Part shown: positions 1-64,000 of the stretch, one piece after another
Layout of the letters: the number at the start of each line of letters is the position of its first letter
Numbering within the stretch: position 1 is the first letter of the stretch
Source of the DNA: Verrucomicrobiaceae bacterium
Lineage (GTDB): Bacteria > Verrucomicrobiota > Verrucomicrobiia > Verrucomicrobiales > Verrucomicrobiaceae
NCBI GenBank assembly: GCA_016795365.1
Contig: JAEUHN010000029.1
Span: forward strand, 124,001 to 188,000
DNA length: 64,000 bases
Direction of reading: 5' to 3'
Notes under the pieces: model-generated
What the model was told of the DNA's origin: nothing
Databases searched by the model: none
Seen by the model: only the letters and a program-made list of their open reading frames with translations
Program-made: the position numbers and the translations under genes

Positions 1-2
1 AT

Positions 3-1841
3 GCTGTGAAAGGCAAGGCACTCTTCGCTGCGGCGTGCGCGGTTTGCCACAAGCTCGGCGACATCGGCAAAGACGTGGCCCCGCCGCTCACTGGCATGGG
101 CGCGCATGGTCCTGCCGAACTCGTCATTCACATCCTCGATCCCAATCGCGAAGTGGACCCGAGCTTCTACAACTGGAACATCACCAAGAACAATGGCGAA
201 ACGCTCGCCGGTGTGATCGCTTCCGAGAACACTGCGACCGTCACCTTGCGCAATCAGGCGGGCGATTTCGAAGTAAAAAAGTCCGACATCAAGGAACGCG
301 TGAACACAAAGATGTCGCTCATGCCCGAAGGTCTCGAAGGCCTCGGTGCGGAGAACATCCGCGACATCCTCGCCTTCATCGTTGGCGATGCCGCGAAACA
401 CTTCCGTGTGATCCCTCTCACCGATGCGTTCACGGCGGACAGCCGTGATGGGCTCTTCGCCAGCCCTGATCCGCGCGGTGGACAGGTGAAGCTCGCGAAG
501 TTCGGCAACGTCACCGTCGAAGGCATTCCCTTTGCTGTCGTTGATCCGGCCAAGAGCGCCACCGGTGCCAACCTCATCGTGCTCAAAGGCGGTCCTGGAC
601 CTGACGTTCACGGCCAGACTTTCCCGGGGAAGGTTGAAGTCGCGCTCAACGTCGAGACCAAGCGCCTGCAACTTCTCAGCGGCATCAGCGGCTGGGGCTG
701 GCCCGCCGTCCGCGAGGAGGACGTGGCGCTGCAAGCCACGGTCGTCTATGCCAGCGGCGACAAGGAAGTCTTTCCGCTGAAGAACGGCGTCGAGTTTGCC
801 GACTACATCCGCCCCGTCGAAGTGCCCGGATCGAAGTTCGTCGAAGACCTCTGCAACGGCGGGCAGGTCCGCCTGATCACATTGAAGCTCACGAAGAAAG
901 GCGTCGCGAAGTCCTTGATCCTCGAAAGCCCCAACGGCAACAAGACCACGCCCGTCGTCGCCGCCATCACTGCCGACATCGAAGGCCGCGTGGAAGCGAA
1001 GGGTGAAGAAAGGAGCGCGGGCACTCCTGCCCGCAATCCAAACAAAGGCGGCGAAGCCGCGAAGAATAAAGGAGCGGACAAGAGTGTCCGCGCTCCCGTG
1101 GACGGCCCCGCGCCTGCTGATTCACCCAAGGAAGGCGGCAAGGGCGATGGCCCGCTTGCGCCCACGACGGCTCCGGCTTGGGAAGCTGGCAAAACGAAGG
1201 TCCTCGTCATCGGCGGTGGCTCATCGCATAACTTCGCCAAGTTCTTCGGTGACACCGACGTGGCCACGCTCAAGGCCGCTGGCTACACCGTTCACTACAC
1301 CGAAGATCGCGACCAAGCCGCCGACCTCCTCGCCGAAGCCGACGTGGCCGTCATCAGCGTGAACCGCAAGTTCTTCGATACCGCCAAGTATCGCAAAGCG
1401 CTCTTCGACCGCGTGAACGCTGGCAAAGGCGTCGTGATGCTGCACCCTGGCACCTGGTATGGCTTTGGTGGATGGCCCGAGATCAACAAAGAGATCGTCG
1501 GCGGCGGTGCGCGCGGCCACGACAGGCTCGGCGAGTTCAAAGTCAACGTGACCCGCCGCGATCACGCCATCATGGTCGGCGTGCCGGACAGCTTCGAGGT
1601 ATTCGACGAGCTGTATTACATGAATGCCGAAGGCACTCCCGAAGGCACGAACAAGATCGAAGTCCTCGCCGAAACGTCGCCTTCACAAAAATACAACAAG
1701 CCCCATCCCAGCGTCTGGATCACCGACCATCCGAAAGCCCGCATCGTCGGCATCGCCCTCGGTCACGACGACAAGGTCCACGACTTGCCAGCCTTCAAAG
1801 CGATCCTCGCTAATTCGGTGAAGTGGGTGGCCGGGAAATAG
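3..1841 (+). CDS. PVC-type heme-binding domain protein fused to a ThuA-like domain (5' partial)
   Basis: The reading frame is open to the left edge, so the true start lies outside the window. The first visible part (about residues 1-130) has a heme-attachment CxxCH motif (CAVCHK) and the MPEGL stretch and DILAFI ending typical of the Pirellula/Verrucomicrobium heme-binding domain. A beta-rich stretch follows (about 135-330). A low-complexity Gly/Ala/Lys/Pro linker (about 335-395) then leads to a ThuA-like fold (about 398-611) with VLVIGGGSSHNF near its start. In PVC bacteria such proteins are exported and sit with dehydrogenases for sugars or polyols. The electron-carrier role is family knowledge, and the substrate is unknown. 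The linker is encoded by a REPIN-like DNA element listed separately. Confidence 0.8.
   Translation, partial: AVKGKALFAAACAVCHKLGDIGKDVAPPLTGMGAHGPAELVIHILDPNREVDPSFYNWNITKNNGETLAGVIASENTATVTLRNQAGDFEVKKSDIKERVNTKMSLMPEGLEGLGAENIRDILAFIVGDAAKHFRVIPLTDAFTADSRDGLFASPDPRGGQVKLAKFGNVTVEGIPFAVVDPAKSATGANLIVLKGGPGPDVHGQTFPGKVEVALNVETKRLQLLSGISGWGWPAVREEDVALQATVVYASGDKEVFPLKNGVEFADYIRPVEVPGSKFVEDLCNGGQVRLITLKLTKKGVAKSLILESPNGNKTTPVVAAITADIEGRVEAKGEERSAGTPARNPNKGGEAAKNKGADKSVRAPVDGPAPADSPKEGGKGDGPLAPTTAPAWEAGKTKVLVIGGGSSHNFAKFFGDTDVATLKAAGYTVHYTEDRDQAADLLAEADVAVISVNRKFFDTAKYRKALFDRVNAGKGVVMLHPGTWYGFGGWPEINKEIVGGGARGHDRLGEFKVNVTRRDHAIMVGVPDSFEVFDELYYMNAEGTPEGTNKIEVLAETSPSQKYNKPHPSVWITDHPKARIVGIALGHDDKVHDLPAFKAILANSVKWVAGK
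1012..1096. repeat. REPIN-like pair of inverted palindromes inside a coding region
   Basis: Positions 1012-1034 and 1074-1096 are inverted copies of one 23-base sequence, identical at 20 of 23 positions. Each copy contains its own small hairpin (GCGGGCA/TGCCCGC on the left, GCGGACA/TGTCCGC on the right). The spacer holds a further small hairpin (GCGGC-GAA-GCCGC). The two copies facing each other match the architecture of REP doublets. The element is read through in frame and encodes the linker between the heme-binding and ThuA domains. No other copy was noticed in this window. Confidence 0.6.
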
Positions 1842-1844
1842 TCG

Positions 1845-2936
1845 CTACTGCTTCTGCTCGAATGCAAAGCCGCCAAAGAACATGACGAGTTCTTTGAGCG
1901 GCACTCGGAATTCGCCTTTTTCCATGGGCCAGCCGTGGGTCAAACCGGGCTCGCCTTTCGGCTTGAAGGCAGCGCCGTGAGGATTCCAGAGATGGACTTC
2001 GTCCTTCGCAGCATCATAGCCGAGCACCGCGTAACCATGATTGAACAGGATGCCGGGTGGCCCCTTTTTGCCTTTGGCCAAGGCAGCCGTGCCACCGGTC
2101 ACGAGCCGATTCTCGGCAAACGCGTGGGTCATCTGCTGGCGCACATCATCGAGCAGCGCGGCCTTCTTAGCTTCGTCCTTCTCATCGCGCCAAGTCTTGC
2201 AAGACCAGCGTTTGATCTCGTTGCCCGTCAGGGTGCTCATCATGCTGCCAGCGCTGCCACCCTTGGTCACCACATTGAACGGCGTGGCGTCTTTGGCGTC
2301 CGGCTTGATGCGCGAAATCCCGACCGCCTTTTCATAAACGAGTGGCCACAAGCCATCGTTGGCGCTGGCCCCAAGGGCGATCTCACCATCGGTCAAGGCG
2401 GGCACCGCAATTGTCTGGCTGCCTACTTTGACTCGATAAGAACCATCGGCTTGCGGCTGGATCATCTCCACAACAGCCCGGGCATCGCGTTGAAGCACAG
2501 TGCGGAGCGCGGCGAGGCAAAAGCAGTCGCCGAGCTTGCCCTGTCGAAGGGAGTTCGGCTTGGGAGGATCGTTGACGAAGAGGGTGCGCTTCGCCTGCTG
2601 GATGCGAGTGAGCGCCCACTGATGCAGTCCCTCGTAGTCAGGCGTCGCCTTGGGATCAGTGCGACGTTTCGAAACACGTGCTTGGATGTCCTCCAGACCT
2701 AACAAGGCAGTTCGATCCACCGTGCCGCGTTTCAGAGCGACGGCACTGGCGGCGACCTCGCCTTTAACGTCGGCTGATGCGATAGCGCGATCGATCTCGG
2801 CCATGCTTAATTTCTGATCCTGATTGCTATCCCAGGCGCTGAAGCGCGAGGTCACCGACGAAAGAAAACTGGAGGATGGCTCAGCGCGGGCGGTAACTAC
2901 CACCGCGATCAACGTGAGAGCGAGGAGACATTTCAT
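1845..2936 (-). CDS. Exported calpain-like (C2) cysteine peptidase with one EF-hand
   Basis: 363 residues. The N-terminus (MKCLLALTLIAVVVTARA) is a signal peptide, so the protein should act outside the cytoplasm. Residues 36-47 form a canonical 12-residue EF-hand loop with D36, N38, D40, S44 and E47. The calpain core follows: QGKLGDCFCLAAL carries the nucleophile Cys138, while NHGYAVLGY (His300) and LWNPHG (Asn318) supply the other two catalytic positions. Family knowledge makes this a probable calcium-responsive endopeptidase. The gene converges on the heme-binding/ThuA gene with a 3-base gap. Substrate unknown. Confidence 0.8.
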   Translation of the reverse strand: MKCLLALTLIAVVVTARAEPSSSFLSSVTSRFSAWDSNQDQKLSMAEIDRAIASADVKGEVAASAVALKRGTVDRTALLGLEDIQARVSKRRTDPKATPDYEGLHQWALTRIQQAKRTLFVNDPPKPNSLRQGKLGDCFCLAALRTVLQRDARAVVEMIQPQADGSYRVKVGSQTIAVPALTDGEIALGASANDGLWPLVYEKAVGISRIKPDAKDATPFNVVTKGGSAGSMMSTLTGNEIKRWSCKTWRDEKDEAKKAALLDDVRQQMTHAFAENRLVTGGTAALAKGKKGPPGILFNHGYAVLGYDAAKDEVHLWNPHGAAFKPKGEPGLTHGWPMEKGEFRVPLKELVMFFGGFAFEQKQ

Positions 2937-2987
2937 GAGAGGCCAGTAGCGTCGAGATGCCTGACCTTCTTTCGAACCGCACCTGGA

Positions 2988-3686
2988 CTATTTCTTGTCC
3001 GCTTCAGGCGTGCTCTCGCGACGCCGGGCACGATACTCGGCGATCTCGCGCTCACGCTCCTTCTGATAGGCTTCGCGCAACTGCTTGAAGGCCTCCAGGC
3101 GTCCGGAAACGGGGGCCGCCTCGAGCTTCGCGATGGCATCCTTCACCGAAGGCAATTCCACCAGACGCTCGTGCAGGTGACGCAAGGCCTCGCGTTGTTC
3201 GGGCTTGGCGATCGAGAGCATTTCGAAGCCGAGACGCATGGTGGCCAGGCGGGGAAAACTGGGGTCCTCGGGATTGGGCATCGGAGGAGGACCGCGATGC
3301 GAAGGCCAGGGGAAAGGCGTCTTTACCTTGGCGAGAATCTTGGCGGCATCGGGATCACTTTTTTCCAAGGCTGTGCGCAGCGTGGTGCGCATCTCCTCGG
3401 TGGCCTTCATGATCTTGTCACGCGAGGCCGCCACCTCGGCGGTGTCCCAGACTTTGTCGATGGCGTCGCGGAGCTTCTTTTTCTCGTCCTCGTTGAGCTG
3501 ATCCCAACCGGACTCTCTCATGCCGCCACCCATGCCAAAGCGAGGGCCGCCGGGACCACCGGGTCCGCGCGGAGGTTTGCCATGATCATCACCTGGCGGC
3601 TTCGGCGGGGGAGGTTCCTGCGCAGACAGAGCTGCCGCCCCCAGCGTCAGCACCACACAAAACATCATCGACAGACCTCTCACCAT
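2988..3686 (-). CDS. Exported Pro/Gly-rich helical protein of unknown function
   Basis: 232 residues from the ATG at 3686, chosen because MVRGLSMMFCVVLTLGAAALSAQ is a clear signal peptide; longer in-frame starts add a non-hydrophobic extension. Mature residues about 24-60 are rich in Pro, Gly and Asp. The rest is charged and predicted helical, with many Lys, Glu and Arg, loosely resembling periplasmic Spy/CpxP-like or heavy-metal sensor proteins. No LTxxQ motif was recognised, so this is only a fold-level guess. It lies directly upstream of the calpain gene on the same strand (51-base gap), so the two may be co-transcribed. Confidence 0.6.
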   Translation of the reverse strand: MVRGLSMMFCVVLTLGAAALSAQEPPPPKPPGDDHGKPPRGPGGPGGPRFGMGGGMRESGWDQLNEDEKKKLRDAIDKVWDTAEVAASRDKIMKATEEMRTTLRTALEKSDPDAAKILAKVKTPFPWPSHRGPPPMPNPEDPSFPRLATMRLGFEMLSIAKPEQREALRHLHERLVELPSVKDAIAKLEAAPVSGRLEAFKQLREAYQKEREREIAEYRARRRESTPEADKK

Positions 3687-3904
3687 GATGGCGGGAACGG
3701 TCGGTGTGATTGTTGACTTGGCAACGGGCAACGCGGAGGAAGACATGCAGACTAAAACTGGCTCCGTGGTCAAAAGTTGCACCCGAGACGTGCAGCCAGA
3801 GCCAGGGTTGCACTCGGCACATAAACTGCTAAACGCAGGACTCCGACGCCACTCCAGGCGGCGGATTGTTTCATCGTCAACCTCCTAGCCCCCGCTTCCT
3901 TCTC

Positions 3905-4936
<1,032 letters not shown>

Positions 4937-4955
4937 TCAACCTAGCCATTCGCAA

Positions 4956-4986
4956 AGCCAGGGGTCGTGAGGCTCCTGGCTTTTTT
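4956..4986 (+). terminator. Rho-independent terminator after fba
   Basis: A 7-bp stem (AGCCAGG pairing with CCTGGCT) with a short GC-containing loop is followed at once by six T residues (4981-4986). It begins 20 bases after the fba stop codon. Confidence 0.85.
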
Positions 4987-5014
4987 GTGTTCTGGGATCG
5001 CCGTTCGCAGGAGA

Positions 5015-6457
5015 CTACGCGAACAACTCCTTCACCGCCTCGCCCTTGCCATCGACGGTGGCGTAGAAGGGGCGCTTCTCGATGTCGTAGGCCGTTTTGG
5101 GGCTGATGCCCATGGCGGTGAAGATGGAGGCGTGCAGGTTGTCGATGCTGACCGGGTTCTTCACGGCCACGAGAGGGCGTTCGTCGGCTGTGGCGCCATA
5201 AATCGAGCCCTTTTTCACACCGCCGCCGAACATCACCACGCTGGTGCCGCCAGTGAAGTGACGGTGCAGGCCGTAGTGCTTCATCTCGGCGAGTTTGTCC
5301 GTCTTCGCGCGGCTCTGATCCTTCGCCGTGCTGCCGGGCACGCCTTCGATCATCATGTCGCGACTGAACTCGCTGGCGATCACGATCAGGGTGCGATCCA
5401 GCATTCCACGCTTTTCGAGATCGAGCACGAGTTGGGCAATGGGAGCATCGATTTCCTTCTTCATGCGCACGAGCGTGTCGTGGCCGTTTTCATGTGTGTC
5501 CCAGTGGAGGAAGGGAACGTATTCGGTCGTCACTTCGATGAAACGTGCACCCGCCTCGACCAGTCGGCGCGCAAGGAGACATCCGCGACCGAAGCGGCTC
5601 TCGCCATAGGCGGCGAGCGTCTCCTTGGATTCGAGTGCGATATCGAACGCATCCTTCTCCTTAGAGCTGAGCAATCGCTGGGCATTGTCCATACTACGGA
5701 GCATGGACTGCTGCTGATAGTCGCTCATGAACTCGCGATGTGGGCTGGCATCCACCAGCTTGCGATAGGCCTTGTAGCGATTGCTGAAACGCCCGGCGTC
5801 CATGCCTTCCGGTGGTTTCACGGAGCGCGCGGCATCGTCGGGGAAGGGCAGATTGAAGGGACCAAACTCGCTGCCAAAAAAGCCGCCCGTGGTGAAGGCC
5901 TTCAATTCCTCCTGCTCGCCCACGCCTTCCAGACGCTGGCCGATATTGATGAATGGAGGGATTACTGGGTTGCGAGGACCAAGCACCTTGGCCATCCACG
6001 CGCCGATGTGGGGCGCGGCAACGGTCTGCGGCGGCACGTAGCCGGTGTGCCAGTGATACTGATGACGGCTGTGCAGAATGCTGCCGAGGTCCGGCTGCAC
6101 AGCACTGCGGATGACCGTGCCGCGGTCCATGATCTTGGCGCAGTTCTCGAGACCCTGCGAAATTTTGAGCCCGTCCACCACGGTGTCGATGGCTGGGAAG
6201 GTGCTCAGGATCTTATTGACCTCCAGCCCCACCTCGAAGGGCAGGTAGCGCTTCGGGTCCCAGGTCTCCGGTGCAGCCATGCCTCCCGCGCACCACAGCA
6301 CGATGCAGCAATCCGCCGTCGCCTTGGGGTGCTCGATCTTGGTATTCCCAAAGGCTCGCGGCTCGTTCGCCATCAGCGCAGCGAGACTCGAAACACTCAG
6401 CGCCTTGACGAATTCGCGGCGGGTCTGGGCGGGAGTGAGAGCGGGATCGAAGTTCAT
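5015..6457 (-). CDS. Tat-exported DUF1501 protein
   Basis: 480 residues. A twin-arginine-like N-terminus (TRREFVKALSVSSLAAL) predicts folded export. The body matches the DUF1501 family abundant in Planctomycetes and Verrucomicrobia, an alkaline-phosphatase/sulfatase-superfamily relative of unproven activity. Recognisable stretches are ADCCIVLWCAGGMAAPETWD, DLGSILHSRHQYHWHTG, WDTHENGHDTL and IASEFSRD. Family members are usually paired with a PSD1/DUF1549/DUF1553 cytochrome-like protein. Here that partner class is at 12696-15551 rather than adjacent. An 11-bp perfect inverted repeat lies just upstream of the start codon. Confidence 0.85.
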   Translation of the reverse strand: MNFDPALTPAQTRREFVKALSVSSLAALMANEPRAFGNTKIEHPKATADCCIVLWCAGGMAAPETWDPKRYLPFEVGLEVNKILSTFPAIDTVVDGLKISQGLENCAKIMDRGTVIRSAVQPDLGSILHSRHQYHWHTGYVPPQTVAAPHIGAWMAKVLGPRNPVIPPFINIGQRLEGVGEQEELKAFTTGGFFGSEFGPFNLPFPDDAARSVKPPEGMDAGRFSNRYKAYRKLVDASPHREFMSDYQQQSMLRSMDNAQRLLSSKEKDAFDIALESKETLAAYGESRFGRGCLLARRLVEAGARFIEVTTEYVPFLHWDTHENGHDTLVRMKKEIDAPIAQLVLDLEKRGMLDRTLIVIASEFSRDMMIEGVPGSTAKDQSRAKTDKLAEMKHYGLHRHFTGGTSVVMFGGGVKKGSIYGATADERPLVAVKNPVSIDNLHASIFTAMGISPKTAYDIEKRPFYATVDGKGEAVKELFA

Positions 6458-6464
6458 GGCGGAA

Positions 6465-6504
6465 GCATATCGCGCTGAGCCGTCTGGTTCTTTGCGCGAT
6501 ATGC
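6465..6504. repeat. 11-bp perfect inverted repeat upstream of the DUF1501 gene
   Basis: GCATATCGCGC (6465-6475) and GCGCGATATGC (6494-6504) are perfect reverse complements separated by 18 bases. The element lies between the stop codon of the upstream leftward gene and the DUF1501 ATG, ending 7 bases before that ATG. There is no T-run, so a regulator-binding palindrome or an RNA hairpin in the leader is more likely than a simple terminator. Confidence 0.6.
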
Positions 6505-6518
6505 CATACGCTCCAGCC

Positions 6519-7457
6519 TCACGGCACGGGCTCGCCCGAACCGGTGTAGAACCAACCTTTCACCCGACCACCAGCGACGACTGCCTGGGCCTCAGCGGGC
6601 TGAAGCCCAAAGACTGTCTCGGCATCGAACTGAATCTTGATGCCCCAAGCAGGTTTGCCCTCGAACTGCATCGCCACGGGATCGCCCCAGCTGTGGACAT
6701 TCTTCGCCTTGATCTCGTTGACCTCGCCGCTGTTCAGATGGGAGACGAGCAATGGGTAGGCTCCGTCGCTGCCACGGGTGGGAGCCTGGCTGCCATCAGC
6801 CGCAGGAGCGGGCTCAGGCGGAGCCGTCGCCTTGCTGGCCAGGCGGCGTTCGCGAGCGTCCTTGAGCCAGGCAATTCGCAGGACCTTCCACTTCTCGTAG
6901 TTCTCCAGCAGCACGCCTTTGAGGTCGGTGTCATCGAGCGACACGGCTGCCCGAGCAGATGAGGACACCGTCGGAGCCAGGGTGAGCAGACCATTCTCAA
7001 AACCCAGCGCTGTGACTTCAGCACCCGCGTTGAGATTGGAACTGCCCACGCTCATCTTGAACGGCACCGCCTTCTTCAAATGCACCTGGCGAGGAAAGGC
7101 GGTCTTCGGGATGAAGGTCCAGCCCTTCGTGAGGGTTTCGAGCGGCTCGAACTTCGGCACCGCCATGCCGGTCGGATTGGGCACGGGAGGCGGGGCTTCG
7201 GTGGTCGCCGGTGCAGGAGCGGGTGACGGAGCTTCCTTTTCAGCTGCGGGAGGAGCCTCGCCTTTGGGCTTGTCCTGCGGAATCTCGGGCACTGGAATGC
7301 CTGACTCCGTGGTGGCCGGGGTCGATGTCGCAGCCGCTACCTCGGCACCAGCGTTGAGCGACTTAAAGATCATTTTCTGGCCTGGAGGCGCGAGGAAATA
7401 ATCATAGGCGGTGAAGGCACCGGCGAAGATGAGGATCGTGACGAGGAGGGCTTTCAT
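6519..7457 (-). CDS. Membrane-anchored or secreted protein of unknown function with Pro/Ala-rich linker
   Basis: 312 residues from the ATG at 7457. This start begins with the hydrophobic segment MKALLVTILIFAGAFTAYDYFL, which is a signal anchor or signal peptide. A Pro/Ala/Glu-rich linker (about residues 40-105) suggests a periplasmic reach. The C-terminal part (about 110-312) repeats a theme in which a phrase like 'LNAGAEVTALGFENGLLTL' precedes a charged helix (ENYEKWKVLRIAWLKDARERR), and it ends in a WGIKIQFDAETVFGLQP-like beta region. No family was recognised. The gene is on the same strand as DUF1501, 61 bases upstream of it. Confidence 0.6.
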   Translation of the reverse strand: MKALLVTILIFAGAFTAYDYFLAPPGQKMIFKSLNAGAEVAAATSTPATTESGIPVPEIPQDKPKGEAPPAAEKEAPSPAPAPATTEAPPPVPNPTGMAVPKFEPLETLTKGWTFIPKTAFPRQVHLKKAVPFKMSVGSSNLNAGAEVTALGFENGLLTLAPTVSSSARAAVSLDDTDLKGVLLENYEKWKVLRIAWLKDARERRLASKATAPPEPAPAADGSQAPTRGSDGAYPLLVSHLNSGEVNEIKAKNVHSWGDPVAMQFEGKPAWGIKIQFDAETVFGLQPAEAQAVVAGGRVKGWFYTGSGEPVP

Positions 7458-7726
7458 GTTTTTTGGGGAGGTTTGGGGGGACAGGCCGCGAGGGCGACGG
7501 ATGCATTGACGCAAACGAAGCCTTTTGCTTTGAAAAAATTGTAAGCTGTTTGTCATTTCGCAGACCAACCCGGGTCCGGCGATTGAGCACCGAATGCTGC
7601 AGAGTGTCCCAGTTTCGCCGACCTCATCGGGCTCTCAACGTTAGTCAAATGGCCAACTCCGCAGGCTTTACGCAACGACCCAAATGCGTCAGCCTCGCCG
7701 CCGCTTGTAACGTCTCCGCTCTCGAC
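7458..7726. other. Divergent intergenic region
   Basis: These 269 bases separate the leftward 312-residue protein from the rightward GH13 gene and must hold both promoters. A short A/T-rich patch lies around 7530-7550. No convincing consensus promoter, repeat or RNA structure was seen. Confidence 0.5.
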
Positions 7727-10700
7727 ATGAACCGTCTCGTCACCTCCACTTTGCTTGGCCTGCTGATGCTGCTCAGCCGTGATCTGCACGGAGCGATCGC
7801 GAACGCCTGGCACATTCCGTCGAACACGCAGACCGGCATTCCTTCGACGATGCGCGATCCGTTTGTTGAGATCGCGCCGACTTCGACGTTCACCGTGTAT
7901 TCGGGCTTCTTCAAGAATGGTGGCGCGGGGGGCAATCAACTTGGCGGTTGGCTGATCTACAAGAACCTGACGACCAACGCGGCCTGGCAAAGCGTGGCCC
8001 TGGGTTACCATGCGGACGTGGGAGGCAATCAGTTCTGGAAGGCAACGATCAATGCTGCGTCCTTCGGTGCAAACGATGCGATCGCTTACTACCTGAAGCT
8101 CACGTTCAGCGATCGCGACGACACTTATTTGTATGGCGGTGACATCGATGGGAATCATCGCAGCACCGGGACGGAGGCCACTGCACAAGCTTCGCCGTAT
8201 TCGTTCCGCAACCGCCCCGCGTGGATCTTCCATGCAGGCAATCGCGTGGTGTCCGGGAACAGCGTGAGCCTTTGGTCAAAGGTGGGCTACATCGGCGATG
8301 TGAACACACCGTCCACTCAGTGGGCGACGAATGGCGCGGTTTACTACACCACGGATGGCAGCACTCCTGCAGGCTCGCTCGGCGTCGGCAGCGGCACCAC
8401 GCAGGTGGCGCTGTGCAGCTATGACCATCCCGAGCAGAACCTGAACGAAGCGGGCAGCATCACGGGAGCGAAGCCGATGTGGTGGGTAGCGACAGCGCCG
8501 AGCCTGCTTCAATCCCTGCCGCTGGGCGCGACGATCAAATACAAGATCGGCTTCTGGCACAGCGCGAACACCGAAGAGCGCTTCGCCGACTTCAATGCGG
8601 CTACCAACAATCATGTCTTTACCTTCACCAACGGCACCCTGGGCGATCCTGTGCTGACAGTCGCTAGCCCGACGACGGGGACGCTAAACGGCAACTACAC
8701 GACCACGAAGGTCTTTGCCGATGAAGTCGCGGCTACGTCCGTGCCGGTCACCATCAACTTTGCTCCTGGACAGCCGAGCATCATCGCGGTGGAGGTGGTG
8801 ACGAACTTGAACCAACGCGACTACGCGACCGGCGACAAGAACGCGACCGGCATCGAGGACGGCATGGAGTTCAATCAAACCGAAAGCCTCATCGGCACCG
8901 GCAGCGACTACTACTATCGCAGTTATCCGATGACACTGGTGAGTGCGGGCAACTACACCCTCACGCTGAATGCGACCAAGACCGGAGCGTATCGCTTGAG
9001 CGCCCGCTGGAAGGTCACAGGCGACACCAACTGGCGTTGGTTCACCAATGTCAGTGCCGGTCGTCGCGATCATGCGATTACCGTCTCGCCAGTGACAGCG
9101 CGCACGATGAACATGTATGAGATCAACACGCTGACGGTCGAAGCGAAGGCCACGGGCAGTTTCATCGAGCGCTCCACCTTTGAAGATCTCTACGATGCGC
9201 CCGGCGCGCCACGCACGGTGGATGGTCGCGGGTTCAATCTCGACTACCTGGAAGGACTCGGTGTGAACATGCTGTGGTTCCAGCCCGTGCATCCGGCAGC
9301 CATCGAAGGTCGCGAGACTGATCCAGCCACGGGCCAGCCGTATTCGCACGGCTCACCTTATGCGGTGAAAAACTTCTTCGAGATCGATCCGTGGATGAGC
9401 GCCAGCTACAATGGCACCGACGGCATCACCGGAGCGAGTGCACGGGCTGCGGGCATGAGTTCGTTTCAGGGATTTGTGAGTGCAGCGGACACGCGCAGCA
9501 TTGGCGTCATGCTGGATGCGCCGTTCAATCACACGGGATTCGATGCGGAACTGGGCCAGCCGGGCATCGACTATCTGCAACGAGATGGCGAGACCTGGTC
9601 GCCGTCCGATTTGATCAAGAACCGCGAGGCGCGCTTCTACTCGCTCAGCGGTGACTACGCACAACGAGCAAGCGGTGCAGGAACGATCGCCGTCGCACCA
9701 GACCGCGGAGATTTCGGCAAGTGGAACGATGTCAAAGATGTGTATTTCGGCCGCTACAGCGCGCTGGTGAACACGAACCCCGCCGACAACGGCAATCATC
9801 TGAACGAGAACGATGAGTTCCTCTACGGCGATCCAAACTGGACCAGCGACGATGACGCCAGCGCCAATCGCAATGCGAACGTCACCAGGCAGGTTTGGAA
9901 ATACTTCGCGCGCTACGCCACTTACTGGCTGGAGAAGACCCGCCCCGTGGGCCAGAACCGCAACAGCACCGTCAGCGATGGCACCCTGGCACAACGATAT
10001 GCCTTCGACGGCCAAGGCATCGACGGTCTGCGCTGCGACTTCGGTCAGGGCTTGCCTCCGCAGTGCTGGGAATACATCATCAACGCCGCGCGCTCGAAGA
10101 AGTGGAGCTTCGTGATGATGAGCGAGTCACTGGATGGGGGCGCGGTCACGTATCGCAGCAATCGCCACTTTGACGTGCTCAATGAGAACATCGTCTTCCC
10201 GCTCAAGAGCGCGGGGAATGCTCCACAATTTCGTCAGATCTTCGAGGATCGCCGCAGCGCCTACGGACAGGGCATGGTGCTGCTCAACACCACGAGCCAC
10301 GACGAAGAAAACTACGGCAACATTTTCCACCCGCTCATGCGGCACTACGTGACCTGCACCATGGATGGCGCGCCGATGGTTTTCATGGGGCAGGAACTCG
10401 GCGTCACTACGACCAGCGGGTTCACCTTCTACGAGACGAACTTCGGCAAGCAGATCGCCCACTTCAAGAAGTTCAACTCGATGCAGCCCGCGTGGCTGAA
10501 TCGCAACACGAACGCCTTCGGCGAAGCACGCTTATTTGACGCCTTCGCCGCCGCCAACCTCGCTCGCAAGAACAGCCCCGCACTGCGCAGCAGCAAGCGC
10601 TGGTTCCTCAACCTCACCAACGGCAGCACCAGCAACGAGATCTGGGCGGTGGCCAAGTATGAACAGGAAGGTGTGTCGCCAAACTTCCAGGACGTGGTGT

Positions 10701-11623
10701 TCTGTTTCTCAAACCTCCGCACCGAGACAGCGAGTTCCGGGAGCTTCAACGTAGGCGTGTTCAACAACGCTTTGGTCAACATCTTCGGGATGAAGCCAGG
10801 GCGGAGCTACGGCCTGAAGAATATCGCCGCTTACATCGGGCCTGCCGGACAAGGTTATGATCAAACCCGAAGGGACACGTGGTTCATCTACAACTGGGCC
10901 AGCAGTCTCTACTTCAGCAGCGGCATTCCGGTCACCCTCAATGCGCTGCCCTCCACCAATGACGGCTGGAAGACTGCTCCCTTCGAACCTTTGTATTACA
11001 AACTCTACGACACCGGTCCACCCGTCGCCCCCAGCGCACCAACCACCCTCAAAGCCTACGCAATTGGCAATCAAGTCACCTTCAACTGGAACGCCGTCAC
11101 CGACACCGAGGCTGGCGTTGCCGGCTACAAGCTCACCTTGCAAGCCCCGGATGGTCTGGGCGGCTACTCCGAAGTCTTCAATAGCTCCGTGGGCAATGTC
11201 ACCTCTTACACATTCACCGGCACCGTCGGGCAAACCTATTATGGACAGCTGTGGACGGTGAGTCCCGTCGGTGTCGAGAACTCCAGCACTTCTGGCGCGG
11301 GCGTCACCTTGCTGGACGCGAACGGCGACTACGATGGCGACGGCATGATCAATGCGAACGAAGACCTCGCAGGCACCGATCCGCTGAGCGGCACGTCGTC
11401 GCTCAAGATCAGCTCGATCTCCTCGCCCGCCACTGGGAGTTTCACGGTCACTTGGGCCAGCGTGGTCGGAAAGACCTACCGCGTGCAGGCTTGCAGCGAT
11501 TTGGTTAGTGGTTCATGGACCGATGTCTCGCCGGATGTAGCAGCCACCAGTGCCACCAGCACATGGACGGATGCATCGGCCATGGGCGGACGGAAGTTCT
11601 ACCGGGTGCGGTTGGTGCCGTAA
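7727..11623 (+). CDS. Large exported GH13 (alpha-amylase family) enzyme with C-terminal FN3 and Ca-binding-repeat region
   Basis: 1298 residues from the ATG at 7727, chosen because MNRLVTSTLLGLLMLLSRDLHGA is a signal peptide. About residues 20-450 are N-terminal beta-sandwich modules. The (beta/alpha)8 catalytic domain follows (about 470-1040). The GH13 triad is visible: Asp771 in GLRCDFGQG, Glu800 in MMSESL and Asp859 in TTSHDEENYG; VMLDAPFNHTGF is conserved region I. An FN3-like module (about 1105-1195) precedes DANGDYDGDGMINANEDL, a thrombospondin-3-like calcium repeat common at C-termini of Verrucomicrobia exported proteins. It probably acts on alpha-glucans outside the cell; the exact specificity cannot be read. 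Confidence 0.85.
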   Translation: MNRLVTSTLLGLLMLLSRDLHGAIANAWHIPSNTQTGIPSTMRDPFVEIAPTSTFTVYSGFFKNGGAGGNQLGGWLIYKNLTTNAAWQSVALGYHADVGGNQFWKATINAASFGANDAIAYYLKLTFSDRDDTYLYGGDIDGNHRSTGTEATAQASPYSFRNRPAWIFHAGNRVVSGNSVSLWSKVGYIGDVNTPSTQWATNGAVYYTTDGSTPAGSLGVGSGTTQVALCSYDHPEQNLNEAGSITGAKPMWWVATAPSLLQSLPLGATIKYKIGFWHSANTEERFADFNAATNNHVFTFTNGTLGDPVLTVASPTTGTLNGNYTTTKVFADEVAATSVPVTINFAPGQPSIIAVEVVTNLNQRDYATGDKNATGIEDGMEFNQTESLIGTGSDYYYRSYPMTLVSAGNYTLTLNATKTGAYRLSARWKVTGDTNWRWFTNVSAGRRDHAITVSPVTARTMNMYEINTLTVEAKATGSFIERSTFEDLYDAPGAPRTVDGRGFNLDYLEGLGVNMLWFQPVHPAAIEGRETDPATGQPYSHGSPYAVKNFFEIDPWMSASYNGTDGITGASARAAGMSSFQGFVSAADTRSIGVMLDAPFNHTGFDAELGQPGIDYLQRDGETWSPSDLIKNREARFYSLSGDYAQRASGAGTIAVAPDRGDFGKWNDVKDVYFGRYSALVNTNPADNGNHLNENDEFLYGDPNWTSDDDASANRNANVTRQVWKYFARYATYWLEKTRPVGQNRNSTVSDGTLAQRYAFDGQGIDGLRCDFGQGLPPQCWEYIINAARSKKWSFVMMSESLDGGAVTYRSNRHFDVLNENIVFPLKSAGNAPQFRQIFEDRRSAYGQGMVLLNTTSHDEENYGNIFHPLMRHYVTCTMDGAPMVFMGQELGVTTTSGFTFYETNFGKQIAHFKKFNSMQPAWLNRNTNAFGEARLFDAFAAANLARKNSPALRSSKRWFLNLTNGSTSNEIWAVAKYEQEGVSPNFQDVVFCFSNLRTETASSGSFNVGVFNNALVNIFGMKPGRSYGLKNIAAYIGPAGQGYDQTRRDTWFIYNWASSLYFSSGIPVTLNALPSTNDGWKTAPFEPLYYKLYDTGPPVAPSAPTTLKAYAIGNQVTFNWNAVTDTEAGVAGYKLTLQAPDGLGGYSEVFNSSVGNVTSYTFTGTVGQTYYGQLWTVSPVGVENSSTSGAGVTLLDANGDYDGDGMINANEDLAGTDPLSGTSSLKISSISSPATGSFTVTWASVVGKTYRVQACSDLVSGSWTDVSPDVAATSATSTWTDASAMGGRKFYRVRLVP

Positions 11624-11625
11624 GG

Positions 11626-12615
11626 TCAGTTCACCACGTTCCAGGGCTTCTCACCGAGCAGCACGCGTCGGACGTTGCGGCTCGATTTGATGCGCATGTC
11701 CGCCAGACCTTCCTCAGTGTAAAAAGCAGCGTGCGGATTGATGATCAGGCGGTCGTGGGCTGGATGCTCGGGATCGCGCCAGGCCACCATGAGGCGATCA
11801 TTCTCATCAGGCGGCTCCAGGGGCAAAACATCAAGCCCCGCTCCAGCGAGATGGCCCGAGGTGATGGCATCGAGCACCGCGTGGGGATCGACGATACCTC
11901 CGCGTGCGGTGTTGATCAAAAAGCCGCCCGGCTTCATCAAGGCGAGCATCTTCGCGTTGATCAGCATTCGGGTTTCGTCGTTGAGCGGGCAATGAACGCT
12001 GACCACATGGGACTGCGTCATCAAGTCCTCCAGCGTCTCCACACTGCGAATGCCCAGTGCCTTGTCGATTCCCTGAGGCACATGCGGATCGTGGAAGATC
12101 ACGTTCATGCCAAGCGCTTTCGCCCGGAGAGCTGCGGCAGTGCCGATGCGACCGATGCCAATGATGCCAAAGGTCCGATCACGCAGCCGCCAGATCGGTG
12201 CCACCTGCGAGTAGTGCCACGGCCCCTCGGTGCGTCGGAGGCGGCTGTTGAGCACGTGCACGCCGCGCGTCAAAGTCATCATCATCGTGATCGCGGTATC
12301 GGCTACATCCTCGGTGCCGTAGTCAGGCACGTTGGCCACATCAATGCCGCGTTCACGGGCGGCCACGCGATCCACGTTGTCGAAGCCCACGCCACCCCGG
12401 ACGATGAACCGGCACTTCCGCAGCCGCTGGATGGTTTCGCGACCGATGGACAGCAGGTGATAAAGCACCACCACGTCCGCCTCTTCGACCTTACCAATGA
12501 GTTCGGGCTCGCGCTGCGCATCAAGGGCGATCACGTCGGCGACATCGCCCAGGATTTCGCGTTCGTAAGTGAGGGGTTCCTGGATGAAGTCCGTGATGAT
12601 GACCTTGGGTTTCAT
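11626..12615 (-). CDS. D-isomer-specific 2-hydroxyacid dehydrogenase (CtBP-like)
   Basis: 329 residues from the ATG at 12615 (MKPKVIITDF); an upstream in-frame ATG would add a leader without conservation. NAD-dependent oxidoreductase of the D-2-hydroxyacid family. The nucleotide-binding motif is GIIGIGRIGTAAA. Catalytic residues appear in INTARGGIVD (Arg), AGLDVLPLEPP (Glu) and NPHAAFY (His). The overall pattern, with RGGVGFDNVD and WHYSQVAPIWRLRDRTFGIIG, resembles C-terminal-binding-protein-like dehydrogenases. Natural substrate unknown. It converges on the GH13 gene with a 2-base gap and diverges from the PSD1 gene. Confidence 0.88.
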   Translation of the reverse strand: MKPKVIITDFIQEPLTYEREILGDVADVIALDAQREPELIGKVEEADVVVLYHLLSIGRETIQRLRKCRFIVRGGVGFDNVDRVAARERGIDVANVPDYGTEDVADTAITMMMTLTRGVHVLNSRLRRTEGPWHYSQVAPIWRLRDRTFGIIGIGRIGTAAALRAKALGMNVIFHDPHVPQGIDKALGIRSVETLEDLMTQSHVVSVHCPLNDETRMLINAKMLALMKPGGFLINTARGGIVDPHAVLDAITSGHLAGAGLDVLPLEPPDENDRLMVAWRDPEHPAHDRLIINPHAAFYTEEGLADMRIKSSRNVRRVLLGEKPWNVVN

Positions 12616-12695
12616 GGCGGTGCGATCCATCCCCGTCATCAGCACCGCGTGCAACAACCTTCGCCGTGCAGGCGTTAGCTTCAGCCCATCGTCCC

Positions 12696-15551
12696 ATGCG
12701 AATCGTCCTTTTCACCCTTCTCTCATTGCCCGCTGCCCAAGCGGCGGATGACGTGGCCTTCTTCGAAAAGAAGGTGCGCCCGCTGCTGATCGAGCATTGC
12801 CAGGAATGTCATGGACCCGACAAGCACAAAGGCGGCCTTCGCCTCGATCACCGCGAGGGCTGGCAGAAAGGTGGCGACAGCGGCCCTGCGATTGTGGCTG
12901 GCAATGTGAGTGCCAGCCTGCTGGTGAAGGCCATCAGCTATTCGGATCGCGATCTGAAAATGCCGCCGAAGCAGAAACTGGACGCTGCCGACCAGGAGGT
13001 GCTCAAGCAATGGATCGCCAGCGGTGCCTACGATCCGCGCACCCTGACACAGACAACCGTCGCTAAAGCAAGCCCCGCAGCCGCCGCGACGAGCCACTGG
13101 TCCTACCAACCCATTCAACGCCCCGCAGCACCGGCGGTGAAGGACAGCTCTTGGGCACGCAATGACATCGACCGCTTCATCCTCGCCAAGCTCGAAGAGA
13201 AGGGATTGACGCCAGCGCCGGATGCTCCGCCCGCCGTGCTCGCCCGCCGTCTTGCCTATGACCTGACAGGGCTGCCGAGCGAGATCAAGGACCCCGAGAG
13301 CGCCGTCAGCGAGATGTTGTCATCGAATGCTTACGCGGAGCGCTGGGGTCAGCACTGGCTGGATGCGGCGAGGTTCTCTGAGTCCTCCGGCGGAGGTCGC
13401 ACCCTGCCCTTCAAGGATGCCTGGCGCTACCGCGACTACGTCATCGAAAGCATCCGTGATGACGCCCCCTTGAACCGCTTCATCACCGAACAAATCGCTG
13501 GCGACCTACTCCCCCACCCCACGGCAGCCGACCAGCGACGCCACGTAACGGCCACCGGCTTCCTCATCCTCGGTCCAAACAACTACGAGGAGCAGGACAA
13601 GTCGTTGCTCCGCATGGACATCGTGGACGAGCAGCTTGATGTGATCGGGCGTTCCCTCCTCGGCATGAGCCTGGGCTGTGCCCGCTGCCACGATCACAAG
13701 TTTGATCCCATTCCGACTCGCGACTACTACGCGCTCGCCGGCATCCTGCGCAGCACCAAGACGATCCGCGATCCCAAAGAAAACGTGGCCCACTGGGTGG
13801 ACACGCCGCTCATGCTCGACGGCAAGGCGGAAGCTGAAACAAAGGAACATGAAGCGGAACTCGCTGCCCTGAAGACCGAGCTCGACGAGGCGAAGAAGCA
13901 GCTCAAGAAGCTGGCTCCCAAAGCGGAGCCCAAGGATGGCAACGGCCGTGCTCTCGCCATTGACGAAGTGCCCGGCATTGTCGTCGATGACAGCGAGGCG
14001 AAAGCCGTGGGCAACTGGAAGCCCTCGACGTTCTCATCCACTTACATCGGCACGGGTTACGTGAATGATCGGAACGAGGGCAAGGGCACCAAGACGCTCA
14101 CCTTCGTGCCCAAGATCGAGAAGGCGGGACGCTATGAAGTGTGGTTCGCCTACCCGCCTCTGGTGAACCGCTCGAAGATGGTGCCGGTCACTGTTTTCCA
14201 CGCCGATGGTGAGGACGTGATCAAGGTCGATGAGTCCGAGGTGCCCGCGATCAATGGGCGTTACGTGCGTCTGGGGCAGTTCCGCTTTGAGTCCACCGGG
14301 CAAGGCTTCGTCATGGTAGGCACAGACGGCACGACGGATGGTTTTGTCGTGGCCGATGCCGTCACATTCATTCCCGTCGATGAACTGGCAAAGCTCGCGG
14401 TCGCTGATGAGAAGGAGCTGGAAAAGGATCCCCGAATCGCCAAGGCAACCAAGCTCGTGAAGCAGCTCGAGACCCGCGTGAATGAGGCCGAGAAGAAAGG
14501 CAAGGCCAGACCGGAAGCGATGTCCGTGATCGACCATGACGAGATTGGTGACTGCCCGGTGCACATCCGTGGGAACTTGCGCAACCTCGGGGACAAGGTG
14601 CCTCGTGGTTTCATCACGGCCGCTTTCCGTGGCGAGAAGCCCGCGATCCCGGCCGATCAAAGCGGTCGCGTGCAACTGGCCCAGTGGATCACGAGCCCGC
14701 AGAACACACTGACCGCTCGTGTGCTGGCGAACCGGGTGTGGATGCACTTATTCGGCGAAGGCATCGTGCGGAGTGCGGAGAACTTCGGCGTCACCGGTGA
14801 CAAGCCGAGTCATCCTGAGCTGCTGGATCATCTGGCGACGAAGCTAATCGACAGCGGCTGGTCGCTCAAAACGCTGGTCCGTTACATCGTGGACTCACGC
14901 ACCTATCGCATGACCAGCGTGGTGGCACCCGGTTCGCCTGGGGCTTCTGTCGATCCCGACAATCACTTGCTCTGGCGGCAAAACCGGAAGCGAATGGATG
15001 CCAATCAGATCCGTGACACCCTGCTCGTCGTCGCCGGCACCCTGGACCGCCGCTACCTGGGGCCTACCATCGGAACCGAAGATGGGAAGATCGGCGACCC
15101 GAACGACTCGAAGCTGCAAAACTTGGAATACGGCTACGTCTTCACCGACCTGAGGCGCAGTGTTTACACCCCGGCATTCCGCAATCAGCGGCTGGAGCTG
15201 TTCGAGGCCTTTGACTTTGGCAGCAACAATCTTGCGATTGCCAAGCGGAACACCAGCACCGTGGCACCCCAGGCGCTCTACATGATGAATCACCCGTTCG
15301 TGATTGACCAGAGCCGGGCCACGGCGAAGCGATTGTTGTCGAACAAAACGTTGAGCGACAACACGGCCCGCCTAGACCGTCTTTATGAGTCAGCTCTGGG
15401 GCGACTGCCGACTGAACGAGAGCGTCAGCTGACCTCGGATTTCGTCCAGGTCTCAGCGGGTGAGCCTGACGCCCAGGAAGCCGCCGAGCAAAGCTGGTCA
15501 CTGCTGGCCCAGTCGATCTTCGCCAGCGTGGACTTCCGCTACATCGAGTGA
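12696..15551 (+). CDS. PSD1 / DUF1549 / DUF1553 cytochrome-like exported protein with golvesin/Xly-type insert
   Basis: 951 residues from the ATG at 12696, giving a signal peptide (MRIVLFTLLSLPAAQAADD). The planctomycete cytochrome C module has heme motif CQECHG (Cys35, Cys38, His39) and ends near residue 110. DUF1549 spans about 145-370 (WARNDIDRFILAKLEEKGL, RWGQHWLDAARFSESSG, CARCHDHKFDPI). A coiled-coil stretch and a beta-sandwich insert resembling the golvesin/xanthan-lyase carbohydrate-binding domain follow (about 428-560; GIVVDDSEA...YEVWFAYPP). DUF1553 occupies about 640-951. Family knowledge links such proteins to periplasmic redox processing in Planctomycetes and Verrucomicrobia, usually with DUF1501. 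Confidence 0.88.
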   Translation: MRIVLFTLLSLPAAQAADDVAFFEKKVRPLLIEHCQECHGPDKHKGGLRLDHREGWQKGGDSGPAIVAGNVSASLLVKAISYSDRDLKMPPKQKLDAADQEVLKQWIASGAYDPRTLTQTTVAKASPAAAATSHWSYQPIQRPAAPAVKDSSWARNDIDRFILAKLEEKGLTPAPDAPPAVLARRLAYDLTGLPSEIKDPESAVSEMLSSNAYAERWGQHWLDAARFSESSGGGRTLPFKDAWRYRDYVIESIRDDAPLNRFITEQIAGDLLPHPTAADQRRHVTATGFLILGPNNYEEQDKSLLRMDIVDEQLDVIGRSLLGMSLGCARCHDHKFDPIPTRDYYALAGILRSTKTIRDPKENVAHWVDTPLMLDGKAEAETKEHEAELAALKTELDEAKKQLKKLAPKAEPKDGNGRALAIDEVPGIVVDDSEAKAVGNWKPSTFSSTYIGTGYVNDRNEGKGTKTLTFVPKIEKAGRYEVWFAYPPLVNRSKMVPVTVFHADGEDVIKVDESEVPAINGRYVRLGQFRFESTGQGFVMVGTDGTTDGFVVADAVTFIPVDELAKLAVADEKELEKDPRIAKATKLVKQLETRVNEAEKKGKARPEAMSVIDHDEIGDCPVHIRGNLRNLGDKVPRGFITAAFRGEKPAIPADQSGRVQLAQWITSPQNTLTARVLANRVWMHLFGEGIVRSAENFGVTGDKPSHPELLDHLATKLIDSGWSLKTLVRYIVDSRTYRMTSVVAPGSPGASVDPDNHLLWRQNRKRMDANQIRDTLLVVAGTLDRRYLGPTIGTEDGKIGDPNDSKLQNLEYGYVFTDLRRSVYTPAFRNQRLELFEAFDFGSNNLAIAKRNTSTVAPQALYMMNHPFVIDQSRATAKRLLSNKTLSDNTARLDRLYESALGRLPTERERQLTSDFVQVSAGEPDAQEAAEQSWSLLAQSIFASVDFRYIE

Positions 15552-15553
15552 GG

Positions 15554-15982
15554 TCACTTCCCGCCCCAGATGGCGCGGTAGTGCGTGTGGTCGGGCACAC
15601 GGCGTTGGTAGTCGCCTTGAGCCAGTCCGCGCAGCAACAGGTCCGCGCTGGCCTCGTTCATGGCGATGGGGACATTCCACAGCACCGCCACGCGTAGCAG
15701 GGCCTTCACATCGGGATCATGGGGCTGGGCAGCCAGAGGATCCCAAAAGAACACGAGCAACTCCATGCGTTGCTCAGCCACCTCGGTGCCGATTTGAAGA
15801 TCGCCTCCCAGCGGGCCGCTAAGGAACTTCTTCACAGGACGACCCAACTCCTTCTCCAGCAGTGCGCCGGTGGTGCCCGTGGCGCACAAGTCCCAGCCGA
15901 CGAGTTGCTCACGATGGTCCTGCGCCCAGCGAACGAGCGCAGGTTTTCGATGATCATGAGCTACCAGGCCAAGCGTGGGCAT
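15554..15982 (-). CDS. mgsA: Methylglyoxal synthase
   Basis: 142 residues, close to the family's usual 150. It converts dihydroxyacetone phosphate to methylglyoxal and phosphate, an overflow bypass of lower glycolysis. Visible conserved blocks are LGLVAHDHRKPAL at the N-terminus, CATGTTGALLE (phosphate binding), SGPLGGDLQIG (with the catalytic Asp) and FFWDPLAAQPHDPDVKALLR (His and Asp of the active site). It sits 9 bases downstream of the cyclic-nucleotide-fold gene on the same strand and probably shares its transcript. Confidence 0.93.
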   Translation of the reverse strand: MPTLGLVAHDHRKPALVRWAQDHREQLVGWDLCATGTTGALLEKELGRPVKKFLSGPLGGDLQIGTEVAEQRMELLVFFWDPLAAQPHDPDVKALLRVAVLWNVPIAMNEASADLLLRGLAQGDYQRRVPDHTHYRAIWGGK

Positions 15983-15991
15983 GGCTGGCGG

Positions 15992-16450
15992 CTAGACGCT
16001 GTAGAAGCGTGCGATCTTCTCGTTCACGTCGCGAACACGACGGGCGAGAGTGCGGCCGATGCCAATCAAGAGATGAGCGGCGGGCAGCGGATAGGCGTTC
16101 ATGAAGTCTTCGAGCGACTCGCTGCTGATGCGCCAGACCGTGGAGAACTCCACTGCGGTGACCGTGGCGCTGGCCTTGGAGGGATCAAGGAGGTTCATCT
16201 CGCCAATCGTCTCGCCGCGCTTGATCTTGCCCAGAAGAGTGAGGTGCCCGGCACGCATCGTGGTCGCGTGAAGCAAGCCATCGCAAACAACAAAAAGGCT
16301 GTTCTGATCCAGACCTTCTTCGATCAGGTGCTGGTCTTTTTGGACAGGAAGAAACTCGCCGTAGCCGCTCAGAATACGGCGATCATCGTCACCCAGGGGT
16401 TGCAGAAGTCCGAGAGGAGGCAGTTCGGGAGTAGAGAGGGAAGAACTCAT
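15992..16450 (-). CDS. Stand-alone cyclic-nucleotide-binding-fold protein
   Basis: 152 residues forming a single CRP-like beta-barrel domain with no helix-turn-helix. The phosphate-binding cassette is GETIGEMNLLDPSKASATV. The conserved Glu is present, but the Arg that normally precedes the SATV-type ending is replaced by Ala, so classical cAMP binding is doubtful. The C-terminal helix (RTLARRVRDVNEKIARFYS) resembles the dimerisation helix. It is immediately upstream of mgsA, so it may sense a ligand linked to glycolytic stress; that is inference only. Confidence 0.75.
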   Translation of the reverse strand: MSSSLSTPELPPLGLLQPLGDDDRRILSGYGEFLPVQKDQHLIEEGLDQNSLFVVCDGLLHATTMRAGHLTLLGKIKRGETIGEMNLLDPSKASATVTAVEFSTVWRISSESLEDFMNAYPLPAAHLLIGIGRTLARRVRDVNEKIARFYSV

Positions 16451-16743
16451 AATGGCGCGAATTAAGGATCACGCTTTCTACACGAAGAACCGTCAATCTG
16501 GCAAGGAGTATCCCTGGCGAGTCCCTGTGTGCTGTCACTTCAGTCGTTTGTCTGACAAGCCCGCAGCTCGGCAAAGGGGGGAGTCATCTTGAATCGCTGG
16601 TGAGCACCACCTCGGCGACTTTCAGCTCTCACCCCCGTCACGCAGACGAAAAATCAGCCCGGAAAGGCACGCTGCTGAGATATTTTATGGTATTTATCAA
16701 TTTTTATAACAAATTGCGGTGGCTGCTGTCAAAACAATCTTTC
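16451..16743. other. Intergenic region upstream of the PEP-CTERM gene
   Basis: This 293-base gap separates the leftward cNMP-fold gene from the rightward PEP-CTERM gene. Its last 70 bases (about 16675-16735) are strikingly A/T-rich for this genome and are the likely promoter zone of the PEP-CTERM/TPR pair. No clear -35/-10 pair, repeat or RNA was resolved. Confidence 0.5.
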
Positions 16744-17598
16744 ATGACCCGCCCACTCTTCAGGTATTTCGCCCTCTATTTTGTTCTGGTCGCCACCACG
16801 TTGGCGACTTCCAGGGCGGCCAGCATCGTGGTCAACGAGTATAAGAACAGCAATAGTTCGGCCCTCGGCGGCACCAAGATGGTCACGGATGAATACATTG
16901 AGTTTGTCCTGACGGCCGACATGACTGTCGCCCAGCTGGCAGCTCTGACCTTTGGTGACTCCAACGAAACCACCTCGACGCTGCAGGGCGTTTTCCAGTT
17001 CGACACCGCCACCCTGACCTCTGCTCTGGCTCCCTCTGGACTCAGCGCCTTCAAGGCGGGCACCATCATTGTCGTCAAAGGCAATGCTCTCGGTTCCGAG
17101 AACCTAAGCTACAATCCCCTGGGCAACCCAACGAGTGAAGACGCCTGGAACCTCGAACTCGTGGCAGGTCTGGGAGCCAAGGACCACCCGGAAACGACCA
17201 TCAATGGGGACATCAACATTGCCATCAATGGCGATGTTCTCTGGATCGCTTCAGGGTTGCCCTCCAGCAACACCGACACCTCGAAATTCATCTCCGCCAT
17301 TGGTCACGACACCAACCCAGGAGCCATCGCCCACGCCGTGATCAGCAAGTTCGGCTCGAGCAACATTCTCCCTTCGACCGTGGGAGCTTCCAAAGCGGTT
17401 TACAACACCGCAGGCGACATCGTTTCCCTCACTTCCTCGACCACGGGCAGCATGGGGACGATGAACGGCGGAGCCAACTCGACCTGGATCAACAGCATCC
17501 GCACGACCTCACTGGCTCCCGAACCCTCCCGCATCCTGCTCCTCTTCGCTGGTGCCCAAGCTCTAATCCTGCGACGACGCCGACCTGACCCTTCATGA
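16744..17598 (+). CDS. Secreted protein with C-terminal PEP-CTERM sorting signal
   Basis: 284 residues from the ATG at 16744, chosen because MTRPLFRYFALYFVLVATTLATSRAA is a signal peptide. The body is Thr/Ser/Asn/Gly-rich and predicted beta-strand-rich, with no recognised catalytic motif. The C-terminus has the tripartite exosortase signal: the PEP-like APEPSR, a hydrophobic helix (ILLLFAGAQALIL) and basic RRRRPD. Family knowledge predicts cleavage and anchoring by an exosortase during export, often linked to exopolysaccharide. No exosortase gene lies in this window. The stop overlaps the next gene's start (ATGA). Confidence 0.82.
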   Translation: MTRPLFRYFALYFVLVATTLATSRAASIVVNEYKNSNSSALGGTKMVTDEYIEFVLTADMTVAQLAALTFGDSNETTSTLQGVFQFDTATLTSALAPSGLSAFKAGTIIVVKGNALGSENLSYNPLGNPTSEDAWNLELVAGLGAKDHPETTINGDINIAINGDVLWIASGLPSSNTDTSKFISAIGHDTNPGAIAHAVISKFGSSNILPSTVGASKAVYNTAGDIVSLTSSTTGSMGTMNGGANSTWINSIRTTSLAPEPSRILLLFAGAQALILRRRRPDPS

Positions 17599-19157
17599 CT
17601 GCGCGACCGATCCTCCACTCACTGACCCATTGGCTCCTGAGTGATCAAGGCAAAGGACTCAGGCGTGCTTTCGTCGCGATTCTGGCCAGCGCTTCGGTCG
17701 GTGTGCCAGCGGCGATTCTGATTCGCGGCAAGGAGTGGCACGAGCAACGACTTCACGCGCGGGCCATCTTTGCCGTCCGCCGTGCGGCCCAATTCATGGC
17801 TGCCGGGAACCGTGACGAAGCCCTGAGCGTGCTCGCCCAGGTGGTGCCCAAATCGGGCACCAAACCCGAAGTCCTCCGTGCCCTCGCGCAAGCTGCCGAA
17901 CTGGACTTTCCCGTCGAAGCGCTCGCCTGCTACCGGGACCTCGAAGCCCAAGACGAACTCCATCCTCACGACGAGGCACGCATGGCCGTTCTCCTGGTGC
18001 GCCAGGAGAACACGATGGACGCAGTTCATCGAATCAACCGTCTCCTCGCCGAGCACCCTGGGGATGCGGCGATTCAGAAGGCACGACAAGACGTGGAACG
18101 AGTTCTCAGTTCGCCGTCGAGCCGCCCCACGTCATCGGTGCGCTCTGTGGCCGATGTGGTGCCCGTTTTGCAGCGCATCATTGAGGCAACCGGTGACCTG
18201 CCTGACCGCAGGGCCATCAATCTGCGCCGCGAGGCTCTTCGCCAGGCGTTGAGCAGCTCGGTGTTTGATCACAGTCTTGCGGCCCGCATCGCAGCCGTCG
18301 GAGTGCTGAAGCACGAGCAGGAGCATCAGCTCATCGCGGAGTTTACCACGGACTCCGATGCCCGGCAGGATGAAGGCATTTTCACGGCACGCGTCGATGC
18401 GCTGATGGCCATCGATCAGTTCCCCGCTGCCGCGCAACTGGCGAGCGATCCGCTGGCTCCGATTCCCGTCTCCACCCAATGGACCGTCCGCGCCCTGGTG
18501 GAACTCCGTTCCCCTCAGCCCGACCGCCAGCGCGCCACTCAGTGGCTGCAATCCGCTATCGCGATGGCTGAGAAAGATGGACGCACTCCAGCCATCGAAG
18601 CCGCTGGACACGTCGCCCTCGATCACGACCTCAACACCTTCGCCGCCAGTGCCTTTGCGAAAGCCCTCCTGCTAGGCGGGAAATCGGCATCCGTCATCGA
18701 CTACCTCACCGCCGCCCGACGTGCGGGGTTAACCGCATCGGAAGTGTGCGAGGTAATCGTCGCGCGTGCCGAGAACGATCCCCTCAGCTACGACCTCGCC
18801 CAGCGTGCTGCCTACTTCCGACTGCTCACCGGCCAACAACTTGAATCCATCTCTGAACAAACCAAGTTCTGGGTGACTAACCGTCCGGATGATCCACTCG
18901 CCCGCCTTCTGGAGGCGCTGGCAGCCGAACGCCTGGGCGATACCTCCCGCGCTCTTCAATCCCTCACCTCCCTACCGCCTTGCCAATGGCACAAAGGCGA
19001 GATCGCAGTGATCGCAGGCATCGTCGCTCGATCAGGTCGCTCGACGGACGCGGCCATGCTCGCCAAGGGCATGACCAACACCGACTTGTTCGCTGAGGAG
19101 ATTGCGTTTCTGAATTCCGCTCGCACAGCCGTGCCGCTCACGGCCATGAGCGATTGA
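17595..19157 (+). CDS. Inner-membrane-anchored TPR-like repeat protein
   Basis: 520 residues. One N-terminal transmembrane segment lies at about 24-43 (FVAILASASVGVPAAILI). The rest is alpha-helical with TPR-like periodicity, for example GNRDEALSVLAQVVPKSG, EALACYRDLEAQDELHPHDEA and DAVHRINRLLAEHPGDAAI. The start overlaps the PEP-CTERM gene's stop by 4 bases, so translation is probably coupled. TPR proteins of this type often act as scaffolds in envelope or exopolysaccharide systems, but no partner other than the PEP-CTERM protein is visible. Confidence 0.72.
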   Translation: MTARPILHSLTHWLLSDQGKGLRRAFVAILASASVGVPAAILIRGKEWHEQRLHARAIFAVRRAAQFMAAGNRDEALSVLAQVVPKSGTKPEVLRALAQAAELDFPVEALACYRDLEAQDELHPHDEARMAVLLVRQENTMDAVHRINRLLAEHPGDAAIQKARQDVERVLSSPSSRPTSSVRSVADVVPVLQRIIEATGDLPDRRAINLRREALRQALSSSVFDHSLAARIAAVGVLKHEQEHQLIAEFTTDSDARQDEGIFTARVDALMAIDQFPAAAQLASDPLAPIPVSTQWTVRALVELRSPQPDRQRATQWLQSAIAMAEKDGRTPAIEAAGHVALDHDLNTFAASAFAKALLLGGKSASVIDYLTAARRAGLTASEVCEVIVARAENDPLSYDLAQRAAYFRLLTGQQLESISEQTKFWVTNRPDDPLARLLEALAAERLGDTSRALQSLTSLPPCQWHKGEIAVIAGIVARSGRSTDAAMLAKGMTNTDLFAEEIAFLNSARTAVPLTAMSD

Positions 19158-19163
19158 GCCCAT

Positions 19164-20672
19164 TCAAGCCAGCTTTCCCGCCCACGCGATGGCGCGCAAC
19201 ATGCCGGTGGCTTTGTTGACGGTCTCTTGATACTCCGAGGTGGGATTTGAGTCGGCGACGACGCCGGCACCGGCTTGCACGTAGGCTTTGCCGTCCTTTA
19301 GCACGCAGGTGCGGAGGGCAATGCAGCTGTCGAGATTGCCATCGAAGCCGAACCAGCCAACGGCGCCCGCATACGCGCAGCGCTTGTTCTTCTCCACCTC
19401 GTTGATGATCTCCATCGCGCGCACCTTGGGACTGCCGCTGACGGTGCCGGCGGGGAAGGTGGCGCGCATGACGTCATACGCGGTGTGGTCGGGCGAGAGA
19501 TGGCCTTCCACGTTGCTGACGATATGCATGACGTGCGAGTAGCGCTCGATGATCATGAGTTCGTTCACGCGCACAGTGCCGAACTCGGCCACGCGACCCA
19601 CGTCATTGCGCGCGAGATCGACGAGCATGATGTGTTCGGCACGTTCCTTCGGATCGGCGAGCAGCTCGGTGGCGAGCGCTTCGTCTTCCTCCTTGGTCTT
19701 GCCTCTCCAGCGCGTGCCCGCGATGGGACGGATCTCGATCTTGCCGTCGATGCTCTTCACATGCACCTCGGGCGACGAACCGACGAGCGCGAAGTTTTGC
19801 GGCAGCTCGAGGATGAACATATAAGGCGACGGATTCACATGGCGCAGCGCGCGATACAGATCGGTCGGCGCGCCGGTGAAGTCGGCCTCGAAGCGCTGTG
19901 ACGGCACGAACTGGAAGATGTCGCCCGCCTTGATGTATTCCTTGCCCGCGAGCACCATCGCCTCGTATTCGGCCTGTGTGGTGTTGCCCCGCAGAGGAGG
20001 AAGCTCGGTGCTGGCATTCGGTGGGAAGGCTTGCAACGGCTTCACGGCGAGCGGCTTGGACAGCTTGTCGATGACGGTCTCGATCTGTTGCTGCGCCCAC
20101 GCATACGCGGTGTCGAGATCCTTGTGCTCGTCGAGGAAGACATTGGCCACGACGCTGAGCTTGCGATGTTTGTGATCAAAGATCAGCACCGTGTCGGTGA
20201 TGAAGAACACCATGTCCGGCAGCCCCAGCGAGTCGGGCGGAGGCGGGGACAGCGTGGGCTCGAAGAACCGCACCATGTCGTAAGCGAAGTAGCCGACCGC
20301 ACCGCCATTGAAGACGCTGCCGGGCGTGCGTGAGGCGGGCTTGCATTTGGCCATCAGCGCTTCGAGTTCGCGCGAGGGATCGCCTTCACAGGTGTAGCTG
20401 CGGGTCTGGCCGCGCTCTTCAATCGTGATCTCGCGACCGCGTGCGGTGAAGATCAATCGCGGCGCGCTGCCGAGCAATGAATAGCGTCCCGAGGCCGCCG
20501 TCATCTCTGCCGATTCAAAGAGGAAGCCACAGCGGCCATCATGAATCTTTTGGAAGGCCGAGAGCGGCGTCTCGTAGTCGGCGGTCAGTTCGGCGGTGAC
20601 GGGCACGAGGTTGCCGGCCTTGGCGAGTTCGCGGAAGGCTTCAAAGGACGGCTGCAAAAAGCGGGAAAGCAT
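19164..20672 (-). CDS. trpE: Anthranilate synthase component I
   Basis: 502 residues from the ATG at 20672 (MLSRFLQPSFEAF). It makes anthranilate from chorismate, with ammonia supplied by the glutaminase subunit, as the first step of tryptophan synthesis. Conserved blocks are FLFESAEMTAASGRYSLLG (N-terminal feedback-binding region), GGAVGYFAYDMVRFFE, FQFVPSQRFE, IRPIAGTRWRG, LVDLARNDVGRV and FPAGTVSGSPKVRAMEII near the active site, ending with QAGAGVVADSNPTSEY. No trpG or other trp gene is adjacent, and no leader peptide or attenuator was seen upstream. Confidence 0.93.
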   Translation of the reverse strand: MLSRFLQPSFEAFRELAKAGNLVPVTAELTADYETPLSAFQKIHDGRCGFLFESAEMTAASGRYSLLGSAPRLIFTARGREITIEERGQTRSYTCEGDPSRELEALMAKCKPASRTPGSVFNGGAVGYFAYDMVRFFEPTLSPPPPDSLGLPDMVFFITDTVLIFDHKHRKLSVVANVFLDEHKDLDTAYAWAQQQIETVIDKLSKPLAVKPLQAFPPNASTELPPLRGNTTQAEYEAMVLAGKEYIKAGDIFQFVPSQRFEADFTGAPTDLYRALRHVNPSPYMFILELPQNFALVGSSPEVHVKSIDGKIEIRPIAGTRWRGKTKEEDEALATELLADPKERAEHIMLVDLARNDVGRVAEFGTVRVNELMIIERYSHVMHIVSNVEGHLSPDHTAYDVMRATFPAGTVSGSPKVRAMEIINEVEKNKRCAYAGAVGWFGFDGNLDSCIALRTCVLKDGKAYVQAGAGVVADSNPTSEYQETVNKATGMLRAIAWAGKLA

Positions 20673-20800
20673 GAGGGCGGCAAAAGTGCATCGCTTGGCG
20701 GAGACGGCAAGGCTGGTGTGTGGTCCGGCCCTCCAGGCTTGCAACGCCCCGCAAAGTGCGATAACCACGGCGTCCGCACAGCGGCAACGACCCCATTCTC

Positions 20801-21838
20801 ATGGCAGACGACACCTTCACTCCCAAATCCATCCTCATCACGGGCGGCACTGGCTCCTTTGGCCACGCCCTGGTCAAGCGTCTTCTCGCCGACTACCCGC
20901 AGCTTGAGCGCATCGTCGTCTATTCGCGCGACGAGTTGAAGCAGTATGAGATGGCGCAAAAATTTCCCACCTCGAAGCATCCGCAGCTGCGCTTCTACAT
21001 CGGCGACGTGCGTGATCGCGACCGCCTGATGCGTGCGCTGGAACGCATCGACGTGGTGGTCCACGCCGCCGCCCTCAAGCAGGTGCCCACCGCCGAATAC
21101 AATCCCTTCGAGTGCATCAAGACCAACGTCCTGGGCGCGGAGAACCTCATTGAGGCCTGCCTCGCCACCGATGTGCGCCGCGTGGTCGCCCTCTCGACCG
21201 ACAAGGCCGCTGCGCCGATCAATCTTTACGGCGCCACCAAGCTCTGCTCTGACAAGCTGTTCGTCGCTGCCAACAACGTCCGCGGCTTCCACAACATCCG
21301 TTTCTCCGTCGTTCGTTACGGCAACGTGATGGGGTCGCGCGGCTCGGTGATTCCCTTCTTCCTTGAGCGCCGCAAGTCGGGTGTGCTGCCGATCACGGAC
21401 CCTCGCATGACGCGCTTCAACATCACGCTGGATGAAGGTGTGAACCTCGTGCTCCACGCCATGGATCGTTCCCTCGGCGGCGAATTGTATGTGCCGCAGA
21501 TTCCCAGCTATCGCATCACCGATGTTGCTGACGCGATCGGACCTGATTGCGAAAAGCCGGTCGTCGGCATCCGCCCTGGCGAAAAGATTCACGAAGAGAT
21601 GGTGACCGAGACCGACGCCCTGCAAACCATCTCCACAGGCAAGAACCTCATCATTGTGCCCATGCTCCACGGTCGCGATCAGACCAAGCTGATGGCTGAC
21701 TACTGCAAGCATCACAGCGCCACGCAGGTGCCGGAGAACTTCTCCTACAACTCGGGTCGGAACACCGACTGGCTGTCTGTCCCGCAGATCCGCAAGCTCA
21801 TCCGCGACCACGTGGACCCGACCTTCGATCTCACGTGA
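20801..21838 (+). CDS. pseB: UDP-N-acetylglucosamine 4,6-dehydratase (inverting)
   Basis: 345 residues. First step of CMP-pseudaminic acid synthesis: UDP-GlcNAc to UDP-2-acetamido-2,6-dideoxy-beta-L-arabino-hex-4-ulose. It is a short-chain dehydrogenase/reductase with nucleotide motif ITGGTGSFGHALV and the active-site block STDKAAAPINLYGATKLCSD containing the YxxxK pair. Typical PseB phrases are VVYSRDELKQYEM, HAAALKQVPTAEYNPFE and YGNVMGSRGSVIPFF. It is the first gene of the rightward glycan cluster, divergent from trpE with 128 bases between. The next gene starts 3 bases after its stop. Confidence 0.95.
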   Translation: MADDTFTPKSILITGGTGSFGHALVKRLLADYPQLERIVVYSRDELKQYEMAQKFPTSKHPQLRFYIGDVRDRDRLMRALERIDVVVHAAALKQVPTAEYNPFECIKTNVLGAENLIEACLATDVRRVVALSTDKAAAPINLYGATKLCSDKLFVAANNVRGFHNIRFSVVRYGNVMGSRGSVIPFFLERRKSGVLPITDPRMTRFNITLDEGVNLVLHAMDRSLGGELYVPQIPSYRITDVADAIGPDCEKPVVGIRPGEKIHEEMVTETDALQTISTGKNLIIVPMLHGRDQTKLMADYCKHHSATQVPENFSYNSGRNTDWLSVPQIRKLIRDHVDPTFDLT

Positions 21839-21841
21839 TCC

Positions 21842-23014
21842 ATGGCTGCCGACGTCCTGCCTTACGGTCGCCAGCTTCTCGATGACGAGGACATCGAAGA
21901 AGTCGTGCGCGTGCTTCGCTCCGACTTCCTCACTCAGGGCCCAGCCATTGAGCGATTCGAGAAAGCGGTGACCGCCTGGTGCGGAGCGTCTCATGGCATC
22001 GCCATGGCCAATGGCACCGCCACATTGCATCTGGCGTGCAAGGCGCTCGACGTGGGCCACGGCGACTCGGTCTGGACCTCGCCCATCACCTTTGTCGCCT
22101 CGGCCAACTGCGCTCGCTACTGCGGAGCGAAGGTCGATTTCGTCGATGTCGATCCCGGCACGGTGAATCTTTGTCCCGACCGCCTCGCCGCGAAGCTCGA
22201 GCAGGCGGAGAAAAACGGCACGCTGCCCAAGGTGGTGATCCCCGTGCATTTCGCTGGCCAAAACTGCGCCATGGATCGCATTCATGCCCTGAGTCAGAAG
22301 TATGGCTTTCGCATCATCGAGGATGCTGCGCACGCTCTCGGCGGCACTTACTTGAATGAGCGTGTGGGCAACTGCCGGTGGTCGGACATGGTCTCGCACA
22401 GCTTTCATCCGGTGAAGATCATCACCAGCGGCGAAGGCGGCATGATCACCACGAATGATCCGGCGCTCGCCCAACGTGTGTCCATGCTGCGCACGCATGG
22501 CATCACGCGAGATGCTTCGCTCATGACCAGCAAGTCCCACGGCCCTTGGTATTACCAGCAGATCGAACTCGGATACAACTACCGCATGACGGACATCCAG
22601 GCCGCACTCGGTGCGAGTCAGATGAACAAGCTGGATGCCTTTGCCGCACGCCGTCGCGTCATTGCCGATCTCTACGATCAAGCCCTGGCCGGTCTGCCTC
22701 TGCGCCCGCTGGCCCGTGATCCGCAGGGAGTCAGCGGCTGGCACCTTTACATGATTCGGCTAAACCTGGGCGAGATCAGCCGCAACCGCCGTGAGGTGTT
22801 CGAAAGCCTGCGCGCTCAGGGCATCGGCGTGAACGTCCACTACATCCCCGTTCACCTTCAGCCCGATTACGCCAAGCTAGGATTCACCTCCGGCATGTTC
22901 CCCGAGGCCGAGCGCTACTACGAGGAGGCCATCACGCTGCCGATGTTCCCCGCGATGAAGGACAGCGACGTGGAGCGTGTGCGTTCCGCATTGGTCAATG
23001 CCCTGGGCGTTTAG
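21842..23014 (+). CDS. pseC: UDP-4-amino-4,6-dideoxy-N-acetyl-beta-L-altrosamine transaminase
   Basis: 390 residues. PLP-dependent aminotransferase of the DegT/DnrJ/EryC1 family that aminates the PseB product at C4, the second step of pseudaminic acid synthesis. The PLP lysine is in HSFHPVKIITSGEGG. Other conserved blocks are LPYGRQLLDDEDIEEV, FLTQGPAIERFE, NGTATLHLACKAL, ITFVASANCARYCGA, EDAAHALGG and NVHYIPVHLQP. It sits 3 bases downstream of pseB. Confidence 0.95.
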   Translation: MAADVLPYGRQLLDDEDIEEVVRVLRSDFLTQGPAIERFEKAVTAWCGASHGIAMANGTATLHLACKALDVGHGDSVWTSPITFVASANCARYCGAKVDFVDVDPGTVNLCPDRLAAKLEQAEKNGTLPKVVIPVHFAGQNCAMDRIHALSQKYGFRIIEDAAHALGGTYLNERVGNCRWSDMVSHSFHPVKIITSGEGGMITTNDPALAQRVSMLRTHGITRDASLMTSKSHGPWYYQQIELGYNYRMTDIQAALGASQMNKLDAFAARRRVIADLYDQALAGLPLRPLARDPQGVSGWHLYMIRLNLGEISRNRREVFESLRAQGIGVNVHYIPVHLQPDYAKLGFTSGMFPEAERYYEEAITLPMFPAMKDSDVERVRSALVNALGV

Positions 23015-23056
23015 AACCCACGCCATTCACTCACCTGCCCCACCCTTGAGAACACC

Positions 23057-23752
23057 ATGTCATCCGTAGCCATCATTCTCGCCCGCGGCGGCAGCAAGCG
23101 CATCCCTCGGAAGAACGTGCGCCCCTTTCTGGGTGAGCCGGTCATTCATTATCCGATCAATGCAGCACTGGAGTCTGGCTGCTTTGATGAGGTCATGGTC
23201 TCGACCGACGATGATGAGATCGCCGAGATCTCCATCGCTGCCGGAGCGGTGGCCCCCTTCAGACGCTCCGCTGCCAACTCCGATGATCACTCCACGACCA
23301 CGAGCGCCCTGCTCGAAGTGATCCAGCAATATCGCGATGCGGGTCGTGAGTGGGACGTCGTTTGCGGCATGTATGCGGCCACACCGCTTGTCACCGCCAG
23401 ACATCTTCGCGATGGCCGGGACCTTCTGCTCGCCAGCGATCAGCATGACACCGTGATGCCGGTGATCCGATTTGGCTATCCCATCCAGCGCGCCTTTGGC
23501 ATCAATGACGGCCTGCTCAGGCTGATGCATCCTGAGAATCAGTTCACCCGGTCGCAAGACCTCACCCCTGCCTACCATGATGCCGGCCAGTGGTATTGGA
23601 TGCGCCGCGCTTCATTTGAGAAGCATCAGCGTGTGTTCATGGATCAATGCGTGCCGCTCGTGCTTTCGGAAATGGAAGTGCAGGACATCGACAACGAAGA
23701 TGACTGGAAGCTGGCCGAAGTGAAACACACACTCAACCGCCGCAAGCCGTGA
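23057..23752 (+). CDS. pseF: Pseudaminic acid cytidylyltransferase
   Basis: 231 residues. It activates pseudaminic acid with CTP to CMP-pseudaminic acid, the last step of the pathway. The nucleotide-binding N-terminus AIILARGGSKRIPRKN is diagnostic of the NeuA/PseF family, followed by STDDDEIAEI. Pathway context (pseB, C, G/H, I) favours PseF over NeuA. The stop overlaps the start of the following gene (GTGA). Confidence 0.94.
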   Translation: MSSVAIILARGGSKRIPRKNVRPFLGEPVIHYPINAALESGCFDEVMVSTDDDEIAEISIAAGAVAPFRRSAANSDDHSTTTSALLEVIQQYRDAGREWDVVCGMYAATPLVTARHLRDGRDLLLASDQHDTVMPVIRFGYPIQRAFGINDGLLRLMHPENQFTRSQDLTPAYHDAGQWYWMRRASFEKHQRVFMDQCVPLVLSEMEVQDIDNEDDWKLAEVKHTLNRRKP

Positions 23753-25236
23753 AGCCAAGGCTCTTGATTCGTGCGGATGCCTCAACCCGGATGGGCACAG
23801 GTCACATCATGCGCTGCATCGCTCTGGCACAAGCTTGGCAGGACGTGGGCGGCGAGGTTTCGCTTCTCGCACGAGAGCTTCCAGAAACGCTGGGCGACCG
23901 CGTGCAACGCGAGGGTATCGCCTTGATCCAGCCGCATCGCGACATCGCGGATGTGGAAGACACCTGCACTGCTGCAGCTGAGGCCGATTGGGTCGTGGTT
24001 GATGGTTACCAGTTCGACACCGCCTTTGCCGATCGCGTGTGCTCTGCAGCAAAGCACATGCTTTTCGTTGATGACCTCGGCCAGCTCGACCATTACGCCG
24101 CCTCGCTGGTGCTGAACCAGAACATCACGGCTGACTCATCAACGTATGCGAACCACGCGGCACATACGCGGCTTCTCCTCGGTGGTCAGCATGCTCTCCT
24201 TCGTCGTGAATTTCGCGGCACGGCGCCGCGCCGTGATGCCATCACACCAATTGAGCGTGTGCTGGTAACTCTCGGTGGCAGTGACCCTGACAACGTCACC
24301 ACCAAGGTCATTGATGCCTTGCTCTTGCTGCCCCAATTGCATGCCAAGGTCATCGTCGGTGCTGCCAATCCACGCCGCGAGGAACTGGCTCGACATTGTC
24401 TTCAAGCAGGCGGACGCATCGAACTGCTGCCTCCCGTGGAGAACATGGTTCCCCTCATGGATGAAGCCCAGATCGCGATCAGTGCGGGCGGCACGAGCGT
24501 GCTCGAACTGGCGTCTCGCGGCCTGCCCACGCTGCTGATCGCCATTGCCGACAACCAGCTCGCCATCTGCGAGACCATGCGGGATCGAGGTTTGATGGCG
24601 TATGCTGGATGGCACACCGATGTGAGCCCCGCAGCTCTCGCCCTCGCTCTTGATGAGTTCTCAAGCAAGACAGCCATCCCTCAGCGCGCTCAATTCATCG
24701 AGCGCGGTCTCGAACTAGTCGATGGACGAGGCGCGATTCGGGTCGCACGCGAGATGCTTGCGCTCACGGCACAGTGTTTGGTGCGAGTGCGCACGGCCAC
24801 AATGAATGATGCACGTCGCGTGCTCGACTGGGCCAATGATCCCGTGACGCGCTCGGTGTCGTTCAATCAAACACAGATCACTTGGTCAAATCATGAGCCC
24901 TGGTTTACTCGTCGGCTGGCTGATGCTTCGTGCCTGCTGCTGATCGGCGAAGATCTGCAAGGCAACGCCGTCGGCATGGTTCGCTTCGATGTGGCGAACG
25001 GCATCGCCACCATCTCGATCAACATCGCCCCTGAGCATCGGCAGCGTGGTCTCGGCACCGCCTTGATCCTGGTCGCGTGTCGAGGTGCCCTGGCCAGCGG
25101 CGCAGCCAACCAGATCCGCGCCTTGATCAAGCCGGAGAACACCGCTTCGCAGCGTGCTTTTCAGCGTGCGGGATTCACGCCCTCTGACGACGAGGATGTG
25201 GCTGGACAACGCGCGTTGTGCATGGTTTTGAACTGA
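23749..25236 (+). CDS. pseG: Bifunctional PseG nucleotidase / PseH N-acetyltransferase fusion
   Basis: 495 residues starting at a GTG that overlaps the pseF stop. Residues 1 to about 340 are PseG, a GT-B-like hydrolase that removes UDP from UDP-2,4-diacetamido-trideoxy-altropyranose: IRADASTRMGTGHIMRC, VVDGYQFD, LVTLGGSDPDN and ISAGGTSVLELASRGLPTL. Residues about 345-495 are a GNAT domain equivalent to PseH, which acetylates the C4 amino group: VRVRTATMNDARRVLDWAND, INIAPEHRQRGLG and ENTASQRAFQRAGF. In the pathway PseH acts just before PseG, so the fusion joins consecutive steps. No separate pseH was seen. Confidence 0.92.
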   Translation: MKPRLLIRADASTRMGTGHIMRCIALAQAWQDVGGEVSLLARELPETLGDRVQREGIALIQPHRDIADVEDTCTAAAEADWVVVDGYQFDTAFADRVCSAAKHMLFVDDLGQLDHYAASLVLNQNITADSSTYANHAAHTRLLLGGQHALLRREFRGTAPRRDAITPIERVLVTLGGSDPDNVTTKVIDALLLLPQLHAKVIVGAANPRREELARHCLQAGGRIELLPPVENMVPLMDEAQIAISAGGTSVLELASRGLPTLLIAIADNQLAICETMRDRGLMAYAGWHTDVSPAALALALDEFSSKTAIPQRAQFIERGLELVDGRGAIRVAREMLALTAQCLVRVRTATMNDARRVLDWANDPVTRSVSFNQTQITWSNHEPWFTRRLADASCLLLIGEDLQGNAVGMVRFDVANGIATISINIAPEHRQRGLGTALILVACRGALASGAANQIRALIKPENTASQRAFQRAGFTPSDDEDVAGQRALCMVLN

Positions 25237-25239
25237 CCC

Positions 25240-26307
25240 ATGGCGGACAAATGCATCCAAATCGGCTCACGGCAGATCGGCGCCGGCCACCCGTGTTACA
25301 TCATCGCGGAAATGTCCGCGAATCACGGCCAGAGCTTTGATCAAGCCGTCGCCATCGTCCGTGCTGCGAAGGAAGCCGGAGCCGATGCGGTGAAGTTGCA
25401 AACTTACACGCCGGACACGCTGACGATTGACTGCGCGAACGAGTATTTTCAAATCGGCAAAGGCACCATCTGGGAAGGCAAGAATCTTTACCAGTTGTAT
25501 GGCGAAGCCTACACGCCCTGGGACTGGCAGGCGCGGCTGAAGGCCGAAGCGGAAGCGCTGGGGATGGATTGCTTTTCCTCGCCATTCGATCCCACTTCCG
25601 TGGACTTCCTCGAATCGATCCATGTGGACTGCTACAAGATCGCTTCGTTCGAACTCGTGGACCTGCCTTTGATCCGCAAGGTGGCTGCCACGGGCAAGCC
25701 CATCATCATGTCCACCGGCATGGCCACGCTCGCCGAGATCGAAGAAGCCGTGACTACCGCGCGCGCTGCCGGCTGCACCCAGCTCGCCTTGCTCAAGTGC
25801 AACAGCGGCTATCCCGCACCGCCGGATGACATGAATCTGCGCACCATCCCGCACCTCAGCGAGGCCTTCGGCGTGCCCGCAGGACTATCCGATCACACCC
25901 TGGAAGTCGCCGTGCCTGTCGCCGCCGTCACGCTGGGCGCATGCATCATTGAGAAGCACTTCACCCTCAGCCGCGCCGAGCCCGGCCCCGACAGTGCCTT
26001 CTCGCTCGAACCCCAGGAGTTCCGCGCGATGGTCGATGCGGTGCGCGTCACTGAGCGCGCGCTAGGCACGGTGCGTTACGCCACCACCGCGAAGGAGGCC
26101 GCGAGCCGCATCTTCAGGAAGTCGATCTTCGTCGTGAAAGACATCGCCGCTGGTGAAGCCTTCACCGCCGACAATGTGCGCTGCATCCGGCCTGGCCACG
26201 GGCTTCATCCGCGTCACTTGGACGAGGTTCTCGCAACACGTGCTGCCTGCGATTTGAAACGAGGCACACCTTTGAGCCAGGCTCATTTGCAACGGGCTGC
26301 AGGCTAA
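25240..26307 (+). CDS. pseI: Pseudaminic acid synthase
   Basis: 355 residues. It condenses 2,4-diacetamido-2,4,6-trideoxy-L-altrose with phosphoenolpyruvate to give pseudaminic acid. NeuB-type TIM barrel: YIIAEMSANHGQSFDQAVAI, GADAVKLQTYTPDTLT, CYKIASFELVDLPLI, PIIMSTGMATLAEIEEAV and IIEKHFTLSR. A C-terminal SAF antifreeze-like domain spans about residues 285-350 (RKSIFVVKDIAAGEAFTADN, RPGHGLHP). It starts 3 bases after the pseG/H stop and completes the five-gene pathway. Confidence 0.95.
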   Translation: MADKCIQIGSRQIGAGHPCYIIAEMSANHGQSFDQAVAIVRAAKEAGADAVKLQTYTPDTLTIDCANEYFQIGKGTIWEGKNLYQLYGEAYTPWDWQARLKAEAEALGMDCFSSPFDPTSVDFLESIHVDCYKIASFELVDLPLIRKVAATGKPIIMSTGMATLAEIEEAVTTARAAGCTQLALLKCNSGYPAPPDDMNLRTIPHLSEAFGVPAGLSDHTLEVAVPVAAVTLGACIIEKHFTLSRAEPGPDSAFSLEPQEFRAMVDAVRVTERALGTVRYATTAKEAASRIFRKSIFVVKDIAAGEAFTADNVRCIRPGHGLHPRHLDEVLATRAACDLKRGTPLSQAHLQRAAG

Positions 26308-26364
26308 CTCCAGCCTTTCAAATCGAGTTTGCCATCCGCTCGCAGCGTGTGCTACAAGCCGCGC

Positions 26365-27177
26365 GTGTCAGCTCCCACTTCTCCCCGCGAAACAAAGCCT
26401 CTGAAGGTCGTCATCTTCTGTGGCGGATTGGGCACGCGGCTGCGTGAAGAGACCGAATACCGGCCCAAACCCATGGTGCCCGTGGGCAACCGTCCGATCC
26501 TCTGGCACATCATGAAGCACTACGCCGTGCACGGGCACAAGGAGTTCATTCTTTGCCTGGGCTACAAGGGCTCCGTGATCAAGGACTACTTCCACAACTA
26601 CCACTGGAACACCAGTGATGTCACGATCAAGCTGGGCCAGCATCCGCAGACGATCTATCATAACTCGCATGATGAGGAAGACTGGTCAGTGACCATGGTG
26701 GACACAGGTGAAAAGACGATGACTGGAGGTCGACTCCGGCGCGTGCTGCCCTTCATCGAAGACGAAGAGTTTTTGGTCACTTACGGCGACGGTGTTTCCG
26801 ATGTGAATGTGAACGAACTGGTGGCCTTCCATCGTGAGCAAGGCGCGGGCGCAACACTCACCGCCGTGCGTCCAGGTGGGCGGTTCGGCGAATTGCATCT
26901 GAAGGACGGCATGGTGTCCAACTTCATGGAAAAGCCCAGGGATGGCCATGCGTCCATCAACGGCGGATTCATGGTGATGAACAAGTCGGCCATCAGTCCC
27001 CTGCTGGATGGTGACTCATGTGTGCTGGAGCAGGCTCCACTGCGCCACCTTTCGCAGTCCGGTCAACTGGCTGCCTACTCGCACCAGGGCTTCTGGCAGT
27101 GCATGGACAACATCCGCGAGATGGAGATTCTCAATGAACTCTGGGCCAGCGGTCAGGCACCGTGGAAGACATGGTGA
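26365..27177 (+). CDS. rfbF: Glucose-1-phosphate cytidylyltransferase
   Basis: 270 residues from a GTG at 26365, preferred because it gives the family length; a longer ATG start at 26329 is possible. It makes CDP-glucose from glucose 1-phosphate and CTP. Conserved N-terminus: VVIFCGGLGTRLREETEYRP followed by KPMVPVGNRPILWHIMK. Later motifs are VTYGDGVSDVNV and GFMVMN. It begins the CDP-sugar branch; its stop overlaps the rfbG start. Confidence 0.93.
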   Translation: MSAPTSPRETKPLKVVIFCGGLGTRLREETEYRPKPMVPVGNRPILWHIMKHYAVHGHKEFILCLGYKGSVIKDYFHNYHWNTSDVTIKLGQHPQTIYHNSHDEEDWSVTMVDTGEKTMTGGRLRRVLPFIEDEEFLVTYGDGVSDVNVNELVAFHREQGAGATLTAVRPGGRFGELHLKDGMVSNFMEKPRDGHASINGGFMVMNKSAISPLLDGDSCVLEQAPLRHLSQSGQLAAYSHQGFWQCMDNIREMEILNELWASGQAPWKTW

Positions 27178-28283
27178 GCACCTTCGGCAATGTCTATGCG
27201 GGCAGGCGTGTGCTGCTCACCGGCCACACCGGATTCAAAGGCGGCTGGCTGGCGCTCTGGCTCCGGCAGCTGGGCGCTGAAGTCACCGGCCTCGCGCTAC
27301 CTGCGGCTGATGGCTTGAGCTTGTTCAGCGTGGTCGGCAACGACTCGTTCCAGCGGTCTTGGTTGGTCGATTTGCGTGATGCGGATGCTGTCCGTGCCGT
27401 GGTTCACGATGCCCAGCCCGAGATCGTTTTTCACCTCGCCGCCCAGCCCTTGGTTGGACTGTCCTATCGAGAACCCATCGCCACTCTCAACACCAATGCG
27501 ATGGGCACGGCCTATCTCCTGGAAGCCCTGCGCTCCGAGCGCTGCTCGGCACCTGCGGTGATCGTCACGAGTGACAAGTGCTACCGCAACGACAACTCCG
27601 GCCGCGCTTTTGAAGAAAGCGATCCCCTCGGCGGACATGATGTGTATTCGATGAGCAAGGCCGCCACCGAGCTGGTGGTCGCAGCGTGGCACGCCTCCTT
27701 TTTCGCAGCAGACAAAGGCTTGGGTGCTCTGGCCACGGGCCGCGCGGGCAATGTCATCGGAGGCGGCGACTACGGCGAAGATCGCATCGTGCCCGATGCC
27801 GTCCGCGCCTTCATTGCCCACAAGCCTCTTGTGCTTCGTCGCCCGCAAGCCACACGGCCCTGGCAGCATGTGCTCGAATCCTTGAGCGGTTACCTGGCCC
27901 TTGGGCAGCGCCTGCTCACGGCACCGGACAAGGCAACACTGCTGAACTACAACTTTGGCCCCGACTTCGCGTCCGAGCGAACCGTGCAGGAACTCGTCGA
28001 TGCCTGGCTCACAGTTTGGCCCGGCGGCATCAGGCCCGAGATCACACCTCAGCCGACCTACGGTGAAGCAGCACGGCTCAGCCTCAATCCGCAGAAGGCG
28101 ATCGATGAGCTGGGCTGGCTGCCTGTCTGGGACTTCGCGCGCACCGTCGCCGAGACAGCTTCGTGGTATCGCCATCGGCATGAAACCGAGGCCACCGACG
28201 CCGCGATGCGCGACTTCACCTGGCAGCAGATCGCCAGCTACACCTCCGATGCTCGTGCCGCAGGTGCAGCCTGGACAACTTAA
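27171..28283 (+). CDS. rfbG: CDP-glucose 4,6-dehydratase
   Basis: 370 residues from the ATG at 27171, which overlaps the rfbF stop by 7 bases. It converts CDP-glucose to CDP-4-keto-6-deoxyglucose. Extended SDR with VLLTGHTGFKGGWLALWL (NAD binding), HLAAQPLVGLSYREP, VTSDKCYRND and the Tyr/Lys pair in HDVYSMSKAATELV. ATGRAGNVIGGGDY and RPWQHVLE are typical of RfbG. No rfbH dehydrase follows, so the pathway does not go to 3,6-dideoxyhexoses. Confidence 0.93.
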   Translation: MVSTFGNVYAGRRVLLTGHTGFKGGWLALWLRQLGAEVTGLALPAADGLSLFSVVGNDSFQRSWLVDLRDADAVRAVVHDAQPEIVFHLAAQPLVGLSYREPIATLNTNAMGTAYLLEALRSERCSAPAVIVTSDKCYRNDNSGRAFEESDPLGGHDVYSMSKAATELVVAAWHASFFAADKGLGALATGRAGNVIGGGDYGEDRIVPDAVRAFIAHKPLVLRRPQATRPWQHVLESLSGYLALGQRLLTAPDKATLLNYNFGPDFASERTVQELVDAWLTVWPGGIRPEITPQPTYGEAARLSLNPQKAIDELGWLPVWDFARTVAETASWYRHRHETEATDAAMRDFTWQQIASYTSDARAAGAAWTT

Positions 28284-28293
28284 TCCTCATCGC

Positions 28294-29508
28294 ATGACTT
28301 CGCACTGCCGTTCCTGTGGTTCCAGCCGCCTCCACCCTGTCATCGACCTGGGTTTGCAGCCCCTGGCTAACAACCTCCTGCTGCCCAACGACCTGGCCAA
28401 GCCGGAGCCCAAGTTCCCGCTCGAAGTCGCCGTGTGCGCCGATTGCTGGCTGATGCAGATCACGCACATCGTGCCGCCAGTCGATCTCTTCAGCGACTAC
28501 GTTTACTTCTCGTCCAATTCAGACGCGATGCTGCGCCATGCAAGGGAGGCAGCGCTACGCTACATCGCTGACAAGAAGCTGGGCAAGGACAGCTTTGTCG
28601 TCGAAGTCGCGAGCAATGATGGCTACTTGCTGAAGAACTTCGTCCAAGCCGGTGTGCCCTGCCTGGGCATCGAGCCCGCCAAAAACATTGCGGTCGAAGC
28701 GCGCAAAGCGGGCGTGGATACGCTCGCCGAGTTCTTCGGTAAGGACACAGGCAGCGCTGTGGCTGCCGACCGTGGCCAGGCGGATGTCATTTTGGGCAAC
28801 AACGTCTTCGCCCATGCGCCCGACACCAATGACTTCGTGGCAGGTCTCGCCGCGCTGCTGAAGCCGGATGGCTGGATATCGCTCGAGTTCCCTTACGGCG
28901 TCGAGATGATCGAGAAGGTGGAGTTTGACACCATCTACCACGAGCACGTCTTCTACTTCACGCTCGCGCCACTGGAGCCGTTGTTCGCGCGGCACGGGCT
29001 GGAGGTGTTTCATGTCGAACACTTCGACAAGTTGCACGGCGGCACCCTGCGTCTCTTCGCCTGCCATCGCGGAGCCGAACCTGTGCGAGAGAGCGTGCGT
29101 GAACTTCGTGCCCGCGAGTCCCAGCTGGGTGTGAGCACACTGGGTTACTACCAGAACTTTGCCCGTCGGGCTGAGAAGGTGAAGGCCGACTTGATCGCCT
29201 TCCTCACCACGCACGAGAACGTGGCCGCTTACGGTGCTTCGGCGAAGGGCAGCACCTTGCTCAATTTCATCGGCGAGCCTGCGAGCCGTCTCCAGTTCAT
29301 CGCGGACCGCAGCCCGCACAAGCATCACAAGCTCAGCCCTGGACTGCACATCCCAATCGTCCCTGCCGAAGCGCTCTCGGAACGACGACCCGATTATGCT
29401 TTGCTGCTCGTGTGGAATTTCGCCGACGAAGTGATTCGCCAGCAGAGCGCCTACTGCCAGCAAGGCGGCAAGTTTGTCGTGCCATTGCCCGAGTTACGCA
29501 TCGTTTGA
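28294..29508 (+). CDS. NDP-sugar C-methyltransferase (TylC3/NovU-type)
   Basis: 404 residues from the ATG at 28294. SAM-dependent methyltransferase of the family that adds a methyl branch to carbon 3 (or 5) of 4-keto-6-deoxy sugars. Order: an N-terminal zinc-binding region (CRSCGSSRLHPVIDLGLQPLANN-type start, then CADCW), a class I SAM fold with EVASNDGYLLKNF and LGIEP, the catalytic block FDTIYHEHVFYFTLAPL and HGGTLRLF, and a C-terminal Rossmann-like domain (AYGASAKGSTLLNFIG). It lies 10 bases after rfbG, which argues that its substrate is CDP-4-keto-6-deoxyglucose. Confidence 0.88.
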   Translation: MTSHCRSCGSSRLHPVIDLGLQPLANNLLLPNDLAKPEPKFPLEVAVCADCWLMQITHIVPPVDLFSDYVYFSSNSDAMLRHAREAALRYIADKKLGKDSFVVEVASNDGYLLKNFVQAGVPCLGIEPAKNIAVEARKAGVDTLAEFFGKDTGSAVAADRGQADVILGNNVFAHAPDTNDFVAGLAALLKPDGWISLEFPYGVEMIEKVEFDTIYHEHVFYFTLAPLEPLFARHGLEVFHVEHFDKLHGGTLRLFACHRGAEPVRESVRELRARESQLGVSTLGYYQNFARRAEKVKADLIAFLTTHENVAAYGASAKGSTLLNFIGEPASRLQFIADRSPHKHHKLSPGLHIPIVPAEALSERRPDYALLLVWNFADEVIRQQSAYCQQGGKFVVPLPELRIV

Positions 29509-29511
29509 CCC

Positions 29512-30054
29512 ATGAAATTTGAGCCCACCCAGTTCGACGGTGTCTGGCTCATCACCCTGGAGCCTCGTGGTGATGAGCGGGGCTACCTCATGCGCACCTA
29601 CTGCGAGCCCACCTTTCGCGCCCATGGGCTCACGACGCACTGGCCGCAGTGCAACGAAACTCTGACCACGCGACGCGGCAGCATCCGTGGCATGCATTGG
29701 CAGAAGGCTCCTCACGGTGAGGCCAAGCTGGTGCGCTGCTCGCAGGGTCGCATCTGGGATGTGGTGGTCGATGTGCGCCAGGGGGCTTCCACCTTCGGCC
29801 AATGGCAGGCTTTTGAACTCGATGCCAGCCGCCCGCAGCAGCTTCATATTCCGCCCGGCTTCGCACATGGCTTTCAGACGTTGAGCGACCACGCGGTGCT
29901 GCACTATCAGATGGGTGAACTCTACCGCCCCGATGGAGCCGCCGGCTGCCGATGGGATGATCCAGCGCTGGCGATTCCATGGCCCCTGCCGGTCGCCGAT
30001 CTCTCGGCTCGGGATGCGGGATTGCCATTGCTAGCAGAGGCTTTCGACTCCTGA
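29512..30054 (+). CDS. NDP-4-keto-6-deoxyhexose 3,5-epimerase family protein (RmlC-like)
   Basis: 180 residues, the usual RmlC cupin length. Conserved blocks are RGYLMRTYCEPTF, NETLTTRRGSIRGMHWQ (active-site His), KLVRCSQGRIWDVVVDVR, PPGFAHGFQTLSD, a Tyr in ELYRPDGAAG and CRWDDPAL. It epimerises C3 and/or C5 of a 4-keto-6-deoxy sugar. Because it follows rfbF, rfbG and the C-methyltransferase, a CDP-linked, C3-branched substrate is inferred; whether it acts on C3, C5 or both cannot be read. Confidence 0.9.
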   Translation: MKFEPTQFDGVWLITLEPRGDERGYLMRTYCEPTFRAHGLTTHWPQCNETLTTRRGSIRGMHWQKAPHGEAKLVRCSQGRIWDVVVDVRQGASTFGQWQAFELDASRPQQLHIPPGFAHGFQTLSDHAVLHYQMGELYRPDGAAGCRWDDPALAIPWPLPVADLSARDAGLPLLAEAFDS

Positions 30055-30062
30055 CCACGCCC

Positions 30063-30869
30063 ATGTCCACTACCTTCACCATCCTCGGATCGCGCGGCTA
30101 TGTTGGCTCTCACCTTACGGAGTATCTGCGCCAGCAAAACGACACGATCGTGCAGGTGGACAGCACTCCGCTTCCCTCGGGCAACCTGGGGCATGTGATC
30201 TTTTGCATTGGCGTCACCACAGACTTCGCCAGCCGTCTGCATGACACCATGCGCGCCCATGTGAGCAAGGCGCTGGAAGTGCTAGAGACCTGCGAGTTTG
30301 ATTCCTTCACCTACCTTTCGAGCACTCGTGTCTATGAGCGCGGCACCAGCGGTGAGGAGACGGCACCGCTCAGCGCTGATCCGAGCAACCTCGCTGACTA
30401 CTACAAGATCTCCAAGATCGCGGGCGAGGCGGTGTGCCTGGCTCACCCGCGAGCCACGGTCCGTGTGGCCCGCCTTTCCAATGTGCTCGGCTTTGAGCAG
30501 CCACCTTTGACCTTTGTTCCCTCATTGATTCGCGATGCCCTGCAACACGGACGCATCGTGCTCAACACAGCGCTGGATTCCGCCAAGGACTACATCTTGA
30601 TGGACGATGTGGTGCGCCTCCTGCCTCTCATCGCTCAGCATGGCAAGGAACGGCTCTACAACCTGTCGTCTGGAGTCCAGACCACGCACCAGGAGATCGT
30701 GGACAGCATCAGCGCGACGCTCGGATCGAGTTACGAAGCACGTCCAGGCGGTGCTCGATCCACCTTCCCCATGACGGCAGCCACACGCTTGAGAACTGAG
30801 TTCGGATTTGAGCCGACACCGGTCATCGAACGATTGCCATCCCTGTGCCGCCAGTATGCTGCGCTATGA
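30063..30869 (+). CDS. NAD-dependent epimerase/dehydratase-family protein, probable 4-ketosugar reductase
   Basis: 268 residues from the ATG at 30063. Extended SDR with TILGSRGYVGSHLTEYL (a GxxGYVG nucleotide motif) and the Tyr/Lys pair in NLADYYKISKIAGEAV, with upstream SSTRVY supplying the Ser/Thr. Smaller than dehydratases, it matches NDP-sugar reductases and epimerases. Its position after dehydratase, methyltransferase and 3,5-epimerase suggests it reduces the C4 keto group to finish the CDP-sugar. The stop overlaps the next start (ATGA). Confidence 0.78.
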   Translation: MSTTFTILGSRGYVGSHLTEYLRQQNDTIVQVDSTPLPSGNLGHVIFCIGVTTDFASRLHDTMRAHVSKALEVLETCEFDSFTYLSSTRVYERGTSGEETAPLSADPSNLADYYKISKIAGEAVCLAHPRATVRVARLSNVLGFEQPPLTFVPSLIRDALQHGRIVLNTALDSAKDYILMDDVVRLLPLIAQHGKERLYNLSSGVQTTHQEIVDSISATLGSSYEARPGGARSTFPMTAATRLRTEFGFEPTPVIERLPSLCRQYAAL

Positions 30870-31549
30870 ATCTGTCCCTGCCCAGATCCGAGTTGGCGAC
30901 TTACACCGCACGTCAGCTCAACCACTTCTTCCCTGATGGTCACGACCTGACCGGTAGCGATCTGATGCCCGGTCTCGATGTCGCGCTGGACCGGCTGCAC
31001 TTCTGCTTTCGCCACGCCATCAGCCCCCGCTACAACGGCCCCGATGGCACGCACCTCAACCACCTGTATGCGGACCACTACCTCATGTATCTGTGGTTCC
31101 TGGCAAACTCGCTGTCACGCCAGGGCGCAGATCGCCGCCTGCTGAGCAAGCTCTACTACCTGAACAAGGCCCTGCACGCCTTCGACTGCATGTATGACAC
31201 CGGTTTGCCCGACATCTTCCTCATCTTCCACGGCAGCGGCACGATGCTGGGTAAGGCGACGTATGGGAACTTCTTCGTGGCCCTGCAAGGCTGCACGATT
31301 GGTGCTCATCATGGCAAGTATCCAACGCTCGGCCAAGGCGTGGCCCTGGCGGCGCAGAGTTCCATCATCGGCCCCTGCCAGATCGGCCACGGCGCATCCG
31401 TGAGCTGTCAGACGGGCTTGTTCCAAACCGATGTGCCCGACCATCACGTTGCCTACCGGGACAAGGAGGGTCGGCTGATCATCAAGCCCAGCGCCCGCAG
31501 CTATGCGCAGACCTTTTTCAACGTGGACTGCACACCACCACAGACATGA
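30866..31549 (+). CDS. Left-handed beta-helix (hexapeptide) acyltransferase, serine-acetyltransferase-like
   Basis: 227 residues from the ATG at 30866 that overlaps the previous stop. An N-terminal helical region (about 1-115) precedes hexapeptide-repeat turns ([40 protein letters not shown]). The pattern resembles CysE/WbbJ-type acetyltransferases found in O-antigen loci. It probably adds an acetyl group from acetyl-CoA to a sugar or amino sugar of this glycan. Catalytic specificity cannot be assigned. It overlaps the next gene by 4 bases. Confidence 0.7.
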
Positions 31550-32091
31550 CTCCTCTCCCCACTGGACTCGAACTCGGCGAAGGCGTAACCATTGATCCCC
31601 TCGCCGTCATCTCCCCCTCGGTGCGAGGCACCTGGATTCGCATCGGTGCCAACACCACCGTGCATCCCTTCGCCACCATCAAGGCCGTCGGCGGCACGGG
31701 TGACATCGTGATTGGCCAGCACTGCCAGATCAATCCCCAGTGCGTGCTCTACAGCGGCGCCGGGATCAAGCTGGGCGACTACGTCCTGCTGGCACCCGGC
31801 GTGATGCTGGTGCCAGCCAACCACGCCTTCGCCCGTGTGGACATTCCGATCGCCAAGCAGGGCTTTATGCCTTCCAAAGGAGGCATCGTGATCGGAGACG
31901 ATGTCTGGATCGGTGCCGGGAGCATCGTCGTGGATGGTGTGACCATCGGCCAGGGTGCCATCATCGGCGCAGGCAGTGTGGTGACCAAGTCAGTGCCGGC
32001 ATGGGAAATCTGGGCGGGCACACCAGCCAGGCGCATCTCCACTCGCAAGCCTCCCGAGAACGACGGGACTGCAGCGGAAAACACGCATTGA
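31546..32091 (+). CDS. Hexapeptide-repeat acetyltransferase (WbbJ/maltose acetyltransferase-like)
   Basis: 181 residues. Nearly the whole protein is left-handed beta-helix: [54 protein letters not shown] and [20 protein letters not shown]. The active-site His is likely in NHAFAR. The ending [10 protein letters not shown] is typical of sugar O-acetyltransferases. The ATG overlaps the preceding acyltransferase's stop, so the pair is translationally coupled. Confidence 0.85.
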
Positions 32092-32175
32092 CAACCTCCT
32101 TCGCGCCATGCCAATTCAGCCCGCGCGATTGCCGAAGGCGATCGCCTTCCACTCCCCCATGCCGCGCGTTTTCCC

Positions 32176-33672
32176 ATGAGCCGATTCCAGGTCATCATCC
32201 CCGTTCTGAATGCCGAAAAAACGCTGCGCCACACGCTGCAAACGCTGGCGGACCTGCCGAATGACAACGTCAGCTTTCTGATTTCCAACAACAGCAGCAC
32301 CGACTCGACGCCGGACATCCTCGAAGACTTCCGCGCCCGCGATTCACGCTTCCAGATCATCAAGACGGAGCAGACCCTGCCTCTGAAGGACAGCCTCGAA
32401 TTCGCCATGTCCCAATCGACCGGCGACTACCTGATGGTCATCGGCGGCGATGATGGTCTCTACACCGGCTGCATCGAAGTCGCCGAGGAAGCCCTGCGCC
32501 AGCATCCTCAGGCCAAGGCCGTCGCCCATCGTCGCAGTTTCCTTCTCTGGCCCGATGTGCCCGATCACTGCGGCACTCCCGGATTTCCTCCCGGTGGACT
32601 GCGCATCTCGGCGGCCAACACGTTCGACCTGCGCAATGCCCGCGAGGATCTCCGTCAGCAAGCCCTGAGCATCATTCATTGCCCCACCCCCGCACCTTAT
32701 CAGGGCTGGGTCAGCAAGGAGATCGTCAATCGCATCCGTTCGCGCGTGGGCCGAGTGTTCGCCCACTACGTGACCGACTTCTGGTTTGCCTCCGCCACCG
32801 GCGCCGAACTGGACAATGCACCTTACGTCTTCTCTGGCCTGCCACTCTCCATCGGAGCCTACTCGGCCCACAGTTCCGCCTTGTCCTTTTTCTCGAACAC
32901 CAAGAGCGATGCTGCCGAGAAAAAACTCAGCCTCGAACTAAGCACCGAGAAAGAGAACCTCGTTTTCACCAGCAAGTCCGCCCGCGGTTACCGCTACGAG
33001 ATTCTCAAGCTCGTGCTCCAGCACTGGCCCAATGCGCCATTCACCGAACGTGAGATGGACCTCAACTACGTGTGCGGCTTCTGGGAGGAGTGGAAGCACC
33101 GCACCAGCATGCCACCAGAGGCAGCACACCAGTTCGCAGGCAGCACCGAGCAGTTCCGCCAGTTCATTGACCGCACCGCCGCTAATGCAGGTCTTACCGA
33201 CCTGATCGCCGATCTCGATCGCAACTACGTTTTCCGCGGTGACAACAGCGCCCTCTGGGCCAAATGGGGCACCTCGTTCCAGCAGGATGCCGACTGGGCG
33301 CACGACGTTTGCATCGACACCCGCCGACTCGGCTGCCGCAACGTTCACGACGTCTCCAAAGCGATGAGCGTCATCATCGAAGCCGTTCAACAAGCCGGCG
33401 AATCCTTCGCCAAGATCATCGCCAACAAACGCCTCGCAGGTGGTCCCAAGGACAGCCCGGCACCCAGCTGGGAAAGCGCAGGCTTTGCCGCCATCAGCAA
33501 GGCCTGTGCAGACAGCCTTCAGCCTTTGCAGAAGGACAACCGCAACCTCGGACGCCAGGTCTCCAAGTTCAACGATTCCTGGCGCGCGCCCAAAGATGCA
33601 CCCTGGGCGCTCAAGACCGGCCTGAGTCTTGCTCGCTTCCTGGGCCGGGCCACTGGCACCCTGCCCAAGTAG
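32176..33672 (+). CDS. Glycosyltransferase family 2 with long C-terminal extension
   Basis: 498 residues. The GT-A domain occupies about residues 1-240: FQVIIPVLNAEKTLRHTL, SNNSSTDSTPDILEDF and the metal-binding DxD-like MVIGGDDGLYTG. A further 250 residues, mostly helical, have no recognised family and end in a basic segment (LSLARFLGRATGTLPK). It probably transfers a sugar to the growing surface glycan. It follows an 84-base gap after the acetyltransferase. The next gene begins 14 bases after its stop. Confidence 0.85.
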   Translation: MSRFQVIIPVLNAEKTLRHTLQTLADLPNDNVSFLISNNSSTDSTPDILEDFRARDSRFQIIKTEQTLPLKDSLEFAMSQSTGDYLMVIGGDDGLYTGCIEVAEEALRQHPQAKAVAHRRSFLLWPDVPDHCGTPGFPPGGLRISAANTFDLRNAREDLRQQALSIIHCPTPAPYQGWVSKEIVNRIRSRVGRVFAHYVTDFWFASATGAELDNAPYVFSGLPLSIGAYSAHSSALSFFSNTKSDAAEKKLSLELSTEKENLVFTSKSARGYRYEILKLVLQHWPNAPFTEREMDLNYVCGFWEEWKHRTSMPPEAAHQFAGSTEQFRQFIDRTAANAGLTDLIADLDRNYVFRGDNSALWAKWGTSFQQDADWAHDVCIDTRRLGCRNVHDVSKAMSVIIEAVQQAGESFAKIIANKRLAGGPKDSPAPSWESAGFAAISKACADSLQPLQKDNRNLGRQVSKFNDSWRAPKDAPWALKTGLSLARFLGRATGTLPK

Positions 33673-33686
33673 CCTTCTGCGATTCC

Positions 33687-35054
33687 GTGAGTTCCCCCGC
33701 CATCATTCTCAATGAGAGCCAGCCGATTCAATCGGCCGAGGAAGTGCGGTTCCTGCTCGCTTCGGTGTTCCGTGGGGAAGCCGTTCCAGTTTTCCTGCTC
33801 GATGCCGCCCTTGCCCTCTGGAAGGAGAGTCCCGAATTGAAACACGCCGAACTGCTTCGCCAAGTGCGCAAGACGGCTCTGGCCAAGCCTCGCCGCCCGT
33901 CCAAGCCACCGCGCCCCACCTTCTGGCAGCGACTCCTGGGAAAGCCAGCAACGGACACCTCGATCGAATCTCCCGATGCCGAGCGCGCCCGTCTCGACCA
34001 GCGGTTCACCGAACACTTTGCCGAGGCCAAACGAGCCTCCACTGCCTACGCGGCGAAAGAAAAGCCCGTGCCCTCGGCGGTCTTCTGGCCCAACCCTTCC
34101 CAGACGGGCGAGCGTGCCTCCTCGTTGTTCGATGTGATCCCCGTCGTGCATCGCAAGCCTCTCCTGACCAAGACCACTCCGATCGGCTCCGCGGGCAGTT
34201 GCTTCGCCATGGAGATCGCCCATTGGCTGCAGGACAACGGCTTCAATTACCTCGTCACCGAGCCTCCCGGGCCTTGCGATCCGCACACGCGCCCCATGTC
34301 CAACGCCCGCTGGGGCATTGTGTTTAACACCCCGAGCCTGCGCCAGCTGGTCGAGCGCGCGTTCGGTGTCATCGAGACACCGCGCCTGCTGTGGAGCGAT
34401 GTGCGGAATGGCGTGGAGCGTTTCTACGATCCGTTTCGCGAGGACGTGTTGTTTGGTTCCAAAGCCGAATACGAGGAAACTTACGACAGCCATGTGGCCG
34501 CCGTTCGTCGTGCCCTGAGCGAGGTGAAGGTCTTCGCGATGACGCTCGGCATGAACGAGGTGTGGTTCCTCAAGAATGGCGGTCATGCCCTTTCGCGCGC
34601 GCCATGGCGTGTGGCCAGCAGTTGCGTCGAGCCGCGCGTGCTCACCGTCGAAGAGAACGTCCAGCACCTTTCGGCGATGTGGTCCACGTGGAAGAAGTTC
34701 AACCCCGACGTGCGGCTGATCATCACCGTGTCTCCGGTGCCGCTTCATGCCACCTTCCGTGGCGACACTCACCATGTGGTGGTCGCCAACGCCCACTCCA
34801 AGGCCGTCCTGCGCGCCGCCGCCGAACAATTCGTCAGCACTCACGACGATGTGGACTACTTCCCTGCTTACGAAGTGGTGATGCATTGCACCCGAGACGC
34901 CTGGGACACCGATCAGCGCCACGTCAGCCGCAACACCGTGAAAAATGTCATGCGCACCTTCTGCGAGATGTTCGTGGACCCGCAAGATTTGCCGCCGTCC
35001 GAACAGGAACTGCGCAGCACCGTCGCCCATGACCTACTAAATCCTGGCTCATGA
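33687..35054 (+). CDS. GSCFA-domain protein (SGNH-like hydrolase or acyltransferase relative)
   Basis: 455 residues from a GTG at 33687, the first plausible start after the preceding stop. Residues 1 to about 120 are charged with a Pro/Lys-rich basic patch (KPRRPSKPPRPTFWQRL). The family-naming motif appears as IGSAGSCFAMEIA, followed by SNARWGIVFNTPSLRQLVE, MTLGMNEVW and a late block DDVDYFPAYEVVM. GSCFA proteins share the SGNH hydrolase fold; the activity is not established. In a glycan cluster, adding or removing an acyl group is a reasonable inference. The stop overlaps the following start (ATGA). Confidence 0.8.
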   Translation: MSSPAIILNESQPIQSAEEVRFLLASVFRGEAVPVFLLDAALALWKESPELKHAELLRQVRKTALAKPRRPSKPPRPTFWQRLLGKPATDTSIESPDAERARLDQRFTEHFAEAKRASTAYAAKEKPVPSAVFWPNPSQTGERASSLFDVIPVVHRKPLLTKTTPIGSAGSCFAMEIAHWLQDNGFNYLVTEPPGPCDPHTRPMSNARWGIVFNTPSLRQLVERAFGVIETPRLLWSDVRNGVERFYDPFREDVLFGSKAEYEETYDSHVAAVRRALSEVKVFAMTLGMNEVWFLKNGGHALSRAPWRVASSCVEPRVLTVEENVQHLSAMWSTWKKFNPDVRLIITVSPVPLHATFRGDTHHVVVANAHSKAVLRAAAEQFVSTHDDVDYFPAYEVVMHCTRDAWDTDQRHVSRNTVKNVMRTFCEMFVDPQDLPPSEQELRSTVAHDLLNPGS

Positions 35055-36055
35055 CTGACTCCCCGCCTGTATCGACGGTGGCGACCGCCGATCGCCATAC
35101 CTCGACCGTCTGCTTCTGCTTCCGCAAATCCCTCGCGGACCTCCGCGCCGATTACACCACCTACGGCTCCCTGGCCCGCATGCAGGACGCCACGCGCGTG
35201 GGCATGCAGTGCGGCGGTTGCCGTGCACTCCTGCACCATCACTTCGGCGAAACGCCCGTCGAGATCAGCGACCTTTCCCACGACGATCAGCGTGGTGCCA
35301 CGGTCTGCGTGAAGCCCGGCAACCGGGTGATGAAGTGCTTCATCGCATCCAGTTCACTGCTCGAATCCCGCGCCTTCTCCAGCAATGCCGTGCCGCTCCA
35401 GCTGGGCGAATGCGACTCCTCCATGACGGCGGAGTTCACACTCTACAACCACCTTGGCAAGCCGATCATGACCCGCCGCCAGCCGCTGGCCACGGGCGAG
35501 ACCTTCAGCTTCGATACCGCGATGGAACGCCTGCCCAGGCCATTCTACGGCATGATCGCCTACCGCCTGGAGCGCAAGAACTACGGTGCTTCTCGGCTCA
35601 ACGTGGCCTGGCACTCGGGGGATTCGATGACCTCGACGCACGAAAACTTCAGCACTGGGCGTCCTGATGTGGTGCTGCCTGTGCCTGTGGATGACGTGTT
35701 CCTGAATGGGCCCAATGACATCTACCTCGCCGTGCAGAATCCGCACAGCAAGCCGCGCGAGATCGTATTCCGTTTGTTCCAGCTCTCGGGCGGCAACATC
35801 TACGAGGACCTCGCACCCACCGTCGCCGGAGTCCCGCCCAAGGATGGAGCGCTGGAATTCCGCCGTGTGCTGCCTCCGCTCGGCACGGATTGGATTCACG
35901 CCAGCCGCGAGTTCTACACGCCCGCACTGAAGCTTCTGAAAGGCCCTCTCGCCCTGCGCATCTACACGCCCGGCGTGGACATCCATCAGGCCCCGTCCAC
36001 CTACTTCTTCTTGCATCACCGCGAGCAGAACATCTGGAGTTCCAACCACCTCTAA
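35051..36055 (+). CDS. BFD-like [2Fe-2S] domain fused to a beta-rich domain of unknown function
   Basis: 334 residues. Residues about 19-62 match the bacterioferritin-associated ferredoxin fold: Cys21-x-Cys23, 30 residues, then Cys54-x2-Cys57 in VGMQCGGCR, the spacing and flanks of Bfd-type [2Fe-2S] sites. Residues about 75-334 are beta-rich without a recognised family (AEFTLYNHLGKPI, GMIAYRL, DIYLAVQNPHSKP, NIWSSNHL). The gene overlaps GSCFA by 4 bases and is followed by a protein with similar phrases. A redox or structural cluster in a glycan locus is unusual. The function is unknown. Confidence 0.72.
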   Translation: MTDSPPVSTVATADRHTSTVCFCFRKSLADLRADYTTYGSLARMQDATRVGMQCGGCRALLHHHFGETPVEISDLSHDDQRGATVCVKPGNRVMKCFIASSSLLESRAFSSNAVPLQLGECDSSMTAEFTLYNHLGKPIMTRRQPLATGETFSFDTAMERLPRPFYGMIAYRLERKNYGASRLNVAWHSGDSMTSTHENFSTGRPDVVLPVPVDDVFLNGPNDIYLAVQNPHSKPREIVFRLFQLSGGNIYEDLAPTVAGVPPKDGALEFRRVLPPLGTDWIHASREFYTPALKLLKGPLALRIYTPGVDIHQAPSTYFFLHHREQNIWSSNHL

Positions 36056-36068
36056 CCAGCCCTGACTC

Positions 36069-36824
36069 ATGACGGACGAGACCGCTCCCAGCGCCCGGAT
36101 TCATTATGGCTGCCTGATTCCTTCGGTGGCTGACTACTTCACGCAGCTGATGATTTTCCCCGGCTCCAATGCGCGCAAGCCCTGGGGCCTGCACGGTGCC
36201 TTCACGCTCGGTGGCACGGTGTTCACCAAGGGCAATCCGGAGACCGTGATCGCCACGCGTTCCTGCACCGAGGAGGAACATCTCAAGCTTGACTTCGAGA
36301 CGCCGCTGAAAGCTCTCGGGAAAGACGCCAGCGGCTTTGGTGTGCTCGCCCTGGACTCCGCAGGCGGCATCCCTGTCGAGATTTATCTTTCTCACATTCA
36401 TCGCAAGACGGGCGTCTATTTCGCCTACCCAGCGCTGATGTTCATGGGCGACCTGCTCTACCCGCACGCGCACATCGAGCGGCTGGAAAATTCCATGTTC
36501 TGGCCTGGCTTTCCTGCGTGGGAGGACACGGAGTTCAAGCTCGTGATGATGAACCCGTTCGACCTGCCCATGGCTGCCGAGATCACGCTCTGGAACAACC
36601 GCGAGGGCAAGCACCACGTGGGTGTCCGTCGTGTGAGTCCGCGCGAGTGCTTGTGGGTGTCGATGGATGAGATCATGCCTGCGGCGTGGCAGGTGCAAAA
36701 CGATCCTGCGTGCTCGCTCGGCGTCACCGCTCAGTTCAAGCTCCTGGCCTACATGGTGATGATCAACCGGCGCACTGGAATCATCACTTCCGCCGACCAC
36801 CTGCACCCTTATCAATTGTTCTGA
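36069..36824 (+). CDS. Protein of unknown function, possible relative of the preceding gene's C-terminal domain
   Basis: 251 residues, predicted beta-rich, no signal peptide. It shares short patterns with the C-terminal part of the preceding protein: AEITLWNNREGK versus AEFTLYNHLGK, the phrase LAYMVMINRR versus IAYRLERKN, and endings GIITSADHL versus NIWSSNHL. This suggests duplication and divergence, judged by eye only. It lacks the Cys cluster. It lies 13 bases downstream of its possible relative and 11 bases before the large glycosyltransferase gene, so co-transcription is likely. Confidence 0.6.
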   Translation: MTDETAPSARIHYGCLIPSVADYFTQLMIFPGSNARKPWGLHGAFTLGGTVFTKGNPETVIATRSCTEEEHLKLDFETPLKALGKDASGFGVLALDSAGGIPVEIYLSHIHRKTGVYFAYPALMFMGDLLYPHAHIERLENSMFWPGFPAWEDTEFKLVMMNPFDLPMAAEITLWNNREGKHHVGVRRVSPRECLWVSMDEIMPAAWQVQNDPACSLGVTAQFKLLAYMVMINRRTGIITSADHLHPYQLF

Positions 36825-36835
36825 ACCCGACTCTC

Positions 36836-39800
36836 ATGGCCAAAAAGATTCTGATTTTCGCCCCCTGCACCAAGTGGATCGTCCATCACCAGCTCGACTG
36901 CGCCATCGGGGCAGCGCTGGCAAACCGGGGGTGTGAAGTCAAGGTCATGCGCTGTGATGGCTTGTTCGAGCAATGCCATGTGGCTGGTTCACCGGTGCAG
37001 GCGAATGCGTGCGACTCGTGCAAGACCATGGGAGCCGAGTGGTTTAGCCGGTTCAATCTTCCCGTGGTTCAGATCGCGGCACTCGTTACGCCCGAGGAAC
37101 GCGCAGAAATCAAAGCCTGGGTGGCTGGCATTGATTACGCGAACTACACCAAGCTCACCTTCCGCCAATGGCCGGTCGGCAGCTGGATGATCTGGAACAT
37201 GCACAGCACCTTCCGGGCGGGCCAGATCGACTTCACACGGCCCGAGGTGCAGGAGCGCGCCCGCCACTACGCCGAGCACGCCGCCTTGATCGCCCTGGCC
37301 ACTAGTCGCCAGCTTGCTGCGTTCCCCGCTGACCATGCGATCAGCTACAGCGGCAGCACCAGCTACTACCGCGTGTTCTTTGAGATGTGCCAGGAAGCGG
37401 GCATCCGCGTCCTCACCCACGAGCGTGGTTTCACCGACGGCAGCTTCGTTTTCTTCGACAACCTGACGGCCTACCAGCGTAACTTCGAAACCCAGCCCGC
37501 CTGGCTCGATCAATGGCGTCAGACTCCACTCGCTGAAGATCAATGGCAACGCGTGGCCAAGCTCTTCAATGCTCGCGAGCAAGGCACGGGCATGAACTTC
37601 CAGAGCGTGCATCAGTTCCGCAGCGACATCGCCCGCACTCGCGCCCGCCTGCGCCTGCCTGCCGATGCCAAGGTGCTCCTCGTGCTCGCCTCAGGCGACT
37701 GGGAGTTTGGCATGTTCCGATCCTACGGCGGCCTCGGCGTGATCTGGCCAACGCAGCTCGAGTGGCTCCAAGACACGGCCCGTCACTGCGCCGAGCGCGG
37801 CTGGCACCTCGTGGTGCGCCACCATCCTCTCGGCGCAGGCAAAAAGACGTATTCCCGCGCCTCCGAATTCCTCGCCTCTCTGATCGCTCATCAGGGCGAG
37901 TGGGGTTCGAAAGTCCGCGTGGTGATGCCTGCGGAGAACCTCAGCACCTACGACTTGATGAGCCTGGCCGATGCGGCGGTGAACCAGTTCACCACTGGCG
38001 GCGCCGAGGCCCTCATCCGCGGCGTGCCCGTGGTCTGCGTCGCTGCCAGCGCCTATCGCCACATGGGCATGGACTGGGTGCGGGACCGTGCGGACTACAC
38101 CGCCGCTCTGGATCGCGCGATGAGCCAGCAGCCGCCGCTGAACGTGGACGCCCTGAAGAATGCGTTCCGCTACGCGAACTTCCACTTCTACACCATGGGG
38201 TCCACGAACCTCACCTCGATGGGCATCAAGAACGCCTACGAGCCCGACTTCCGACTTGCCTCCCCCAAGGACCTCCAGCCCGGCATCGACCCCGTCATGG
38301 ACCGCGTGTGCACTCACATCCTTGAAGGTGGCCCGCTTTATCCCGCGCCCGAGCCGGTCACCTCCGATGCCGATGAGCTTCGCCTCTTGGGTGCGTATCG
38401 CGACCAGCTTGTGCTTCAACGCGAAGCAGCCCGCGCCAGCGAGCCTGCCCTCAGCCGCCCGGAAGTCACCGTCTGGCTGCTCGGCGAAGCGCTCAAGCGC
38501 GGCCAGACCGAATTCCCTCCGCCCGATGGCTGGCGCTGCCGCCACGCCGAAGTGAAGCTCGACTGGATGGTGCTCGATGCCCGTGGTGGGGCTGATGCGC
38601 TCCGCCTCACGCTGGGGAAAACCGCCGCCGACGTCAACAGCCCTTACGTCTTGGTTCACGCGCCTCACGTCACGCTCGATGAGTCCGCCATCTCCCAGGC
38701 TGTGGACTTGCTCGAGCTGCCGGAGAACAAGGACAAGACCGGCGTGCTCTTTGGTTGCTACGTCATCGAAGAAAAAGCACCTCACACGCTCGGACCGGAG
38801 TGGAACACCGCCACCTTCGCACCCGATCCGGCTCAACTGCCGCCCGCGAACATCCCCTGCCTGGCCGAGCCAATGAACGTCCTCAGTCTCGTGCTCTGGC
38901 GACGAGATCGTCTGGGCGAATGGCTGGAGCACAGTCTGCCTCGTCACGACAATGATGGCACCTGGTGCCGCGACATGCTGGCCTCGTTCCTGGATGGCAA
39001 AGACTTCGTCAACCTCGCCGAGCCAGTCGTTTTCATCCGCTCGGGACCCAGCCAGGACGAGCTGCTCGCCCAGGCCGAGAGCCTCGTCCATAAGGGCGAT
39101 CTCGACGGCGCGCTGAAGATCGCCGCCAGCTGTCAGGAACGATTTGGTTTCACTCATGGGCTCCGTGGTCGCATGGCGGCTTGGCTTGCGAGCCAGCAGC
39201 GCACGGCGCAAGCGGTGGCCCTGCTCAATGGTGAATATCACAACGGCAATCCCGACGATTCCTGCTGGCAGACCTTGAGCCAGTCGCTGCCGCAGCTCGC
39301 CCTCAAGCGCCCCGGCTACAAAGACTACGCCAGCGCGGTCGAGAGTGTGTTTGGTTACATGGTCCCAGGGCAGGAACGCTTCCTGCATGAAAAGGTTCTT
39401 TCGTTGCCCTCGGATGCCCGCATCCTCGAGATCGGAGCCTTCTTCGGTCGCTCCACCGTGGCGATGGCCTTCGCCTGCACGGGCACTCGTCGCCACCTGT
39501 TCACCATTGATACCTTCAGCGGCAACGAGGGCCTGATGGGCCGCACGTCGTGGTTCTACAACCACTGGCGCGGCAATCTCCGCCGCTGGGGTCTGGAATC
39601 GTATGTCACCTCCATGCCCGGCTTTTCCCACCCGGTGGTGCGTAGCTTGGCGGCGGACGAGATGTTCGACTTCGCCTTCATTGATGCCTCCCACGAATAC
39701 GAGGATGTGCTGCTCGATTTCGAACTCGTCTGGCCGCATGTGAAGCCCGGTGGCTGGATCGCCTTCCACGATGTGGAGCCCGGCTGGCCAGGCTGCTGGC

Positions 39801-40207
39801 GCGTGTGGGAGCAGACGGGCAAACGCCTCCTCACCGACCATGCCGCCTGCGACACGCTGGCCTGTGGTCGCAAGCCTGCCGACACGCCCTGGCGCTCCTG
39901 CGAAGAGGAATGGCCCGGCTACATTGCTTCCATCACCGATTACTACATCGCGCATCCCAAGTGGAGCCAGACCGGGCACGCGATGCGTGCCCTCGTTGAG
40001 GGTAAAGCCACCGCAGCTGACGACGCCACACTCGCGGCCCCCCCCGAAGAACTGCTCAAGCTCCTCACCCGCTCCACCCGAGAAGAGAACGATCCGTGGC
40101 TGCACGAGGTCCTCGCCCGCATGTTCGCCACTTCTGATCCCGAGGCCTCCGCCCGCCATCGCGCCGAAGCCGCCCGACTTGGAGCCTCCGCCCCGACCCG
40201 CCCATGA
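36836..40207 (+). CDS. Very large protein: N-terminal glycosyltransferase-like, C-terminal class I SAM methyltransferase
   Basis: 1123 residues from the ATG at 36836. Residues 1 to about 500 look like a GT-B or capsule-synthesis-type transferase (ILIFAPCTKWIVHHQ, a Cys-rich patch with CDGLFEQC and CDSCKT, VRHHPLGAGKKTY, LMSLADAAVNQFTTGGAEAL). About 560-770 is a second GT-A-like segment (VHAPHVTLDESAISQAVDLL). A short TPR-like part (about 780-840) leads to a methyltransferase (about 870-1040): ILEIGAFFGRSTVAMAFA, FTIDTFSGNEG, FDFAFIDASHEYEDV and KPGGWIAFHDVEPG. Several steps of glycan assembly are probably joined in one chain. The stop overlaps the next start (ATGA). Confidence 0.75.
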   Translation: MAKKILIFAPCTKWIVHHQLDCAIGAALANRGCEVKVMRCDGLFEQCHVAGSPVQANACDSCKTMGAEWFSRFNLPVVQIAALVTPEERAEIKAWVAGIDYANYTKLTFRQWPVGSWMIWNMHSTFRAGQIDFTRPEVQERARHYAEHAALIALATSRQLAAFPADHAISYSGSTSYYRVFFEMCQEAGIRVLTHERGFTDGSFVFFDNLTAYQRNFETQPAWLDQWRQTPLAEDQWQRVAKLFNAREQGTGMNFQSVHQFRSDIARTRARLRLPADAKVLLVLASGDWEFGMFRSYGGLGVIWPTQLEWLQDTARHCAERGWHLVVRHHPLGAGKKTYSRASEFLASLIAHQGEWGSKVRVVMPAENLSTYDLMSLADAAVNQFTTGGAEALIRGVPVVCVAASAYRHMGMDWVRDRADYTAALDRAMSQQPPLNVDALKNAFRYANFHFYTMGSTNLTSMGIKNAYEPDFRLASPKDLQPGIDPVMDRVCTHILEGGPLYPAPEPVTSDADELRLLGAYRDQLVLQREAARASEPALSRPEVTVWLLGEALKRGQTEFPPPDGWRCRHAEVKLDWMVLDARGGADALRLTLGKTAADVNSPYVLVHAPHVTLDESAISQAVDLLELPENKDKTGVLFGCYVIEEKAPHTLGPEWNTATFAPDPAQLPPANIPCLAEPMNVLSLVLWRRDRLGEWLEHSLPRHDNDGTWCRDMLASFLDGKDFVNLAEPVVFIRSGPSQDELLAQAESLVHKGDLDGALKIAASCQERFGFTHGLRGRMAAWLASQQRTAQAVALLNGEYHNGNPDDSCWQTLSQSLPQLALKRPGYKDYASAVESVFGYMVPGQERFLHEKVLSLPSDARILEIGAFFGRSTVAMAFACTGTRRHLFTIDTFSGNEGLMGRTSWFYNHWRGNLRRWGLESYVTSMPGFSHPVVRSLAADEMFDFAFIDASHEYEDVLLDFELVWPHVKPGGWIAFHDVEPGWPGCWRVWEQTGKRLLTDHAACDTLACGRKPADTPWRSCEEEWPGYIASITDYYIAHPKWSQTGHAMRALVEGKATAADDATLAAPPEELLKLLTRSTREENDPWLHEVLARMFATSDPEASARHRAEAARLGASAPTRP

Positions 40208-41349
40208 AGTTCTGCCAAATCATCGCCTACCCCGACGCGTTGCTGAATTCCCTGCACGCCGCGCGCCCGCACCTGATGGACGCACCCTTCAAGGAACACG
40301 CGCCGGAACTCGCCATCGAAGCGCCCGTCGCTGCGGACTTGTGGACCACCACCTTGGCGGACTCCGGCCACGAGGCCCAGCTCATCGTCGCCAACGACGT
40401 CGTTTCCCAATGCAAGTGGGCCGCCGAAAAGCTCGAAGCCTTCAAGCCGCGCAACAAGGCTGAGTGGATGTGCGAACTCGTGCTCGAACAGCTGCGCAAG
40501 GTGAAGCCGGACGTGCTTTGCCTCACCGCGCCGATCAGTTTTCAGCAGCGCCTGCTGGAGCACCTCAAGCATCGCCCCCGGCACCTCATTGCCTGGACTG
40601 GTGCCGCCCCCATGGCCAAGGCCCAGTGGAAGGATTTCGACCTCGTGATCGCCCCGCATGAAGCGGGTGTGCGCAACGCCTGGAAAAACGGTGCCCGCGA
40701 TGCCCGGGTGCTGCGTCCAGGATTCCCTCGCGCCGTTGCCGAAGCCGTTTTCCAGGAGCCCACCGTTTATGATGTGGCCTATGTCGGCTCATGGGACCCT
40801 GCGGAAGAGAAGCGCAACAAGCGCATTACCGCCCTGGCCAAAGCCGCCCAGCGCAAGGACTTGCCGTTCAAGCTTGGGCTTTTCCTCGATGTGCCTGCCG
40901 GTGCGGATCTGCCGCCTGCCGTGCTCAAACTCAATCAAGGTCCGCGTCTCGGACTTGCCCGCTACAAGGCGCTATCGGGTGCGGAACTCATCGTCACCGA
41001 GGAACCTGCGGCCACCGAGGCTGGCAGCCTTTCACACACCGTCTTCGAAGGCACGGGCCTCGGCGTCTGCACCCTGGCCCCCGGCAGTGATTTGCTCCAG
41101 TCGTGCTTCAAGCCGGGCACCGAGATCGTCACCTACAGCAACGGCACCGACCTGATCGCCCGCATTGACGAATTCCTGGCGGCCGATGCCCGGCGGACCA
41201 CCATTGCCAAGGCTGGCCAGGAGCGCTGCCTCACCGAGCACAGTCTGGAAGCGCGAATGAAAGAGCTGATCACGATGCTGGAGAACCCTCCGAGCAAGCT
41301 CTCGGGCCTGATGCGCCGCGTCTGGCACGGCACGCTCGGTCAGGGCTGA
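40204..41349 (+). CDS. CgeB-like glycosyltransferase
   Basis: 381 residues. GT-B-like pattern with VKPDVLCLTAPISFQQRLLEH and HLIAWTGAAP in the N-terminal half. In the second half, DVAYVGSWDP, a short loop of basic residues and SLSHTVFEGTGLGVCTLAPG lead into the C-terminal helix RCLTEHSLEARMKELITML, as in CgeB/DUF3880-type transferases. Donor and acceptor unknown. It overlaps the preceding gene by 4 bases and is the last rightward gene before a convergent glycosyltransferase. Confidence 0.72.
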   Translation: MKFCQIIAYPDALLNSLHAARPHLMDAPFKEHAPELAIEAPVAADLWTTTLADSGHEAQLIVANDVVSQCKWAAEKLEAFKPRNKAEWMCELVLEQLRKVKPDVLCLTAPISFQQRLLEHLKHRPRHLIAWTGAAPMAKAQWKDFDLVIAPHEAGVRNAWKNGARDARVLRPGFPRAVAEAVFQEPTVYDVAYVGSWDPAEEKRNKRITALAKAAQRKDLPFKLGLFLDVPAGADLPPAVLKLNQGPRLGLARYKALSGAELIVTEEPAATEAGSLSHTVFEGTGLGVCTLAPGSDLLQSCFKPGTEIVTYSNGTDLIARIDEFLAADARRTTIAKAGQERCLTEHSLEARMKELITMLENPPSKLSGLMRRVWHGTLGQG

Positions 41350-41359
41350 TCGAAGCCCG

Positions 41360-42466
41360 CTAGAGCTTCCCGCGCAGGACTCGCCAGGCTGCACGCACCG
41401 GGTGCTTGCGTGCCCAGTCTTGCCACGTCTGCCATCGATCGGACAGCTTCTTGAGGTCGCGCAGTTCCTCCTTCATCTGCTGCGTCTGGCTGCGCAGTTT
41501 TTTGAAGCGCCGCGACACAATGAAGTTCTCCATCGGACTCGCCGGGGCGCAAAACAAGCGGCGGAAAGTGGCTTCGTCCGCCGCCCGATCCACAGCCAGC
41601 GAACTGGGTGCCGAAAAGTCCTCCAGGGGCTCGTGTCGAAGGTCGCCAATCTCCCCCTCTTCCTTGGTATGCGTGCTGTCTTCACCAAAGCCGACGTTGG
41701 TCACCAGATTCTTGTTCGGCAGCAAGGCCACCATGCCCTTCAACCAGCAACTGAAGGTCCACCGATAGGACCAGGAGTCCACCTTGCCCAAGCGGCAAAG
41801 GTCAATCACATGACGCCAATACTCCCGCTCCATTTCGGTGAGGTGGAGCGCCTTGTAGGCTGCCGTCTGCGAGAAGGATTCAAAGGGAGCCAGATCATCG
41901 GTGTAATGCTTCCAGGCCCTGCGCCACGTCGCCCAGCCCCAGCAATGCGGATATTTGGAGGCATAGTAGCCACCGTCGCCACGCCACTTTCCTCGCTGAA
42001 GGTTGGAGGCCGAGATGCAGGCCACTCGCTCATCGTCACGGTAACGATCCAGCAGCATCCGGCTCAGAGTGACAAAACTTGGGTCCACGATGCAGTCGTC
42101 CTCAATGATCAGCACCTCCTCCACCTGCTGCAGTGCCCAGGTGATGGCTTCACTCACGGCCCGACGACAGCCAAGGTTGCGATCGCGATAAAGGCGCTCC
42201 ACCTGGCACTCCCAGTCGATCGCCGCCTCGGCAGCGCGCTGGGTGGCGAGGCACTTTTCTGCCTCTTCAGGCCTGCCCTCCCGAGGACCGTCGATCGCGA
42301 TGAAAACACGCTGCGGTTTGATTGAGCGAAGGGGCTCAATGACGCGAGGCAGCTTGTCTGGCCGGTTAAACCCCAGCAGCAAGACAGGCACTGAGGCTGT
42401 ATTCACATGATCTATCACAGGCCTGCCCGTGTAGTCGCAATCCCAGAATGCGTCAAATATTGACAT
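41360..42466 (-). CDS. GT-A glycosyltransferase of the HlpA-like / GNT-I-like group
   Basis: 368 residues from the ATG at 42466; a GTG two codons upstream is also possible. Conserved features are VPVLLLGFNRPDKLPRVIEP, RVFIAIDGPREGRPEE, RDRNLGCRRAVSEAI and the metal-binding EVLIIEDDCIVDPSF. YPHCWGWATWRRAW is typical of bacterial HlpA-like transferases. C-terminal residues about 320-368 are basic and helical, possibly membrane-associating. It is the only leftward gene in the glycan cluster, converging on the CgeB-like gene and diverging from the double methyltransferase. Confidence 0.82.
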   Translation of the reverse strand: MSIFDAFWDCDYTGRPVIDHVNTASVPVLLLGFNRPDKLPRVIEPLRSIKPQRVFIAIDGPREGRPEEAEKCLATQRAAEAAIDWECQVERLYRDRNLGCRRAVSEAITWALQQVEEVLIIEDDCIVDPSFVTLSRMLLDRYRDDERVACISASNLQRGKWRGDGGYYASKYPHCWGWATWRRAWKHYTDDLAPFESFSQTAAYKALHLTEMEREYWRHVIDLCRLGKVDSWSYRWTFSCWLKGMVALLPNKNLVTNVGFGEDSTHTKEEGEIGDLRHEPLEDFSAPSSLAVDRAADEATFRRLFCAPASPMENFIVSRRFKKLRSQTQQMKEELRDLKKLSDRWQTWQDWARKHPVRAAWRVLRGKL

Positions 42467-42549
42467 TTGCACCTTACACGGATTGCCTCTTTGTGTCCCG
42501 ATCGAGCATCACAACGTGGATGTTGTCAGCCTCCAGTCCCACCTCTTCC

Positions 42550-44526
42550 ATGAATTCTCTAGCCGATCTCGATCCCGAAACACGACGCCTGCTGAAGGAC
42601 AAACAAAGCATGGCGGCCCTTCGCCTGGCGGAGAAAGCCGCCAGCCTTCACCCCAAGAGCGCCGCCGCGCAAAACCTCCTCGGCGACGTGCTCTGGGACG
42701 TGGGCCGCTTTGAGGAGGCACTCGTCGTTTATCAACTCGTCGTCCAGCTGGGTGGTCATGGTGAGGCTGCCGAACGCGCGGCCCATCTGCTGAAGGCTCT
42801 CAAGCGTCCGCCTCGCCCGCTCGTTCCCACCCATCGCCGCTCCTGGTTCAGCGGACTCCCGGGCGAACCGCTCGACAGCATCCAGAACGCCCTGCACAAC
42901 TACAGCTACAAGGGCACTCCGATGCTGAAGAACCCCTTCGATCACGCCCTCTACCCGCTCCTCCTGTCCAAGCTGAAGCCACGCACCCTGATCGAGATCG
43001 GCTCCAAGGAAGGCGGCAGCGCTCTGTGGTTCGGGGATCTGTGCGACACCCTGGGCCTCGATTGCAAGATTCACTCCATCGACATTGTCCGCGTCGCCAC
43101 CGTCAAGCACAAGCGCGTCACCTTCCACGAGGCGGATGGACGCAACCTCGCCAGCTATCTCACCGACAAATTCCTGTCCAAACTGCCTCGCCCCTGGCTC
43201 GTGATTGAAGACGCCGACCACAGCTACGAAACCAGCATGGCCGTGCTCAACTTCTTCGAAGACAAGCTCCAGCTCGGCGACATGCTCGTGATGGAGGACG
43301 GCATCATCACCGACCTGTCCCGCCTTCCCGAAGGGGCTTCGGGTCCTCATCGCGCGCTGCGCAAATTCCTCCAGCGCAACTACGCCGAGTATGAGATCGC
43401 CAGCGAGTGGTGCGACTACTTTGGCTACAACTTCACCTGGAGCAGCAACGGCTTCCTGCGCCGCACGGGACTCAAAAAACTTGGGCCCGATGTGGCTCCC
43501 GATCTGGTCAGCAGCATCGACCGCGTGAAGAAAAAGCAGTTCGCCGAAGTCCTCGCCGAACTCACTGGCCAGACTCAGCGCGGAGCACGTTACCTCAGCG
43601 CCTACTGCCTCTGGCGTCTGGAGCGTCTGCCGGAGGCCTGTGGCGCTGTCGCCGAGGAAGTGGCCGCCTACCCGGATCACCGCCAGGCTCGCGCCCTTCA
43701 CGACCTGCTCTACACTCGCCTCCACGGCACCACGATGACGGGCGACCTGCCACCGCAGCCTCGCCTGCCCGCCAACCAGACCTTGCACATGGTGAATCTC
43801 GGCTGCGGACGTCGCTACGATCCCGCGTGGCTTAACTTCGACGTCGTCCCCGTCGATGAATCCGTCCGTGCGCACGACTTGCAACAACCTCTGCCGCTGG
43901 CCGATGGCACCTGCTCGGTGGTTTATCATTCCCATGTCTTGGAGCACCTGCCGAAGGACAAGGCCCCGGCATTCCTCGCCGAGTGCTTCCGTGTGCTCGC
44001 CCCTGGCGGCATCCTCCGCATCGCGGTGCCCGATCTCGAGTCCATCGCCCGGCTGTATCTGGAGACGCTGACCAAGGCGGCTGCAGGCGATGAAGTGGCC
44101 GCTCAGCAGCACGAGTGGATGACCCTGGAGCTCGTCGATCAACTCGCCCGCCATCGCAGCGGTGGTCACATGCTGGACTACTGGAAGCAACAGCCCATGC
44201 CAGCCGAGGACTTCGTCTTGCAGCGCGTGGGTCGCGAGGCAGGCGATTTCATCGCGGAGTTCCGCGCCAAGCCAGCGCCCTCCGTCAAGGTCGCAGCACC
44301 CACTGCCGATGCGGTGGGACGCTTCCGCACCGGCGGTGAACCGCATCAATGGATGTATGACCGCGTCTCGCTCACACGATTGCTGAAAGCCGCAGGCTTC
44401 ACCCAGGTCCGGGTCTGCACAGGCACCGAATCCGCCATCCCCAATTTCGCCAGCTACCACCTTGATACCGATGAATCGGGTGCAGTTCGTAAACCAGACT
44501 CCCTCTTCATCGAAGCGATCAAATGA
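42550..44526 (+). CDS. Double methyltransferase: CmcI-type domain plus SAM methyltransferase, with TPR-like linkers
   Basis: 658 residues from the ATG at 42550 (MNSLADLDPETRR). A TPR-like start (about 1-80; ALRLAEKAASLHPKSAAAQN) precedes a cephalosporin-hydroxylase/CmcI-like domain (about 120-310): PRTLIEIGSKEGGSALWFGD, IHSIDIVRV and WLVIEDADHSYETSM. A second helical repeat follows (about 330-400). A class I methyltransferase lies at about 410-650 (MVNLGCGRRYDPAWLNFDV, HVLEHLPKDKAPAFLAECF, LAPGGILRIAVPD, then RLLKAAGF). It probably methylates sugars of the surface glycan, maybe at two positions. The stop overlaps the next gene's start. Confidence 0.78.
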   Translation: MNSLADLDPETRRLLKDKQSMAALRLAEKAASLHPKSAAAQNLLGDVLWDVGRFEEALVVYQLVVQLGGHGEAAERAAHLLKALKRPPRPLVPTHRRSWFSGLPGEPLDSIQNALHNYSYKGTPMLKNPFDHALYPLLLSKLKPRTLIEIGSKEGGSALWFGDLCDTLGLDCKIHSIDIVRVATVKHKRVTFHEADGRNLASYLTDKFLSKLPRPWLVIEDADHSYETSMAVLNFFEDKLQLGDMLVMEDGIITDLSRLPEGASGPHRALRKFLQRNYAEYEIASEWCDYFGYNFTWSSNGFLRRTGLKKLGPDVAPDLVSSIDRVKKKQFAEVLAELTGQTQRGARYLSAYCLWRLERLPEACGAVAEEVAAYPDHRQARALHDLLYTRLHGTTMTGDLPPQPRLPANQTLHMVNLGCGRRYDPAWLNFDVVPVDESVRAHDLQQPLPLADGTCSVVYHSHVLEHLPKDKAPAFLAECFRVLAPGGILRIAVPDLESIARLYLETLTKAAAGDEVAAQQHEWMTLELVDQLARHRSGGHMLDYWKQQPMPAEDFVLQRVGREAGDFIAEFRAKPAPSVKVAAPTADAVGRFRTGGEPHQWMYDRVSLTRLLKAAGFTQVRVCTGTESAIPNFASYHLDTDESGAVRKPDSLFIEAIK

Positions 44527-45974
44527 AGGTAGTCCAACTCAGCACCCACGATGTGCGCGGCGGAGCTGCCGCGGCGGCATGGCGTCTGCATGGAGTGCTG
44601 AGGGATCAAGGCATCGATTCCCGCATGGTGGTGCGCACCCGGCACAGGGACGATCCCCATGTGGCCGCCACCGATGAAGGTGGCATCGCCGTGTGGCACG
44701 AGGAAATCATTACCCCCTGGCTGCGCCGGCAGGGACCCGAGGACCTGCCCTGGTTCACCATCGGAGCCACAGACCTACCTTTGGAAACGCATCCCTGGAT
44801 CGTCGAGGCAGACGTGCTACATCTTCACTGGGTGTCCGAATGGTTGAGTGCGAGCACCGTGCGGAGGCTCGCTTCACTCGGCAAGCCGATCGTCTGGACC
44901 TTTCACGATCTCTGGCCTGTCACCGGAGGCGTTCACTACGCAGGCACGAACACACCCCAAGGCGATGAATGGCAGCGTGGTTCCACCTTGCCTGAACCAC
45001 TCCGCGCTATCAGCCGCCGGGAGTTTGATCGCAAACTCACCGCCTGGGCGGACCTGCCGATCCATGTGGTGAGTCCCAGTCAATGGCTGGGCTCCGTGGT
45101 CAAATCGTCAGCCATCGGCTCTCGCTGGAGCGTGCAGACCATGGCCAATGGCATCGACACGGGTGTGTTCCTGCCCGGTGATCGTGCGGCTGCGCGTGCG
45201 CGGTGGGGCATCCCCGCCGAGGCAACGGTGCTGCTGTTTGGCTGCGCAGCCCTCGGCGACCGACGCAAGGGCTTTGCCCAGTTGCAAGAGGCCCTGCGCA
45301 GTGCTCCGCGCGAAGGCGTTTCTTTGGTCCTCTTCGGCGGCGATGCCGTGGTGCTCGATTACCCGCATCAGCTCGTCGGCAGCGTTCGCGATCCAGCCGC
45401 GATGGCGTCGCTTTACCAGGCCGCCGATGCCTTCCTGAGCCCCGCGCTTGAAGACAATCTGCCCACGACCGTGATCGAGTCCCTCGCCTGCGGCACTCCC
45501 GTGATCGGTTTCGCCACGGGCGGCGTGCCGGACCTCGTGGAGGATGGCCGCACCGGATTGCTCGCCCCCTGTGGCGATGTGCCCGCCCTGGCCGACTGCC
45601 TCCAGCGGTTCATGAACGATGCGGGATTGCGCTCACGTTTGGCCGATGCAGCACGTTCGGCTGACAAATCGCGATTCAGCCTGCAAACGCACGCCTCGAA
45701 GACCATCGAGATGTATCGAGCCCGGACGGCCCCGGCTGCAGAGCACCCCTTGCCCGAGATGGCCCAGGGCCCCCTGCCCTTCACTCTGCTGAACGAGGAG
45801 ATGCTCTGGCTGCAATCCGCCGCCGTGGATGCCGTGCTTCAGGCACGCCAGCGCGAGCATAATCTCCGGGACAAACTCCAGGCCGCGAAGTCCAAGCTCG
45901 ACAAAGCCAGGGCTCCCAAGGCACCAACGCCAACGCCCGCCAAGGACAAGCCCTGGTGGAAGTTGGGCTCCTAG
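44523..45974 (+). CDS. Glycosyltransferase family 4 with C-terminal coiled coil
   Basis: 483 residues. GT-B fold: KVVQLSTHDVRGGAAAAAWR at the N-terminus with the family's Gly-rich loop, VLHLHWVSEWLS, PIVWTFHDLWPVTGG and a retaining-enzyme E-x7-E motif in DNLPTTVIESLACGTPVIGF. After residue about 400 the chain is helical and ends in a Lys/Ala-rich coiled coil (RDKLQAAKSKLDKARAPKA). It probably adds a sugar to the surface glycan. The start overlaps the methyltransferase stop. Confidence 0.88.
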   Translation: MKVVQLSTHDVRGGAAAAAWRLHGVLRDQGIDSRMVVRTRHRDDPHVAATDEGGIAVWHEEIITPWLRRQGPEDLPWFTIGATDLPLETHPWIVEADVLHLHWVSEWLSASTVRRLASLGKPIVWTFHDLWPVTGGVHYAGTNTPQGDEWQRGSTLPEPLRAISRREFDRKLTAWADLPIHVVSPSQWLGSVVKSSAIGSRWSVQTMANGIDTGVFLPGDRAAARARWGIPAEATVLLFGCAALGDRRKGFAQLQEALRSAPREGVSLVLFGGDAVVLDYPHQLVGSVRDPAAMASLYQAADAFLSPALEDNLPTTVIESLACGTPVIGFATGGVPDLVEDGRTGLLAPCGDVPALADCLQRFMNDAGLRSRLADAARSADKSRFSLQTHASKTIEMYRARTAPAAEHPLPEMAQGPLPFTLLNEEMLWLQSAAVDAVLQARQREHNLRDKLQAAKSKLDKARAPKAPTPTPAKDKPWWKLGS

Positions 45975-46034
45975 CCCGCTCCCAGGCAACCGCGATTGAC
46001 CGCCCCGAAGGATCATGGCAGAGGACGTGGCATC

Positions 46035-46802
46035 ATGTCGCTCTTCTCCTTCTTCAAATCGAAGCCCGCCCGCATCTCCCTGCTGCATGCCACGCGTGGC
46101 CGACCTGAGGAACCGCTCAAATGTCGCCAGCTTTGGTTCGACATGGCCAACAAGCCCGACCGCGTGGAGCACGTCTTCGCCATTGATGACGATGACGAGA
46201 TCGGAAAAAAGGCGCTCGCCGATTACCATCCGCATGTGGTGAAACAGCCCGGTCTCGGCTGCGTGGGTGCCTGGAATCTGGCTGCTGAAAAATCAACCGG
46301 CGACATCCTCATCCAGCTCTCCGACGACTGGCTGCCAGTGAAGGGCTGGGACGACATCGTGGAGCAGCGGCTCGGTTTGAAAAAGCCCGCCGTGCTCCAG
46401 ATCAGCGATGGTCATCGCAAGGACGACCTGCTCTGCATGGCCATCCTCAATCGCAAGCGCATGGACCAGGTGGGCCACTTCCTGCCCCCGGCCTACACAG
46501 GCATCTTCTCCGATGACGAGTTCAGCTTCCGCGCCTTCGATGACGGCGTCATCGTCGATGCCCGCGATGTGCAGTTCACCCACGATCATCCCAATTACAA
46601 TCCGGCCAAGGAGATGGATGAGACCTACATGAACCAGAACAAGGCCGAGAAGCACCGCGAGGCCAAAGCCATCTTCATCGAACGCAATCCCGAGGCCAAG
46701 AAACGCTGGTTCGTGAAGGACCACTGGGAACGCAAGTTCATCACCCGCGAAGCCTACGCCGAAATCAAAAAGGCTGAAAAGGCAGCGAAAGGGAAAGCCT
46801 AA
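46035..46802 (+). CDS. GT-A glycosyltransferase-like protein
   Basis: 255 residues from the ATG at 46035. RISLLHATRGRPEEPLKCRQ is followed by a DxD-type block (VFAIDDDDEIG) and LIQLSDDWLPVKGWDDIV, as in small family-2-like glycosyltransferases. A helical, highly charged tail (about residues 195-255) is rich in Lys and Glu. It lies 60 bases after the GT4 gene and is the last gene of the glycan cluster. It overlaps the convergent PH-domain gene by 4 bases. Confidence 0.78.
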   Translation: MSLFSFFKSKPARISLLHATRGRPEEPLKCRQLWFDMANKPDRVEHVFAIDDDDEIGKKALADYHPHVVKQPGLGCVGAWNLAAEKSTGDILIQLSDDWLPVKGWDDIVEQRLGLKKPAVLQISDGHRKDDLLCMAILNRKRMDQVGHFLPPAYTGIFSDDEFSFRAFDDGVIVDARDVQFTHDHPNYNPAKEMDETYMNQNKAEKHREAKAIFIERNPEAKKRWFVKDHWERKFITREAYAEIKKAEKAAKGKA

Positions 46803-47605
46803 TCTTCGCTCGAAACGCCCCCGCCTTCGGCGCGGACCTGGAGCTGGCGGACGAGTTCTTTGATGCGGTGGGTCCGGCGGATGTCTTTGAACTCGACCTC
46901 CACTCCATCGGTGCCGGAAGAGGAGAACTGTAGGGTGCCCACGCCGAGGAAGCCGAGGAAGCCTTTCTGAAGCACGTCGATGGCGCGGATATCGACGATG
47001 CGGACTTCCTTGGAGTTGCGGCCGATGATGCCCCACTCGACTTCGACACGCTCGCCGGAGATGTAGTAATCGCGCTGCTGGCGGACAACGATGGTGCAGC
47101 ACAGCGTAAGGGAAGCGAGAGCGAGGCCGACGACGAAATACTTCCCCCCGAGGGGCATGGCGGCGATGGCTCCAGCGACAAGGACGAGGCACAGCAGCAG
47201 CGGCTTGCCAAAGGAGAGCCAGGAAGGATGACCGTGGTAGCAGAGGGTATCGTCGTCGATGCCCGTGGCGCTGTCGATGAGGTAATCGTCTTCGCCTTCA
47301 TCGCTCTCTTCTTCGAGATTGGGATCGTGAGCCTCGCCTTCTTCCGAACCTGCGATCTCCCAGGGTGTGTCGCCGCTGAACTCCTGGTAGGCAGGGCGCT
47401 CCAGGCGGTTGGCATTGTCCTGAATACGCGGAGGTCTCATGCCGCCGATGAGTTCACCCACCTTATGCGAACGTCCGCTGATGCGATCGGTCACGATCTC
47501 GCCGCGGCCCAGGGAACCTCGTTCGACGAGGACGTAGAGTTCCTCCTTGGTGTGGGGACCACTGAGGGTCGGGTGCTGCGGCAATTGATAGCGCGCGGAG
47601 GGCAT
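46799..47605 (-). CDS. Membrane protein with GYF_2-like N-terminus and bacterial PH domain
   Basis: 268 residues. Residues 1 to about 55 (LSGPHTKEELYVLVERGSLG, EIVTDRISGRSHKVGEL) resemble the GYF_2 domain. An acidic, disordered stretch (about 75-120) follows, then two adjacent transmembrane segments (about 130-175). The cytoplasmic end has a bacterial PH-like domain (RDYYISGERVEVEWGIIGRN, VRIVDIRAIDVLQKGF). Such bPH2 proteins are common membrane proteins of unclear role. The YbjN-domain gene lies 15 bases upstream on the same strand. Confidence 0.75.
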   Translation of the reverse strand: MPSARYQLPQHPTLSGPHTKEELYVLVERGSLGRGEIVTDRISGRSHKVGELIGGMRPPRIQDNANRLERPAYQEFSGDTPWEIAGSEEGEAHDPNLEEESDEGEDDYLIDSATGIDDDTLCYHGHPSWLSFGKPLLLCLVLVAGAIAAMPLGGKYFVVGLALASLTLCCTIVVRQQRDYYISGERVEVEWGIIGRNSKEVRIVDIRAIDVLQKGFLGFLGVGTLQFSSSGTDGVEVEFKDIRRTHRIKELVRQLQVRAEGGGVSSED

Positions 47606-47619
47606 GGCTGCGAGGTGAC

Positions 47620-48114
47620 CTAGGGTGCCTCAGGAATCGCGGGGAGCAAATCTTCACGAGCGAGCAGCTCGGGAATGTCGAGGAGAAGCAGTTCGCCCGT
47701 CCCCAGACGGCAGACTTCGGCGAGGAAAGGGGTAAGGCGGTCCATCTCGGCCACGGCGGTGTGCACCATGCTGGCGATGATACGCTCGTCGTGGCGGTTG
47801 GGGCTGAAGAGGTTGGCCACGCGGAACATGACCTGGCCCGTCTCCCAATCGACTTCGAGATTGCCCAGGTTGAGTTCTTTGTTGGAGCGCATGAGCAGCT
47901 CGGCCACGGCCTTGAGATGCGTCTTGGGCACAGTGAACGAGGCGTTGGACACAACGCTGACAAGGTTGGCCTCGGCATGAGTCTGCGCATGGAGGAGCAC
48001 CTTGGCATGGTGGGCTTCAAACCAGCACTCCACCACTTCCACATCGGGCACCGCTCGATACTGCCAGCCCATGGACCTGAAGGCATTGATAACAGCGGCG
48101 TGGAGAGCAGACAT
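47620..48114 (-). CDS. YbjN-domain / type III secretion chaperone-like protein
   Basis: 164 residues, soluble, without signal peptide. Alternating beta strands and helices match the YbjN fold (VLLHAQTHAEANLVSVVSNA, LMRSNKELNLGNLEVDWETG, VMFRVANLFSPNRHDERII). Function in Bacteria is poorly known; some relatives affect motility or stress responses. It is 15 bases upstream of the PH-domain gene, so the two are probably co-transcribed. Confidence 0.6.
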   Translation of the reverse strand: MSALHAAVINAFRSMGWQYRAVPDVEVVECWFEAHHAKVLLHAQTHAEANLVSVVSNASFTVPKTHLKAVAELLMRSNKELNLGNLEVDWETGQVMFRVANLFSPNRHDERIIASMVHTAVAEMDRLTPFLAEVCRLGTGELLLLDIPELLAREDLLPAIPEAP

Positions 48115-48203
48115 GAAGAGCGTGTGAGGAAGGTCGCAAGCAAGAGGCGGACCACCGCGGAGACATGGTCTCTTCTGGGAGACGCTCCTGCACTCATCTC
48201 AAA

Positions 48204-48277
48204 TCGGGGCGGCGAGATTCGAACTCACGACCTCCTGCTCCCAAAGCAGGCGTTCTACCAGGCTGAACTACACCCCG
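48204..48277 (-). tRNA. tRNA-Pro(TGG)
   Basis: A 74-nt cloverleaf on the minus strand. Its acceptor stem is CGGGGTG pairing with CGCCCCG, including one G-T pair, with the C1-G72 pair typical of tRNA-Pro and discriminator A. The anticodon stem is CCTGC/GCAGG around loop TTTGGGA, giving anticodon TGG. The T loop is TTCGAAT. The 3' CCA is not encoded. It is transcribed toward the YbjN gene. Confidence 0.95.
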
Positions 48278-48637
48278 AGAATGGCGGGCTGGATAGTGGG
48301 GGCGATGATGGCATTTGGCAAGGGGAACCTCAGGTCTTCGTGCATTCGCTCATGAGGCAGGGGTGAAATCAAAATGTCTGGTGCCACTCGCAGGCGCACC
48401 AGACAGTCGCTGACCGACGATCTGCCTTCTGTTTCAGCGCAAATGAACATGCACAAGACGCGAGATGGAAATGTCCAACACTCCCTGATTCGTGGGCATT
48501 CGCGGTCCGTTCGGTTTGATTCATCTTGGAGGTCCCAGCCATTCGTTCATCGCTGGCGCGGATCAGGGCAGTTCCCGACGATTCGCTGCTGAGCACCGCA
48601 TTGAACCTCGTCCGCACTGTGCTATCGGCTTGGCCCG
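48278..48637. other. Intergenic region between tRNA-Pro and the L,D-transpeptidase gene
   Basis: 360 bases with no supported gene. It must contain the tRNA promoter (leftward) and the L,D-transpeptidase promoter (rightward). A perfect 9-bp inverted repeat, GTCTGGTGC (48376-48384) and GCACCAGAC (48396-48404), forms a hairpin with an 11-base loop. Leftward it is followed by ATTTTGATTT, so it resembles a weak terminator on the minus strand, though no minus-strand gene precedes it. Small open frames here lack coding character. Confidence 0.5.
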
Positions 48638-49633
48638 ATGCGATTGCTTTCCACCTTCACCCTGGCGCTGATAGCCGCCCTGCCCGCTCATCTGGAGGCC
48701 CAGCCATCCAAGGTTCGCGATCAAGGCAAGCAAATGGGCCGCGGCGTGCCGACGGATCGCGATACGATTCTGCGCGTGCAGATTCTCCTCGATCAGAATC
48801 TCTTCTGCCCTGGCAAGCTCGATGGTGCGCTCGGTGAGTTCAGCTACAAGGCGGTGGTGAACTACAACTTCGCCCACGGTCGTCGTGACCTCTACGACTG
48901 GTCCGCCGTGGTGGAAGAAGCAACGAACGATGTGCCCAGCGCCTATGCACGGCATCGCATCCGCGAGGAACTCTTCGCCTTCATCAATCCCGACCTGCCC
49001 GAGGAGCCGGAACTCTGGCAGTCCTTCAAAGCCATGAGCTATCGCAGCATGGTGGAACTCGTGGCCGAACGCTTCCACACGGACGAAACCTTCCTCGCGA
49101 AAATCAACCCGGGCCGCGACTTGAACTACCTGCGCCCTGGCGACGTGATCAACGTTCCCAACATTGCGCCCTTCAAGATCGAGGAGGTGAAGAAGTATCA
49201 GGGCTTCAAGGAAGATCCCATCCTCAGCAAGCACATCGTGGTGATCGACACCGTGGAGCGCATGGGTGCGATCTATGATGAGAACGAACGCATGCTGGCC
49301 GCCTTTCCCATCACGCCGGGCAAGCCGCAATTCATTCCGCGCGGACAATGGAAGATCGTGAACATGAATGCCACGCCGGAATTCCGCTACGACAAGAAGT
49401 TCCTCGAAGAAGGTCAGCGCGGCGAAACCGCCTACCATATCCCGCCCGGTCCCAACAGTCCCGTGGGCATTCTGTGGGCAGGCTTGAGCAAGAGCGGCAT
49501 CGGCCTCCACGGCACCGCCTTTCCCCGAACCATCGGCCGCGCCCAAAGCGCAGGCTGCGTCCGCTTTGCCAACTGGGATGCGATTCGTCTGCCGAGCCTC
49601 GTGCGCCCAGGCTCACCTGTGATCGTGCGCTAA
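48638..49633 (+). CDS. Exported L,D-transpeptidase (YkuD) with peptidoglycan-binding-like N-terminus and LysM
   Basis: 331 residues with signal peptide (MRLLSTFTLALIAALPAHLEA). Residues about 42-80 resemble a peptidoglycan-binding helix bundle (RVQILLDQNLFCPGKLDGAL). About 125-155 is LysM-like (VAERFHTDETFLAKINPG then DLNYLRPGDVINVP). The YkuD catalytic domain runs from about 185 to 331, with HGTAFPRTIGRAQSAGCVR carrying the catalytic His and Cys. It forms 3-3 cross-links in peptidoglycan or attaches proteins to it. It converges with the deacetylase gene, overlapping by 4 bases. Confidence 0.92.
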   Translation: MRLLSTFTLALIAALPAHLEAQPSKVRDQGKQMGRGVPTDRDTILRVQILLDQNLFCPGKLDGALGEFSYKAVVNYNFAHGRRDLYDWSAVVEEATNDVPSAYARHRIREELFAFINPDLPEEPELWQSFKAMSYRSMVELVAERFHTDETFLAKINPGRDLNYLRPGDVINVPNIAPFKIEEVKKYQGFKEDPILSKHIVVIDTVERMGAIYDENERMLAAFPITPGKPQFIPRGQWKIVNMNATPEFRYDKKFLEEGQRGETAYHIPPGPNSPVGILWAGLSKSGIGLHGTAFPRTIGRAQSAGCVRFANWDAIRLPSLVRPGSPVIVR

Positions 49634-50382
49634 TCTTCGCCCAGCTTGTAACCCTGCCCTCGCAACCAGAGCAGCAACTCGCGAACCAAATCAGGCACGA
49701 TGGGTTCGCCTTCAGCGTCGATCCGTCCATGGTGCAAGGCGATGATGGCTCCCTGCTGGATGTCCCGCCTCATGCGGATGACGATGCTGTCGAAGTCACT
49801 GCTTCGTGAAGCATCGTCCGTCGCTGACCACGCCATGAGCTGGAGTTCATACGCCTTGAGCACGGGATGCAACCAAGGTCCGCGACGGCCACCGGGAGCA
49901 CGGAACCACATCACCTTGTAGTCTGGCAGGATCTGACGAAGCACACCGATGGCCGTCTCCACCTCGCTCTTCACGTGCCCAGGGGTCCACCACCAGAATC
50001 GCCCTGGCTGGTAGGACATACCGTGAATACCCAGGCCGTGTCCCCGCGAAACGATGAGCTTCACCAGCTCTGGATGGCGCATCGCCTGCACGCCAGTGAG
50101 GAAGAACAAGCCTTTCGCCCCCTCGGCCTCGAGCAGATCCAGAACCACGGGGGTCTCCAACGGGTGCGGCGCGTGGTCGAAGGTGAGCAGCGCCTCACGC
50201 TTCCGCGTGGGAAACTCCTTCATCTGCGGTCCCCACCATTCACAGCCTGGCACCACCGAAGCCCACAACCATAGAGCCGCGGGCGCCAGCATGAGCAATT
50301 CCCACCAGGGGCTCAACCACCAGCCCAGTCCCAGCGAAATCATGCCAAGCATGCCTGTGGTCCAGAAGATGAAGTGTCGCAT
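49630..50382 (-). CDS. Polysaccharide-deacetylase (NodB) family protein with altered metal site
   Basis: 250 residues. Two hydrophobic segments at the N-terminus (about 5-22 and 25-45) anchor it in the membrane. The NodB fold is recognisable from ALLTFDHAPHPLETP, HGLGIHGMSY, MWFRAPGGRRG and IIALHHGR. The usual TFDDG is TFDHA, replacing the metal-binding second Asp with His, and the second His of the HxxxH motif is missing. It may use another metal geometry or a different reaction, or be inactive. It is a monocistronic leftward gene. Confidence 0.8.
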   Translation of the reverse strand: MRHFIFWTTGMLGMISLGLGWWLSPWWELLMLAPAALWLWASVVPGCEWWGPQMKEFPTRKREALLTFDHAPHPLETPVVLDLLEAEGAKGLFFLTGVQAMRHPELVKLIVSRGHGLGIHGMSYQPGRFWWWTPGHVKSEVETAIGVLRQILPDYKVMWFRAPGGRRGPWLHPVLKAYELQLMAWSATDDASRSSDFDSIVIRMRRDIQQGAIIALHHGRIDAEGEPIVPDLVRELLLWLRGQGYKLGED

Positions 50383-50404
50383 GGGAGAAGGTGGACTCGA
50401 CCAA

Positions 50405-50440
50405 TGAAAAAGCCAGCCGCTCGAATCGAACGGCTGGCTT
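50405..50440 (-). terminator. Rho-independent terminator after the cyclophilin gene
   Basis: On the minus strand a perfect 10-bp stem (AAGCCAGCCG with CGGCTGGCTT) around an 11-base loop ends in a run of T (complement of the A's at 50407-50411). It lies 22 bases past the cyclophilin stop codon. Confidence 0.85.
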
Positions 50441-50461
50441 TGAAACGATCAGACGGATGAT

Positions 50462-51076
50462 TTACTCAGCGACCTTCGCGCTCTTGATAACGACTGGTTC
50501 GGTCGGCACGTTCTGGTGCATGCCCTTGTTGCCCGTGGCGACGCCTTCGATGGCTTTCACGACATCGAGACCTTTGGTCACCTTGCCGAAGACGGCATAG
50601 CCACCGTTGTTCGGGTAGTTCAAACCATCGTTGTTCACCGTGTTGATGAAAAACTGGCTCGTGGCGCTGTCGAGCACCGAAGTGCGGGCCATGGCGATGG
50701 TGCCCACATCATTCTTGAGACCGTTCTGGCCTTCGTTCTTGATCGGCGCATCGACCGCCTTCTGCTGCATGTCAGCCGTGAAGCCGCCGCCTTGAATCAT
50801 GAAGCCGGGGATCACGCGATGGAAGATGGTGCCGTCGTAGTGGCCCTTCTTCACGTAGTTGACGAAGTTCGCGGTGGAGATCGGGGCCTTCACGCCGTCG
50901 AGTTCGAGTTCGATGGTGCCCTTGGAGGTTTCGAGAGTGACTTTCACAGTGGTAGGTGCGGGTTTGGTTTCAGGTTTGGCTTCCGCCGCAGGCTTGGCGT
51001 CCTGGGCGATAACGGACGCTGCGAAGCCAGCAAGGCACGCAGCTACAACGGCAAGAGACTTGAACATGGGTTTCAT
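50462..51076 (-). CDS. Exported cyclophilin-type peptidyl-prolyl isomerase
   Basis: 204 residues from the ATG at 51076, which starts the signal peptide [20 protein letters not shown]. After an Ala/Lys/Pro linker, the cyclophilin domain (about residues 40-204) shows [64 protein letters not shown] and [14 protein letters not shown]. It catalyses proline cis-trans isomerisation, here in the periplasm or at the surface. It ends in a rho-independent terminator. Confidence 0.93.
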
Positions 51077-51159
51077 AGCGGGCGCGAATGAGGCGCAGGA
51101 GGTTTCTTTTTCAAAGGGAAAAAGCACGCACGCCTCGGCAGCTCAGCCCTGTAGCCCCG

Positions 51160-51552
51160 TCAGGCTTTCAGCGGAGTCGCAGCACATGACCGCATCCCAC
51201 GCAGAATGCGATGCGTGCAGTGCTCGAACTGATGCATCAACTCGACCACACTCATCCCTGGCGGCAGCATCACTTCAGCTCGCACCTCGCTGGCAGCCAA
51301 CGCATCCATGAAGCTGCTCAACTCAGCGAGGTCGTGAAACAACTGCGCCTCCTGCTCGTGCTCCGGCAGTGTGGCGAAAAGGAGATTCAACAGCCAACGA
51401 CCATCACGTTGAAGAATGAACGGCTGTGAGCGCATTTCCACACTGCCCGGCGGATAGCCTTCCTGACGCACCAGATAAGGCCCGTGGCCATGTGGTCCCC
51501 AGCCGAGGTTCATCACCTCGCAGCGCGCTGGATCGTTGGTGAGAGCTGACAT
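51160..51552 (-). CDS. Small protein of unknown function in the DsrE/TusE/SQR operon
   Basis: 130 residues, no signal peptide. It starts like a predicted soluble domain (CEVMNLGWGPHGHGPYLVRQ, FILQRDGRWLLNLLFATL), then has a charged helix (PEHEQEAQLFHDLAELSSFM) and ends with FEHCTHRILRGMRSC. No family was recognised. The ATG shares one base with the dsrE-like stop (TGATG), indicating coupled translation. The three Cys residues and the operon suggest a sulfur-related role, but that is inference from context. Confidence 0.6.
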   Translation of the reverse strand: MSALTNDPARCEVMNLGWGPHGHGPYLVRQEGYPPGSVEMRSQPFILQRDGRWLLNLLFATLPEHEQEAQLFHDLAELSSFMDALAASEVRAEVMLPPGMSVVELMHQFEHCTHRILRGMRSCAATPLKA

Positions 51553-52070
51553 CAGGTGAAGAGGATGTGTGTGCCCTCGCCTGCCGATTCCTCATAGAAC
51601 TGCCCCACGGTGAGCACACCATCGACACGTTCCCAAAGGTCTTCCTTCTTCAGCTTGAACATGTCCATCGCCAGCTTGCACGCATAGATCTTGCCGCCGG
51701 AGTCGGAGATGAGTTCCAAGAATTCGCGCACGGGCGGGATGTCCAGCTTCTCCATTTCCTTGTTCATCAAGCCGGTCGCAAACGCCGACACGCCGGGCAA
51801 CGCGCCCATCCAGGTGGGGAACGGCATCGTCATCGGCATCCCGAGCATCGGCATGGCCATGTTCAGCGCTGGGTTGCCCACGGTCGCAACTTTCAGCGAA
51901 TCCATCGTCGCCTTCGCCAGCCCATTGAGGCCGAAGAAGGTGAAGAACAGCGATGCCTCGATGCCCTCCATGCGTGCGCCGTTGGCCATGATTAATGCGG
52001 GGTAAATCCCATCCAGCGAGCCACGGCTCACGATGATGGACATCTTTTTCACAGGGTGGTCTTTGCTCAT
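51552..52070 (-). CDS. DsrE/DsrF/DrsH-like family protein
   Basis: 172 residues. The pattern MSIIVSRGSLDGIYPALIMA, GIEASLFFTFFGLNGL, then a Met-rich loop (MAMPMLGMPMTMPFP) and a Cys-containing region near IYACKLAMDMF is typical of the DsrE-like sulfur-carrier/peroxiredoxin-like group (COG2210-type). Members pass sulfane sulfur between proteins, with the conserved Cys in the YACKLAM block as likely carrier. A large inverted repeat fills the gap before its start codon. Confidence 0.85.
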   Translation of the reverse strand: MSKDHPVKKMSIIVSRGSLDGIYPALIMANGARMEGIEASLFFTFFGLNGLAKATMDSLKVATVGNPALNMAMPMLGMPMTMPFPTWMGALPGVSAFATGLMNKEMEKLDIPPVREFLELISDSGGKIYACKLAMDMFKLKKEDLWERVDGVLTVGQFYEESAGEGTHILFT

Positions 52071-52073
52071 AAA

Positions 52074-52160
52074 GTTCTCGGTTCTCAGTTCAGAGTTCTC
52101 TGTTCTCGCTCACGGCTGCCTCTCCAGAGAACGGAGAACGGTGAACTGAGAACCGAGAAC
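52074..52160. repeat. 34-bp imperfect inverted repeat filling the tusE-dsrE gap
   Basis: Arms at 52074-52107 and 52127-52160 match at 31 of 34 positions when one is reverse-complemented, around a 19-base loop. Each arm is itself built from repeated GTTCTC units, so shorter alternative pairings exist. The element covers nearly the entire intercistronic space: 4 bases from the tusE stop and 3 bases from the dsrE start. It could act as an attenuator or stabiliser of the operon mRNA, or be a repetitive intergenic element. Confidence 0.75.
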
Positions 52161-52164
52161 AGTT

Positions 52165-52476
52165 TCAGATGCAGCCGACAGGTTTCGGAATGCCCGCAAT
52201 CTTCGACGACTTCTTCAAGGGTCCGCCAGGGAAGAGATCGTAGAGTTCCTTGGTCGTCACGATGCCGCTCTTCCCCATACTGCGGATGGTAAGCGCGGCA
52301 CCAGCGGCCTGTTGCTGACGCAGGTAATTGATCACCTTGTTGTGTGCGTCGGTGAGCGGTCCAATGCCTTCCTCAGCCGCGATGGCGGCGGCGATGGCTT
52401 CGTTCCATTGCGACATGTCCGTGAGGTAGCCCTCGTCGTTCACGTCCACTTCTGTTCCTGCGATGGTTTTTTTCAT
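52165..52476 (-). CDS. TusE/DsrC-family sulfur-relay protein
   Basis: 103 residues from the ATG at 52476 (MKKTIAGTEVDVNDEGYL). The family signatures are the N-terminal block, SQWNEAIAAAIAAEEGI, LTDAHNKVINYLRQ and the C-terminal PKPVGCI with a penultimate Cys (Cys102). The second Cys of true DsrC, 11 residues upstream, is absent, so this is TusE-like: a single-Cys acceptor of persulfide sulfur. It lies between sqr (11-base gap upstream) and the dsrE-like gene, on one transcript. Confidence 0.9.
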   Translation of the reverse strand: MKKTIAGTEVDVNDEGYLTDMSQWNEAIAAAIAAEEGIGPLTDAHNKVINYLRQQQAAGAALTIRSMGKSGIVTTKELYDLFPGGPLKKSSKIAGIPKPVGCI

Positions 52477-52487
52477 GGTTGGTAGAT

Positions 52488-53717
52488 TCAAACTTCGATT
52501 GGCTTCCTTTTCTGTCGGCTGATCCCGGGCAGCGGCCATGCCTTCAACAGCACGTTCCAATACACATGCCGGAACGCGAGCTTGCCGAGATGGTTCAATC
52601 GCGACTCTTCCAGCAGCTTCATCGGACCGAAGCTGAACGGGAATCCGCCTTCGTGCGGCTCATACTCGTAGTTGAAGTCGATGAGCAGCGCCTTGCCGTT
52701 GCCGGACTCGATGAAGCAATTCGAGTGACCGTCGAACTCTTCCTTCAGCGGCTTGCCATCGATGTGCAGCATCACGTTGTCGGCCAGTGTCTCGGACTCA
52801 AAGTGTGCCACCGATCCCGCTTTCGATGCGGGGACATTGGTCGCATCACCGATCACAAACACGTCGGGATGCTTCAGCGATTGCAGCGTGTGCTTATGCG
52901 TGGGGATGAAATCGAGATCGTCACCCAGCCCCGAGCGACGCACTGCCTGATCGCCCATGTTGGTCGGCGTGGTCACCAGCAAGTCATACGGCACCTCGCG
53001 ACCATCGAAACACACGAGCTTGTCGTTCTCCTGATCGACCTGCTCCGCCACGAAGTCGGTGACGACTTCGATGCCTTTGTCAGCCAGCAAATGCCCCAGC
53101 TTCTTCGAGGCCTTCGGTTTCGTAAACGCACCGGACAGCGGCGTCACGTAAGTCAGCGTGACCTTGTCGCGAATGCCGCGCTCACGGAAGAAGGTGTCGG
53201 CCAGGAAGGTGAACTCCAGCGGCGCGACCGGGCACTTGATCGGCATCTCGTTCACATGCACCACCACGCGACCGCCTTGGAAGGGGTCCAGCTTGTCACG
53301 CAGCGCCCGCGCGCCATCGAGCGTGTAAAAGTCATGCACATTCACGCGCCACTTCGGGCCGAGCATGCCCTGCGTCTCCTCCGGTGCCGTGCGGCAGCCG
53401 GTGGCGATGATGAGCACATCATAAGTCAGCGCGCTGCCATCCTTCAGCTTCACCTGGTGCTGGTCGGGCAGCACCTGCTCCACCTCGGTTTGCAGGAACT
53501 CCACACCGCTCGGCATGAAGTCGCGCGTCGGGCGAATGATCTGGTCCTCGGTGTAGCCACCGAAGGGTAGGAACAGCAAGCCCGGCTGATAAAGGTGCCG
53601 ATCCGAGCGGTCCACGACCGTCATCTTCCAATCCGACGCAGGCAGGCGCTTGCGCAGATGGTTCGCCATCATGGTGCCCGCCGTTCCGCCACCGAGGATG
53701 AGAAGATGCTTGTTCAT
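52488..53717 (-). CDS. sqr: Sulfide:quinone oxidoreductase
   Basis: 409 residues from the ATG at 53717 (MNKHLLILGGGTAGTM, FAD-binding). Flavoprotein that oxidises sulfide to sulfane sulfur or polysulfide and passes electrons to quinone at the membrane. Cys162 in EMPIKCPVAPLEF and Cys334 in HSNCFIESG fit the catalytic disulfide pair; Cys108 in ATGCRTAPEE is a third Cys. FVIGDATNVPASKAGSVAHF is the second FAD block. The C-terminal region is hydrophobic/basic, consistent with membrane association. The start faces a divergent thioredoxin gene across a 24-bp operator-like element. Confidence 0.93.
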   Translation of the reverse strand: MNKHLLILGGGTAGTMMANHLRKRLPASDWKMTVVDRSDRHLYQPGLLFLPFGGYTEDQIIRPTRDFMPSGVEFLQTEVEQVLPDQHQVKLKDGSALTYDVLIIATGCRTAPEETQGMLGPKWRVNVHDFYTLDGARALRDKLDPFQGGRVVVHVNEMPIKCPVAPLEFTFLADTFFRERGIRDKVTLTYVTPLSGAFTKPKASKKLGHLLADKGIEVVTDFVAEQVDQENDKLVCFDGREVPYDLLVTTPTNMGDQAVRRSGLGDDLDFIPTHKHTLQSLKHPDVFVIGDATNVPASKAGSVAHFESETLADNVMLHIDGKPLKEEFDGHSNCFIESGNGKALLIDFNYEYEPHEGGFPFSFGPMKLLEESRLNHLGKLAFRHVYWNVLLKAWPLPGISRQKRKPIEV

Positions 53718-53737
53718 GTTATTGTTTCCTGTTGTTA

Positions 53738-53761
53738 CTATATGAGCGTATGCGTATATGC
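53738..53761. promoter_or_regulatory. Candidate ArsR-family operator in the sqr/thioredoxin divergent promoter
   Basis: Left half CTATATG (53738-53744), 10 bases, then a right half retaining an ATAT core (TATATGC, 53755-53761). In reverse orientation it matches the arsR-upstream element (58087-58110) at 17 of 24 positions, including an unbroken 9-base stretch CTCATATAG. It overlaps the most upstream possible thioredoxin start codon, which favours the downstream start for that gene. Confidence 0.6.
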
Positions 53762-53781
53762 AAACACAAGATTTCACAACC

Positions 53782-54240
53782 ATGCCTCACCACCTGTCAT
53801 CTGATGCCCGAGGATTGATCCTCTCCTGCCCTGCCTGCGGCACCGCCAGCCGCATCGCTTACGCAAACCTCGACAAAGCAGGCCGCTGCGGCTCCTGCAA
53901 AGCCGACCTCCCCAAGCCTTCTGCGCCCGTCGTGATCGACGATATCACCACCTTCCAGGCCATGGTCGCGAACTCGCCGCTGCCCATCGTCATCGACTTC
54001 TGGGCGCCCTGGTGCGGTCCCTGTAAGATGATGGCTCCCGAGTTCGCCAAGGCCGCGACCCTTGCCGCAGGCGAAGCTATCTTCGCCAAGGTGAACACGG
54101 ACGAGCAACAAGCCATCGCCAGCCAGTTCCGCATCCAAGGCATCCCGGCCTTCGCTTTGCTGAAGGGCGGCAAGCTCATCGCTCAAACCGCAGGCTTTCA
54201 GTCAGCATCGAATCTGCTGGCGTGGATGCGGCAAGCGTAA
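53782..54240 (+). CDS. trxC: Thioredoxin with N-terminal zinc ribbon (TrxC-type)
   Basis: 152 residues from the ATG at 53782 (MPHHLSSD); the ATG at 53758 falls inside the putative operator and is less likely. The N-terminal zinc ribbon has CPACG and CGSCK. The thioredoxin fold (about 40-152) carries the active site FWAPWCGPCKMM, with a cis-Pro in QGIPAFALLKGG. It reduces disulfides or persulfides in the cytoplasm. Divergent transcription from sqr suggests it helps unload sulfane sulfur or restores thiols under sulfide stress. Confidence 0.92.
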   Translation: MPHHLSSDARGLILSCPACGTASRIAYANLDKAGRCGSCKADLPKPSAPVVIDDITTFQAMVANSPLPIVIDFWAPWCGPCKMMAPEFAKAATLAAGEAIFAKVNTDEQQAIASQFRIQGIPAFALLKGGKLIAQTAGFQSASNLLAWMRQA

Positions 54241-54243
54241 TGG

Positions 54244-54921
54244 TCACTTCTTCCTGAACCGCACGAAGTAGTTCTCCTTCAGCACGTCCTTCGCCTCGCC
54301 AACCTTTTCGAACCCGGCGGCAATGACTTCGGATTCAAAGACGTCCTGTCCGGCGCGGACGTGGCCCATGACGAAGTCGCTGCTCTCACCGGGGATGCGT
54401 TTGAAGTCGATGAGCACGATCTCGCCTCCGGGCTTCAAGGCTTTGTGCAAGGTGGCCAGCGTGGCCTGCGGGAACTCGAAGTGATGATACACGTCGCAGA
54501 TGAAGGCGAGGTCGATGGAGGCTGTCGGCAGCTCGACGCTCTTCTCGGTGCAGAGGATGGTTTGCACGTTCGACGCGCTGGCTTTGGAAGCGCGGGCCTT
54601 GATGTGTTGGAGGAAGTTCTTCGCGATCTCGACGGCATACACTTTGCCGTTGGCCCCGACGGCTTGTGCGAAGTGCAGCGTGAAGAGGCCCGTGCCTGCG
54701 CCGATGTCCGCCATGGCCATGCCGGGCTTCAATCCCGCTGCGGCGACGATCTTCTCGCGCTGGTGGAAAATCTCGCGGCTCTCGGTCTCAAACTTCTTGG
54801 TCCATTCTACGACGTTGAGCTTCGGATCGAGGAACTTGTCGTTGATGCCGGGTTTGACGCTTTGCTCTTGAGCGAGGGTAGCTGAGGCGATGGCAAGCAG
54901 GAGGAGGGCGATGCGTTTCAT
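54244..54921 (-). CDS. Exported SAM-dependent class I methyltransferase
   Basis: 225 residues. [17 protein letters not shown] is a signal peptide, placing the enzyme outside the cytoplasm, odd for a SAM-using enzyme. The fold is complete: GMAMADIGAGTGLFTLHFA (SAM binding), VYAVEIAKNFLQHIK, DLAFICDVYHHFEFP and LKPGGEIVLIDFKR, typical of UbiE/Methyltransf_11. It is the last gene of a five-gene operon with arsR and an ABC exporter, overlapping the ATPase gene by 4 bases. The substrate is unknown; relatives are frequent in Planctomycetes and Verrucomicrobia. Confidence 0.85.
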   Translation of the reverse strand: MKRIALLLLAIASATLAQEQSVKPGINDKFLDPKLNVVEWTKKFETESREIFHQREKIVAAAGLKPGMAMADIGAGTGLFTLHFAQAVGANGKVYAVEIAKNFLQHIKARASKASASNVQTILCTEKSVELPTASIDLAFICDVYHHFEFPQATLATLHKALKPGGEIVLIDFKRIPGESSDFVMGHVRAGQDVFESEVIAAGFEKVGEAKDVLKENYFVRFRKK

Positions 54922-55631
54922 GAGTTGGAGGCAGGTTGAGAAAGAGGACGTTCTTTGATCATGCCGTCTTCCACTTCGAGGATGCGGTCGAAGACATCGA
55001 GCGTGCGGTGATCATGCGTGACAACGATGACGCCTGCGTTGCGTTCGTGCGCGACTTTGGCGAACAACTCCATCACCTGGCGTCCGCGCTGGCTGTCGAG
55101 CGCGGCGGTCGGTTCGTCGGCGAGGATGAGGCTGGGTTCATTCGCCAGAGCACGGGCAACGGCCACGCGCTGCTGCTCGCCACCGGACAAAGCGACCGGC
55201 AGGTTGTTGGCCCGAGCGCCGACATCAAGGTAGTCGAGCAATTCCATGGCGCGAGCACGAGCCTTGCGTGAGGGCACGTCGTTCACTTCGAGCGCCACTT
55301 GCACATTCTCCAGCGCGGTCAGGAAGGGGATGAGGTTCGCCTTCTGAAACACGAAGCCAAGATGCTGGCGACGAAAGGCGCGGAGGTTCACCAGCTCCTT
55401 CGGTCCATCGAGCACCGCCGTGCCATTGATCGAGATCTGGCCGCTGGTGGGCGGATTGATCAGCGCGATCGCCGTGAGGATGGTGGACTTGCCCGAGCCG
55501 CTGGGGCCCAACATGCCGACGACTTCGCCGCGCGCGATGCTCAGCGTGGCATCGCGAATAGCCACCACCTCGGTGTGGCCGCTGCCATACACCTTGCGCA
55601 GATGCGAGACTTCAACGGCAGGCGTGCTCAT
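54918..55631 (-). CDS. ABC transporter ATP-binding protein (DevA/MacB type)
   Basis: 237 residues. Walker A is GPSGSGKST; the signature is [18 protein letters not shown]; Walker B is [13 protein letters not shown], followed by VVTHDH. The beginning [20 protein letters not shown] is typical of the DevA/LolD/MacB branch, which powers export or lipid/lipoprotein release. It pairs with the overlapping DevC-type permease. Confidence 0.93.
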
Positions 55632-56842
55632 GCGGCGAGGACGGTGTTGGGTTCAACGCGCAGTGCCTTCCAGATGCCGAGCACGCTGGCCAGCGTGGAG
55701 ATGCCGAGCACGATGAAGGCGAGCGACACGAGGTCTTCATTCTCGATCACGACCAGTCGAGGGAAGCGCGGGAACGCATAGCGCCCGAGCCACCACGCGA
55801 TGCCATAACCAGCCGCGCCCATGATGAGGGATTGCTGAAGGATGAGCCCGCCGATGACATGGTTTCGTGCACCGATGAGCTTCAGCAGGGCAATGTCGCG
55901 CACCTTGTCCAGCGTGAGCGTGTAGATGATGAGCGCGATGATGACGGTGGAGATGATGAGCAGCAGCACACGGAAAAGGCCGAGCTGTCGTCGCGCCTTG
56001 TCCACCATGCCGGAGACGAGCAGGTCTCGCTGCTCCTGCGTGGTATAGACGGTCACGTCCGGCCAGGCGGCGAGATTCGCACGCACATCCGCAGCGCTGG
56101 CTCCAGCGGCCAGCGTCACGAGCACGGCGCTGACCTGCGGCTTGGCGAGCGCGGGGATGCTCTGCGACGTTCCATTCGCACGATCCAGCAGCACGGGTTG
56201 CAGGCGGCCGATATCCGTCTTCGCCAGTCGCTCGCGCCGCGCTGCACGCTCGATGCGCACTGCTTCGCCGGGCGTGTCGAATTGAATGCGCTGCGCATCG
56301 CTCACGGTGAAAAAGCCCAGTCCATCACCACTCGATCCGACCATGCCGCGCGTGAGGCCCACGACCTCATAAGCGTCCTGTCCAAGATGAACCTTCTCTC
56401 CCAAAGCGAGCCCGAGCGACACATCGGCGATCATCTCGAAGTGCGCCTGATTCAGCATTCGCCCGGAGATGAGCGGTATCCACTCACCGCGATCCTCCGG
56501 CCACGAGAGGCCCTGCATCACGATGCGCAAAGGCTTGCCCTGATGCTCGCGCTGCACGGTGTGCGAGACGAAGCGCCGTGCCTTCGCCACGCCCGGCACC
56601 GCGCGCACACGGTCCTCCAGATTGCCCGGTAAGCGCGACACTTCCGCGAACGGACCGCGCGTGCTGCCTTGCACCACCCACAGGTCCGCGCCGATGCGAT
56701 TCACCAGCAGCGTGGCCTCATGAATCAGTCCGCGATAGATGCCGCCCATGCCCATCACGACCATCAGCAGCAAGCCGATGCCCACTGTGGTGAAGACAAA
56801 GCGCCCGGCATTGTGCCGGATGTCGCGCACGGCGAGGTTCAT
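55628..56842 (-). CDS. ABC transporter permease (DevC / FtsX type)
   Basis: 404 residues. An N-terminal transmembrane helix (GRFVFTTVGIGLLLMVVMGM), a large periplasmic domain (about 45-290) and three C-terminal transmembrane helices (about 295-400) give the four-helix MacB/FtsX topology. The closing helix ends with [12 protein letters not shown], close to cyanobacterial DevC. With the membrane-fusion protein next to it, it should form an envelope-spanning exporter. It overlaps the ATPase and fusion-protein genes by 4 bases each. Confidence 0.9.
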   Translation of the reverse strand: MNLAVRDIRHNAGRFVFTTVGIGLLLMVVMGMGGIYRGLIHEATLLVNRIGADLWVVQGSTRGPFAEVSRLPGNLEDRVRAVPGVAKARRFVSHTVQREHQGKPLRIVMQGLSWPEDRGEWIPLISGRMLNQAHFEMIADVSLGLALGEKVHLGQDAYEVVGLTRGMVGSSGDGLGFFTVSDAQRIQFDTPGEAVRIERAARRERLAKTDIGRLQPVLLDRANGTSQSIPALAKPQVSAVLVTLAAGASAADVRANLAAWPDVTVYTTQEQRDLLVSGMVDKARRQLGLFRVLLLIISTVIIALIIYTLTLDKVRDIALLKLIGARNHVIGGLILQQSLIMGAAGYGIAWWLGRYAFPRFPRLVVIENEDLVSLAFIVLGISTLASVLGIWKALRVEPNTVLAA

Positions 56843-57708
56843 GGCGCGGGTTGCAGATAAACTTCCGCACGCTGACCGATCGCCCAGTTCTTCGGCAACT
56901 CAGTGACGCGCACATTGATGAGAAACTCGCGCGTCTCGCGATCTGACTCGCGCCCGAGACGCGAGACTTCGCCCGGATAATCGCGCCCAGGTTCGGAGCG
57001 GAACACGATGCGTGCCTTCTGCCCAGGGGCGACCTTGGCCATGTAGGACTCATCCACCCAAGCGCTAATCCACAGCTCCTTCAGCGAGATGATTTCCATC
57101 AAGGCTCCGCCCGGCACCAGCATTTCGCCGGGCTCACGATCACGTCGAATGATCAGCCCATCGTAAGGCGCGACAATGCGCGTGAAGGCGAGCTGTTCCT
57201 TGCGATAGAGCAGCGTCTTCTCGGCCACGAGCACCTGGCTCTCGGCCTCGCCAATGGCAGCGTTGGCGCGCTTGAGATCAGCCTCGGCGACCTTCAGCGC
57301 TTCGCCTGCCTTGTCGGCTTCGGTTTGCGATACAGCGCTCGACTTGACCAGCGAGGCGAGACGTTGCTCATCGAGCCGCGCCTGTTTCAGCACCGCTTCG
57401 GATCGTTCCAAATCGGCGGCGACTCGCGTGGCCGTCTTCCTCGCGGCATTCAAGGACGCCTCCGCAATGGCCACCTGCTGGGTCACCTCCGCGTCATCGA
57501 GCTTCGCCAGCAGCTGCCCGGCTTTTACCGGGTCGCCTTGGTCCGCGAGCACCTCCATCAACCGCTCCTGAATGCGCGCGCTCACCGTGGACCGCACACG
57601 CGCCTCCAGCGTGCCCGTGCCCATGATGTCGGCACCCTGCGATGAGGCAATCAATGCCAGGGGAAGAACCAAGGCCCATAGCCAACCAAGACTGGAGTGA
57701 GTCTTCAT
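56839..57708 (-). CDS. HlyD/DevB-type membrane fusion protein
   Basis: 289 residues from the ATG at 57708, giving a signal anchor (SLGWLWALVLPLALIASS). The biotinyl-lipoyl-like hairpin is split around a long coiled coil (about 70-165), and the beta-barrel region has IVAPYDGLIIRRDREPGEM, as in DevB/HlyD adaptors. It joins the ABC permease to an outer membrane factor not present here. It overlaps the arsR stop by 4 bases. Confidence 0.9.
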   Translation of the reverse strand: MKTHSSLGWLWALVLPLALIASSQGADIMGTGTLEARVRSTVSARIQERLMEVLADQGDPVKAGQLLAKLDDAEVTQQVAIAEASLNAARKTATRVAADLERSEAVLKQARLDEQRLASLVKSSAVSQTEADKAGEALKVAEADLKRANAAIGEAESQVLVAEKTLLYRKEQLAFTRIVAPYDGLIIRRDREPGEMLVPGGALMEIISLKELWISAWVDESYMAKVAPGQKARIVFRSEPGRDYPGEVSRLGRESDRETREFLINVRVTELPKNWAIGQRAEVYLQPAP

Positions 57709-58055
57709 GCGCCGCCCAGCTTCTTCACTTGTTGAGCGAGACGCTTCTGAAGATTGGAGCACACGCTGTCGCACAGTTCATTGATCGCCGGATCGGCGAT
57801 GAAGCAGATGGCAGACAAGCCCTCGCGGCGGCGGCCCACCATGCCGGCGTCCACGAGCGATTGCACATGTCGCGACACGTTCGCCTGCGTCAGTCCGGTG
57901 GCGGCGACGAGGTCGGTGATGTTCTTCTCGCCCTCTTCGAGCGAGCGCAGGATCTTGAGCCGGCTGGGCTCGGAGAGCGTGCGGAACCAGGAGGCGATGA
58001 GAGCGAGCGCCTCGTCGGAGACGGGCGGCGGGGACTTCTTGGAGCGTGAGGCCAT
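57705..58055 (-). CDS. ArsR-family transcriptional regulator
   Basis: 116 residues from the ATG at 58055 (an ATG at 58079 is also possible). A winged helix-turn-helix fills most of the protein (LSEPSRLKILRSLEEGEKNI, TDLVAATGLTQANVSRHV, QSLVDAGMVGRRREG). The ArsR-type metal-binding ELCVCDL motif is absent. Cys84, Cys95 and Cys99 cluster near the C-terminal helix (SAICFIADPAINELCDSVCS), so thiol or persulfide sensing is possible. It leads a five-gene operon. A perfect-ended 24-bp palindrome lies directly upstream, the likely autoregulatory operator. Confidence 0.88.
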   Translation of the reverse strand: MASRSKKSPPPVSDEALALIASWFRTLSEPSRLKILRSLEEGEKNITDLVAATGLTQANVSRHVQSLVDAGMVGRRREGLSAICFIADPAINELCDSVCSNLQKRLAQQVKKLGGA

Positions 58056-58086
58056 ACAGCGAAAAAGAAAGGTTTGCATTGTGTTG

Positions 58087-58110
58087 CTATATGCTTATAG
58101 ACTCATATAG
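58087..58110. promoter_or_regulatory. Candidate ArsR-family operator in the arsR/58149 divergent promoter
   Basis: Perfect 7-bp inverted repeats, CTATATG (58087-58093) and CATATAG (58104-58110), with a 10-base spacer. The element lies between the leftward arsR operon and the rightward peptide/DUF2892/RND/rhodanese genes, so one repressor could control both. A related copy is at 53738-53761. Confidence 0.7.
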
Positions 58111-58148
58111 TCACAGAACAAAAGAAACGCAACCGCTCTTCCTTGTCC

Positions 58149-58283
58149 ATGAAAACCTTCGTCCTCATCGTCGCTCTCGCCGTGGCTCTGGCCTCGATGC
58201 GACGCACCTCCGGACGCTGCGGGTCAGGCTGCTGCATACCCGCCATCCCTGACCTTACCCATTTACCCACCCCAAAACCATGA
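58149..58283 (+). CDS. 44-residue Cys-rich exported or membrane peptide
   Basis: The ATG at 58149 begins MKTFVLIVALAVALASM, a signal-peptide or transmembrane stretch, followed by RRTSGRCGSGCCIPAIPDL with three closely spaced Cys residues and a Pro-rich end. The TGA overlaps the next gene's ATG (ATGA), the same coupling used throughout this island, which supports real translation. No family was recognised. The Cys cluster and the neighbours suggest a thiol, metal or sulfur role in the envelope. Confidence 0.6.
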   Translation: MKTFVLIVALAVALASMRRTSGRCGSGCCIPAIPDLTHLPTPKP

Positions 58284-58489
58284 AACTCGAATCCGCCATC
58301 CGCATCCTCGCCGGCACCATGGTGCTCGGCAGTCTCGCCCTCGCGCACTGGGCCCATCCGAACTGGATCTGGCTCACCGTCTTCGTCGGCGCGAACCTTT
58401 TTCAGTCCGGCTTCACCGGCTTCTGTCCGGCGGAGAACATCCTGCGCAAACTAGGCGTGGGAAAAGGCAAGGCCGACTGCTGCCAGTAA
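58280..58489 (+). CDS. DUF2892 (YgaP transmembrane-domain-like) membrane protein 1
   Basis: 69 residues with two hydrophobic helices (IRILAGTMVLGSLALAHWA, IWLTVFVGANLFQSGFTGF), then FCPAENILRKLGVGKGKADCCQ. FCPxxxxLRxLG is the DUF2892 hallmark. In E. coli YgaP this module is fused to a rhodanese; here the rhodanese is a separate gene at 63001. The C-terminal CC pair fits a thiol theme. Confidence 0.85.
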   Translation: MKLESAIRILAGTMVLGSLALAHWAHPNWIWLTVFVGANLFQSGFTGFCPAENILRKLGVGKGKADCCQ

Positions 58490-58525
58490 ACGATCTCTCA
58501 TAGAAACCGAACACCCAATACACTC

Positions 58526-58738
58526 ATGAAACCCAATGTCTCCTCCATTGACCGCGCACTGCGCATCCTCGTCGGCCTCGGCCTCATCGCCTGGGGCATC
58601 ACCACCAAGAACTGGCTCGGTGCCATCGGCGTCGTGCCGCTCCTTACAGGCCTGATCCGCTTCTGCCCCGCCTACACACTGCTCGGCATCTCCACCTGCA
58701 AGTCCTGCTGCGGTGGTGGCGATTGTTCCAAGAAGTAA
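58526..58738 (+). CDS. DUF2892 (YgaP transmembrane-domain-like) membrane protein 2
   Basis: 70 residues: MKPNVSSIDRALRILVGLGL is the classical DUF2892 start, then a second helix (AIGVVPLLTGLIRFCPAYTL) and a Cys-rich tail (STCKSCCGGGDCSKK) with four Cys residues. It is 36 bases after the first DUF2892 gene, a tandem pair with divergent tails. Confidence 0.88.
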   Translation: MKPNVSSIDRALRILVGLGLIAWGITTKNWLGAIGVVPLLTGLIRFCPAYTLLGISTCKSCCGGGDCSKK

Positions 58739-58752
58739 ACTCACACTCGACC

Positions 58753-59754
58753 ATGAAACCCTCCTTGCTCATCGCCTGCGCCCTCGCTCTCACCGCGTGC
58801 GGCAAGCACGAACCCGCTGCCGGCAGCTCTCTCACCCTGCCAGCGGCGACCGTGAAAGTCGCGCCCGCCACCAAGCGCACGCTGCCACTGAACGAGGAGA
58901 TCACCGGCACCGTCCGCGCCAAAACACGCGCGGTGATCGAGGCAAAGATCAGCGGTCGCGTGCTGGCGATGAATGCGACGCTCGGCCAGACCGTGAAGAC
59001 TGGAGATGTGCTCGCCACGCTGGACGCCCAGGAAATGCAAGCCCGCGCCGAGTCGGCGAAAGCGATGCTTGATCAAGCCACGAGCGACGAGCGTCGCACG
59101 GCGTCGTTGGTCGCCACGAACGCCGTTTCCAAGTCCGACTACGATGCGGCGAAGGCACGGCTCGAAGTTGCCAAAGCCAGTGTCTCCGAAGCGCAGACGA
59201 TGCTCGGCTACGCGAAAGTCACCGCGCCTTTCGACGGCGTGATCACTCGGAAGCTCGCCGACCAGGGAGACCTCGCCGCCCCAGGCAAACCGTTGCTCGA
59301 TCTCGAAAACCCCGCGCAGTTGCGCATCGAAGCCGACATCCCCGAGGCCTTGATCGCGAACCTCAAGAGCGGCGCAACGCTGAATGTTTCCTCCAAGGTG
59401 AAAGCGACCGTCGCCGAGATCTCGCCTACCGGCGATCCGAACAGCCGCACCTTCCCTGTGAAGCTCGATTTGCCCGCAGGCACCGACATGCGCCCGGGTC
59501 AGTTCGTCCGCATCGCCGTGCCGGTGCGCGAGTATGAAGCGCTCGTCATTCCTGCGGCAGCACTCGTGCAGCGCGGTCAGTTGCAGATGGTCTTCGTGAA
59601 CGAGAACAACATTGCCAAGCTCCGCCTGATCCGCACCGGACGCGAGCGCAGCGAAGGCATCGAAGTCCTCGCGGGTCTCGATGGCGGCGAATCGCTCGTC
59701 ATCGAAGGTGCAGCCAAGTTGATGGACGGCCAACCTCTCACCGTGACGCCATGA
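58753..59754 (+). CDS. RND efflux periplasmic adaptor (lipoprotein)
   Basis: 333 residues from the ATG at 58753. The lipobox LTACGK (Cys16) anchors it in a membrane by lipid. Adaptor order is typical: beta-barrel start ([20 protein letters not shown]), lipoyl half ([20 protein letters not shown]), coiled-coil hairpin, second lipoyl half ([19 protein letters not shown]) and the C-terminal membrane-proximal domain. It couples the following RND pump to an outer membrane factor not seen here. The stop overlaps the pump start. Confidence 0.93.
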
Positions 59755-62700
59755 GCGATACTCAGCACACTCTCGGCCCCGCCGGACGCGTGGCTCATGC
59801 GTTCATTGACTCGAAGCTCACGCCGCTGGTCGTCATCACCTCGGTGCTGCTTGGCTTGTTCGCGGTCATTATGCTGCCGCGTGAAGAAGAGCCGCAGATC
59901 AAGGTGCCGATGGTGGACGTGATGGTCGCGATGCCTGGCTTCAGCGCAAAAGAAGTCGAGGAGCGCGCGACGCGTCCGATGGAGAAGCTGCTCTGGGAGA
60001 TCCCGGGCGTGGAGTATGTCTATTCCACCTCGCGTCCGAGCGAAAGCCTCGTGATCGTTCGCTTCAAAGTCGGCAGCGATGTCGAGGAGAGCCTCGTGCG
60101 ATTGAACCAAAAGCTCGCGTCCAATCTGGATCGCATCCCGCACGGTGTGAGCGCGCCATTGATCAAGCCGAAGAGCATTGATGACGTGCCGATCCTCGCG
60201 CTCACCTTTCACAGCGCGCGCTACGATCACCTCACATTGCGTCGCATTGCCTCGCAGGCCGACGACGTGCTGAAGCAAGTGCCGCTCGTCGCCGAGACCA
60301 CGCTCATCGGTGGTGCGAAACGCGAGATTCGCATCCTGCTCGATCCGGCGAAGCTCGCTGCACGCAATCTCAGTCCCGCCGGACTCGTGCCGATGCTGCA
60401 GCAAGCGAACCGCCAGTATCGCAGCGGTGGCGTGACAACGAACAACCAGGAAGTCATCGTCGAAACCGGTGCCTTCCTCACGACTGCGAGCGAGGTGGGC
60501 AACGTGGTCGTCGGCGTCTTCGGTGGCAAGCCGGTGTATCTGCGCGAGGTCGCGACCATCGAGGACGGCGCGGAGGAACCGTCGCAGTATGTGCTCTTCG
60601 GCAACAAACAAACCGAGGAAGCTGCGATCACACTCAGCCTCGCGAAGCGTCCCGGCGCGAACGCCATCGCCGTCGCCGACGAAGTGCTGAAGAAGCTCGA
60701 TACCCTCAAAGGTAAGATCATTCCCGCCGACGTCACCGTGAGCATCACGCGCCACTACGGCGAGACCGCATCGGAAAAGAGCAACGAACTGCTCTACCAC
60801 ATGGGGCTCGCAGTGCTGAGCGTGACGTTGCTGATCCTGTTCACCCTCGGCTGGCGCGAGTCCATCATCGTCGCCATCGCGATTCCTTCGACGCTCGCGC
60901 TCACGCTGCTGGTCTTCTACTTGTATGGTTTCACGCTGAACCGTATCACGCTTTTCGCCTTGATCTTCAGCATCGGCATCCTCGTCGATGACGCCATCGT
61001 GGTGGTGGAAAACATCGTGCGTCACTTCCACCTGCCCGGTCAGCGCGGCAAAACCAAGACGCAGATGGCTGTCGAAGCCGTGAGCGAAGTCGGCAATCCG
61101 ACCATCCTCGCGACGTTCGCGGTAATCTTCGCCGTGGTGCCCATGGCGTTCGTTGGCGGGCTAATGGGGCCTTACATGCGGCCCATTCCGATCGGCGCGA
61201 GCGCAGCGATGGGTTTCTCTCTGATCATCGCGTTTATCGTGACGCCTTGGGCGGCGGTGCGGGTGTTGGGTTGGTGGAGGCGTGAGGATAGGACTGATGC
61301 GACGAATGGGGCAGATGTGTCTGATCAACCTCACCACGCGAGCGATCACCCCGAGGACTTCTTCACAAAGCTCTACCGCCGCATGATGGGTCCGCTGATC
61401 CACACGAAGCGCTGGCGCTGGACCTTCCTCATCGGCATCACCGCGTTGCTGTTCGGTTCGATGGCCACGGTGGGCATTGGTTGGGTGAAGGTGAAAATGC
61501 TGCCCTTCGACAACAAGAGTGAATTCCAGATCATTCTCAATATGCCTGAAGGCAGCTCGCTGGAACGCACCACGCAGGCCGCGCGCGAGATCGCGGCGAC
61601 CGTGCGCACGGAGCCGGAGGTTACCGACTACCAGGTGTATGCAGGCACCAGTTCGCCCTACAACTTCAATGGTCTCGTGCGTCACTACTTCATGCGTCGC
61701 GGTGCCAACGTCGCTGACATCCAAGTCAATCTCGTCGGCAAACACGAGCGCACCGCCCAGAGTCACGACATCGCCAAGCGTGTGCGTCCTCGCGTGGCTG
61801 AGATCGCAAAGAAGTTTGGCGCACGCGTGGCGATTGCCGAAGTGCCGCCTGGACCTCCCGTGCTGCAAACGCTCGTCGCTGAACTCTACGGCCCCGACGA
61901 AGCCGCGCGTCATGCCTTGGCCAAGGACGTGCGCAAGGTCTTCGTGGACACACCGGGCGTGGTGGACATTGATTGGTATCTCGAAGACGACCAGCCACGC
62001 ACCCGCTTCGTCATTGATAAAGAAAAGGCCGCGCTGCACGGCATCAGCGCCGAGACCATCTCGCAGACGCTGCGCATCGCGGTCGGCGGCGAGTCGATTG
62101 ATCTGCTGCATGTGCCGGGCGACAAGGAGGACATCAACCTCGTGCTGCAACTTCCACGCGCGATGAAGGCCACGCCCGAGGAACTGCTCGCGCTGCGTGT
62201 GCGCGCTGGTGATGCGAACGCGCTGCCGGAGCCGCTCGCTGCGGGTTCGCCACCGCCGCTGGTGCCCTTGCGTGAGTTGGTGAAGGTCGAGCAGACCATC
62301 ACGGACAAGAGCATCTATCACAAGAACCTCATGCCCGTGACTTATGTCATCGGCGATGTCGCAGGCGTCGTGGAGAGCCCCGTGTATGCGATCTTCCAGA
62401 TGAACGAGAAGCTTCGCGCGCTGCATCCCACGATGAAGATTCACAACAGCGACATGCCCTTCACCGACAACGAGCCCGCGATGAAGTGGGACGGCGAGTG
62501 GCACATCACCATCGAAGTCTTCCGCGATCTTGGCCTCGCCTTCGGCGCGTGCTTGGTGCTCATCTACGTGCTCATGGTCGGCTGGTTCCGCAGCTTCATC
62601 ACGCCTGCGATTGTGATGATCGCCATCCCCTTCTCGCTCGTCGGCATCATGCCCGCGCACGGCGCGATGGGTGCCTTTTTCACTGCGACGAGCATGATCG

Positions 62701-62996
62701 GTTTCATGGCCGGAGCTGGCATCGTGGTGCGCAACTCGATCATTCTCGTGGACTTCATCGAGCTGCGCCTCGCCGAAGGCATGGCCTTGAGCGAAGCCGT
62801 CATCGACGCCGGAGCCGTGCGCTTCCGCCCCATGCTGCTCACCGCGATGGCGGTCATCGTCGGAGCCAGCGTCATCCTCGCGGACCCGATTTTCCAAGGC
62901 CTCGCCATCTCATTGATGGCCGGCGAAGTCGCTAGCCTGCTCATCAGCCGCATGGCTGTGCCGGTGCTTTACTTCATGGCGAACAAGAACAAATGA
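59751..62996 (+). CDS. RND-family efflux transporter (inner membrane pump)
   Basis: 1081 residues with the two-fold RND layout: a first transmembrane helix ([20 protein letters not shown]), periplasmic porter domains and helices TM2-6 including [17 protein letters not shown], which holds the proton-relay Asp residues. The second half repeats the pattern, with TM11-12 near the C-terminus. The cargo is unknown; an export role for sulfur compounds, metals or drugs is possible. It overlaps the adaptor by 4 bases and lies 4 bases before the rhodanese gene. Confidence 0.93.
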
Positions 62997-63000
62997 AGCC

Positions 63001-63393
63001 ATGCTCTGGTTTGTTATCATTCTCATCATCGTGATTGCAGGCTGGCATTGGTTCGAGGGCCAGCAAGACAAGACGTTGTTCAAAGCTGCGGAGGGAAAGA
63101 TCTGCGTGAATCTTCATGCCGCTGAGGCCAAGGCGTTTCTGGAGATTCATCCCGAAACGCAGGTGCTCGACGTGCGCTCGGACGTTGAGTTTCGAGGTGG
63201 AGCACTGCCCGGAGCGATCCATGTGTCCATCGGCGATGCCGAGTTCGACCATAAGGTATCCATGCTGAACAAGGCGAAGCCCGTGCTGGTTTATTGCGCG
63301 GGTGGCATGAGAAGTCGGCAGGCGGTCGGACGGCTCAAGGCGCTGGAGTTCGAGAACATCCAACACCTGCATCGGGGATACAATTCCTGGTAG
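63001..63393 (+). CDS. Membrane-anchored single-domain rhodanese
   Basis: 130 residues. The N-terminal transmembrane helix (MLWFVIILIIVIAGWHWF) anchors a single rhodanese domain with VLDVRSDVEFRGGALPGAIHV and the active-site loop YCAGGMRSRQA, whose Cys carries the persulfide. It transfers sulfane sulfur to thiol acceptors. Together with the separate DUF2892 genes it recreates the two halves of YgaP. It starts 4 bases after the RND stop and is the last gene of this transcription unit. Confidence 0.9.
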   Translation: MLWFVIILIIVIAGWHWFEGQQDKTLFKAAEGKICVNLHAAEAKAFLEIHPETQVLDVRSDVEFRGGALPGAIHVSIGDAEFDHKVSMLNKAKPVLVYCAGGMRSRQAVGRLKALEFENIQHLHRGYNSW

Positions 63394-63478
63394 GCTTTCT
63401 GAGTGGTGACGGACTTGCAAGAGGGCGATGTCCGGGCAGTGCGAGGGGGGAATTTTCGAGAACTACCCGGATCATGGG

Positions 63479-63506
63479 TTGATTTACAAATTTGAATTGC
63501 TATAAT
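63479..63506 (+). promoter_or_regulatory. Sigma-70-like promoter for the right-edge gene
   Basis: TTGATT (63479-63484), a 16-base spacer and a perfect TATAAT (63501-63506) lie in an A/T-rich patch unlike the surrounding GC-rich DNA. The predicted transcript would start near 63513 and reach the GTG at 63563. A small palindrome (TGATA-ATAA-TATCA, 63506-63519) overlaps the -10 end and start site, and a second imperfect one (ATCTGA and TCAGA around TAAT) follows at 63521-63535; either could be an operator. Confidence 0.65.
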
Positions 63507-63562
63507 GATAATAATATCAAATCTGATAATTCAGAGATCTAGGACCCGATCCTCCTCTTGTC

Positions 63563-64000
63563 GTGACTCCCAACCGACCATTGATCCAGTGGCCGCCTCA
63601 AGTCCCATGGGCTTCGAGGCCTGGTTGGCTGCTGGCTAGTCTCAAGGGCATTGGTAACCTCCTTTCACTGACATTTTTCGGCCTTCAATGCGCCGTCGCA
63701 GCCCCGAAACCCCTGCCGCCACGGTTTTGCGTCAGCTACGACGATGCCCCGAAGCAGGGTGATCTCGCCCCGTTTGAATGGTGTATTCTCGAGCCCTCGG
63801 CGACGGTCGATCTCGCCCCTGGCCACCGCCTTGGTCAGGTGTTTCTGGCCTACGTAAGCGCTGTGGAAGCGCAACCCGAGTCCATCAATGCCCGCGAGGC
63901 TGAGAAGCGCTCCGTGCCGGTGGTGGGAAGGAACGACGAGTGGCAATCGCTGTTGCTCGACGTCGAAAATGCGAACTGGCAGACGATGATGATCGAAGCC
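63563..64000 (+). CDS. GH114/PelA-N-terminal-like exported glycoside hydrolase (3' partial)
   Basis: At least 146 residues; the frame runs off the right edge. A GTG at 63563 is the likely start because it yields a signal-peptide-like region (GIGNLLSLTFFGLQCAVAA). The mature start resembles the GH114/PelA-type TIM barrel: FCVSYDDAPKQGDLAPFEWC, then ILEPSATVD, then LGQVFLAYVSAVEAQPE (compare the family patterns FDWVVVEP and AYVSVGE). That would make it an endo-acting enzyme on galactosaminoglycan-type polymers. The rest of the gene is needed to be sure. It has its own near-consensus promoter. Confidence 0.6.
   Translation, partial: MTPNRPLIQWPPQVPWASRPGWLLASLKGIGNLLSLTFFGLQCAVAAPKPLPPRFCVSYDDAPKQGDLAPFEWCILEPSATVDLAPGHRLGQVFLAYVSAVEAQPESINAREAEKRSVPVVGRNDEWQSLLLDVENANWQTMMIEA

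Follow-up and report, generated by a model that had tools for sequence, protein, structure and literature searches.

What role might a domain resembling an iron-sulfur carrier play within a cluster of glycan genes? This question is raised by a gene in a 64,000-nucleotide stretch of DNA from a Verrucomicrobiaceae bacterium, the whole of which is called the window here. The first-pass annotation had reported an open reading frame with C-x-C, a spacer of 30 residues and then C-x2-C in the context QCGGC, and this is present as described. The reading frame begins with ATG and encodes 334 amino acids. The gene, its parts and its immediate neighbors are:

33705-35054, + strand: GSCFA-family protein of the SGNH superfamily (PF08885, E 3.2e-48; exact start uncertain)
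35051-36055, + strand: Fer2_BFD-like domain joined to a part of about 255 amino acids of no known family (open reading frame, Fer2_BFD match, dN/dS)
35105-35230, + strand: the Fer2_BFD-like domain, residues 19-60, with C21, C23, C54 and C57 (PF04324, isolated domain E 1.4e-5; weak phmmer match to 6e6s and 4e6k)
35288-36052, + strand: the C-terminal part, residues ~80-334, of no known family and under strong purifying selection (no family match; dN 0.014, dS 0.37)
36069-36824, + strand: 251-amino-acid protein of no known family (sister genome 98%)
36836-40207, + strand: large protein with a Capsule_synth-like N-terminal part (weak) and a Methyltransf_24 domain (Pfam)

The GSCFA gene and the gene for the 334-amino-acid protein share 4 bases (ATGA), and a gap of 13 bases separates the latter from the gene for the 251-amino-acid protein. 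GSCFA is an SGNH family without any member of known function (PMC9487903). The 251-amino-acid protein was found in this genus only, and its AlphaFold model (pLDDT 33) is unusable for a fold search. Judged by its domains, the large protein is probably a glycosyltransferase/methyltransferase, and its first 488 residues have a distant homologue in a nonulosonate cluster of Azospirillum.

The reality of the gene was assessed by comparison with a sister genome along L003, corresponding by offset to window positions 27051-39767. The protein encoded there is 96% identical and is the sole relative found. Third codon positions carry 66 of the 80 nucleotide differences, and for the whole gene dN = 0.019 and dS = 0.34, giving dN/dS ~0.055. 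Thus the reading frame is a real, conserved gene under purifying selection. The N-terminal 79 residues have dN = 0.034, a value based on few changes, and the C-terminal part has dN = 0.014 and dS = 0.37. Gene order is the same in the sister genome, with the GSCFA, GT2 and hexapeptide neighbors colinear without gaps.

Beyond the sister genome no relative of the protein was found among 57 near relatives, 387 genomes of the phylum and 190 of the order, nor among GTDB contigs, plasmids and viral contigs; the weak matches, inspected in part, look like noise. A survey of the fusion and its neighbors, as proposed earlier, gave a conserved gene order in the sister genome but no relative outside the genus, so that only two near-identical sequences, both from that genus, could be compared. 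The combination of a Fer2_BFD-like domain with this C-terminal part is unusual, and is found in one genus only. Neither was a BFD gene seen beside other GSCFA genes, searching by Cys pattern and phmmer, in any of 30 loci from the phylum (1.5 kb flanks), nine plasmid loci (6 kb flanks) or one Azospirillum cluster.

The assignment to the Bfd family was examined by profile comparison. Fer2_BFD is the sole Pfam match in the full protein, covering residues 19-60 with 22.1 bits (E 1.9e-4). Residues 1-80 taken alone gave 25.8 bits (E 1.4e-5), and a search of the whole genome with the profile gave 25.9 bits, or 26.3 with the neighbors in frame; these values lie around the curated cut-off of 26 bits. 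In the whole-genome search the protein is the best Fer2_BFD match and the only one over the cut-off. When the N-terminal domain was shuffled with the four Cys residues fixed, no shuffle out of nine matched Fer2_BFD, and one matched an unrelated RING model with E 2e-4. The Bfd structures 6e6s and 4e6k align weakly by phmmer over ~50 residues (E 0.02-0.05). The family spacing of C-x-C, ~31 residues and C-x2-C is present as C21-x-C23 and C54-x2-C57, but the same four-Cys expression occurs in an antisense reading frame near 15145. The spacing is thus not rare, and it is the family context that carries the evidence. This context, T-x2-G-x2-CG-x-C, is shared with Bfd. By its sequence the N-terminal part closely resembles the small iron-sulfur carrier Bfd, and C21, C23, C54 and C57 are likely to be [2Fe-2S] ligands. 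All four are kept in the sister genome, as the first-pass annotation would have predicted, but two sequences that are 96% identical make this a weak test of conservation.

The remaining ~255 residues had been described as belonging to no known family, and we found no significant match to them in Pfam, NCBIfam, PHROGs or PADLOC. Nor was anything significant found among PDB sequences, where GbpA at E 0.2 was non-significant. The AlphaFold model of the whole protein (pLDDT 40) is too poor for a fold search; it hints at strands and no more, and the beta-rich character noted earlier is no more than plausible. The C-terminal part and the 251-amino-acid neighbor look alike by eye, with AEFTLYN in one and AEITLWN in the other and tails ending SSNHL and SADHL. 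This likeness is without statistical support, and homology between the two was rejected, with nothing significant by BLASTP, hhalign or shuffled local alignment.

The surrounding genes confirm the glycan setting. The cluster occupies one strand (+) from about 20.8 kb, and no sigma-70-type promoter or intrinsic terminator scored above shuffles between 20.5 and 40.3 kb. Upstream of the GSCFA gene it comprises:

20801-26307, + strand: complete pseudaminic acid (Pse) pathway (NCBIfam equivalogs, all over cut-off)
20801-21838, + strand: PseB (TIGR03589)
21842-23014, + strand: PseC (TIGR03588)
23057-23752, + strand: PseF (TIGR03584)
23749-25236, + strand: PseG (TIGR03590) fused to a GNAT domain, PseH-like (GNAT match)
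25240-26307, + strand: PseI (TIGR03586)
26329-30869, + strand: CDP-glucose branch (TIGR02623 and TIGR02622 over cut-off; PF08421/PF08484, PF00908, PF01370)
30845-33672, + strand: two hexapeptide acetyltransferase-like proteins and a GT2 glycosyltransferase (Pfam)

The Pse pathway is regarded as complete because PseB, PseC, PseF, the PseG-GNAT fusion and PseI are all represented by equivalogs over cut-off. The genes of the CDP-glucose branch encode glucose-1-phosphate cytidylyltransferase, CDP-glucose 4,6-dehydratase, a C-methyltransferase, a dTDP-sugar-3,5-epimerase-like isomerase and an SDR epimerase/reductase.

Does the cluster contain an enzyme that a Bfd-type domain could serve? Among the enzymes of the cluster we recognized SDRs, a PLP aminotransferase and transferases, but no ferredoxin-dependent enzyme or ferredoxin reductase. 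There is consequently no visible client for the oxygen-sensitive sugar modification that had been suggested. Within the genome, whose assembly is 97% complete, the best match to an RfbH-type E1 scored 138 bits against a cut-off of 423 bits, and there was no match to bacterioferritin (TIGR00754). The genome thus argues against two well-known uses of a Bfd-like carrier. Bfd proper is a small free-standing ferredoxin serving bacterioferritin, whereas here the domain is part of a 334-amino-acid fusion, with ~255 residues of another kind attached, encoded inside a glycan operon. The second use is related to the CDP-3,6-dideoxyhexose pathway, which begins with CDP-glucose 4,6-dehydratase; its E1 is PMP-dependent and its E3 is a flavin-containing reductase, and neither is of Bfd type. 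Both E1 and E3 carry [2Fe-2S] in the service of a sugar-nucleotide pathway (PMC8987622), so it was too strong to say, as had been done earlier, that one does not expect iron-sulfur proteins in polysaccharide loci.

The reading that we prefer, tentatively, is that the protein is a [2Fe-2S] accessory, a redox- or iron-sensitive module of a late glycan step, with the GSCFA protein and/or the glycosyltransferase-methyltransferase as partners. It would be a cytoplasmic accessory of a surface-glycan operon, a location suggested by the lack of a hydrophobic leader. The Bfd-type domain would bind [2Fe-2S] through its four Cys residues, as the family match suggests, and the C-terminal domain may dock on one or both of these neighbors, which are proposed from gene overlap and co-orientation only. 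The cluster could then be a stabilizing cofactor or a switch that responds to redox or iron, tying late glycan modification or transfer to the redox or iron state of the cell. The Fer2_BFD match with its shuffle control, the retained Cys residues, the colinearity, the 4-base overlap, the 13-base gap and the Pse pathway are all consistent with this; a domain score no better than around the cut-off counts against it. The switch is drawn by analogy with free Bfd, whose cluster is reportedly labile to ROS and, according to one proposal, behaves like a fuse (PMC12363616).

We have weighed this against a dedicated electron carrier, in which an unrecognized oxidoreductase that modifies sugars would receive its electrons from the Bfd-type domain, much as E1 receives them from E3. 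We consider this rather unlikely. In its favor, the cluster includes a branch with CDP-glucose 4,6-dehydratase, and branches of this kind make use of [2Fe-2S] electron transfer elsewhere (PMC8987622); bacterioferritin, too, is supplied with electrons by free Bfd (PMC12363616). Fer2_BFD domains also occur in several genomes of the bacterial family, within long reading frames (~680-1070 amino acids) of reductase size that are probably reductases; these differ in having a TGAGTVCGSC/CGGC signature, and none matched the C-terminal part studied here. Against the carrier, the genome lacks an RfbH-type E1 over cut-off and the cluster lacks a recognized ferredoxin-dependent enzyme or ferredoxin reductase. 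The switch or cofactor is favored over the carrier because no sugar-reducing client is recognizable; this argument rests on missing recognized clients, and unrecognized proteins of the cluster could be redox enzymes.

The four Cys residues might instead form a structural metal site, holding Zn or a permanent stabilizing cluster while the C-terminal domain does the work of binding sugar or protein. The Fer2_BFD score lies only around the cut-off, and the higher N-terminal dN, on its few changes, suggests that this part is the more tolerant of change. Yet C-x-C and C-x2-C together with T-x2-G-x2-CG-x-C point to the [2Fe-2S] family and not to a typical zinc ribbon, and we regard such a site as about as unlikely as the carrier. 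Still less probable, in our estimation, is that the likeness to Fer2_BFD is fortuitous or decayed and the protein is free of metal. The full-length score is below the cut-off, and the RING match indicates that such scores can arise in Cys-rich sequence, but the isolated domain reaches E 1.4e-5, the shuffles failed to match Fer2_BFD, the protein is the best match in its genome and its four Cys residues are conserved.

The preferred accessory role has a more specific form, in which a Bfd-type module in a new family makes Pse-glycan assembly or acyl modification redox- or iron-dependent; this we think improbable. We know of no redox or iron link in any GSCFA operon. The protein represents a new architecture of the known Fer2_BFD domain, as defined by sequence. 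Should it bind a cluster, it would place a well-understood [2Fe-2S] fold in a new setting, and would offer a handle on the C-terminal part and the 251-amino-acid neighbor, both without known function, and on GSCFA.

Some further observations concern the glycans themselves. Flagellin is a common Pse acceptor. There is no match to Flagellin_N in the genome, which speaks against that acceptor here, and with a complete pathway Pse presumably decorates some other surface structure. The product of the CDP-glucose branch is likely to be a CDP-linked C-methyl-branched 6-deoxy sugar, given its C-methyltransferase and the lack of an over-cut-off match to an RfbH-type E1. Further along the window, a 268-amino-acid protein at 45996-46802 has no Pfam match and matches a PHROGs glycosyltransferase with E 6e-15.
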